Source: a virus
Virus record (IMG/VR): IMGVR_UViG_3300046170_000191
Span: 1-34,461 of that record
Reading direction: 5' to 3' (one strand)
DNA length: 34,461 nucleotides
The notes beneath the pieces were generated by a model, which did no database searches, was not told where the DNA came from, and saw nothing but the letters and a program-made list of their open reading frames with translations. Numbering within the stretch: the first letter of the stretch is position 1; each line of letters opens with the position of its first letter. The position numbers and the translations under genes were made by a program. Below, piece by piece: positions 1-34,461 of the stretch.

Positions 1-1744
1 GTCTTTTATGCCTAAAATCATTAAAAAGTTTGAAGAGTTATCTGCTGCTGCAAATATATTAAGAGATATAACTAAATCTGTAGGAGAAAATGCACAGAGT
101 TTAGTTGGTAATTTTCAAATATATACTAGAACTCTTTTAGATTCAACAAAAACTACAGAACAGCAAAATATTGCATTTAAAAAATTAAAAGAAGAATATC
201 CAGAGTTTAACGCACAAATTCTTTTAGATAAAGAAAGAACTGAAGAAGCTAACTTAGCAAGGTTAGAATATATAGATACCTTAGAAGCACAAGCGGTATC
301 TCAAGCTGCAATATCTAAGTCTCAAGAGATATATGGTAAAATAGCAGATATTGAATTTAATAGAGAATTGGATTTAGCGGATGCTAAATTAAAAACCAAC
401 GAAGCTAGATTTATAGGTAATACTGCTCTTAAATCTAATATGAAAAATGCTAAAGCAGAAGCTGCATTAAATAAATCCATAGTTGAAGCAAATATAAAAT
501 CTATAAATGAGGAAGCTGATGCTGAGATTGCAACGGAAAGAAAGAAGTTGGATATTCTTTTTGGATTAATTGATTTAACAGGTAAGAAGAGAGAAAAATC
601 AGGAAGGTCATCTACAAGAACATTCAGACAGCAATTCTTAGATTTAGATAGAGATATAGAAAAACTAAGACAACAATCTTTAGACCAATTCATACAACAA
701 GAAGAAACTAAGATAACCAAAGAATCAACTGATTTAATGGCTATGTATAGAATTAGAGTTGAAGATTTTAAAGAAAGACAGCTCCAGAGATTGAATGAAT
801 TTAAGGAAAGCAAAGCTACTTTAGATGAAAAGATAAAAGCAGAAGGAGAATATAGAGAGTCTGTAAAATTAGCTGAACAAGAATTAGCTGATGTTATTAT
901 AGCTATAGAAGAAAGAGCTGAATCAAAAAGAAGTGCTTTAAGGTTAAAGAGAGCTAAAGAGGTTTTAATATTAATAAATAAACAAAAATTAGCACAAGCT
1001 CAAGCAGCAGATGCTCAGTTGATGTTACCTAAAATATTTACAGAAAACACTATAAAGGAGAGATTAAGACAACTTGAATCTGAAACAAAATTACAAGCTG
1101 AATTAGTTGATATATTTGAAGAAGGAACTGTTCAGAGAGCAAATGCGGAAATCAGGTTAGCACAGTTACAGAAGAATCTAGTGGATGAAAATGTAGAGTA
1201 TCAAAAACAAAGATTTGCTCAAATAAATGAAATATATAGTCAAGGTGCATCTACAATAGGATTCATATCTGATGCTATAAAAAACAGAGAGATAAGAAAT
1301 GCTGGAGAGTCTGCTGAGGCTATAGAGGCAGCACAAAAGAGGGCTTGGCAAATAGAGAAAGCGTTAAAAATAAGTAGAGTTATAATGGACACTTATCAAG
1401 CTGGTTTTGTTGCTTATGGTTCTCAGTTGGTTATAGGAGACCCATCATCAACGCTTAGAGCTAAGATAGCACAAGCATTAACATTAGCAAATGGAGTTGC
1501 TCAAATAGCTGCAATATCTTCTACTCAGTTTAATTCTAAATCATTAGCTGGTGGAGGTGGAGATGGTACAAATGTAGAAGCTCCAGACTTTAACGTTGTA
1601 GGAGCATCACCAGAATCACAATTAGCACAATCAGTATCAATGCAACAACAACAACCATTAAGAGCTTTTGTAGTAGGTAAGGATATAACAAATCAACAAG
1701 AGTTTGACCGTAATACAATAAACAACATAACCATCACAAGTTAA
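1..1744 (+). CDS. Tail tape measure protein, C-terminal part (continues from window end)
   Basis: Coding is open from base 1. The first ATG at 8 is internal: the frame at base 2 (S-F-M-P-K-I-I) is the in-phase continuation of the gene starting at 34097 at the other window end, with the split codon tt|g encoding Leu. Joined, the protein is about 702 residues. This part has a hydrophobic start, then long Glu/Lys/Gln-rich helical stretches typical of tail-length rulers (about residues 200-420 of this part), then a Gly-rich stretch (AGGGGDG). It ends in an LRAFVVGKDITNQQ-type tail resembling C-termini of Bacteroidota phage tape measures. It should set tail length and occupy the tail lumen. The protease gene follows after 9 nt. 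The family call rests on composition, position and tail motif. Confidence 0.85.
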   Translation, partial: SFMPKIIKKFEELSAAANILRDITKSVGENAQSLVGNFQIYTRTLLDSTKTTEQQNIAFKKLKEEYPEFNAQILLDKERTEEANLARLEYIDTLEAQAVSQAAISKSQEIYGKIADIEFNRELDLADAKLKTNEARFIGNTALKSNMKNAKAEAALNKSIVEANIKSINEEADAEIATERKKLDILFGLIDLTGKKREKSGRSSTRTFRQQFLDLDRDIEKLRQQSLDQFIQQEETKITKESTDLMAMYRIRVEDFKERQLQRLNEFKESKATLDEKIKAEGEYRESVKLAEQELADVIIAIEERAESKRSALRLKRAKEVLILINKQKLAQAQAADAQLMLPKIFTENTIKERLRQLESETKLQAELVDIFEEGTVQRANAEIRLAQLQKNLVDENVEYQKQRFAQINEIYSQGASTIGFISDAIKNREIRNAGESAEAIEAAQKRAWQIEKALKISRVIMDTYQAGFVAYGSQLVIGDPSSTLRAKIAQALTLANGVAQIAAISSTQFNSKSLAGGGGDGTNVEAPDFNVVGASPESQLAQSVSMQQQQPLRAFVVGKDITNQQEFDRNTINNITITS

Positions 1745-1753
1745 TTTAATAGT

Positions 1754-3094
1754 ATGAGAATAATAGAATTACTTATTGACGAAGATGAATTGTTATCAGG
1801 TATTGAAGCTATATCTATAGTTGACCGACCAGCAATTCAAGAAAATTTTATAGCACTTAGCGAACAAACTAAAGTTGAGCTAACTGAAGTTGATTCGGAA
1901 AAGAGAATCCTTATGGGAGCTGCATTAGTGCCTAATAAGAATATCTACAGAGCCGATGGTGAAGATGAATACTACATATACTTCTCGGAAGATACAGTAA
2001 GAAAAGCATCAGAACTATTCTTAATGAGGGGGAATCAAAATGAATCTACCTTAGAGCATGAAGCTAAACTTTACGGACTATCAGTTGTTGAAAGTTGGAT
2101 TATAGAAGATGAAACCCACGATAAAAGCAGAAAGTACGGAATGGAACTTCCTGTAGGAACTTGGATGGTTTCGATGAAGGTGAACAACGAAGATGTTTGG
2201 CAAAACTATGTTAAGACTGGTAAAGTAAAAGGATTTTCTATAGAAGGTTACTTTACTGATAAAGTTAATATGGGAGAGGTTAATAAAATAAGCGAGGAGG
2301 AAGCAGAAGAAATATTAGTCGAGATGGCTGATTATATAGCCTCTAAGAAGCTAAATCTAAAAACTTATAGTGATTACCCTCAAGGAGTCGTAAACAACGC
2401 TAAGAGAGTCTTAGAATGGGTTGATAAGAATGGTTGGGGTTCTTGCGGAACTGCTGTAGGAAAACGTAGAGCCTCGCAATTAGCATCAAAATCTAATCTC
2501 ACAGTATCAACGATTAAGAGGATGTACAGCTTTTTATCTCGTCATAAAGGAGATTTAGATGCTTCTAAAAGTTACTCAGATGGATGTGGTAAATTGATGT
2601 ATGATGCTTGGGGAGGTAAAGCTGCTCTTAGATGGAGTAGAGGTAAGTTAAAATCGTTAGGAGAAATAGATTTAGCAGAGTCCGATGGTAAGGGTGGTGT
2701 AAAGTCATCTCCTAAAGCACCTAAGTCAGACACTCCTAATCCTAGTCCTAAAGGCGAAGGAACTGCTAAAGGAAGTGCAAAAGGTAAGACTGGAGCTAAA
2801 GTAAGTGCAAAAGATAAGGCTACTCTTAAAAAAAAAGCTGACGAATTTAACGACAAGTACAGAGAAAAACTTAATTATAGCGTTACAGTTGGTATGTTGG
2901 CTTCTGTTTTTCAACGAGGTCTCGGTGCCTTTAATACCAGTCATTCTCCGAAGGTAAGGAGTGCTAAGCAATGGGCGTTAGCTAGAGTAAATGCTTATTT
3001 ATATTTAATGAAGAATGGCAGACCACAGAATCCAAAGTATACTACGGATTATGATTTATTGCCAAAGAAACATCCAAAATCAAGTAAGAAATAA
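1754..3094 (+). CDS. XkdF-like prohead serine protease with two extra C-terminal domains
   Basis: 446 residues. Residues 1-175 look like the XkdF/prohead protease family: an N-terminal 'SIVDRPAI' segment, then EHEAKLYGLSVVESW with candidate catalytic His102, then KGFSIEGYF with candidate nucleophile Ser162. The enzyme would cleave scaffold and capsid precursors during prohead maturation. Residues about 205-305 form a Cys-containing domain (GSCGTAVGKRRASQLA ... DGCGKLMYDAWGG) known to me from phage head genes but without assigned function. A Lys/Ser/Gly/Pro-rich linker (about 310-355) leads to a third domain with RGLGAFNTSHSP and QWALARVNAY, resembling a small phage domain of unknown function (perhaps DUF5824-like). 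It lies between tape measure and head genes, and its stop overlaps the next ATG (TAATG). Confidence 0.8.
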   Translation: MRIIELLIDEDELLSGIEAISIVDRPAIQENFIALSEQTKVELTEVDSEKRILMGAALVPNKNIYRADGEDEYYIYFSEDTVRKASELFLMRGNQNESTLEHEAKLYGLSVVESWIIEDETHDKSRKYGMELPVGTWMVSMKVNNEDVWQNYVKTGKVKGFSIEGYFTDKVNMGEVNKISEEEAEEILVEMADYIASKKLNLKTYSDYPQGVVNNAKRVLEWVDKNGWGSCGTAVGKRRASQLASKSNLTVSTIKRMYSFLSRHKGDLDASKSYSDGCGKLMYDAWGGKAALRWSRGKLKSLGEIDLAESDGKGGVKSSPKAPKSDTPNPSPKGEGTAKGSAKGKTGAKVSAKDKATLKKKADEFNDKYREKLNYSVTVGMLASVFQRGLGAFNTSHSPKVRSAKQWALARVNAYLYLMKNGRPQNPKYTTDYDLLPKKHPKSSKK

Positions 3095-3723
3095 TGGGAA
3101 AGAATACCGCATATAGAGTTCACGTAGAAGATGTAGAGCAATCAGTAGTAGATAATGTAAATATTGAAAATGGCGCAATGTTACGTACTGATAGTGCGTT
3201 GTATATGGGTCATAATAATCAGAATGTAATTGTATATCCTCAAAACTTAGGGGCAACTCAAAACTTAGGTTGGGCAAGATATGACGATACAGAATATGAT
3301 TCTAATTATAAACTAACACTTGTACAAGATACAGAAGTTGTATTATCTAACAATGGTGGAAATGTAGTAAGAAGCCATTCAAGTATAAACTTTTATGATT
3401 CATCTACTCAAAAGATATTAGGTGTTAATGAGAATGACGTTTATATTTTTACGGTAGCTTTTAAAGCATCTGCTGCTAATGCAAATCAAACATTTTTAGA
3501 ATACAATTTAGAGGGTAGTGGTCAAATATCAAGAGTGGCAGGAACTATTGCTTATCCAAAAGGAAATGATGCGGAACACGTTGAGAACATAATGATGCAA
3601 TATTACACAGACGCAACATTTGTAGCTGATGGAGTTCAATTAAAAGTTAACTCTGTTGGTGGTGATTCATTAATATGGGATGTAATTTACTTCATACAAC
3701 GTACACAAAACGCAGGATTATGA
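3094..3723 (+). CDS. Putative head decoration / virion beta-sandwich protein
   Basis: 209 residues, starting on the TAATG overlap with the protease. I do not recognise a named family. The C-terminal two thirds alternate hydrophobic and polar residues in a beta-rich pattern ending in LIWDVIYFIQRTQNAGL, reminiscent of C1q/TNF-like jelly-roll virion proteins. There is no signal peptide or membrane segment. Its position between the maturation protease and the scaffold/capsid pair suggests a head-associated or decoration protein. This is inference from context and fold impression only. Confidence 0.5.
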   Translation: MGKNTAYRVHVEDVEQSVVDNVNIENGAMLRTDSALYMGHNNQNVIVYPQNLGATQNLGWARYDDTEYDSNYKLTLVQDTEVVLSNNGGNVVRSHSSINFYDSSTQKILGVNENDVYIFTVAFKASAANANQTFLEYNLEGSGQISRVAGTIAYPKGNDAEHVENIMMQYYTDATFVADGVQLKVNSVGGDSLIWDVIYFIQRTQNAGL

Positions 3724-3875
3724 TAAGAAAAAGAAAACGATATACTGAATCTAAAAATTCACCTAAAGGAGGTAAGAGAGGTTGTTTATGTGAGGATAAT
3801 ACTTATTCATCTAAATGTTGTGATGGTTCTCATCAAGGACAAGGTATAGGAAACATTACAGGGACAACTGAGTAA
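3720..3875 (+). CDS. Small Cys-rich conserved phage protein
   Basis: 51 residues when started at the ATG overlapping the upstream stop (ATGA). A longer frame upstream would overlap the previous gene by about 50 nt and is less likely. The N-terminus is very basic (MIRKRKRY). The centre holds GCLC, then KCCDG, then GQGIGN: four closely spaced cysteines that could bind a metal. Similar 'CLC..TYS.KCCDG' peptides recur near capsid genes in Bacteroidota phages as far as I remember; no function is known to me. Confidence 0.65.
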   Translation: MIRKRKRYTESKNSPKGGKRGCLCEDNTYSSKCCDGSHQGQGIGNITGTTE

Positions 3876-3893
3876 AAATCTAACACCCTACAT

Positions 3894-3907
3894 TTAAGTA
3901 ATTACTT
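3894..3907. repeat. Palindrome TTAAGTAATTACTT upstream of scaffold gene (copy 1)
   Basis: The 12-base core AAGTAATTACTT is a perfect palindrome, 22 bases before the scaffold start codon. The same 14-mer recurs at 8259-8272. It could be an operator or chance in AT-rich DNA. Confidence 0.4.
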
Positions 3908-3928
3908 TATTAAATTCTAATATATATT

Positions 3929-4453
3929 ATGAACGCAACAACTATTTTGAATGAAATCCTTCAAAAGTTGTCTGTATTGACAAAAGAAGATGAGCTTGCT
4001 CAAGAACTATCTGAAGTAGAGGTTCAAGAGGAAGCCATTGAAGCTGTTAGCGAGGCAACGGAAGAGGTAAAAGAAGAGCTTGCGGAAACCCAAGAAGAAG
4101 TTGTAGAGACTGAAGAGGTCGAAGCATCATCTGATGAGGCTGAAGCACTAGAAGAAGAAGCTGACCTAAAAGAAGGTTATGTTTCTGAGGAAAAGTATAT
4201 GGCTGATATGGGGGCTATGAAAGCTGAAATTGAAGCTATTAAGAAAATGATTGATGAGGAAATGGGCTATATGAAGAAAGAAAAAGAAGCCTTGTCTGAG
4301 CAAGTAAAGGAACTTTCTAAAGAGCCTGCTGCCGAACCAATCAAGCATAGTCCTGAAGAGGAATCAAAACCTAGTTTGAATTTATACGCACAAGGAAGAG
4401 GTATGACTACTGCGGATAAAGTCTTACAGAGAATATCTAATATTAAAAAATAA
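3929..4453 (+). CDS. Putative capsid scaffold protein
   Basis: 174 residues, strongly acidic (Glu-rich through residues 25-85) with predicted long coiled-coil helices (about 85-140, KAEIEAIKKMIDEE) and a short C-terminal basic end (VLQRISNIKK). Acidic, helical, low-complexity proteins just upstream of the major capsid gene are typical scaffolds, degraded by the prohead protease encoded 2 kb upstream. No enzyme motif is seen. It is 19 nt from the capsid gene, so probably cotranscribed. The assignment rests on composition and position. Confidence 0.7.
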   Translation: MNATTILNEILQKLSVLTKEDELAQELSEVEVQEEAIEAVSEATEEVKEELAETQEEVVETEEVEASSDEAEALEEEADLKEGYVSEEKYMADMGAMKAEIEAIKKMIDEEMGYMKKEKEALSEQVKELSKEPAAEPIKHSPEEESKPSLNLYAQGRGMTTADKVLQRISNIKK

Positions 4454-4472
4454 CAAACTAAATCTAAATAAA

Positions 4473-5429
4473 ATGCCAACAACAACTAGTTTAACAACTA
4501 CTTATGCAGGTGAATTTGCAGGACAATATATTTCTGCTGCACTTTTAAGTGGTTCAACAATCGAAAACGGAGGGATTACAGTTAAGCCTAACGTTAAATT
4601 TAAAGAGGTAATCAAGACTATCTCTACTGATGACATCGTAAAAGATGCTTCTTGTGATTTTACAGCTACAAGTACTTTAACTCTTGATGAAAGAGTACTT
4701 CAGCCAGAATTTCAACAAGTGAATCTACAATTATGTAAGTCTGATTTCCAGGGAGACTGGGAGGCTATCCAAATGGGGTATTCTGCTCACGACTCTTTAC
4801 CACCTTCTTTTTCTGACTTCTTAATTAGCCACGTTGCTGCTAAAGTTGCTCAAAGAACTGAAAACTCTATTTGGACTGGAGACACTTCTACGTCTGGACA
4901 GTTTAATGGACTATCTACTTTATTGGCTGCTGATGCTGCTTTGCCACAAGCAAATGAAGTTGCAGGTACTACTGTAGATGCAGGAGACGTTATTACTGAG
5001 TTAGGTAAAATTGTAGATGCGATTCCTTCAACTCTTTACGGAAGCGAAGATTTGAATATCTATGTTTCTCAGAATATTGCTAGAGCTTATGTAAGAGCTT
5101 TAGGAGGATTTGGAACATCAGGATTAGGAGCTAATGGTACAAACGCTATGGGAACTCAATGGTGGAATAACGGTTCATTATCTTTTGATGGAGTGAAAAT
5201 CTTTGTTGCTAATGGACTTGGTGCTAATACAGCTATTGCTGCTGAGAAATCTAACTTATACTTTGGTACTGGTCTTTTAGCTGACCACAATGAAGTAAAA
5301 GTTATTGATATGGCTGACATCGATGGTTCTCAAAATGTGAGAGTCGTAATGAGATTTACAGCAGGTGTGCAATATGGTATTGTTGATGACATCGTAACTT
5401 ACGGTATCACTAACTCTGCTAACGACTAA
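4473..5429 (+). CDS. Major capsid protein (HK97-fold type)
   Basis: 318 residues. Recognised by resemblance to capsid proteins of Bacteroidota phages: an N-terminal 'TSLTTTYAGEFAGQYISAAL', a 'HVAAKVAQRTENSIWTGDTS' helix-loop, a Gly/Ala-rich 'LGGFGTSGLGANGTNAMG' loop and a C-terminal 'MRFTAGVQYGIVDDIVTYG' strand. It would form the shell, with scaffold and protease genes just upstream. Codon use is richer in well-formed triplets (GCT, GGA, CTT) than in neighbours, as expected for a highly expressed gene. A strong intrinsic terminator follows at 5453. No delta-domain is obvious; the separate upstream gene plays the scaffold role. Confidence 0.85.
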   Translation: MPTTTSLTTTYAGEFAGQYISAALLSGSTIENGGITVKPNVKFKEVIKTISTDDIVKDASCDFTATSTLTLDERVLQPEFQQVNLQLCKSDFQGDWEAIQMGYSAHDSLPPSFSDFLISHVAAKVAQRTENSIWTGDTSTSGQFNGLSTLLAADAALPQANEVAGTTVDAGDVITELGKIVDAIPSTLYGSEDLNIYVSQNIARAYVRALGGFGTSGLGANGTNAMGTQWWNNGSLSFDGVKIFVANGLGANTAIAAEKSNLYFGTGLLADHNEVKVIDMADIDGSQNVRVVMRFTAGVQYGIVDDIVTYGITNSAND

Positions 5430-5452
5430 TAAATAATAATTAATCAATAAAG

Positions 5453-5487
5453 GGGTGGGTGGTAACTAATCTGCCTACCCTTTTTTT
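5453..5487 (+). terminator. Intrinsic terminator after major capsid gene
   Basis: GGGTGGGT pairs with GCCTACCC (8 bp, two G-U pairs) around a 12-nt loop, followed by seven T. It lies 24 nt past the capsid stop. Confidence 0.8.
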
Positions 5488-5502
5488 ATAAACAATAATA
5501 CT

Positions 5503-6051
5503 ATGGCTTGTGATTTAACTGGTGGGAGATTAAAACCTTGTAAGGATGCTGTAGGTGGTGTAAGAAAAATTCATTTTGTTGACTTCGGAGATTTAGGTAC
5601 TATTACCTTAACTGATGATGAAGTAACTGATATGGATGGCACTTTCACTTACCACACATACGATGTTAAGGGTAATTCTTCCTTAGAAACAAATATTCAA
5701 ACTTCTCTTGAGAATGGTACAACATTCTTTGAGCAAGTAATAAACGTAACTCTTCATAAACTAACAAAAGAGGATAACAAAGAGCTAAAATTAATGGCAT
5801 TTGGGAGACCTCACGTTTTTGTAGAGACTTTTGATGGTAAGTTATTATTAGTTGGTAGAGAACATGGAGCTGAAGTAACTGGAGGTACTGCTGTAACTGG
5901 AACAGCTATGGGAGACCTTCAAGGTTATACTTTAACTTTAACTGCTAACGAGATAACTATGCCTAATTTTGTAGATGGAGCTACTTCGGCAGACCCATTT
6001 GTTGGTATGGCTAGTGCAACTGATAGTGCCTCTTCTCAGAGAACTGTCTAA
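5503..6051 (+). CDS. Putative major tail tube / structural protein
   Basis: 182 residues beginning MACDLTGGRLKPCKDAVGG, a start I associate with a conserved structural protein of flavobacterial phages. The body is beta-rich (VRKIHFVDFGDLGTITL, FDGKLLLVGREHGAEVTGG, YTLTLTANEITMPNFV), compatible with a tail-tube fold. There are no enzymatic motifs. It is flanked on both sides by strong terminators (5453 and 6079), so it forms its own transcription segment, as expected for an abundant virion component. It might instead be a minor head protein; tail tube is favoured because no other tube candidate is visible. Confidence 0.6.
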   Translation: MACDLTGGRLKPCKDAVGGVRKIHFVDFGDLGTITLTDDEVTDMDGTFTYHTYDVKGNSSLETNIQTSLENGTTFFEQVINVTLHKLTKEDNKELKLMAFGRPHVFVETFDGKLLLVGREHGAEVTGGTAVTGTAMGDLQGYTLTLTANEITMPNFVDGATSADPFVGMASATDSASSQRTV

Positions 6052-6078
6052 TTAGACTATACTTGTAAATTCAATAAG

Positions 6079-6102
6079 GGGGGTATTTTACCCCCTTTTT
6101 TT
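6079..6102 (+). terminator. Intrinsic terminator after tail-tube-like gene
   Basis: GGGGGTA / TACCCCC stem (7 bp) with a 3-nt T loop, followed by seven T. Confidence 0.85.
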
Positions 6103-6117
6103 GTATCTTAGTAAAAA

Positions 6118-6129
6118 CAATTCAATAGG
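6118..6129 (+). repeat. Intergenic motif AATTCAATAGG
   Basis: One of five exact copies of AATTCAATAGG (6119-6129), all intergenic or at a start codon. It lies between the terminator at 6079 and the gene at 6147. A related AATTCAATAAGG lies just before that terminator (about 6069). Confidence 0.5.
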
Positions 6130-6146
6130 CTAAGGTTATTTTGTAT

Positions 6147-6488
6147 ATGGATATTTTACCTACAACAGGCACTCAAGAATTAAAGATAATTCCTCGTAAA
6201 GATGCTGAATCCCCAGTAATTAGGATTACGGATAAGGCAACTAGAACAACATCTACTATCACTCCGACTAAATCAGATGATGGGGATTATATGGTGTTAA
6301 ATGGAGACTTTAGTTTAACTGAAGACAGTTTATATACTTATAGAGTTGAATTATCTATTAGTGATAATGAGGAGATATATCGAGGACTAATTTATTGTAG
6401 CAATCAAACTTCCTTAGATAAATACTTTATAAATAAAGATGAGTACATTGAGGAAAGTAGCTTTGATAATGAATATGTAATTATATAA
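6147..6488 (+). CDS. Hypothetical protein preceding portal
   Basis: 113 residues from ATG 6147 (an in-frame TTG at 6141 gives two more residues and is less likely). Not assigned to a family. The protein looks beta-rich (ELKIIPRKDAESPVIRITDK, YTYRVELSISDNEEIYRGLIY) and ends in DEYIEESSFDNEYVII. Its stop overlaps the portal start (TAATG), so it is translationally coupled to portal and probably a small virion or head-assembly protein. Confidence 0.65.
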   Translation: MDILPTTGTQELKIIPRKDAESPVIRITDKATRTTSTITPTKSDDGDYMVLNGDFSLTEDSLYTYRVELSISDNEEIYRGLIYCSNQTSLDKYFINKDEYIEESSFDNEYVII

Positions 6489-7711
6489 TGGCAAGAAAAA
6501 ACCAACCTAGAAAACTAATCAATAAGACTAAAGATGCAATTCATGTTGTAAACTTATCGTCTTATACCGCTCCTCAAGTTATGGAGTCTAAAAGATATGA
6601 TTGGATAGAATATGGAGACGATAATATGTATTTCCAATATCTTATAGATAGATATAATGGGTCTCCAACCAACAATGCTGCGGTAAACGGAATATCAGAA
6701 ATGATATATGGTAGAGGTTTAGATGCAACTGATTCTAAAGAAAAACAATCTGAGTATAATGAAATGAAATCATTATTCAAAAAGAATTGTATGAAGAAGG
6801 TTTGCTATGATTATAAGATGATGGGACAGGCTGCTCTTCAAGTAATTTATAGCAAAGATAGGAGTAAGATTGTTCAAGTAGCCCATATACCTATTGAAAC
6901 ACTTAGAGCAGAAAAAGCTAAAGATGGTGAGGTAAAGGCATATTACTATAGTCCAGATTGGAGTGAGGTTAGAAAGAATGATAAACCTAAAAGAATACCA
7001 GCTTTTGGCTGTAGTAAAGACGGTATTGAAATTCTTTATATTAGACCTTATAGAGCTGGGTTTTATTATTACTCTCCTGTTGACTATCAAGGGGGACTTC
7101 AGTATGCTGAGTTAGAAGAAGAAATTGCTAATTACCATATAAGTAATATACAAAATGGGTTACAGCCAAGTATGTTGATTAATTTCAATAACGGTACACC
7201 AGACAAGGAGCAAAGAGATGCTATAGAAAGAGCAATTTATGAGAAGTTTAGCGGAACATCTAACGCAGGTAAATTCATCTTGGCATTTAACGATAGTAAA
7301 GAACTTGCAGCTACGGTTGACCCAGTAATGATAAATGATGCCCATCAGCAATATCAATTCTTGTCTGATGAAAGTATGAAAAAAGTAATGGTATCTCATC
7401 GTATTGTATCTCCAATGTTGGTTGGTATTAAAGATAATACTGGTCTTGGTAATAATGCTGAGGAACTCCAAACAGCTTCTTTATTAATGGACAATACTGT
7501 TATTAGACCTATGCAAGTAACTATATTAGATGCTTTAGAAGAGGTCTTAGAATATAATGAAATTGATTTAGATATTTACTTTAAAACCTTACAGCCTTTA
7601 GAATTTACTGACTTAACAAATGCAGTTACTGATTCTGAGGTAGAAAAAGAGACTGGGGTAAAAAAAGACCAAGTAGAAACTATTGATGAACAAATTGAAG
7701 AGCAAGAATAA
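6488..7711 (+). CDS. Portal protein
   Basis: 407 residues. It resembles phage portal proteins: an N-terminal YGDDNMYFQYLIDRYNGSPT segment, NNAAVNGISEMIYGRGL, a central VAHIPIETLRA stretch and the C-terminal HRIVSPMLVGIKDNTGLGNNAEEL region, a portal hallmark. It would form the dodecameric channel at the capsid vertex and dock the terminase. It overlaps both neighbours as TAATG, which ties it to the connector gene downstream. It lies about 15 kb from the terminase genes on the linear map. Confidence 0.85.
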   Translation: MARKNQPRKLINKTKDAIHVVNLSSYTAPQVMESKRYDWIEYGDDNMYFQYLIDRYNGSPTNNAAVNGISEMIYGRGLDATDSKEKQSEYNEMKSLFKKNCMKKVCYDYKMMGQAALQVIYSKDRSKIVQVAHIPIETLRAEKAKDGEVKAYYYSPDWSEVRKNDKPKRIPAFGCSKDGIEILYIRPYRAGFYYYSPVDYQGGLQYAELEEEIANYHISNIQNGLQPSMLINFNNGTPDKEQRDAIERAIYEKFSGTSNAGKFILAFNDSKELAATVDPVMINDAHQQYQFLSDESMKKVMVSHRIVSPMLVGIKDNTGLGNNAEELQTASLLMDNTVIRPMQVTILDALEEVLEYNEIDLDIYFKTLQPLEFTDLTNAVTDSEVEKETGVKKDQVETIDEQIEEQE

Positions 7712-8214
7712 TGGCAACCGCACTATTTATAAAACGAGCTGACTTAGTAAAAAATACCGCTTTAAGTGGGAATGTAGATACTGATAAATTTATTCAGTTT
7801 ATAAAACTTGCCCAAGAAATTCATGTTCAAAATTATCTTGGAACGGATTTATACGATAAAATAAGTAGTGATATTATTGCTAGTAATTTGACTGGGGACT
7901 ATTTAGAATTAGTTAATGAATATATTCAGCCCATGTTAATTCACTTTGCAATGGCAGAGTATTTACCTTTTGCTGCTTACACAATAGCAAATGGAGGTGT
8001 TTACAAACATAGTTCTGAGAATTCAACTCAGCCTGCTAAATCTGAAATTGACAGTCTTATAGCTAAAGAAAGAGATTATGCTGAATATTATACTAATAGA
8101 TTTATTGAGTATATGAGTTTTAATGCTAGTGGTAAATTCCCAGAATATTATAGTAATAATAATGAAGATATATATCCAGATAAAGATGCATTATTTCAAG
8201 GATGGGTACTGTAA
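7711..8214 (+). CDS. Head-tail connector / adaptor protein
   Basis: 167 residues directly after portal (TAATG overlap). It is mostly alpha-helical: 'DKFIQFIKLAQEIHVQNYLGTDLYDKI', then 'YLELVNEYIQPMLIHFAMAEYLPFAAYTIANGGV'. This is the pattern of a Bacteroidota-phage family of head completion proteins (DUF6712-like as I recall) analogous to HK97 gp6 adaptors. It would bind the portal base and join the tail. Identification is by pattern and position. Confidence 0.7.
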   Translation: MATALFIKRADLVKNTALSGNVDTDKFIQFIKLAQEIHVQNYLGTDLYDKISSDIIASNLTGDYLELVNEYIQPMLIHFAMAEYLPFAAYTIANGGVYKHSSENSTQPAKSEIDSLIAKERDYAEYYTNRFIEYMSFNASGKFPEYYSNNNEDIYPDKDALFQGWVL

Positions 8215-8297
8215 AAAAGAAAAAACAATATAAACCTAAGAAAGAGAACATTATTAAATTAAGTAATTACTTAAAAAAGAGAGATGGCAAGAATTAG
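8202..8297 (+). CDS. Small basic protein
   Basis: 31 residues, Lys-rich (MGTVKKKKQYKPKKENIIKL), overlapping the connector end by 13 nt and the next small frame by 14 nt. The tight overlaps match the style of neighbouring genes, but short Lys-rich frames arise easily in AT-rich DNA. The palindrome at 8259 lies inside it. Confidence 0.4.
   Translation: MGTVKKKKQYKPKKENIIKLSNYLKKRDGKN
8259..8274. repeat. 16-base perfect palindrome TTAAGTAATTACTTAA (copy 2)
   Basis: Perfectly self-complementary. Shares 14 bases with the site at 3894-3907. It lies within the small frame 8202-8297. Confidence 0.45.
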
Positions 8298-8491
8298 TGA
8301 TTGGCAAGGGAGTAAATAATATTAGATTGGGGAAAAGTATACTGAGGTTTCTTGGTGGGGTAATGTTAACGAACCTAAACAGTTGGGGTATTATATATCC
8401 TTTTAATTCAGATGCCTCTTATTTTACGGTTGATACTAATTTAATAACATCAGATACAACACAATATACGGTTGATAAAACACAATTTTAA
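8284..8491 (+). pseudogene. Interrupted small structural-type gene (two in-frame stops and a +1 break)
   Basis: From ATG 8284 the frame reads MARISDWQGSK, then TAA, one codon, TAG, then continues open as IGEKYTEVSWWGNVNEP. From there the sensible protein moves to the +1 frame: NSWGIIYPFNSDASYFTVDT to TAA at 8489-8491. Removing one A after CCT (about 8372) joins the last two parts. Alone, the +1 frame is open from a GTG at 8297, but its first half looks like out-of-phase translation. The joined product would be about 69 residues. It sits between connector and tail-fibre genes. It may be a decayed gene, recoded, or contain sequence errors. Confidence 0.5.
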
Positions 8492-8501
8492 AAAGTAAAA
8501 A

Positions 8502-9062
8502 ATGGGACAACAAGACATAACAATAGGAGCGGCAGACCAGGGTAATGGAGATACTCTGTTTGATGCTTTTACTAAAGTACAAGCTAACTTTGATGAACTT
8601 TATTCAGACGATACAGGAGATGTTGATTCGGTAAACGGACAAACAGGAGTTGTTACACTTGACACAGATGATATTCCCGAAGGAAGTATTAATTTTTATA
8701 ACGCAACCCATACAGGTGATGTAACAGGTTCAAGTATATTAACTATCGCAGATGACGTTATTGAGTATGATAATATGGGTGTTGAATTTACAACCGCTGC
8801 GGTTATCCCTGCAAGTGATGTAGATTTTAGTTCTGCTGCGGTATTTACTAAAACATTGTCAGGTGCTACTACTTTAACTTTTTCAAACGTAGAAACAGGA
8901 ATGGCAAAAGACTTAGTAATTACAGGAGTCCATACCTTAACACTTCCTGCTTCGGTTAAGACAATCACAGGAACTTATGATGGTACTGTATCAAACCTAA
9001 TTCAAATAATTTCAACCAATGGTTCAACAGAACAATGGGCAACAATCTCTCAAGAAGCGTAA
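8502..9062 (+). CDS. Putative tail fibre / virion protein
   Basis: 186 residues. It contains the collar/fibre-type motif 'SVNGQTGVVTLDTDDIPEGS' (residues about 44-63), common in phage tail fibres, then Thr/Ser/Val-rich beta-sheet sequence (FTTAAVIPASDVDFSSAAVF, TLPASVKTITGTYDGTVSN). There is no membrane or enzymatic motif. It is the first gene of a three-gene fibre cluster ending at 11925, with the next gene two bases past its stop. Likely part of the adsorption apparatus. Confidence 0.65.
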   Translation: MGQQDITIGAADQGNGDTLFDAFTKVQANFDELYSDDTGDVDSVNGQTGVVTLDTDDIPEGSINFYNATHTGDVTGSSILTIADDVIEYDNMGVEFTTAAVIPASDVDFSSAAVFTKTLSGATTLTFSNVETGMAKDLVITGVHTLTLPASVKTITGTYDGTVSNLIQIISTNGSTEQWATISQEA

Positions 9063-9064
9063 TT

Positions 9065-9526
9065 ATGATAGCAATACAACACGAAGGTGCAATTAAAAAA
9101 TTCACATCCTTACCGAAAGTTTGGAAAGACAATAATGGAGTACACTTAAATATTACAGATGGACAAGCGTATGGATTTTATCCTATTGTTTCTCCAAGCT
9201 ATGATTCAGCAACTCAACATTTAGGAGACTTAGAGTGGGATGGTGACAATAACGTATTTACGTACCCTGTAATTGATAAAACTTGGAGTCAAACAGTAGC
9301 AGAATTAAAAGAAAACAAGATTGCAAATCTTAAAAGTATATACGGTAGAAAACTATCTAAAACAGATTGGTACATTATTAGAGCGCAAGAAGGTATTGCT
9401 GCACCTCAAGATATTATAGATGCGAGAGCAGCATTAAGAACCGAGTGTGCAACCAAAGAAGATGAAATCAATGCTAAAACAACAAAAAAAGCAGTAGTTT
9501 CTTATTCTTTACCAAACCTTGACTAA
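9065..9526 (+). CDS. Putative tail fibre assembly / accessory protein
   Basis: 153 residues from ATG 9065, two bases after the upstream stop; an earlier in-frame ATG at 9035 would sit inside the previous gene. The N-terminal half contains VWKDNNGVHLNITDGQAYGF. The C-terminal half has the 'KTDWYIIRAQEGIAAPQDI'-'DARAALR' pattern shared with tail-fibre assembly chaperones and phage domains that follow fibres (DUF4376-like in style). It lies between two fibre genes and overlaps the next as TAATG. Confidence 0.55.
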   Translation: MIAIQHEGAIKKFTSLPKVWKDNNGVHLNITDGQAYGFYPIVSPSYDSATQHLGDLEWDGDNNVFTYPVIDKTWSQTVAELKENKIANLKSIYGRKLSKTDWYIIRAQEGIAAPQDIIDARAALRTECATKEDEINAKTTKKAVVSYSLPNLD

Positions 9527-11925
9527 TGATAAATAAAAAACTTATAAATACAGGGGAGGAAGCTGCATCTGCAACAATTGACCCTTTACAGAACTTTGAG
9601 ACTGTAACTTACACAGGAAACGGAAGTACACAAAAGATAACAGGGTATATTAGAAAGGGTGCTGCTTTTAATGGGAGTAGTAGTTATATAGGTATTGGAG
9701 ATGAATTAATTCCTGCAACATCTAACTTTAGTTTAAGTTTTTGGATATATAGAAACAATACCTTAGAAACTGATTTGTTTAATCAAGCAACTTTGAGCGG
9801 AGATATTAGAACTTATTTTAAATTATATTCTAATGGCACTTTAGGTGTTTCGTCCGCAGGGGGAAATGGCTCAAGAATACAAGTGCCTGCTACATCTTCT
9901 ACTGTAACTAATGGTCAATGGGAGCATATAGCGATAGTTAGAGATGGCTCTAATATGACGTTTTATATTAATGGAACAGGGGAAACTGAAACAATTTCAG
10001 GAGGAACTGTTGGAGTTGGTAGAGGTGATTTATTTATTATATCTAATAGCGCTCTTGATGGAAAATTAGACCAAGTAAGAATCTTTAACAGAGTATTAGA
10101 CGAAACTAATGATGGAGAAGTAACCACGCTTTATAATGAAACCTACGCAAGTAGTACTAAATCAACTACTGATATTTTTGGAGATGGTTCAGGTGTTGCT
10201 TTATATGAGTTAGATGGGGATGCTAATAGCAGTAATTTTGAACAAGCTGCGGTATTTAATGGTATTTCACCAGGGGGGAGTGTTATAACTACCAATTCAA
10301 CTGCAATGCAGCTTCAAGAGATGTCTGTCTCAGCTTGGATTAATATGTCATCACTAAATACTTTAAATATTATTGCTACTTCATCCGTTCAACAACCACA
10401 ATCAAGTGGTGATAGCGGCTGGGTTTTTTCAGCAGGAACTCTTACGCAAAATGGATTAAAATTTTCTTCAGTAATAAATGGTACTAATCAGTATCAAACA
10501 ATAGCATATAATTTTTCTTTAAACACTTGGTATCAAGTTGCTTTTACAAGAAATTCATCTGGTCTGGTTACTTTTTATGTTAATGGAAATTCAATAGGTA
10601 CAAATACAAGAAGCGGAACTATTCAATTTATAAATAACCCTACTTTTTCTATTGGAGCAAATTACTATTTAAATCAAAGTTATTGGTCTATGTCTGGTAA
10701 AATAGACCAAGTAAGAACATACTCATCAGAATTAGATAGCACAGACGTTGAAAAATTATACAAAGAATCAGCAGATGTACCAACAACAGATTTAGTTGCC
10801 CATTACAAATTAGATGGTAACGCAGAGGATGCGTTAGATACTTACGATGGTACTGCAAGTAATGTAACCTATTCAGCAGGAGTATATGGAGGAACACCTA
10901 CAAACGTAAACTTTTTAGGTATGGCATTTCAACCTGATTTGGTTTGGGTGAAGAATAGAACTTCAAATTGGGGTCATACATTAGTTGATTCAGTTCGGGG
11001 TTTAAATGCTGCAAGCGTTTATGGTGCATTATCTTCAGACCAAACTGCATCAGAAACTACAAATAATGTTTTTGGTGCTATTAAAAGCTTAGATACTAAT
11101 GGATTTACGACAGAGGGTGGTTCTGATGTTAATGGGTATTATGCTGTTGGTAGACTTAATAATGACTATGTAGCTTGGTGTTGGAAAGCAGGAGGAAGTT
11201 CTAATACTTATAATGTTGACGATACAGGATATTCTACTGCAAGTGATGCAGGTTTAAGTTCAGCAAATGTAACAACATTAAACGGTGCATCTGTAAATAC
11301 TCAAGCAGGTTTTAGTATAATAAATTACGAAACAAATGTAAACGGAGACAACAGACCTGCTCACGGATTAACTCAAGAGCCTGAATTAATTATTTTTAAG
11401 CCTTACGATACTTCGTCTCTTAATTGGTATGTAATGACAAAAAAGATAGATGGTAGTCTTGACTTTTTGTTTTTAAATACAACAGATACTAAAATAGATG
11501 CAGGAACTAATGAATTTATTGATTCAACACATTTTAGAACATCATTCGGAACAGTTTGGGGTTCTATTATTGCCTACTGCTTCCATTCAGTAGACGGTTA
11601 TCAGAGGGTAGGGACTTATTTAGGAAGTGGTGTTTCGGGTAAAAGAGTTTATACTACTGATGATGGAACTCCTACAGGAAACGGTGGATTTAGACCAAGA
11701 TTTGTAATGTATAAACTTTCATCATCAAGTGGACATAGTTGGGTTATGATAGATGATGTTAGAAGCCCATCAAATCCTCGTAATAAATATTTACTTGCAG
11801 ATTCATCAGTTCAAGAAGGAACTACTAATGTTTTAAATTTTACTGATGATGGGTTTGAACTACTTTTAACTGATTTGGGAACAAATGCCCTTGACGAAAC
11901 ATACATCTATTTAGCAATAGCATAA
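9526..11925 (+). CDS. Large tail fibre with two LamG-like domains
   Basis: 799 residues. Two concanavalin/LamG-type repeats are visible. One spans about 43-205 (AAFNGSSSYIGIGDE, FSLSFWIYRN, WEHIAIVRDGSNMTFYINGT, KLDQVRIFNRVL). The second spans about 238-410 (AAVFNGISPGG, MSVSAWINMSS, WYQVAFTRNSSGLVTFYVNG, KIDQVRTYSSEL). From about 420 comes a third unit, LVAHYKLDGNAEDALDTYDG, followed by FQPDLVWVKNRTSNWGHTLV and VAWCWKAGG, a pattern seen in fibres of marine phages. These domains bind sugars, so this is the probable receptor-binding fibre. No peptidase or lyase motif is seen. Confidence 0.75.
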   Translation: MINKKLINTGEEAASATIDPLQNFETVTYTGNGSTQKITGYIRKGAAFNGSSSYIGIGDELIPATSNFSLSFWIYRNNTLETDLFNQATLSGDIRTYFKLYSNGTLGVSSAGGNGSRIQVPATSSTVTNGQWEHIAIVRDGSNMTFYINGTGETETISGGTVGVGRGDLFIISNSALDGKLDQVRIFNRVLDETNDGEVTTLYNETYASSTKSTTDIFGDGSGVALYELDGDANSSNFEQAAVFNGISPGGSVITTNSTAMQLQEMSVSAWINMSSLNTLNIIATSSVQQPQSSGDSGWVFSAGTLTQNGLKFSSVINGTNQYQTIAYNFSLNTWYQVAFTRNSSGLVTFYVNGNSIGTNTRSGTIQFINNPTFSIGANYYLNQSYWSMSGKIDQVRTYSSELDSTDVEKLYKESADVPTTDLVAHYKLDGNAEDALDTYDGTASNVTYSAGVYGGTPTNVNFLGMAFQPDLVWVKNRTSNWGHTLVDSVRGLNAASVYGALSSDQTASETTNNVFGAIKSLDTNGFTTEGGSDVNGYYAVGRLNNDYVAWCWKAGGSSNTYNVDDTGYSTASDAGLSSANVTTLNGASVNTQAGFSIINYETNVNGDNRPAHGLTQEPELIIFKPYDTSSLNWYVMTKKIDGSLDFLFLNTTDTKIDAGTNEFIDSTHFRTSFGTVWGSIIAYCFHSVDGYQRVGTYLGSGVSGKRVYTTDDGTPTGNGGFRPRFVMYKLSSSSGHSWVMIDDVRSPSNPRNKYLLADSSVQEGTTNVLNFTDDGFELLLTDLGTNALDETYIYLAIA

Positions 11926-11929
11926 AACA

Positions 11930-12085
11930 ATGGAAGATTTGAAGATAGCAGTAACGAATCTATTTGCACTTGGGATTAGTGTGAGCGAAGCAAATCCTTA
12001 TCTTCAAACTATATCTTTAGTATTGGCGATAGGGTACACAATTATAAGTATAACAAAGAAACTAAGAGATAATGGCAAAAATTGA
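11930..12085 (+). CDS. Small membrane protein, holin-like
   Basis: 51 residues with one hydrophobic segment (about 27-41, ISLVLAIGYTIISIT) and a basic C-terminal tail (KKLRDNGKN). Too short for the 60-residue cut used in many gene calls. It starts four bases after the fibre stop and overlaps the next gene by 14 nt. Membership in the lysis cassette suggests a holin or holin accessory. Confidence 0.6.
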   Translation: MEDLKIAVTNLFALGISVSEANPYLQTISLVLAIGYTIISITKKLRDNGKN

Positions 12086-12359
12086 TTTAGACGGAGACGG
12101 TAAAGCAGACGTTTCAATTAGTATCACACAGATAATAACAATAGGTGCAATGTTTGCTTCTATTATTGGTTCTTACTATACGTTAAGTGCTAAGATAGAT
12201 GCTAATACGTCAGAGGTCTCAAAACTTAAATACAACGAAAAGGAATATACTTGGAAGAATCAAAGAGCATTAGAAGCAGAGGTTAGAGAAATAACCTTAG
12301 AAATGCGTGATTTTATGAAAGATTTAGAGTATTTAAAAGTGGATAAAAAAAGAAAGTAA
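12072..12359 (+). CDS. Membrane-anchored coiled-coil protein (lysis cassette)
   Basis: 95 residues. After an acidic, repeat-like start (KIDLDGDGKADVSISI) there is one membrane segment (about 18-37, ITQIITIGAMFASIIGSYYT), then a charged coiled coil to the C-terminus (NQRALEAEVREITLEMRDF). The topology resembles spanin- or holin-associated proteins. It overlaps the next gene as TAATG. Confidence 0.6.
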   Translation: MAKIDLDGDGKADVSISITQIITIGAMFASIIGSYYTLSAKIDANTSEVSKLKYNEKEYTWKNQRALEAEVREITLEMRDFMKDLEYLKVDKKRK

Positions 12360-12508
12360 TGGATAAGATTAAAGAACTTGGTGGTAAAGCAATCGATTGG
12401 GTAAAGGATTGGTATATCACTAATTGGAACGGAGAGAGTTTTGATAGAATGAAAGTGATATTTGTATCTTTCTTTATACTTATGTTTTTATTAGCTTTGT
12501 TTGTATGA
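12359..12508 (+). CDS. Small tail-anchored membrane protein (lysis cassette)
   Basis: 49 residues: an amphipathic, Trp-rich N-terminal half (AIDWVKDWYITNWNG) followed by a C-terminal membrane segment (VIFVSFFILMFLLALFV). Overlaps the endolysin start as ATGA. Probably part of the lysis machinery; exact role unknown. Confidence 0.6.
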   Translation: MDKIKELGGKAIDWVKDWYITNWNGESFDRMKVIFVSFFILMFLLALFV

Positions 12509-12861
12509 ACCTTAATTATTTTTCTTTATCGGAATTTGACAGTCCTGATTTACCTAATTCAGGTAAGAATATGGATAGTAACTTTCTTTATAAACTTGAC
12601 CACGCTAGAGACCTTGCAGGAATCTCATTTAGAATTAGTTCAGGGTATAGAACTAAGTCAAGGAATAATTTTGTTGGAGGAGTTGAAAACAGCTCCCACC
12701 TCATTGGTAAAGCAGCAGATATCTCAGTCACAACTGGAAGTGAAAGATACATTATACTTAATGCCCTTATCAGAGCAGGATTCACTCGTATTGGAGTGGC
12801 AAAAACCTTTATCCATTGTGATACCGATGACTCCAAGCCAAACTCTGTTTGGACATACTAA
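12505..12861 (+). CDS. Endolysin, M15 (D-Ala-D-Ala carboxypeptidase-like) peptidase
   Basis: 118 residues, the usual size for single-domain phage M15A/M15_3 peptidases. Motifs: FRISSGYRT (43-50), SSHLIGKAADI with candidate zinc ligands His65 and Asp72, and FIHCD with His104 as third ligand and Asp106. There is no signal peptide, so export would depend on the neighbouring membrane proteins. It cleaves peptidoglycan stem peptides to release progeny. It sits between small membrane genes and the 3TM holin, completing a lysis cassette. Confidence 0.88.
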   Translation: MNLNYFSLSEFDSPDLPNSGKNMDSNFLYKLDHARDLAGISFRISSGYRTKSRNNFVGGVENSSHLIGKAADISVTTGSERYIILNALIRAGFTRIGVAKTFIHCDTDDSKPNSVWTY

Positions 12862-12879
12862 TACTACAGGCAGTACATT

Positions 12880-13305
12880 ATGTCTAATCCAAAAAAGAAA
12901 TTTAAAGATACTCAAGTAGGTAAATTCTTATTAGAGAAGATACCAGACGTTGTAGGAGCTGTAGCAGGTGATAGTTTAGCAGGAAACGTCATACAAGCGA
13001 TTATAGGAGGTTCTGAGATGTCGGAGGAGGATAAGACCGTAGCATTAAAGAAACTTGATTTAGAACGCTCTGAGATAGATGGAGTGACTCGTAGATGGGT
13101 TGCTGACTCTCGTAGTGGTTCTTGGTTGGCTACTAACGTTAGACCGTTAACTTTAATATTCTTCTCTTTAGCTTATGTTATAGGTTGGTTCTATGGTTTA
13201 GAATTAAACTCAATAACTGGGTTATTATCCATTGTCATTGGTGGTTATTTCGGTTCTAGGGGTGTGGAAAAAGTATTTGGAAATAAACTACATAAAGATG
13301 GCTAA
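12880..13305 (+). CDS. Holin, 3TM gene-transfer-agent type
   Basis: 141 residues. The N-terminal half is soluble and helical (EEDKTVALKKLDLERSEID). Then comes the family signature SGSWLATNVRPLTLIFFSLA and two to three membrane segments ending in GYFGSRGVEKVF. This matches holins of the GTA_holin_3TM class. It would form membrane lesions that let the M15 endolysin reach the wall. Its end overlaps the next small gene by 8 nt. Confidence 0.8.
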   Translation: MSNPKKKFKDTQVGKFLLEKIPDVVGAVAGDSLAGNVIQAIIGGSEMSEEDKTVALKKLDLERSEIDGVTRRWVADSRSGSWLATNVRPLTLIFFSLAYVIGWFYGLELNSITGLLSIVIGGYFGSRGVEKVFGNKLHKDG

Positions 13306-13432
13306 AGTCCCTATATTTGCATATAACAAAAAAACTAAAGTAAAGCGAAAAGGAGTCCATGCTAAAAGCAAGTCAAGTAAGCTAAAGACCTCAAGAAACT
13401 ATAAAAAGACCTATAGAGGTCAAGGAAAGTAA
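13298..13432 (+). CDS. Small highly basic conserved protein
   Basis: 44 residues from ATG 13298, overlapping the holin end by 8 nt; a longer in-frame version (from 13232) would lie inside the holin. Lys/Arg/Ser-rich throughout (KTKVKRKGVHAKSKSSKLKT, ending YRGQGK). Similar peptides with this ending occur in many Bacteroidota phages, to my recollection. It probably binds nucleic acid; function unknown. Confidence 0.65.
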   Translation: MAKVPIFAYNKKTKVKRKGVHAKSKSSKLKTSRNYKKTYRGQGK

Positions 13433-13457
13433 TTATTAACCTTTAATTTTATAAATA

Positions 13458-13700
13458 ATGCCAGAAGATTTAACTATTAGAAAGTTAGCTGAAAAGATTG
13501 CTACTGATTTTGCCTTGAGTATTAAGGAACGTACTGATATGATATTAGAATTAGATGCAATTCAATATACTAATTTAGGGATTGATTCAACAAAGACTGA
13601 GAAAAAAAAAGTTAAATCTGACAGTAAACATTTATACAGGCAAATAAAAGGGTTTAATGAGACTGATGGTAATTTACTACTTGACCACCTGGATGTTTAA
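13458..13700 (+). CDS. Hypothetical protein
   Basis: 80 residues, helical and charged (DLTIRKLAEKIATDFALSIK, KKKVKSDSKHLYRQIKGFNE). No family recognised. It is the last gene of the late block: a 188-nt regulatory gap follows, with two AATTNAATAG motifs, two promoters, a terminator and a small RNA candidate. Confidence 0.6.
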   Translation: MPEDLTIRKLAEKIATDFALSIKERTDMILELDAIQYTNLGIDSTKTEKKKVKSDSKHLYRQIKGFNETDGNLLLDHLDV

Positions 13701-13702
13701 AT

Positions 13703-13744
13703 GTGAATTTAATAGGGGTTTATTTGGAAATGTGAATTCAATAG
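13703..13744 (+). repeat. Two copies of the GTGAATTCAATAG motif
   Basis: ATGTGAATTTAATAGGGG starts at 13701 and ATGTGAATTCAATAGCC at 13730, 29 bases apart. The second copy sits inside the spacer of the promoter at 13723-13755, the place where a repressor would block RNA polymerase. Confidence 0.6.
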
Positions 13745-13755
13745 CCTTATATTTG
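13723..13755 (+). promoter_or_regulatory. Bacteroidota-type promoter for the small RNA candidate
   Basis: -33 element TTTG at 13723-13726, 21-nt spacer, -7 element TATATTTG at 13748-13755 (consensus TAnnTTTG). Start of transcription expected near 13760-13762. Confidence 0.6.
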
Positions 13756-13760
13756 TAAAA

Positions 13761-13841
13761 AGAGTTTGTAATCTCTTGTATGAAATCTTTGTTTATCTTT
13801 GTTTGTTAAAAGGGAGTTGCTGTAAAGTTTCTCCTTTTTTT
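13761..13841 (+). ncRNA. Small RNA candidate between lysis and replication modules
   Basis: An approximately 80-nt interval with its own promoter upstream and terminator at its end, and no credible gene (longest ATG frame nine codons). It begins with a hairpin (AAGAG / CTCTT, 13760-13777, 8-nt loop), contains a tandem 10-base repeat ATCTTTGTTT (13785-13794 and 13795-13804), and ends in the terminator hairpin. Whether it is a regulatory RNA or just a terminated leader cannot be told from sequence. Confidence 0.45.
13808..13841 (+). terminator. Intrinsic terminator
   Basis: AAAGGGAG pairs with CTCCTTTT-type arm (core GGAG/CTCC plus G-U and A-T pairs) around a 14-nt loop, ending in a run of seven T. 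Confidence 0.65.
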
Positions 13842-13852
13842 CATACAACTAT

Positions 13853-13883
13853 TTTGTCAGTTGGAAAACATTATATATATTTG
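13853..13883 (+). promoter_or_regulatory. Promoter of the replication module (before ERF)
   Basis: TTTG at 13853-13856, 19-nt spacer, TATATTTG at 13876-13883. The start codon of the ERF gene is only five bases beyond the -7 element, so the transcript should be leaderless or nearly so. The -33 side carries the recurring motif TTTGTCAGTTGGAAAA. Confidence 0.7.
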
Positions 13884-13888
13884 CCAAT

Positions 13889-14434
13889 ATGAAAACAATC
13901 AATGATAAACTGGTAGCTATTCAGGGGAGACTGAAAGCACCGAAGAACCAAAGAAATAGTTTTGGTAATTACAACTACAGAAGTGCAGAGGATATTCAGG
14001 AAGCTGTAAAACCATTACTACAAGAATTTAACTTGTCATTAACATTAGATGATGAGATTAAAGAGATAGTGGGAGTCCCATATACTGAGGCTACTGCAAT
14101 TATTAGTGATGGAAAAGACACTATTCCTAAGAAAGCATCAGCAGGTATAAACCTTAATAAAAAGGGTATGGATATAGCACAATCTTTCGGAGCGTCTAGT
14201 AGTTATGCTAGAAAGTATGCTCTTAGTGGGTTGTTCTTACTTGATGATACTAAAGATGCCGATGCTATGAATAACCATAAAGGTGATAGTGGTAATTCTA
14301 AATCATGGTTGAACAAGGGAACTCCCCAGTTTAACAATGCTAAGAAGGCAATCGAGAGTGGGCAATTTACTATTTCTAATATTAGAGAGAAGTATAATGT
14401 CAGTAAAGAAGTAGCGGAATTGCTACAAAGTTAA
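13889..14434 (+). CDS. ERF-family single-strand annealing protein
   Basis: 181 residues. Matches the ERF recombinase family: N-terminal GNYNYRSAEDIQEAVKPLL (27-45) and the signature SFGASSSYARKYALSGLFLL followed by DDTKDAD (about 108-135). The C-terminal 45 residues are a separate small helical domain (FTISNIREKYNVSKEVAELL). It would anneal homologous single strands during phage recombination and end processing, working with the DUF3799-like exonuclease at 19774 and the SSB-like protein just downstream. First gene of the replication module, with its promoter immediately upstream. Confidence 0.85.
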   Translation: MKTINDKLVAIQGRLKAPKNQRNSFGNYNYRSAEDIQEAVKPLLQEFNLSLTLDDEIKEIVGVPYTEATAIISDGKDTIPKKASAGINLNKKGMDIAQSFGASSSYARKYALSGLFLLDDTKDADAMNNHKGDSGNSKSWLNKGTPQFNNAKKAIESGQFTISNIREKYNVSKEVAELLQS

Positions 14435-14458
14435 TTGTTTAATTTTTATTTATTTATT

Positions 14459-14743
14459 ATGAGTAACGAGAAAAAAAGAGTGTATGTTGGTAAAGGTGTT
14501 AAGGCAGGTCAATTTGACTTAACTAATATATCAGTTTGTATTGATACCTGTGAACCCCACATTTTTGAGTATAACGGTAAGCGTTATATTAAACTAACTG
14601 TTGGTGGGCTTAGAGAGACTGACCAGTATGGTAAAACCCATAGTGTTTGGGTTAACGACTATAAGCCAGAACAAAAACAAGAGCAAAAACAATCTGCTCC
14701 AGTTAATACTAATAGTAATGGTGTTCCAGATTTACCATTCTAA
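14459..14743 (+). CDS. SSB-like single-stranded DNA-binding protein candidate
   Basis: 94 residues from ATG 14459 (the longer frame from 14435 lacks a good start). The body is a compact beta-rich domain (RVYVGKGVKAGQFDLTNISV, YNGKRYIKLTVGGL). It is followed by a Gln/Lys-rich flexible tail (KPEQKQEQKQ) and the terminal PDLPF. That acidic-aromatic tip is the hallmark of SSB C-termini that recruit partner proteins. The core is too short for a standard OB fold of SSB and I see no clear homology. The location directly after ERF supports the role. Confidence 0.55.
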   Translation: MSNEKKRVYVGKGVKAGQFDLTNISVCIDTCEPHIFEYNGKRYIKLTVGGLRETDQYGKTHSVWVNDYKPEQKQEQKQSAPVNTNSNGVPDLPF

Positions 14744-14754
14744 TGAATAAAATA

Positions 14755-14782
14755 GGGCTGAGATAGTATCAAAGCCCTTTTT
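14755..14782 (+). terminator. Intrinsic terminator after SSB-like gene
   Basis: GGGCT / AGCCC stem (5 bp) with an inner GATA / TATC stem, followed by five T. Confidence 0.75.
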
Positions 14783-14799
14783 ACTAAAACAAGATAAAG

Positions 14800-15120
14800 A
14801 TGTATAAAAGAAAACAAGAGAGGTTTGCTAAAATTAATTTTAATGTAATGGAAAATCTCAATATAAATCATAAAGAATCAATAGTACTAAATTATATAGA
14901 TTCACTATGCAAGAATGGTGTTAAGGAATACTGTTTTGCAAGTAATAACACAATGTGTAAGGAATTAAGTTTAAGTGAGAGAACTCTTTATCGTATATTA
15001 TCCAGGTTAGAGGATAAAAACTTAATCAAAAGAGTCACTAAATCTATAGGTCATGATGGTAAGGAAAGAAGAATATTTAGTAATCTTCCAAGTGCCAAAG
15101 TGGCAGATATATATAGATAG
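14800..15120 (+). CDS. Winged-helix DNA-binding protein (HTH_36-like)
   Basis: 106 residues. Residues about 25-85 have a replication-protein/HTH_36-type winged helix: 'NHKESIVLNYIDSLCKNGVK', 'ASNNTMCKELSLSERTLYRI', 'LSRLEDKNLIKRV', then a wing (GHDGKERRIF). It probably binds phage DNA at operators or an origin. Its last ten codons overlap the box shared with 27060 (inverted), and iterons follow immediately, so it may bind the DNA at its own 3' end. Confidence 0.7.
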   Translation: MYKRKQERFAKINFNVMENLNINHKESIVLNYIDSLCKNGVKEYCFASNNTMCKELSLSERTLYRILSRLEDKNLIKRVTKSIGHDGKERRIFSNLPSAKVADIYR

Positions 15121-15180
15121 TATTAACTATGTTATATAGATAGTACTAAGTATATAAATAAATAATACTAAGTATAATAC
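15088..15180. repeat. Origin- or operator-like site 1: palindromic box plus ACTAAGT iterons
   Basis: 15088-15125 matches the reverse complement of 27060-27023 at 32 of 38 positions, including an unbroken TGGCAGATATATATA. Within it TGCCA-AAG-TGGCA is a perfect inverted repeat (15093-15105). Downstream are ACTATGT (15126) and ACTAAGT at 15145 and 15167, in very AT-rich DNA. The primase-helicase gene starts at 15185. This layout resembles an iteron origin or a repressor site. Confidence 0.6.
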
Positions 15181-15184
15181 AAAG

Positions 15185-16945
15185 ATGATACAAGAATTTA
15201 CAAATTTAGGAATACAACTCAAGGGCAATTCAGTTCAACAAAAAGTGAAATGTCCAAAATGCACAGGAGATAGGAAGAATAAAAATGATACTGCGTTATC
15301 TGTTAATCTTAAAGATGGTGTATTTAAGTGCCACCATTGTAATTGGCAAGGAAGAGTTGGTTCTTTAGAAAACAAAGATAGAACTATGGTTAAAACATAT
15401 TCATTACCGAGTGAGAATATATTAAACGAATTAGCAGGTGAAGCAAAGAACTTCCTAAATTCTAGGGGTATAACTGATGAGGTTATTTTGAATAATAAAA
15501 TTAAGATGAACAGTTCTGGAGATAAAATTGTTTTTCCTTATTTTAGAGATGGCAAACTAATAAATTACAAAACTAGAGGCATTAGAGATAAGTTCTTTAC
15601 ACAAGCTAAAGATGCTGAACCTATAATGTATAATTATGATAGGATAGTTGGTCAAAAAGATATTGTTGTTTGCGAAGGGGAGATTGATTCCTTGAGTTGG
15701 GAAGTAGCTGGAGTTATTGCCCACACCTCAGTTAATATGGGTGCGCCAAACCCATCTGATAAGAATGTAGACAATAAGCTAAGATGTATTGATAGTGCTT
15801 ATAGTAGCTTTGAAGGTGCTAAAACAGTTTATGTGGCAACTGATAATGATGAGAATGGTAGATTTCTTCAGAAGGAGTTAGTTAGACGCATAGGTGCTGA
15901 GAAGTGTAAATTAGTCGATTTAAGCCCTTTTAAAGATGCAAATGAGGTATTAGTCCAAGAGGGAGTAAAAGGTCTAAGAGAACGCCTTAATTCGGCTGAA
16001 TATCCAAAAGTAGAGGGTGTCTTTCAGGCAAATGATATAAAGGAGAGTTTAATAGATGGTTTTTACAATGGGGTTGAAAGAGGGACAACTACTCACGTTG
16101 ACTGTATAGATAGAGCTTGGACTTGGAGAAGTGGTGAGGTTAATGTATGGACAGGGTATCAAAATGAAGGAAAATCTCTATTTGTAAATCAGTTAGCTTG
16201 TTTAAAGTCGGCAATGGAAGGATGGAAATTCGCTATATTTTCCCCAGAGAATATGCCAATGAATGATTTTTACAATGATATTATTGAAATGTATATTGGA
16301 AAAAGTAGTGACCCAATACATAAAGGTAGTCAAATGGATATTAGGGAATATGAAGAGGCTATTGAATTTGTTAATGACCACTTCTTTTTAATATATCCTA
16401 ATAAGAACTTTCTATTAGAAACTATATTAGCTAAAGCAAAAGTTTTAGTTAGGCAAAAAGGAATACGTAGTTTGATAATTGACCCTTATAACACTATCCA
16501 GCATAAGCTAAGGATGGGAGAACGTGAAGATTTGTATATTTCAAGGTTCATGAGTGATTTAAAAAGGTTTGCTGTAGAAAATGATATATCAATCCATTTG
16601 ATAGCCCATCAAATAACACCTCGTAAAGGAGACGATGGCAAATATCCAAAGCCAGATATCAATAGTATAAAAGGAGGTGGAACGTTTGCCGATAAAGCTG
16701 ATAATGTTATGTTTGTTTGGAGACCTAATAGGGCTATGGATTTTTCAGATAAATTTGTTACCTTTGGTTCACAGAAGATTAAAAAGCAAAAGTTAGTAGG
16801 AATACCTCAAGAGATTGAACTCATTACATTTAACATAAAAGAACAACGTTATTACTTTAATAACGATACACCTTTTACTAAAGTAGATGAGAAAAGAAGA
16901 AGAGAAAGAAAAAACCCTATCATTACCTCTGTTTATAATGAATAG
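15185..16945 (+). CDS. Primase-helicase (zinc ribbon, Toprim, DnaB-type helicase)
   Basis: 586 residues, T7 gp4/Twinkle-like architecture. Zinc ribbon: Cys23, Cys26, Cys49, Cys52 (CPKC ... CHHC). Toprim: VVCEGEIDSL with Glu164, and VATDNDENGRF with Asp220 and Asp222. RecA-like helicase from about 300: Walker A GYQNEGKS (Lys330), Walker B SLIIDPYN, and HLIAHQITPRK as the H4-type segment. It unwinds and primes DNA at the phage replication fork. It follows the repeat-rich site at 15088-15180. The C-terminal end overlaps the RusA gene by 8 nt. Confidence 0.88.
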   Translation: MIQEFTNLGIQLKGNSVQQKVKCPKCTGDRKNKNDTALSVNLKDGVFKCHHCNWQGRVGSLENKDRTMVKTYSLPSENILNELAGEAKNFLNSRGITDEVILNNKIKMNSSGDKIVFPYFRDGKLINYKTRGIRDKFFTQAKDAEPIMYNYDRIVGQKDIVVCEGEIDSLSWEVAGVIAHTSVNMGAPNPSDKNVDNKLRCIDSAYSSFEGAKTVYVATDNDENGRFLQKELVRRIGAEKCKLVDLSPFKDANEVLVQEGVKGLRERLNSAEYPKVEGVFQANDIKESLIDGFYNGVERGTTTHVDCIDRAWTWRSGEVNVWTGYQNEGKSLFVNQLACLKSAMEGWKFAIFSPENMPMNDFYNDIIEMYIGKSSDPIHKGSQMDIREYEEAIEFVNDHFFLIYPNKNFLLETILAKAKVLVRQKGIRSLIIDPYNTIQHKLRMGEREDLYISRFMSDLKRFAVENDISIHLIAHQITPRKGDDGKYPKPDINSIKGGGTFADKADNVMFVWRPNRAMDFSDKFVTFGSQKIKKQKLVGIPQEIELITFNIKEQRYYFNNDTPFTKVDEKRRRERKNPIITSVYNE

Positions 16946-17285
16946 AAGCAAACGTAGGAGATGGCTAACTATGAATAACTATCGAAATTGGCACTATCAA
17001 GTCAGTAACGATATTAAGCGTAAATTCAAAGCTCAGATAACACCTTTATTAGATTTTAGATTATCTGGAAAGGTTAAAATAGAATACTTTTATTTTGCCC
17101 CTGATAAAAGAACTAGGGATTTAATGAATGTAATTTCTGTTGTAGATAAGTTCTTTCAAGATGCTATGGTCGAAAACGATTGTATTGAATCAGATGACTT
17201 GTCAACTGTGGTGGAAGTAAATTCTTGTTATATGGGGATAGATAGGGAAAATCCTAGATTAGATGTAATAATAACTAAATTATAA
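16938..17285 (+). CDS. RusA-family Holliday junction resolvase
   Basis: 115 residues from ATG 16938, overlapping the helicase stop by 8 nt (longer in-frame starts lie inside the helicase). RusA signature: NNYRNWHYQVSNDIKR near the N-terminus, then FAPDKRTRDLMNVISVVDKFFQDAMVENDCI with acidic residues Asp61, Asp70 and Asp81 that should bind metal, and a closing SDDLSTVVEV. Resolves four-way junctions before packaging. Length is typical of the family. Confidence 0.82.
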   Translation: MNRSKRRRWLTMNNYRNWHYQVSNDIKRKFKAQITPLLDFRLSGKVKIEYFYFAPDKRTRDLMNVISVVDKFFQDAMVENDCIESDDLSTVVEVNSCYMGIDRENPRLDVIITKL

Positions 17286-17288
17286 ATT

Positions 17289-17453
17289 ATGTATATACAG
17301 TTTTTCCCAGTCTATGGGTTTATGGTAGGTTTCAATTATTGGAACACAAAATTAGATGAAATCCAAGACCCTGAAGAAACAGAAGTAGAACATCTATTTC
17401 AATTTATGGTGGGTATTATAGGAATATCAATCCACGTATGGCAGAGCAAGTAA
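17289..17453 (+). CDS. Small conserved membrane-associated protein
   Basis: 54 residues starting three bases after the RusA stop. Two hydrophobic stretches (FFPVYGFMVGFNYW and FMVGIIGISIHVW) flank an acidic loop (DEIQDPEETEVEH), so two membrane segments are possible. Comparable small proteins occur in replication modules of Bacteroidota phages. It overlaps the following sigma-like gene by 16 nt. Function unknown. Confidence 0.6.
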   Translation: MYIQFFPVYGFMVGFNYWNTKLDEIQDPEETEVEHLFQFMVGIIGISIHVWQSK

Positions 17454-17986
17454 TAAATATATTAGCTAAAAAGCACCAAGACTGGATTTATATGGCAAAG
17501 TCTTTTGGGGTTAGTGATGACGATGCTAATGAATTAGTACAGCAAATGTATATAAGGATATGTGATTATGTTAAGGATGTCAATAAAATTATGTATAATA
17601 AAGATGAGGTTAACACCTATTATGTTTATGTAACTTTGCGTAATCTATATCTATCTAAATTCCATAAGTTAGGTAATAAGTTTATCTATAGTGAGGACTT
17701 GCCAGTAGATATGATTGACTATCGTGCAGATGACTCTGGAGTAGAATATGAAAAGGAACAATTTGATAAAGTTATAGATAAAGTAGAATCTATAATTGAT
17801 GACTGGTATTGGTATGATAAGAGGGTTTTTAATATACATTTCTTTGACGAGATGTCAATGAGAAAGATAGCAAGGGAAACTAAAATAAGTTTAAGTTCAA
17901 TATTTAATACGCTAAGTAATGGCAAAAAGAAAATCAAGAAAGGTGCAATCAAAGAATACAAAAAGTACCGAGAATCAAAAGACTAA
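17438..17986 (+). CDS. Sigma-70-like / ECF-type transcription factor
   Basis: 182 residues with the layout of a small sigma factor. Region 2-like helices span about 8-70 (HQDWIYMAKSFGVSDDDANE, LVQQMYIRICDYVKD, VYVTLRNLYLSKFHKLG). A region 4-like helix-turn-helix spans about 130-175 (DKRVFNIHFFDEMSMRKIAR, then TKISLSSIFNTLSNGKKKIK). It could redirect host RNA polymerase to phage promoters, for example those carrying the TTTGKCAGTTGGAAAA motif, or act as a regulator only. The call is by pattern; region 2 conservation is loose. Confidence 0.65.
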   Translation: MAEQVINILAKKHQDWIYMAKSFGVSDDDANELVQQMYIRICDYVKDVNKIMYNKDEVNTYYVYVTLRNLYLSKFHKLGNKFIYSEDLPVDMIDYRADDSGVEYEKEQFDKVIDKVESIIDDWYWYDKRVFNIHFFDEMSMRKIARETKISLSSIFNTLSNGKKKIKKGAIKEYKKYRESKD

Positions 17987-18338
17987 ATCAATCGGAGTTG
18001 GAGATACTGTAGAAAAGTTATTTGAAGCTAGTGGTATTAGTAAGGTAGCGAAGTTTGTTCTTGGGGAGGACTGCGGTTGTTCTGATAGACGTGAGGTTTT
18101 AAATAAGATGTTTCCTTATCAAAAGCCTAATTGTTTATCTCAAGATGAATACAATTATCTTAAGGATTATTTCTCTACTAAAATAAATAAAGTTTCGGTT
18201 AAGAGACAAGAGGAACTTGTGGCTATATACAATAGAGTATTTAATGATAAGGCATCGACTACTGGCTGTACAAGTTGTTTCCTAAATAATGTCCACAAGA
18301 AATTAGAGAGGGTATATAAAGAATATAGAGATGAATAG
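17919..18338 (+). CDS. Conserved Cys-rich hypothetical protein
   Basis: 139 residues. It overlaps the sigma-like gene by 68 nt; no later ATG in frame would give a sensible start before conserved sequence, so the overlap seems real. After a basic start (MAKRKSRKVQSKNTK) comes GVGDTVEKLFEASGISKVAK, then GEDCGCSDRREVLNKMFPYQ with KPNCL, and a second Cys cluster TGCTSCF near the C-terminus. Six cysteines suggest metal binding. It resembles a family common in flavobacterial phages with no function known to me. Confidence 0.65.
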   Translation: MAKRKSRKVQSKNTKSTENQKTKSIGVGDTVEKLFEASGISKVAKFVLGEDCGCSDRREVLNKMFPYQKPNCLSQDEYNYLKDYFSTKINKVSVKRQEELVAIYNRVFNDKASTTGCTSCFLNNVHKKLERVYKEYRDE

Positions 18339-18726
18339 TTTAATTAGAAACACTAAACAAGTAAGGCAATCTATAGACTTTACTGGTGTTGAGAATAATA
18401 AAATTCACCCTACCGATATAGACTTTGTACTTGAATTCGATAATGATATACTAATTCTAGGGGAAGTAAAGAAAGAGGGTAATAAATTACCAATAGGACA
18501 AAGGCTTGTCTTGGAGCGTATGGTGGATAAATGGGGCAGTAAAGGTATTGCCTTAAAAGTAATTCATAACCACCTGGATGACAATACTGATATTCCTTTA
18601 TTAGATTGTTGTGTTGAGGCTTATTATATTGAGGGCAAATGGACAGTATTAAACACTCCTTATAGTTTGGTTGCTTTTGTAAATGGGCTTGGTAAAAAAT
18701 GGAATAATAATAAATGTAAATTTTAA
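18331..18726 (+). CDS. PD-(D/E)XK nuclease-like protein
   Basis: 131 residues, overlapping the previous gene by 8 nt. It contains HPTDIDFVLEFDNDILILGEVKKEG: an Asp in DIDFVLEF and E-x-K in GEVKK, the catalytic pattern of the PD-(D/E)XK fold. A following helix (IGQRLVLERMVDKWG) and strand complete the small core. It may nick or resolve phage DNA or degrade host DNA. The substrate cannot be inferred. Confidence 0.6.
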   Translation: MNSLIRNTKQVRQSIDFTGVENNKIHPTDIDFVLEFDNDILILGEVKKEGNKLPIGQRLVLERMVDKWGSKGIALKVIHNHLDDNTDIPLLDCCVEAYYIEGKWTVLNTPYSLVAFVNGLGKKWNNNKCKF

Positions 18727-18732
18727 ATTAAT

Positions 18733-18825
18733 ATGGTTGTTTTAAAAATTATACTTGGATATGGGATTTTAAGGATATTAGAAGCAATGATAGTAAAAAC
18801 ATATAGAGAAAGAAATGAGCGATAG
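18733..18825 (+). CDS. Small hydrophobic protein
   Basis: 30 residues: one hydrophobic helix (VLKIILGYGILRILEAMIV) with a basic tail (KTYRERNER). Overlaps the next gene start by 11 nt. Plausible small membrane peptide, but its size makes it uncertain. Confidence 0.4.
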   Translation: MVVLKIILGYGILRILEAMIVKTYRERNER

Positions 18826-19083
18826 TATAAAAAAATGGTTTGAAATGAACGAGGATAGATGGACTGCTGATTCAACTTATTCCCACAATGATATAAAAAA
18901 AGACCCAATAGTGGAAGATGTTATAAATACTATGAGGGCAAGAAGTAGAGATGGTATCTTGAAGTACGGAACTACCCTTCACGATTCTCCTGATGGATTC
19001 TATACTATAAGTTCTTAAATCATTTACAAGAGGAGCTCATGGATGCTACCTTGTATATAGAAAAACTGAAACAACAGAAATGA
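18815..19083 (+). CDS. MazG/NTP-pyrophosphohydrolase-like protein, frameshifted
   Basis: The first frame (MSDSIKKWFEMNEDRW ... SRDGILKYGTTLHDSPDGFY) ends at TAA 19016-19018. The rest of the expected protein, FLNHLQEELMDATLYIEKLK plus QQK and TGA at 19081-19083, is in a different frame (+2, equivalent to -1). Removing a duplicated TA around 19001-19005 would restore one 88-residue protein. The combined pattern 'KYGTTL ... HLQEELMDATLYIEKL' is a familiar phage family resembling the all-alpha MazG-type nucleotide pyrophosphohydrolases. The break may be real or a sequence error. Confidence 0.55.
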
Positions 19084-19119
19084 AAACAGTATTAGATGTT
19101 TGTTTTATAAAATAATTAT

Positions 19120-19269
19120 ATGAAAGAAGTAAAACTAATTAAGATGCAGAACGACCTAAAGCTAACACAAAAGGCATTAGCAGTCGCATTATATAAAATA
19201 GAAAAAATAGAAAAACAATTAAAACCAAAAGAAGATGCCACTATTAAAACCAAAGAAGTACGAAACTAA
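19120..19269 (+). CDS. Small charged hypothetical protein
   Basis: 49 residues, Lys/Glu-rich and helical (LIKMQNDLKLTQKALAVALY, KIEKIEKQLKPKED), likely a short coiled coil. Overlaps the next gene by 35 nt. No family recognised. Confidence 0.5.
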   Translation: MKEVKLIKMQNDLKLTQKALAVALYKIEKIEKQLKPKEDATIKTKEVRN

Positions 19270-19390
19270 TAAGGAATTTGTTAAAAGATGTATGGGGAAC
19301 GCCAAAATGGGAGTCGAATATACTGATAGAGACCAACGATTTGCAGTTTGTCAAACTATATGGAAGGATAATTTTACTCCTAAAAAATAG
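19235..19390 (+). CDS. Small conserved protein with RCM ... AVC motif
   Basis: 51 residues: FVKRCMGNAKMGVEYTDRDQ followed by RFAVCQTIWKDNF. The spacing Cys-Met ... Asp-Gln-Arg-x-Ala-Val-Cys ... Trp is a short motif found free-standing or at the ends of phage head proteins in many Bacteroidota phages. Function unknown; two cysteines conserved. Confidence 0.6.
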   Translation: MPLLKPKKYETNKEFVKRCMGNAKMGVEYTDRDQRFAVCQTIWKDNFTPKK

Positions 19391-19433
19391 GATTTGTTAA
19401 AAACTTGTTTATCTTTACACAAAAGATACAACA

Positions 19434-19646
19434 ATGAAGATTTTAAAGATAATATTTAATACCCCCCAATTATTTACCATATTCTTCTTATTTGCGATAT
19501 TGTTCTTAATTGAAATTATAGTTATTATTTTAGTTTTTCCATTTAATAGTTTATTGTGGGGGATTGAATGGGCTATACGAAGAATGTTAAATTTTATTAA
19601 TACAAACGAATATGGGAACGAAGTAAAGAATTATTACAAAAATTAA
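19434..19646 (+). CDS. Small membrane protein
   Basis: 70 residues. A long hydrophobic stretch covers residues 12-40 (LFTIFFLFAILFLIEIIVII), possibly two tight membrane helices, followed by an amphipathic Trp/Arg segment (WGIEWAIRRML) and a polar tail. Starts 43 nt after the previous gene. No family recognised. Confidence 0.55.
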   Translation: MKILKIIFNTPQLFTIFFLFAILFLIEIIVIILVFPFNSLLWGIEWAIRRMLNFINTNEYGNEVKNYYKN

Positions 19647-19774
19647 ATCATGAGGATTCTGCTGTAGAATTCTATAGTAGATTAGAACTTTTAAGGGAAA
19701 TGCAAGAGGAGCTTATTGACCCTAAGGTGCCTGAGAGTGTGAAGCGTATAATCCTTAAAACAGTATTGGTGTGA
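19612..19774 (+). pseudogene. Small helical protein broken by a +1 shift at its fourth codon
   Basis: ATG 19612 reads M-G-T-K then TAA. Skipping the T of that stop gives an open frame, KELLQKLNHEDSAVEF followed by YSRLELLREMQEELIDPKVP, to TGA at 19772-19774, which overlaps the exonuclease start as TGATG. The +1 part has no ATG, GTG or TTG before residue Met at about 19701, so it has no start of its own for the full length. Looks like a real gene of about 53 residues with one extra base, or a recoded gene. Confidence 0.45.
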
Positions 19775-20559
19775 TGGGAGATGTAATAACAACATTAGAT
19801 GGTGTATTCTGGGACAAACAAGACATACTTAACCAGATGCATAGCGATGAATTTTATTTTGGGTATTTAGGTAAGAACGCTTTATCAAGTTCATCTTGTA
19901 AGGAATTGCTAAAGAACCCAAGTATTTATTATAATACTATAAATAACAAAGGGGAAGGTAAAAAGAACGATGCCTTTACCGCTGGTTCTTTATTCCATTA
20001 TAAGGTTTTAGAGCCTAAAAAATGGGATTCATTGCACTTTGTAGATGTACAGAGTAAGAATTCAAAGGCTTATAAGTTAGCTGTAGAAGAACATGGGGAG
20101 GCTTACACTTCAACAGAGAAGTATAATGCTGAACAGATGGCATCTAGTTTTATGAGTAATTCAAAAGCATATCAGTATTTGAAAGGTGCTAGGACAGAAG
20201 TTCCTGCTATTGGAACAATAGAGGGTATTCCCTTTAGGGCTAAAGCAGATATTTTAGGAGGCAAGTATATTGCCGATTTAAAAAGTACTGGTCAGATAAA
20301 AAAATTCCGTTGGGCTGCTAATGATTTCGGATATGATATTCAATGTTTTATTTACTGTGAATTATTTGGCATCTCTTATAAAGACTTTGTTTTTATAGCA
20401 GTTGATAAATCAACTCATTTGGTTGGTATATTTGAATGTAGTAAGGAATTTTACCATAGAGGTGAAGAAAAAACAATGGAAGCTGTCCAGATATATAAAG
20501 ATTTCTTTGTTGATAAAAAGAAGTCGGTAGAAGAATTTTATTTGTATGACGTACTCTAG
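19774..20559 (+). CDS. PD-(D/E)XK exonuclease, DUF3799 / RecE-like
   Basis: 261 residues from ATG 19774 (a GTG three bases earlier is less likely). Matches the phage exonuclease VIII-like family: LSSSSCKELLKNPSIYY near the N-terminus, GSLFHYKVLE with His75, TEVPAIG with Glu142, FRAKADIL with Asp159, YIADLKSTG with Asp168 and Lys170, and YDIQCFIYCELFG with Gln190 and Tyr194. It should resect double-stranded ends to give 3' overhangs for the ERF annealer, so the two form a Red-like pair despite lying 5.3 kb apart. Confidence 0.82.
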   Translation: MGDVITTLDGVFWDKQDILNQMHSDEFYFGYLGKNALSSSSCKELLKNPSIYYNTINNKGEGKKNDAFTAGSLFHYKVLEPKKWDSLHFVDVQSKNSKAYKLAVEEHGEAYTSTEKYNAEQMASSFMSNSKAYQYLKGARTEVPAIGTIEGIPFRAKADILGGKYIADLKSTGQIKKFRWAANDFGYDIQCFIYCELFGISYKDFVFIAVDKSTHLVGIFECSKEFYHRGEEKTMEAVQIYKDFFVDKKKSVEEFYLYDVL

Positions 20560-20728
20560 TAAACAGGAGTGTTACAATGATGTTCTAGCATCTTTAAGAT
20601 TAGGAATCTTAGATAAAGAAGAAATAGAATTATTGATAGATTACTATAGAGATATGGAGTATTATGAATGTTGTCAAGGTATTTTAGATGCCTATGATAG
20701 TTTTAAAAAAGAAATGATAATAAGATAA
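20546..20728 (+). CDS. Small helical hypothetical protein
   Basis: 60 residues, overlapping the exonuclease end by 14 nt. Acidic and helical (LGILDKEEIELLIDYYRDME, YYECCQGILDAYDSFKKEMI). No motif recognised. Two bases separate it from the DnaA-like gene. Confidence 0.6.
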   Translation: MTYSSKQECYNDVLASLRLGILDKEEIELLIDYYRDMEYYECCQGILDAYDSFKKEMIIR

Positions 20729-20730
20729 TA

Positions 20731-21270
20731 ATGATAGATAAAATAGAAAAGGTTAAAAAAATTAAGAAGATAGCAAGTGACGTAGTGTGTGAATTTTATG
20801 GAATAGATATTCATAAAAACAGTAGACGTAGGGATTACGTTATGGGAAGGGCTATGTATTATAAGATACTAAGAGATAATACTAGAATGAGTTTAGAGAC
20901 TATAGCCGATACATTTGGCAAGCACCATGCTACTGCTATCCACTCAATCAAGCAATTACAAGGGTTTATGAGTTATGACTATAGCCTAAATGCTGATTAT
21001 TTAGAGATAAACAATCAATTTGTAAATTTATTAGATAAGTCTCTATTGACACTTATTAGTGAGTCTAGTAGTGCTGAAGTAACTACTCCTAAGTATTTAA
21101 GACTACTAGATAAATATAACCACCTAAAAGAAAGCTATAATAACTTAAAAAAAGCTCATAACCAAATTATAGTTTCAACTTCAGAGGTCAATAAAAAGTA
21201 CAAAAAAATTAAAGTTAGATTTGAACAAAGGGAAGATTATTATAATAGAAATGGATATATATTAGAATAA
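20731..21270 (+). CDS. DnaA domain IV-like DNA-binding protein
   Basis: 179 residues. Residues 30-80 match the DNA-binding domain IV of DnaA: RRRDYVMGRAMYYKILRDNT, then MSLETIADTFGKHHATAIHS and IKQL, where GKHHATAIHSIKQL replaces the classic DHTTVLHA signature. No AAA+ domain is present. The C-terminal 60 residues are a coiled coil (YNHLKESYNNLKKAHNQIIV). It could recognise repeats in the phage genome, such as the boxes at 15.1 and 27.0 kb, to start replication, or regulate transcription. It sits just before the terminase genes. Confidence 0.72.
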   Translation: MIDKIEKVKKIKKIASDVVCEFYGIDIHKNSRRRDYVMGRAMYYKILRDNTRMSLETIADTFGKHHATAIHSIKQLQGFMSYDYSLNADYLEINNQFVNLLDKSLLTLISESSSAEVTTPKYLRLLDKYNHLKESYNNLKKAHNQIIVSTSEVNKKYKKIKVRFEQREDYYNRNGYILE

Positions 21271-21273
21271 ATT

Positions 21274-21639
21274 ATGGAAGAGAAAGATAAACCAAAGAAA
21301 GTAGATGGCAGGAGAAATAATGGTGCTTTAAAGGGAGTATCTAGGGGACAAGGGAGACCCCCTAAGATTAAAGAGAAAGAGACAAATGCTTTAACGCTCA
21401 AAGCACTAAAGAAGGCGTTTGGTAGTGAGGAAAAGGCTTGGATTCATATTGCCAACAAAGCCTCTGAAGGGAACTTCAACTACACTAAAATGTTGTGGGA
21501 ATACCGCTATGGTAAACCAAAGGAGCAACAGGATATAAATGTAAATACTAATGTGAATATCCCAGTTGTGGATTTCGCTAAACCTAAAACAATAGATATT
21601 GACCATGAAGAAATCAAAAAGACAAATGAGAATAAATGA
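21274..21639 (+). CDS. Putative terminase small subunit
   Basis: 121 residues, three bases after the previous gene. Begins with a Lys/Gly-rich stretch (VDGRRNNGALKGVSRGQGRP) typical of a phage family with the GRPPK motif, then a helical core (LKALKKAFGSEEKAWIHIAN, FNYTKMLWEYRYGKPKEQQD). 'YGKP' near the end of the helical part is common in small terminases of Bacteroidota phages. It lies 0.7 kb before the large subunit, separated by a nuclease and small genes. Confidence 0.65.
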   Translation: MEEKDKPKKVDGRRNNGALKGVSRGQGRPPKIKEKETNALTLKALKKAFGSEEKAWIHIANKASEGNFNYTKMLWEYRYGKPKEQQDINVNTNVNIPVVDFAKPKTIDIDHEEIKKTNENK

Positions 21640-21739
21640 TAGCAGTAAGTTTCCAGATGATTTCTGGAACTATTATGTTAATCCTATATTGGGTTATCAT
21701 TACTCAAGTGATTTAAGTAAAAAACATGAAAGACAGTAA
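21626..21739 (+). CDS. Small hypothetical protein
   Basis: 37 residues: FPDDFWNYYVNPILGYHYSS is aromatic-rich and looks like real protein. Overlaps the small terminase end by 14 nt and the next gene start by 14 nt. Function unknown. Confidence 0.5.
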   Translation: MRINDSSKFPDDFWNYYVNPILGYHYSSDLSKKHERQ

Positions 21740-22119
21740 CTATATAGGATGTTATGGGGAAACCTTGTTTTTTGCAGAGTGTATTAAACGAGGTTTCTCT
21801 GTTAGTAAACCTTTACTAGATTCAAGCCCTTATGATTGTATAGTTGATACCCATAGTAAATTATATAAAGTTCAGATTAAGTCAACAGGAAAATCTCCTA
21901 GGTGAAGGTGAATCAAATATAAAAACTCCCCTTCAGAATAATAAAGCAGATTACTCGTTAGGTTTAGTAGATTATTTTGCAGTTTACTCTACTTATTACA
22001 ATGGGTTCTTTATATTTAAGAATGAGGGAAATATGCAAGCTATTAGGTTTAGTCTTAGTGGCAAATGGAAAGATTGTTTTAACAATTATAAATTCGATAC
22101 AGATGAGCAGAAAGGGTAA
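21726..22119 (+). CDS. PD-(D/E)XK Holliday-junction-resolvase-like protein, frameshifted
   Basis: The first frame (21726-21905, MKDSNYIGCYGETLFFAECI ... PYDCIVD ... YKVQIKSTGKSP) stops at TGA 21903-21905. The continuation (GEGESNIKTPLQNNKADYSL ... VDYFAVYSTYYNGFFIFK) is in the +1 frame and ends at 22119. Motifs: Glu in CYGETLF, Asp in PYDCIVD, and Q-x-K in VQIKST, matching archaeal-type Hjc/phage endonuclease folds. Dropping one base near 21900 gives a single protein of about 130 residues. A nuclease so close to the terminase may trim junctions before packaging. Confidence 0.6.
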
Positions 22120-22219
22120 ACTATCAAGAATAGCTAGAAGGAGAAAATGGAGAGGCAATTCAAAGGAAGAGCTAAAAAGAAATAAGAAAATAGAAGATAT
22201 ATATAACAGTAAAAGATAA
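22103..22219 (+). CDS. Small basic protein
   Basis: 38 residues, strongly basic (MSRKGKLSRIARRRKWRGNS followed by KEELKRNKKIED). Overlaps the resolvase end by 17 nt and the next ATG by one base (TAATG). Possibly nucleic-acid binding; unknown. Confidence 0.5.
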   Translation: MSRKGKLSRIARRRKWRGNSKEELKRNKKIEDIYNSKR

Positions 22220-22335
22220 TGGAAGTAGAAAAAGAAGGAGTATTATTCCACCACCTAATACAAGGAGACTATCTACCTTGTTATAGTCCAGAATATTTAA
22301 CTGAGAATGATTTATGGCATTGTGATAATAAGTGA
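22219..22335 (+). CDS. Small acidic hypothetical protein
   Basis: 38 residues (MEVEKEGVLFHHLIQGDYLP ... CYSPEYLTENDLWHCDNK). It ends just before the terminase, its TGA overlapping a GTG (GTGA). No family recognised. Confidence 0.5.
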   Translation: MEVEKEGVLFHHLIQGDYLPCYSPEYLTENDLWHCDNK

Positions 22336-22364
22336 GAAAATATTCAGAAAAATCTGAAATCAAT

Positions 22365-23585
22365 ATGGCAAACAAAATAGATTTAAATCCTAAGTACCAA
22401 ACGCTATTCAATAGTGATAGTAGATACTTTGTAATTACAGGAGGTAGAGGTTCCGGTAAATCATTTGCCGTAAACACCTTCTTAGTACTTCTAACATACG
22501 AACAGAATACAAAGACACTTTTTACTCGTTATACAATGAGTAGTGCCTCTATGAGTATTATACCTGAGTTCATGGAGAAGATAGAACTGATGGGGGTAGC
22601 TGAATTCTTTACTATTACAAAGACTGAGATTACCAATAAGCTAACCAATAGTTCCATATACTTTAGTGGGATTAAAACTGCAAGTGGAGACCAGACTGCA
22701 AAGCTGAAGTCAATTCAAGGGGTTAATACTTTTGTACTTGATGAGGCTGAAGAATTAAATGATGAGACTGGCTTTGACAAGATTGACTACTCCATTAGAA
22801 GTAAGGTTGCCAAAAATAGATGTATATTGATTCTAAACCCCTACTACAAAAGAACATTGGATATACCAAAGATTCTTCCAAAATAGAGGAATACCAGATG
22901 GATTTAACGGCACTAAAGAAGGGGTAACCTTATATCCACACAACCTACTTAGACAACGTTGACCACCTGTCTAAATCATTCGTTAACGAGATTGAAAAGA
23001 TTAAGGAACGTCGCCCAGAGAAGTACGCCCATCAAATTATGGGGGGTTGGCTACAAAAAGCAGAGGGAGTAGTATTTACTGATTGGCAAATAGGACAATT
23101 CAATACCGAGATAGATTCAATATTCGCACTTGACTTCGGATTTGCTCGAGATGCTTCAGCCCTGGTTGAAATTTGCGTTGACAAAGAAAGGAAAATAATT
23201 TGGTTAAAGGAACATCTTTATAAGAAAGGACTAGTAACCTCCCAGATATACGAGCATTGCCGTAGAGTAGCAGGTAGAAAGCTAATTGTGTGTGATAACT
23301 CGTGAGCCACGCCTTTTATCCGAAATGAAGATGAAGAACCCACCTTTAAACGTCACTCCGACTATAAAGAAGAAAGGAAGTATATTAAGTGGGATTGCTT
23401 TGATGCAGGACTACAATATCAACTTAGATGGGGAGAACTTAGTAAAAGAGTTCAATAACTATGTTTGGGATATTAGGGGGGTAAAGCCAGTCGACAACTA
23501 CAACCACCTTATCGATGCTAGTAGGTACGGAATTCAATATATATTGACTAGGAGTGTGCCTAAAGGAATGTATATTGTCAAGTAA
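22365..23585 (+). CDS. Terminase large subunit, interrupted by three +1 frame breaks
   Basis: ATG 22365 (a GTG at 22332 is also possible). Segment 1 carries Walker A GGRGSGKS (26-33) and Walker B FVLDEAEEL, ending with NPYYK. Segment 2, +1 frame from about 22855, reads HWIYQRFFQNRGIPDGFNG. Segment 3, +1 again from about 22931, reads YIHTTYLDNVDHLSKSF, KYAHQIMGGWLQKAEGVVF, the nuclease residue in FALDFGFARDAS, and VCDNS before TGA at 23302. Segment 4, +1 again, reads EPRLLSEMKMKNPP to DNYNHLIDASRYG. Joined, about 405 residues: a normal PBSX/Terminase_3 packaging ATPase-nuclease with all key motifs retained. As written, no single frame encodes it. Confidence 0.8.
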
Positions 23586-23604
23586 AATATTTTTATTATA
23601 TTGC
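23574..23604 (+). promoter_or_regulatory. Degenerate promoter-like copy at the terminase end
   Basis: ATTGTCAAGTAAAATATT then a TATATTG element at 23597-23603. It aligns with the promoter at 23699 (TTTGGCAGTTGGAATATT ... TATATTGC). If active it would start a short transcript of about 80 nt ending at the terminator at 23690. Confidence 0.3.
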
Positions 23605-23657
23605 AATAGATAATAAACCTTTTAAGTAAGGATGTTTTGTTTTTAGTTAATTTGTCT

Positions 23658-23690
23658 AGGGGGATTTAGAAATATTTCCCTCTTTTTTTT
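23658..23690 (+). terminator. Intrinsic terminator after terminase
   Basis: AGGGGGA pairs with TCCCTCT (7 bp, one G-U) with a 12-nt loop, then a run of T. The 170-nt gap 23586-23755 holds this terminator and the two promoter-like sites; no gene seen. Confidence 0.75.
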
Positions 23691-23698
23691 ATAATATG

Positions 23699-23729
23699 TT
23701 TGGCAGTTGGAATATTTTTTATATATTGC
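23699..23729 (+). promoter_or_regulatory. Promoter of the small early gene block
   Basis: TTTGGCAGTTGGAATA starts at 23699, followed after 19 nt by TATATTGC at 23722-23729, parallel to the ERF promoter. A perfect TAnnTTTG (TATGTTTG, 23695-23702) overlaps its first bases, so either could be the -7 element. Confidence 0.5.
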
Positions 23730-23755
23730 AGTATAATTTTAAAAAAGAGATAATT

Positions 23756-23932
23756 ATGAGAACAACGAAAAACAGTTTACGAATGAGGGAAATGGGCTTC
23801 AAGAATGGCTTAGAAGTATTGGCAAATGGAAACAATATTCATTCAGATAGCGACATCTGTCAGGTATTATTTACTGATTTTCCTGATGTAGCAAATAAGA
23901 TTACAGAATATTTAGACGAAATAAGCGAGTAA
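23756..23932 (+). CDS. Small hypothetical early protein
   Basis: 58 residues from ATG 23756; the longer frame from 23696 runs back through the promoter. Basic start (MRTTKNSLRMREMGFKNGLE) and an acidic end (FPDVANKITEYLDEISE). No family recognised. First gene after the terminase terminator, and spaced two bases from the next. Confidence 0.6.
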   Translation: MRTTKNSLRMREMGFKNGLEVLANGNNIHSDSDICQVLFTDFPDVANKITEYLDEISE

Positions 23933-23934
23933 TT

Positions 23935-24189
23935 ATGACAATTAAAAGCAAAGAAAACAGAGAATTAGATTTAGCAAGTCCAGAATTAAATATTACTGAG
24001 GCTGAGATTGCAACAGTTGGTTATGAATTCTATAAGTTTTTTATGACGTTCAAAGATGAGCTTTATAAAAACCACGAAAGGGATTTACAAGACCCAGCAA
24101 ATAAGTTTCATGACTTTATGGAGTTCCCAGTATATTGCTTTGGGGCATTTACAACATCTTATTTAGAGCATAAAGAAAAAGATATATAA
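23935..24189 (+). CDS. Hypothetical early protein
   Basis: 84 residues, mostly helical: LNITEAEIATVGYEFYKFFM, TFKDELYKNHERDLQDPANK, FPVYCFGAFTTSYLEHKEKD. No recognisable motif. Two bases between it and each neighbour indicate a single operon. Confidence 0.6.
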   Translation: MTIKSKENRELDLASPELNITEAEIATVGYEFYKFFMTFKDELYKNHERDLQDPANKFHDFMEFPVYCFGAFTTSYLEHKEKDI

Positions 24190-24191
24190 TT

Positions 24192-24386
24192 ATGATACGA
24201 AAAACTAGAACTGAGAAAACAGCCCCTGTTAGGCTTACAAATGAAGAAATAGACTTAATAATCCACCTCCTTTGGAATCAGCGATTAGAATACACTAGAT
24301 TAGAGAACTGGTCGCTAGTGGATGAGATGACAGAAACCATCGAGAAGTTTGATGAATTAGATGCCGAAGATTGTGAGCAAATTTAA
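24192..24386 (+). CDS. Hypothetical helical protein
   Basis: 64 residues: basic N-terminus then two acidic helices (LTNEEIDLIIHLLWNQRLEY, LVDEMTETIEKFDELDAEDC). The last 14 nt overlap a GTG-initiated gene. Confidence 0.6.
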   Translation: MIRKTRTEKTAPVRLTNEEIDLIIHLLWNQRLEYTRLENWSLVDEMTETIEKFDELDAEDCEQI

Positions 24387-24537
24387 TATTAAACTAGATA
24401 GTGACGAACTCCATATAGTGGAGACTGTATTAGCTCAAACTATTGGCAAAAGAAAAGCCTATAAGCTAAGTACAGCGGAGTACACCAAGCTACTCCTAAA
24501 TATAGACAAACAAATATTAAAACAACTAGAAAAATGA
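24373..24537 (+). CDS. Small hypothetical protein with GTG start
   Basis: 54 residues starting at GTG 24373, overlapping upstream by 14 nt and ending on the next ATG (ATGA). Sequence SKFNIKLDSDELHIVETVLA and AEYTKLLLNIDKQILKQLEK looks like a real helical protein. No in-frame ATG precedes it. Confidence 0.5.
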   Translation: MSKFNIKLDSDELHIVETVLAQTIGKRKAYKLSTAEYTKLLLNIDKQILKQLEK

Positions 24538-24764
24538 GAATAAGAGTACAAGACAAGAAGGGAAATGATTTGTGTACATTTAATGTAGGTGGTTTTCTTG
24601 GGGACAGAAAAGCGGGAGGAAACCATTTTAGGCTATCAGGATTTAAACGCTGTTCATTATCTGAAATACAAAAAGACCACATAGGCACTTTTGCATTTAT
24701 ACAAATAGAACAAGATTTTACTAACCAATTAAAACAACTGGAAGATGGAACAAGTAGTGAGTAA
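24534..24764 (+). CDS. Hypothetical protein
   Basis: 76 residues (MRIRVQDKKGNDLCTFNVGG then FLGDRKAGGNHFRLSGFKRC). Beta-rich first half, helical C-terminus. Overlaps the next small zinc-ribbon gene by 20 nt. No family recognised. Confidence 0.6.
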   Translation: MRIRVQDKKGNDLCTFNVGGFLGDRKAGGNHFRLSGFKRCSLSEIQKDHIGTFAFIQIEQDFTNQLKQLEDGTSSE

Positions 24765-24849
24765 TTGTTGCAACGCACCTTTATTGCCAATCGAAACAGA
24801 TTTCTGTTCAAACTGCTACGAGCATTGTGATGCAATACAATTAACCTAG
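24745..24849 (+). CDS. Tiny zinc-ribbon protein
   Basis: 34 residues with NCCNAP, then CSNC, then EHC: five cysteines and one His in a treble-clef-like spacing (CC-x11-C-x2-C). Such mini zinc ribbons are frequent in phages. Overlaps the upstream gene; its stop is followed at once by four AATTCAATA repeats. Confidence 0.55.
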   Translation: MEQVVSNCCNAPLLPIETDFCSNCYEHCDAIQLT

Positions 24850-24915
24850 CAATTCAATAGGGTTGTGAATTCAATACCCAAATGTGAATTCAATAGGTAT
24901 AAATTCAATAGGGGG
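24849..24915 (+). repeat. Four clustered AATTCAATA repeats
   Basis: AATTCAATAGG at 24851, GTGAATTCAATACCC from 24865, GTGAATTCAATAGGT from 24884, and AATTCAATAGGGGG at 24902. Spacing is 15-21 bases. The last copy runs into the terminator stem. The 234-nt gap 24850-25083 holds these, the terminator and a promoter; no gene seen. Confidence 0.7.
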
Positions 24916-24938
24916 TCAGAAATGGTCTCCTTTTTTTT
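24911..24938 (+). terminator. Intrinsic terminator with GAAA tetraloop
   Basis: GGGGGTCA pairs with TGGTCTCC (8 bp with G-U pairs) closing a GAAA tetraloop, followed by eight T. Confidence 0.8.
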
Positions 24939-25028
24939 GTTCCTTATTCTTATTTAGACTAGATATAAATTAACATTTTATCAACAAATTAATTAAAAAA
25001 GTGTAGGATTAATCGATTTTTTATTCCG

Positions 25029-25048
25029 TATATTTGTCAGGTGGAAAA
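25029..25048 (+). promoter_or_regulatory. Promoter/operator-like site before 25084 gene
   Basis: TATATTTG (-7 consensus) at 25029-25036 merges into TTTGTCAGGTGGAAAA at 25033-25048, a copy of the recurrent motif. The gene starts 36 nt later. Confidence 0.5.
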
Positions 25049-25083
25049 TCCACAAAGACAAATACTAACTAATAATTAAAGAC

Positions 25084-25311
25084 ATGGAAGAAACAAAGAT
25101 TTATCTAATTTTAAACGAGGTCGCTCTTCAATTTGTATCAAGAAATAGAGAACCTTTAAAATTTGAAAATTACGAAGATGCCAACAAATACGCTTCTTCA
25201 AATTGCCATCTTTGGAAAATTATCGAGGTTTGGTTTAAGGACAAATACATTTTTCACTTGCCAAATGTAAAAAGCGAAGATTTAAACGAATGGGGGAATT
25301 TATCAATTTAA
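25084..25311 (+). CDS. Hypothetical early protein
   Basis: 75 residues (MEETKIYLILNEVALQFVSR ... CHLWKIIEVWFKDKYIFHLP). Alternating beta-strand pattern; no motif recognised. First gene of a sub-block (25084-26295) in which C is at least as frequent as G on the coding strand, unlike the rest of the genome. Confidence 0.6.
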   Translation: MEETKIYLILNEVALQFVSRNREPLKFENYEDANKYASSNCHLWKIIEVWFKDKYIFHLPNVKSEDLNEWGNLSI

Positions 25312-25321
25312 CACTAAACAA

Positions 25322-25468
25322 ATGAGAAAACGATTTTTAGCCTTTTTAAGCAACCCAGGTAGACAACTGGACATTTACGACCTATTAACCCTTTTTGGCT
25401 GTTCACTAGCCTTATTTGTAGGGGTCATTTTATTATTCACATTAAACAATTTTATCAACTTAATTTAA
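25322..25468 (+). CDS. Small membrane protein
   Basis: 48 residues: a basic N-terminus (MRKRFLAFLSNPGR), then one membrane segment (TLFGCSLALFVGVILLFTL) and a short polar end. No family recognised. Confidence 0.55.
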   Translation: MRKRFLAFLSNPGRQLDIYDLLTLFGCSLALFVGVILLFTLNNFINLI

Positions 25469-25473
25469 CAACT

Positions 25474-25776
25474 ATGAAAACAAAAGTATATCAATTAGAA
25501 AGTCCAAGAAGTGGGAACGCTGTTCCTAATCAGTACGAAATCAGAACACGAACCAGCAAAGGAACAAAAGTTATGTTTCAATCTTATAATACTATAATTT
25601 GCGAAGTAAACGAAGGAGGAAATATTTACCTCGATTCTAATAGCTGGGATTATTCCAGGACAACCTTAAAATATTTGAAGCTGTTTTTATCAGATTTCAT
25701 TGGCACAATAAACACTGACCAAATAAGAAAGGCAATAACTCAAAAGAGATTTAAACTCAAAAACCTTAACAAATAA
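25474..25776 (+). CDS. Conserved phage protein (DUF8033-like)
   Basis: 100 residues. LESPRSGNAVPNQYEIRT, then FQSYNTIICEVNEGGNIYLD and SWDYSRTTLKYLKLFL form a pattern seen in many phage-encoded small proteins ('SPRSGNxVxNQF ... FQSYxSxIA ... WDYSRTT'), which I tentatively equate with DUF8033. Function unknown. It lies in the early block of small genes. Confidence 0.6.
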   Translation: MKTKVYQLESPRSGNAVPNQYEIRTRTSKGTKVMFQSYNTIICEVNEGGNIYLDSNSWDYSRTTLKYLKLFLSDFIGTINTDQIRKAITQKRFKLKNLNK

Positions 25777-25780
25777 AATC

Positions 25781-25954
25781 ATGAACCTTTACACATTGAC
25801 AAAACTTATTCAAGAGCTGGAGCAAATAAAAAATCCAACCTCCTACGATTTGAAAGTATTAAAATACTACAAAGAGAAAAAGAGCGAATTAATAAACAGA
25901 ATAAACGAGCAAATCAAATCATTTGAATTTGGCAATAAATCCTTTAAACTATGA
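25781..25954 (+). CDS. Small coiled-coil hypothetical protein
   Basis: 57 residues, helical and Lys/Glu-rich (LTKLIQELEQIKNPTSYDLK, YYKEKKSELINRINEQIKSF). Its stop overlaps the next ATG (ATGA). Confidence 0.55.
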   Translation: MNLYTLTKLIQELEQIKNPTSYDLKVLKYYKEKKSELINRINEQIKSFEFGNKSFKL

Positions 25955-26295
25955 GCAACTCAAAACAATTTAACCATAATTTACAAAAGGCAAAACGACA
26001 ACAACAAGCCGATAGAGAAATAATAGAAAACAAAAACTTATCTATTGACAATATAGAAGCAAGAGAGAACTATATTACAATGAGTCGCCCCTCATTTGAG
26101 GCAACCATCATGGGTAGAAAGTATGAAATATCAGCCACAGCTTATGGGGACACAATAGAAGATATACAAATAATTTCATCAGATACTTTTGAGCAAATAT
26201 ATTTTGAAGATGAGGAACTCAACAAAGAAATTGAGGAAGAGCTTTGTTTTATATTAAATAATCAAGACCGCTATAATATTTTAGGCGTTGTATAA
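25951..26295 (+). CDS. Hypothetical early protein
   Basis: 114 residues. Polar, Gln/Asn-rich N-terminus (KQFNHNLQKAKRQQQADREI), then a beta-strand region (FEATIMGRKYEISATAYGDT) and an acidic C-terminus (FEDEELNKEIEEELCFILNN). No family recognised. Last gene before a strong terminator and a 413-nt gap. Confidence 0.6.
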   Translation: MSNSKQFNHNLQKAKRQQQADREIIENKNLSIDNIEARENYITMSRPSFEATIMGRKYEISATAYGDTIEDIQIISSDTFEQIYFEDEELNKEIEEELCFILNNQDRYNILGVV

Positions 26296-26318
26296 ATAGA
26301 AATAAATTAAACATTTAG

Positions 26319-26340
26319 CCCCCTTTTTGGGGGTTTTTTT
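26319..26340 (+). terminator. Strong intrinsic terminator
   Basis: CCCCC-TTTTT-GGGGG followed by seven T; ends the 25084-26295 operon. Confidence 0.85.
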
Positions 26341-26659
26341 ATGGGGTAATTTTAGCTAACTACCTGGAAATCATTTAAAATATAATTAAAAAGGGTAGTT
26401 CGTCTTTAAAATATCAATTCATTTGACCAAATAACCTAATAAATTCAATCCAATAGGTAAATAAGCCTTTCTAAGGGCTTCAAACCACCTCAGCTATACC
26501 AATACACCAAAAAGATATAAAACCCGCTTAAAACGTCTCTAAATAGCCTTAAATAGCTTCTCAGTGTATTGTAGGTAGACCGAAATAAAAAAATATAAGG
26601 TACTCTAGGGAAATAAAATAGGGTATTGAGTAAGTAACCTACTCTCTACATAAACCATC
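26341..26659. other. Gene-free segment with reversed base skew
   Basis: No frame with a start codon of useful length on either strand. Counting 26401-26580 gives about 20 G and 40 C on the + strand, whereas coding strands elsewhere favour G. Contains a hairpin (AAGCCT / GGGCTT, 26463-26480), a variant AATTCAATCCAATAGG (26442-26457) and a GAGTA / TACTC inverted repeat (26628-26644). It ends at a reversed copy of the TGGCAGTTGGAAAA motif. It may be a minus-strand non-coding transcript or an origin-related segment. Confidence 0.4.
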
Positions 26660-26704
26660 TTTTCCAACTGCCATTGTAGATTCAATAGGTATTTTGTATA
26701 TTTG
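26660..26704 (+). promoter_or_regulatory. Composite promoter before 26709 gene
   Basis: In order: reversed TGGCAGTTGGAAAA motif (26660-26673), a -33-like ATTG (26673-26676), AGATTCAATAGG inside the 20-nt spacer (26679-26690), and -7 TATATTTG (26697-26704). The ATG follows four bases later and is itself within another AATTCAATAGG copy (26712-26722). Confidence 0.65.
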
Positions 26705-26708
26705 CAAT

Positions 26709-26939
26709 ATGAATTCAATAGGTATATTTAGCAGCTTCCAGTATGATGCGTTTCAATGGTGTGTGGAGAATGGAATTAAGGTTTATTGTTTGCCTAACAA
26801 AAAAGGTGATAAACTATTTGAGATAGAAATAAACAATAACGGAGAAATTATTCATAGTGGCAAAAAATATAAGAAAGACCAAGTAGATAATAAAATTTGG
26901 GAACTGTATTGCCATTACTATACTAAGTATAATATATAA
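26709..26939 (+). CDS. Hypothetical early protein, leaderless start
   Basis: 76 residues from ATG 26709; an in-frame TTG at 26694 lies inside the -7 element and is unlikely. First residues MNSIGIF are encoded by the AATTCAATAGG repeat. Body: FQYDAFQWCVENGIKVYCLP then a beta-rich IEINNNGEIIHSGKKYKKDQ. No family recognised. Its last codons (YTKYNI) overlap the first ACTAAGT iteron of site 2. Being monocistronic with a composite promoter, it may be a regulator. Confidence 0.6.
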   Translation: MNSIGIFSSFQYDAFQWCVENGIKVYCLPNKKGDKLFEIEINNNGEIIHSGKKYKKDQVDNKIWELYCHYYTKYNI

Positions 26940-27060
26940 CTAAGTATTATTATTTATATTTATATAGAACTAAGTGTAATACACTATGTATATAGTAAAG
27001 TACAAGTACTATACTAAGTTTATTATACTATGTATATATATCTGCCATTAAGGCACGTGG
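26920..27060. repeat. Origin- or operator-like site 2: iterons plus inverted box
   Basis: ACTAAGT at 26922, 26939, 26969 and 27013; ACTATGT at 26983 and 27027, all on the + strand. The box at 27023-27060 is the reverse complement of that at 15088-15125 (32/38 identical). AT-rich throughout, no gene; the tail module starts at 27101. Confidence 0.6.
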
Positions 27061-27100
27061 AATCTATAAGTACAAAAAACTAAAAGTAAATTATTTCAAT

Positions 27101-27805
27101 ATGGGTAAAAGAATAGAAATAGAAGTGCCAACATCTCTTGAGGATATTACTCTTGGGCAATATCAACACTATCTAAAAATACTAGACCAGAACGAAGGTG
27201 AAGATGCTAATGATTTTATAAATAAAAAGCTAGTAGAAATATTCTGTAATATAAAATTAAATGAAGTTGACTCTATCCCTCTTGTGGATTTTAATCGCAT
27301 TTTGGAAGTACTTGAAGAAGCGTTCAAGGAGAAATTTTCTTTAATACGTCATTTTGAATTAGGAGAAGTAGAAATGGGGTTTATACCTAAGTTAGACGAT
27401 ATGAGTTTAGGGGAGTATGTAGATGTTGAAGCATCTATTACTGATTGGCAAAATATCCATAAAGCGATGGGAGTGCTATATCGCCCAGTAAATTTTAAGA
27501 GTAAAGATAAGTATACTATTGCTCCTTATAAGCCAAATGATGATATGCAAGAGTGGATGAAACAAATGCCTCTTAGTGCTGTTATGAGTTGTATGGTTTT
27601 TTTTTACGATTTAGGGACAGAGTTATCGATAGCTTCCCTAGCTTATTTGGAGATGGAGATGAAGAGGGACAAGACCTCTCGGCTCAAGGAGGCTTTGGAA
27701 GAAAGTGGGGTTGGTATCAGTCAATTTATGGACTCGCTAAAGGAGACATCACAAAGTTTGACGAAGTTACAGAAGAACCAATATTTAAGTGTCTCACTTA
27801 CCTAA
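27101..27805 (+). CDS. Tail assembly chaperone-like protein (zero-frame product)
   Basis: 234 residues. N-terminal IEVPTSLEDITLGQYQHYLK then acidic helical sequence (EVLEEAFKEKFSLIRHFELG, MSLGEYVDVEASITDWQNIH), a pattern I know from Bacteroidota phage tail genes. First gene of the tail module, beginning 40 nt after repeat site 2. Up to about residue 168 the protein is convincing. After the T9 run at 27597-27605 a -1 frame carries conserved-looking sequence, as in the G/GT arrangement of siphoviral chaperones. The zero-frame end (SLTKLQKNQYLSVSLT) may be the short form's tail. Confidence 0.6.
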   Translation: MGKRIEIEVPTSLEDITLGQYQHYLKILDQNEGEDANDFINKKLVEIFCNIKLNEVDSIPLVDFNRILEVLEEAFKEKFSLIRHFELGEVEMGFIPKLDDMSLGEYVDVEASITDWQNIHKAMGVLYRPVNFKSKDKYTIAPYKPNDDMQEWMKQMPLSAVMSCMVFFYDLGTELSIASLAYLEMEMKRDKTSRLKEALEESGVGISQFMDSLKETSQSLTKLQKNQYLSVSLT

Positions 27806-27867
27806 CATTTGAAAAAGAGAAAAACGAATTAGAAACTAGAATGATACAAAAATCAATGAAGCGATGA
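27604..27867 (+). CDS. -1 frame extension of the chaperone-like gene (candidate programmed frameshift)
   Basis: Open in the -1 frame relative to 27101. The slippery heptamer T TTT TTT (27598-27604, part of nine T) is in the correct phase. From 27604 the frame encodes 87 residues, including GGFGRKWGWYQSIYGLAKGD, ITKFDEVTEEPIFKCLTYLT and FEKEKNELE, which look like real conserved protein, unlike the zero frame there. Its TGA (27865-27867) overlaps the next ATG (ATGA), matching the coupling style of the operon. The fusion would be 255 residues. A miscounted T run is the alternative explanation. Confidence 0.6.
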   Translation, partial: LRFRDRVIDSFPSLFGDGDEEGQDLSAQGGFGRKWGWYQSIYGLAKGDITKFDEVTEEPIFKCLTYLTFEKEKNELETRMIQKSMKR

Positions 27868-28352
27868 AAGAATATTATGACTTGGTAGATAATATCTATA
27901 ATTATCTTATTGGCAATCCAAACATTAATACGGTAACTAAAGGAGATTTATTAGAAGTAGATTTATCTAAGCAATCTATATTCCCACTTGCCCATATAAT
28001 AGTAAATGAGGTAACATTCAATGATTACTATATTACATTCTCTATTAACGTAATTGCTATGGATGTTGTTGATGAGGATAAAGATGATAAGCAAAATAAA
28101 GACAAACCTCATTTAGGGTTAGATAATAAAGAAGATATACTAAATACCATGTTGACAGTTGTGAATGGTATTCAATCTAGTCTGCGAAGGGGCGGTATGA
28201 ATGAAAACAACTACGAAATCAACGATTCTCCAACTGCCACTCAGTTTGAAGATAGATTTGAGAATTTGCTGGCAGGATGGTCATTGTTGCTAAACATTGA
28301 AATCCCCAACAATCAGATGGGACTAATTAATGATGATGGTAGTCAATGCTAA
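27864..28352 (+). CDS. Tail completion / terminator-like protein
   Basis: 162 residues. YYDLVDNIYNYLIGNPNINT, then VTKGDLLEVDLSKQSIFPLA and HIIVNEVTF, then a C-terminal LLAGWSLLLNIEIPNNQ. This alpha-beta layout and the phrase 'NTVTxGDxxxVDLxKQxIFPLxHI' are typical of a Bacteroidota phage protein upstream of HK97 gp10-like genes, as tail terminators are. Overlaps neighbours by 4 and 7 nt. Confidence 0.6.
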   Translation: MKEYYDLVDNIYNYLIGNPNINTVTKGDLLEVDLSKQSIFPLAHIIVNEVTFNDYYITFSINVIAMDVVDEDKDDKQNKDKPHLGLDNKEDILNTMLTVVNGIQSSLRRGGMNENNYEINDSPTATQFEDRFENLLAGWSLLLNIEIPNNQMGLINDDGSQC

Positions 28353-28909
28353 ATAAGTTCAAAAATACAAAGTCATATTTAGGTAATTATTCTAAAGAGC
28401 TTGTAAAACTACTAAAGATAGAAATTGGTAGAAATAGAACTAGAACTTACAGAAGCGGTTCTTATAGCTCACCTATAGACAATACAGGAAAACTGAAGGA
28501 GTCTATAGAATCTATTGCAAAAGAAACAAGTAAGGGGTTTTCTTTCAATATAATGTCTAATGATTATGGATTAGCAGTAGATGGTGGCTCAAGTAGAAAG
28601 CAACCTGCTGTAGATGAATTAATAGATTGGATTAGGAGTAAACCTATAAGGATAAGAGATAGCAAAGGTAGGTTTGCAACAGCAACCGATTATAGAGTTA
28701 GAGGTCTTGCTTATGCAATAGCTAAAAAAATAGGTCGTGATGGAATCCAACCTACAGGATTTATACAAGATGCTATAAACCAGTCAATGGATAAACTAAA
28801 CAAGCTAGGAGCTGCTGTGGGTAAAGATGTATCATTAAACCTAGATGACATTTTAGTTAAAGCAGGTTATATTAAAAAGGGTGATAATTATATTATAGAA
28901 AAACAATGA
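28346..28909 (+). CDS. HK97 gp10-like head-tail joining / tail component
   Basis: 187 residues. DNTGKLKESIESIAKETSKG, then AVDGGSSRKQPAVDELIDWI and GLAYAIAKKIGRDGIQPTGF-IQDAI. The sequence from NTGKL...SI through the AIAKKIxRxGIxPTxFIxDAI motif is characteristic of gp10-family minor tail/joining proteins. Basic and helical. Overlaps the next gene as ATGA. Confidence 0.7.
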   Translation: MLNKFKNTKSYLGNYSKELVKLLKIEIGRNRTRTYRSGSYSSPIDNTGKLKESIESIAKETSKGFSFNIMSNDYGLAVDGGSSRKQPAVDELIDWIRSKPIRIRDSKGRFATATDYRVRGLAYAIAKKIGRDGIQPTGFIQDAINQSMDKLNKLGAAVGKDVSLNLDDILVKAGYIKKGDNYIIEKQ

Positions 28910-30531
28910 GTGATGTTAGAATAAACACCAGGAGTCCTTATTATGTTGAGGCAAATCCTACCCCACCAGAAACACCTGAAACCCCAGTGGTTGACCCACC
29001 TACGAATATAGCACCTACGGTTACTATTACAGCAACCAATACAACTCCGTATGTTGGAGATACTGTCACGCTTACTGCGGTAGCTTCAGATAGCGATGGG
29101 ACTATAGTAAGTTATTTATGGGGGGGAACACCATCACCAGAGACAACCACTTCAATAGATGTGGTAAGTACTACTGTTCAGTCTAAAGTATATAATGTTA
29201 TTGTTACAGATGACGATGGAGATGTTGGACTTGCTCAAATAGTTATTAATTGGCAAGAAGTCCCACAACAAATTACAAATACAGGTAGAGACGTTAATTG
29301 TGGGGAAGTAGTAAATGAAGCCTCATTTTTAGGAACTAAGACTTATAATTTAGTAGGTGTTGGAGATAAAATAGGAGATGTAGAGATTGAGTTTTTAGAT
29401 AATGGTAATAATCGAAATGTACCAATTTTATTTGATATAAGTTGGAATAATACAACTGTTACTACTGGGTATATAGGATTATCTAATTTCTCTGGAACAA
29501 TTCCTTCAAATGATAATACAGGAGACCCTACAACAAAATCAGAACCCACAACGCTAACAATAAGTAAAACTGCTGCTAGTCCAACAGAAGTTGTATTAAC
29601 AGCTTCAACTATTACCTCAGAGGGTAATGATAGTTATTCATTTAGACTTAATTGCCCAGATGTAGAAGCTACACAAACGTTTTTCTATACACTTAGAGGT
29701 ACTTGTACTAATGGGGACACTACCTTTAATTACTTAGATGTAAATGGAGTTGAACAAACTGAAGTACTTTCTAACGGACAAACTAGATTAATTTCTGCAC
29801 AAGAAGATACTGTATCTCTTGCTATATGTACTGGTACTACTGATAAAGGTGGTGAAAGTTTTGATTTAGGGAAACCTGACCAAGAATTTAATGATAATAT
29901 AGAAATTAATATAGTGTTTGATGATTCTGGCTCTATGGACACCACATTACAGCCTTTATTAGATATGGCTGATGGTATTCTTAAAAGCAGATTATTATCT
30001 TTTTATGGGGGAGATACTGTTAAATATAACGAACAGGTTAAAGTACTTAAAGCATCTGAATTTAATAATTTATACACTCAAGTTGCTGGGTTTCCTTCTC
30101 CAACAAGAGAGAGATTCTTAAATTTCGCTTCTTACGGTAAAACAAACCCTGAGTCAACAAAAAATATCTATTTATTTTTTACTGATGAAGTAACTGGCTC
30201 ATATAAAAATTTGGGCGTTCAAAGTCCAATTTACGATTCGGATTTGGCTTTATATAGGTCTTACTTAGATTCAGTAGAATATGGAGAGCATTTTATGAGA
30301 ACGTTTATAATTTACAGAAATGTTGAAGGGGACAATGAATTTATTCAAGCGATATTTAATGGGGGAACACATAATAATGAGGATTTTTCTGGTTATAACG
30401 GTTTATCTGATAGGGCTGAAGCCTCTAAGGAAGAAGAGATATTACAAGGTGGTGTAAGTTATTCTACAAATCCTAATTATTATTATGATTTTATTATTCG
30501 AGCCTTGCAAGATTACGGATTTAATATATAG
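28906..30531 (+). CDS. Tail protein with PKD domain and von Willebrand A domain
   Basis: 541 residues. Pro-rich start (PTPPETPETPVVDPPTN), then a PKD/Ig-like domain about 36-117 (VTLTAVASDSDGTIVSYLWG ... VYNVIVTDDDGDVG). A middle beta-rich part (130-320) includes several Cys. A vWA-type domain follows from about 332: INIVFDDSGSMDTTLQPLLD, with MIDAS D-x-S-x-S at 339-343, and IYLFFTDEVTG supplying a later Thr/Asp. Such domains bind proteins or matrix through a metal ion. Among tail genes it is probably a virion surface or baseplate component that could contact the host. No membrane segment is present. Confidence 0.75.
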   Translation: MSDVRINTRSPYYVEANPTPPETPETPVVDPPTNIAPTVTITATNTTPYVGDTVTLTAVASDSDGTIVSYLWGGTPSPETTTSIDVVSTTVQSKVYNVIVTDDDGDVGLAQIVINWQEVPQQITNTGRDVNCGEVVNEASFLGTKTYNLVGVGDKIGDVEIEFLDNGNNRNVPILFDISWNNTTVTTGYIGLSNFSGTIPSNDNTGDPTTKSEPTTLTISKTAASPTEVVLTASTITSEGNDSYSFRLNCPDVEATQTFFYTLRGTCTNGDTTFNYLDVNGVEQTEVLSNGQTRLISAQEDTVSLAICTGTTDKGGESFDLGKPDQEFNDNIEINIVFDDSGSMDTTLQPLLDMADGILKSRLLSFYGGDTVKYNEQVKVLKASEFNNLYTQVAGFPSPTRERFLNFASYGKTNPESTKNIYLFFTDEVTGSYKNLGVQSPIYDSDLALYRSYLDSVEYGEHFMRTFIIYRNVEGDNEFIQAIFNGGTHNNEDFSGYNGLSDRAEASKEEEILQGGVSYSTNPNYYYDFIIRALQDYGFNI

Positions 30532-30533
30532 TT

Positions 30534-31613
30534 ATGGCAAAATTATCATCAGCAACACTTAAACTTTGGATATATAATGGTCTTATAGATTCATATTCAG
30601 GAGAGCCTCAATACACTATTACTAAAACAATTATTTCAGGTCAAGAAACAATTTTATTTGAGGTGTCTGAATTGATAAAAGATTATATTACTATAAACTT
30701 TGATGGAGATTATAATACCGCTAGTTTATCGGCTTGGGTATCTTGGGAGATAACAAATACTTTTGACAATAACTTAACAACTATAAATAAAGGAACTAGG
30801 ATTGCAACACATGGGTATGGTTATTTTGAAGATGGGATAAATACTCAATTAACCACGCCTCTACAGCAATCTAATACTTGTATTTATTGGAAGAAAGGAG
30901 AAAAGGTTAGAGTCCCGTTATATAAAGAAAATCAATTATATAGTGTGGAGTTTCTTGAGGGAGATGTTACATTGGGACAAGAAACTTTTGGTAAAAAAAT
31001 AACTCCATTAACTACGGACACATTAGACTATACAACAGATATTACCCTTATTAAAACTGATGCAACTGGAATTATGAGTTCTTTTGTAGAGTATGCAACT
31101 TCTGGAGTAAATGCCCCTGTAGGAACAGATACTGTTATAATAACAACTGAAGATAATAAAACAGTAACACTTACTGTAGCTTACATAGACGAATGTAAAA
31201 ACACCCCTTACAAAGTTACCTTCTTAAATAAATTTGGCGCATTGCAAGATATATGGTTCTTTGGTAGAAGAAAAGAAAGTGCTAATGTAACTAGAGAACA
31301 GTATAAAGTAAATACAATACAATCTACAGAAACATCTACATTGTACTCAACATATATTCCAACTGATAAAACTCACAACATAAATTCTAAGAAATCTTTA
31401 GTATTAAATACTGGATTTATTTGTGATGATTACAATGAAGTAATTCAACAAATGATGCAATCTGAATATGTTTGGATTCACGAGAATAATAAAGTATTTC
31501 CAGTCACACCAACTGATAATGATATAACTTATAAGGATGAGAGATATGATAAATTGTTAAACTTCACAGTTAAGTTTGAATATGCTTATAGTGAGATAAA
31601 CAATGTTAGATAA
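30534..31613 (+). CDS. Putative distal tail / baseplate protein
   Basis: 359 residues. Recognisable pieces: MAKLSSATLKLWIYNGLI, FEVSELIKDYITINFDGDYN, CKNTPYKVTFLNKFGALQDI, WFFGRRKES and a C-terminal KLLNFTVKFEYAYSE. It matches a long tail-associated protein seen before the large baseplate gene in flavobacterial phages. No enzymatic motif. Overlaps the next gene as TAATG. Confidence 0.6.
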   Translation: MAKLSSATLKLWIYNGLIDSYSGEPQYTITKTIISGQETILFEVSELIKDYITINFDGDYNTASLSAWVSWEITNTFDNNLTTINKGTRIATHGYGYFEDGINTQLTTPLQQSNTCIYWKKGEKVRVPLYKENQLYSVEFLEGDVTLGQETFGKKITPLTTDTLDYTTDITLIKTDATGIMSSFVEYATSGVNAPVGTDTVIITTEDNKTVTLTVAYIDECKNTPYKVTFLNKFGALQDIWFFGRRKESANVTREQYKVNTIQSTETSTLYSTYIPTDKTHNINSKKSLVLNTGFICDDYNEVIQQMMQSEYVWIHENNKVFPVTPTDNDITYKDERYDKLLNFTVKFEYAYSEINNVR

Positions 31614-33964
31614 TGCAAAGACTCCAATTATACATTGAGGACAACAATGGAGATGAAATCCTAGTTGACCTATTCGATAATGAGAATGTAGAGCTTACTT
31701 CAACAATTCAAGATATTCGTGATATAGGGAAAGTGTTTACTGACTATTCTCAATCTTTTACAGTTCCAGCATCTAATACTAATAATAAGATATTTAGACA
31801 CTATTATAATTATAATATTACTGGTAATGCTTATGATTCTAGGAAAAAGAAAACAGCAAGGATAGAGATAAATTCCCTTCCATTTAGAAAAGGAAAGATA
31901 TTCTTGAATAGCGTTAAGATGAAAGAGAATAAACCCTATGCTTATGAACTTATATTTTATGGGCAAACAGTATCTTTAAAAGATTTGATAGGGGATGATG
32001 AGCTTACTGATTTAGCATCAGTTATAATTAATGGGGAAGAAATCCCTAGATATTTATCTAATTATAACCATGAATATAATGAGGCAAATGTTAAAAGTGG
32101 TCTTACTGATGGAATTGACTTTTTAATAGATGGAGAGGTTCAACAAGATTCAATCATATACCCTCTTATAACATCTAAGAAAAGATTATATTTTCATTCG
32201 GGAACTCCTGACTTTAATGCTGATGGTAATGTTTACCACGATGAATCTTTGTCTCCAAATGGAGACCCATATAGAGGTCTAAAGTTTTCAGACTTAAAAC
32301 CTGCTATTAGAGTAATCCATATAATTGAGGCAATAGAAGATACATACGGTATAGAATTTACTAGAGATTTCTTTGACTCTGATAAATTTAGTAATTTATT
32401 TTTATGGATTAATAGTAAGAAAGGAGAATTTAATGATTTAGATGATGATGAACAATATTTATTTTCATATATATTAGATGGTTATAATGAGACTTATGGG
32501 AATCAAGTTGCTTACCCAGAAGAGATAACTATAACTGATTCTAATATTGAATTAAATATGGAAAGAGCTGGAGCAGCTCCAGTCACTCAACCTAAGTATA
32601 GATATAGGTTTAATTTAGATATTGTAGTTTCTGACCAAAATGTTGATTATGATGTTATATTAAGAAATAAGACAACAGGAGCTGAAGATAAAAAAAGCAC
32701 TATTGGCAATGACAGCCTTCAATGGGAAATAATAGAAGTTGATTTCACCAATAAAGATGAAAACTTCATAACATATAATTACGATATAGAGGTAAAATCT
32801 AAAGATGTTTTGACAGTAGTTTCTGCTGATTTAAACCTTCAAGATAGCTTTAATTATTTTCCATTTGATGATAATTATTATGACACAAATTCAAATGCCA
32901 ATCAACTAACAGAGGCTCAATTATTAATGAAGGATAGGCTGCCTAAGATGAAGGTTATGGACTTTTTATCTGGGCTATTTAAGATGTTTAATCTTACAGC
33001 ATATTATATAGATGATTTAGAGGATGAAGATAATGATAAAATATATATAGATACTCTTGATAATTTTTATAGTGATGCTGCAAACAATAGACTAGGTGGG
33101 CTTATAGATTTAGATAAATATTTAGATATAACAAATCATACTGTAAATTCTGTATTACCGTTTACTGATATTAATTTCAACTATCAAGATACTAATACGG
33201 TTTTAATGGAAAATCATTTTGAGCAATTTAATGAGGTGTTTGGCGATGCTGAGTTTAATGTTAAAAGAGCATTTCCAGATGAAATAGATAGGGGTAAAAA
33301 GTATGACATTAAAATACCTTTTTCCCATATTAAATATGAGAGATTATTAGACCTCAACACTAATTTCACGTCTCCTACTAGAGAAACTCTTATTCAATGG
33401 GGGTATTGTGCAGGAGGTGATTTTAATCCTGAAAATGAAGATGCTGTAGAGCCAGAAGTTCCAACAGGAGATTATGATACAATACTTATAAAACCATTAT
33501 TGTTTTACGGTATAAAAGTAACTGACTTACCTGATTCTAGTCCATCAAACGGAAATAGAAGTGGTAAAATTAATTGGATTTCTACGTCACCTCCAGTTGG
33601 ACTTACTAGTTACTGGAGACCATCTAATTCAAATGATACTGGTAATCCAACAACACCACCAACTTATTCCTTAAACTTTGACCAGGAATTTGATGAATGG
33701 CAAGGAATTAATTATGGCAATGATACTAATTCATTGTATAATGTATTTTACAAAAACTATGTTGAAAGTGTTTTTAATGCTGCTAAAAGGATGTTTAAGG
33801 TTACAGCATACTTACCTGCAAATATACTTGTAAACTACAAATTAAACGACCAGATTAAGATACAAGATAAGATATTTCGGATTAATTCAATAACAACTAA
33901 TTTAATAACGGGCAAATCTGAATTAGAATTGCTAAACATCTTTGAAGGAGAAATAGTAGAATGA
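31613..33964 (+). CDS. Large tail / baseplate hub-type protein
   Basis: 783 residues. N-terminal IQDIRDIGKVFTDYSQSFTV and PASNTNNKIFRHYYNYNIT is a strong signature of large tail proteins in Bacteroidota phages. The middle (LPKMKVMDFLSGLFKMFNLT, then a short acidic YIDDLEDEDND) resembles hub-type domains. The end, LPANILVNYKLNDQIKIQDK, is followed by a final strand set. Probably the baseplate hub or tail-tip protein below the tube. Overlaps the next small gene as ATGA. Confidence 0.65.
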   Translation: MQRLQLYIEDNNGDEILVDLFDNENVELTSTIQDIRDIGKVFTDYSQSFTVPASNTNNKIFRHYYNYNITGNAYDSRKKKTARIEINSLPFRKGKIFLNSVKMKENKPYAYELIFYGQTVSLKDLIGDDELTDLASVIINGEEIPRYLSNYNHEYNEANVKSGLTDGIDFLIDGEVQQDSIIYPLITSKKRLYFHSGTPDFNADGNVYHDESLSPNGDPYRGLKFSDLKPAIRVIHIIEAIEDTYGIEFTRDFFDSDKFSNLFLWINSKKGEFNDLDDDEQYLFSYILDGYNETYGNQVAYPEEITITDSNIELNMERAGAAPVTQPKYRYRFNLDIVVSDQNVDYDVILRNKTTGAEDKKSTIGNDSLQWEIIEVDFTNKDENFITYNYDIEVKSKDVLTVVSADLNLQDSFNYFPFDDNYYDTNSNANQLTEAQLLMKDRLPKMKVMDFLSGLFKMFNLTAYYIDDLEDEDNDKIYIDTLDNFYSDAANNRLGGLIDLDKYLDITNHTVNSVLPFTDINFNYQDTNTVLMENHFEQFNEVFGDAEFNVKRAFPDEIDRGKKYDIKIPFSHIKYERLLDLNTNFTSPTRETLIQWGYCAGGDFNPENEDAVEPEVPTGDYDTILIKPLLFYGIKVTDLPDSSPSNGNRSGKINWISTSPPVGLTSYWRPSNSNDTGNPTTPPTYSLNFDQEFDEWQGINYGNDTNSLYNVFYKNYVESVFNAAKRMFKVTAYLPANILVNYKLNDQIKIQDKIFRINSITTNLITGKSELELLNIFEGEIVE

Positions 33965-34107
33965 TAAAACAAATATTAGAATTACTTAACGCTAGTGATT
34001 GGTATGGGGTATCTGAGAATGTAGATATTGCCAAAGGCAAGTATAAGGGTGTAGGTAACATCAAGGAAGCTAAAGAACAAATAAAGAGATACTATTATGG
34101 CAGATAA
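33961..34107 (+). CDS. Small protein upstream of tape measure
   Basis: 48 residues (MIKQILELLNASDWYGVSEN, then VDIAKGKYKGVGNIKEAKEQ). Overlaps the hub gene by 4 nt and the tape measure start by 11 nt. Helical and basic; unknown function, perhaps tail assembly. Confidence 0.6.
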   Translation: MIKQILELLNASDWYGVSENVDIAKGKYKGVGNIKEAKEQIKRYYYGR

Positions 34108-34461
34108 AAAGGTTATTGCAATAGAAATAAAGGTAACGGAAAAAAACGCTGCCAAAGCGGTTAATGTAACTAAAAAAGCAGTAGATGGATTAGCTAACTC
34201 TACAGAAAGATTAGCAAGAGCTAATAATAAAAATAGAGCGCAGTCTGGTCTAAACAATGCGATACTTATTGAAACAGGTCGTGTTGCTTCTGATGCTTCT
34301 TATGGGATTCAAGGTGTAGCTAACAACATTGGTAGATTAACTGAATTATTTCAAGAGTTTTCTAGGACAGGAGGTGAAGGTGGAGTTTTAGGTGCTTTTA
34401 GGCAATTAGGAAAATCATTACTTGGCGTAGGTGGTCTTATTGTAGGATTTCAACTCTTATT
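34097..34461 (+). CDS. Tail tape measure protein, N-terminal part (continues at base 1)
   Basis: 121 codons plus two bases, open to the window end. Starts MADKKVIAIEIKVTEKNAAK, a Lys-rich helical start, then GLNNAILIETGRVASDASYG and IQGVANNIGRLTELFQEFSR, a common tape-measure pattern, and a hydrophobic LLGVGGLIVGFQLL. The two leftover bases plus base 1 make Leu and continue with S-F-M-P-K-I-I-K-K-F, so the gene is whole on the circle. Confidence 0.88.
   Translation, partial: MADKKVIAIEIKVTEKNAAKAVNVTKKAVDGLANSTERLARANNKNRAQSGLNNAILIETGRVASDASYGIQGVANNIGRLTELFQEFSRTGGEGGVLGAFRQLGKSLLGVGGLIVGFQLL

Follow-up and report, generated by a model that had tools for sequence, protein, structure and literature searches.

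Among cultured phages, Nonlabens phages P12024L and P12024S, whose hosts are marine Flavobacteriia, are the nearest relatives by terminase of the phage described here (47% identity over a 122-aa middle segment). The terminase of P12024L (Inhavirus), a member of the PBSX/Terminase_3 family, is homologous to ours; the genome, at 35.7 kb, is similar in size, and the terminase likewise lies after a run of small genes, but in P12024L it is annotated as a single uninterrupted CDS. The frameshifts described in Quimbyvirus concern reverse transcriptase, not terminase (PMC8008677). In long-read virome assemblies, 474 indels per 100 kb were counted before short-read polishing and 22.8 after it, and frameshifted gene calls result (PMC6487183).

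The DNA analyzed here, which we refer to as the window, is the IMG/VR virus record IMGVR_UViG_3300046170_000191 (34,461 bases), with the gene content of a tailed phage. It is a contig of a marine flavobacterial phage and distant kin of Nonlabens phage P12024L. The large structural genes (portal, capsid, tape measure and tail) are all open. The two ends of the window (1 and 34461) adjoin inside the tape-measure gene, as the end and start pieces map side by side in three relatives (L157, L158 and L236); therefore, the record probably represents the complete genome in circularly permuted form, although no overlap between the ends was detected. Among the tail genes lies a 541-aa protein (28906-30531), in which the middle DDSGSM stretch resembles, by eye only, a von Willebrand factor A domain.

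According to the sequence-only reading of this DNA, the large terminase (22365-23585) is spread over four reading-frame segments, with every step being +1. Three-frame translation and tblastn searches with the terminase of an intact relative confirmed this arrangement, in which the four segments occupy three frames (Table 1). Residues 159-191 of the intact protein match the second frame at about 22840-22941, residues up to 312 match the third frame at about 22937-23302, and residues 313-405 match the first frame at 23304-23582; the same search revealed no second terminase in the window. The steps near 22929 and 23302 agree with the positions read earlier, while the first, near 22842, is located slightly upstream of the 22854 originally given. 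Of the motifs said to be preserved, both Walker motifs, A as GGRGSGKS and B as TFVLDEAEE, and the DNYNHLIDASRYG at the C-terminus were confirmed. In Pfam comparisons, the ATPase domain carrying both Walker motifs fits Terminase_3 in segment 1 (Table 1) and in the full protein of the sibling (E 1.4e-35), and the RNase H-like nuclease domain (Terminase_3C) is recognized in segment 3 (E 5.9e-06) and in the sibling (3.9e-11 over 256-389). The segments also match PHROG large-terminase families.

Table 1 Features of the window that are divided or altered by single-base or short length differences
Feature	Position	Strand	Basis and remarks
Terminase large subunit, segment 1: residues 1-159, ATPase domain with both Walker motifs	22365..22841	+	tblastn 100% to L004; Pfam Terminase_3 E 1.1e-20
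Terminase segment 2, +1 relative to segment 1	22842..22928	+	Lies between the first two sites at which the window is one base longer than all relatives
Terminase segment 3, a further +1 (end of ATPase domain, start of nuclease domain)	22929..23302	+	Translation, profile match, alignments, tblastn
Terminase segment 4, in the same frame as segment 1 (remainder of nuclease domain, DNYNHLIDASRYG, stop)	23303..23585	+	Translation, profile match, alignments, tblastn
PD-(D/E)XK endonuclease-like gene (PDDEXK_5)	21726..22119	+	130 aa in L143; split into 59 + 91 aa in the window, length difference near 21902
Small membrane-protein-like ORF	19434..19646	+	End altered by length difference near 19616
Small gene	18815..19018	+	87 aa in L143; a length difference of five bases near 19000 truncates it
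ORF	8297..8491	+	67 aa in L154; four length differences, together with several substitutions, scramble it in the window

An important question is whether other phages share this arrangement, a comparison that the sequence-only reading had itself proposed. Relatives were gathered from viral contigs by searching with two terminase segments in turn, and each search returned 80 loci. All 101 distinct relatives spanning the terminase gene carry it in a single continuous frame, and not one of them shares any of the three shifts. The frame is continuous even in L004 (99.7% identity over a test stretch of 1,551 bases) and L003 (99.4%). At the terminase, few substitutions separate the window from L003 and from the record IMGVR_UViG_3300047453_000350, represented by loci L004 and L143; in either comparison, there are exactly three length differences, at each of which the window has one base more. 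Intact copies of this terminase are present in public data.

Length differences of this kind were also found in other parts of the window. Near-identical alignments were obtained with L143 (window positions 14417-30565, ~ 99.8%), L154 (3864-8790, 99.5%) and L283 (1007-8642, 98.9%). Over these ~ 24 kb, in comparison with siblings of at least 98.9% identity, the window has extra bases at about ten places, in five genes, and is nowhere shorter. This corresponds to ~ 42 insertion events per 100 kb, as compared with the 22.8 indels per 100 kb cited above for assemblies after polishing, and none of the roughly ten events is common to the siblings. Substitutions relative to the sibling are few (~ 25 in 16 kb). 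The insertion events comprise three in the terminase, one in the PD-(D/E)XK endonuclease-like gene, one near 19616, one of five bases near 19000 and four at 8308-8382. This count leaves aside the edges of a structural difference of ~ 400 bp near 19078-19107 as well as L298 (97.9% over 11896-13295), in which the differences run in both directions at the alignment edge. The 53-aa ORF that comes next in L143 after the membrane-protein-like ORF is not among the ORFs listed for the window, and the ORF at 8297..8491 looks like a blend of two variants. Since extra bases occur in at least four other genes too, a terminase-specific mechanism is excluded.

Larger differences from the siblings were observed at two places. 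At window positions 19078-19107, the corresponding stretch of L143 (4687-5091) is ~ 400 bp longer and includes most of a 155-aa methyltransferase-like gene that is absent from the window and matches Pfam N6_N4_Mtase only weakly, short of the curated cut-off; at the junction, the window has a short patch that resembles either edge of this stretch. The region 8297-9062 is variable relative to L154:4421-6093: the near-identical L154 diverges within the 186-aa gene at 8502-9062 and is followed by a 285-aa ORF rich in glycine, in a place that is occupied by different tail-region ORFs in the window. This divergence may represent an exchange of tail genes.

Judging from the alignments, the four-frame appearance very probably reflects a sequence or consensus error of one contig, and the terminase would be an ordinary, intact Terminase_3-type gene in the phage population. 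The length differences extend beyond one gene and are absent from near-identical sequences. The sequence context of the insertion sites is informative as to the kind of error. In agreement with the earlier claim that the sites avoid long homopolymers, the terminase sites lie in runs of no more than two bases in the sibling alignment, and none of the 83 longer runs of the window (A/T of at least 6, G/C of at least 5) shows a length difference in the near-identical stretches; on these grounds, an error of the homopolymer type was rejected. In the window, each of the three terminase sites holds the base of the sibling next to the one that replaces it in close relatives, which suggests that the consensus merged the reads of variants occurring together. 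A random single-base insertion gives side-by-side alleles 14.5% of the time (whole gene, relatives of at least 85% identity), so that the chance of three in three is ~ 0.003, a figure to be read as that of a test conceived post hoc, after the alignment had been seen. The test loses force and significance with more distant relatives, for which the proportion rises to 49% and 62% per insertion, the latter with 142 loci at 70% identity or more. A test with exact k-mers, which looked for the two alleles at every site, detected the two one-base-shorter forms at the first terminase site only and is blind at the second and third sites because flanking substitutions block exact matches; the allele count was therefore taken from the alignment-based test. 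Outside the terminase, the window combines L143-like and L152-like alleles near 19616-19628 and L154-like and L181-like alleles at 8308-8397, and such mixing is not clearly present at 21902.

The reads behind the consensus would thus have come from several co-occurring phages that differ slightly from one another, and where these vary, the consensus may have kept the alternative bases of two variants in succession instead of choosing one. Sequence error was among the options listed at the outset and is the best supported of them, but the argument then raised against it, that the steps all go one way and lie outside homopolymers, fails, because it considered homopolymer errors only, and the same pattern arises from a consensus error that adds bases, never removing any, at polymorphic positions. 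Within the consensus-error explanation, there is a lesser, though appreciable, chance that plain insertion errors of single reads survived polishing without any merging of alleles. The insertion-only bias of the window agrees with this version, as does the fact that PacBio subreads are insertion-enriched and polished assemblies retain some indels (PMC6487183), but all three terminase extras fall at positions of matching variation in close relatives, against a random expectation of 14.5% each.

Could the window instead represent a real genotype with a dead terminase, that is, a defective phage or prophage remnant with genuine single-base insertions? We consider this improbable. The reading frame is indeed broken, and the missing ~ 400-bp stretch with the methyltransferase-like gene of L143 looks like real structural variation. 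However, five genes carry insertions only, with no deletions and few substitutions, whereas true decay is not expected to add nothing but single bases, and to add them at variable positions. The large structural genes remain open, and there is no sign of decay in the terminase itself, because the protein of segments 1 and 4 is 100% identical to that of the sibling L004.

Repeated programmed +1 recoding, by which the four segments would be built into one full-length terminase, is extremely improbable, and this option of the sequence-only reading can be considered effectively refuted. The uniform +1 direction of the steps, the preserved motifs and a stop codon at the third shift site are what such recoding would display, but a frameshift that is missing from every relative, including a 99.7% identical contig that needs none, is not a programmed one: no out-of-frame arrangement is conserved among the 101 relatives. 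Moreover, the three sites share no shift motif or stimulating element, their codons and contexts being different, and unrelated genes are broken by the same kind of extra base. The window contains no tRNA gene and no Rfam match, so that a suppressor or special tRNA and a known structured RNA were likewise rejected; an intron or intein was rejected as well, since each difference amounts to one base with no inserted segment. That a real phage genotype with the three extra bases makes a working terminase through three +1 shifts unneeded by its relatives is scarcely conceivable.

Thus, the four-frame terminase does exist in the record but almost certainly not in a phage, and it is almost certainly not a new way of reading genes. 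Its relevance is one of caution only: phage contigs assembled from mixed populations can carry errors that break reading frames through insertions alone, at variable positions that are not homopolymers. Such errors resemble recoding or the decay of a gene and can keep markers, for example, the terminase, from being found by automated searches, and comparison with near-identical contigs resolves such cases fast.

In comparison with known systems, the indel errors of long-read viromes (PMC6487183) are similar in that they shift frames, shorten gene calls and still number tens per 100 kb after polishing; the indels of the window differ in being insertions only and in avoiding homopolymers. For the frameshifted reverse transcriptase of Quimbyvirus (PMC8008677), activity is backed by target-repeat variation, whereas the terminase of the window has in-frame, near-identical relatives instead. 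The closest of these, IMGVR_UViG_3300047453_000350, is about 99.8% identical over 16 kb and belongs to the same phage population, but it possesses an additional methyltransferase-like gene and a continuous 405-aa terminase without the extra bases.
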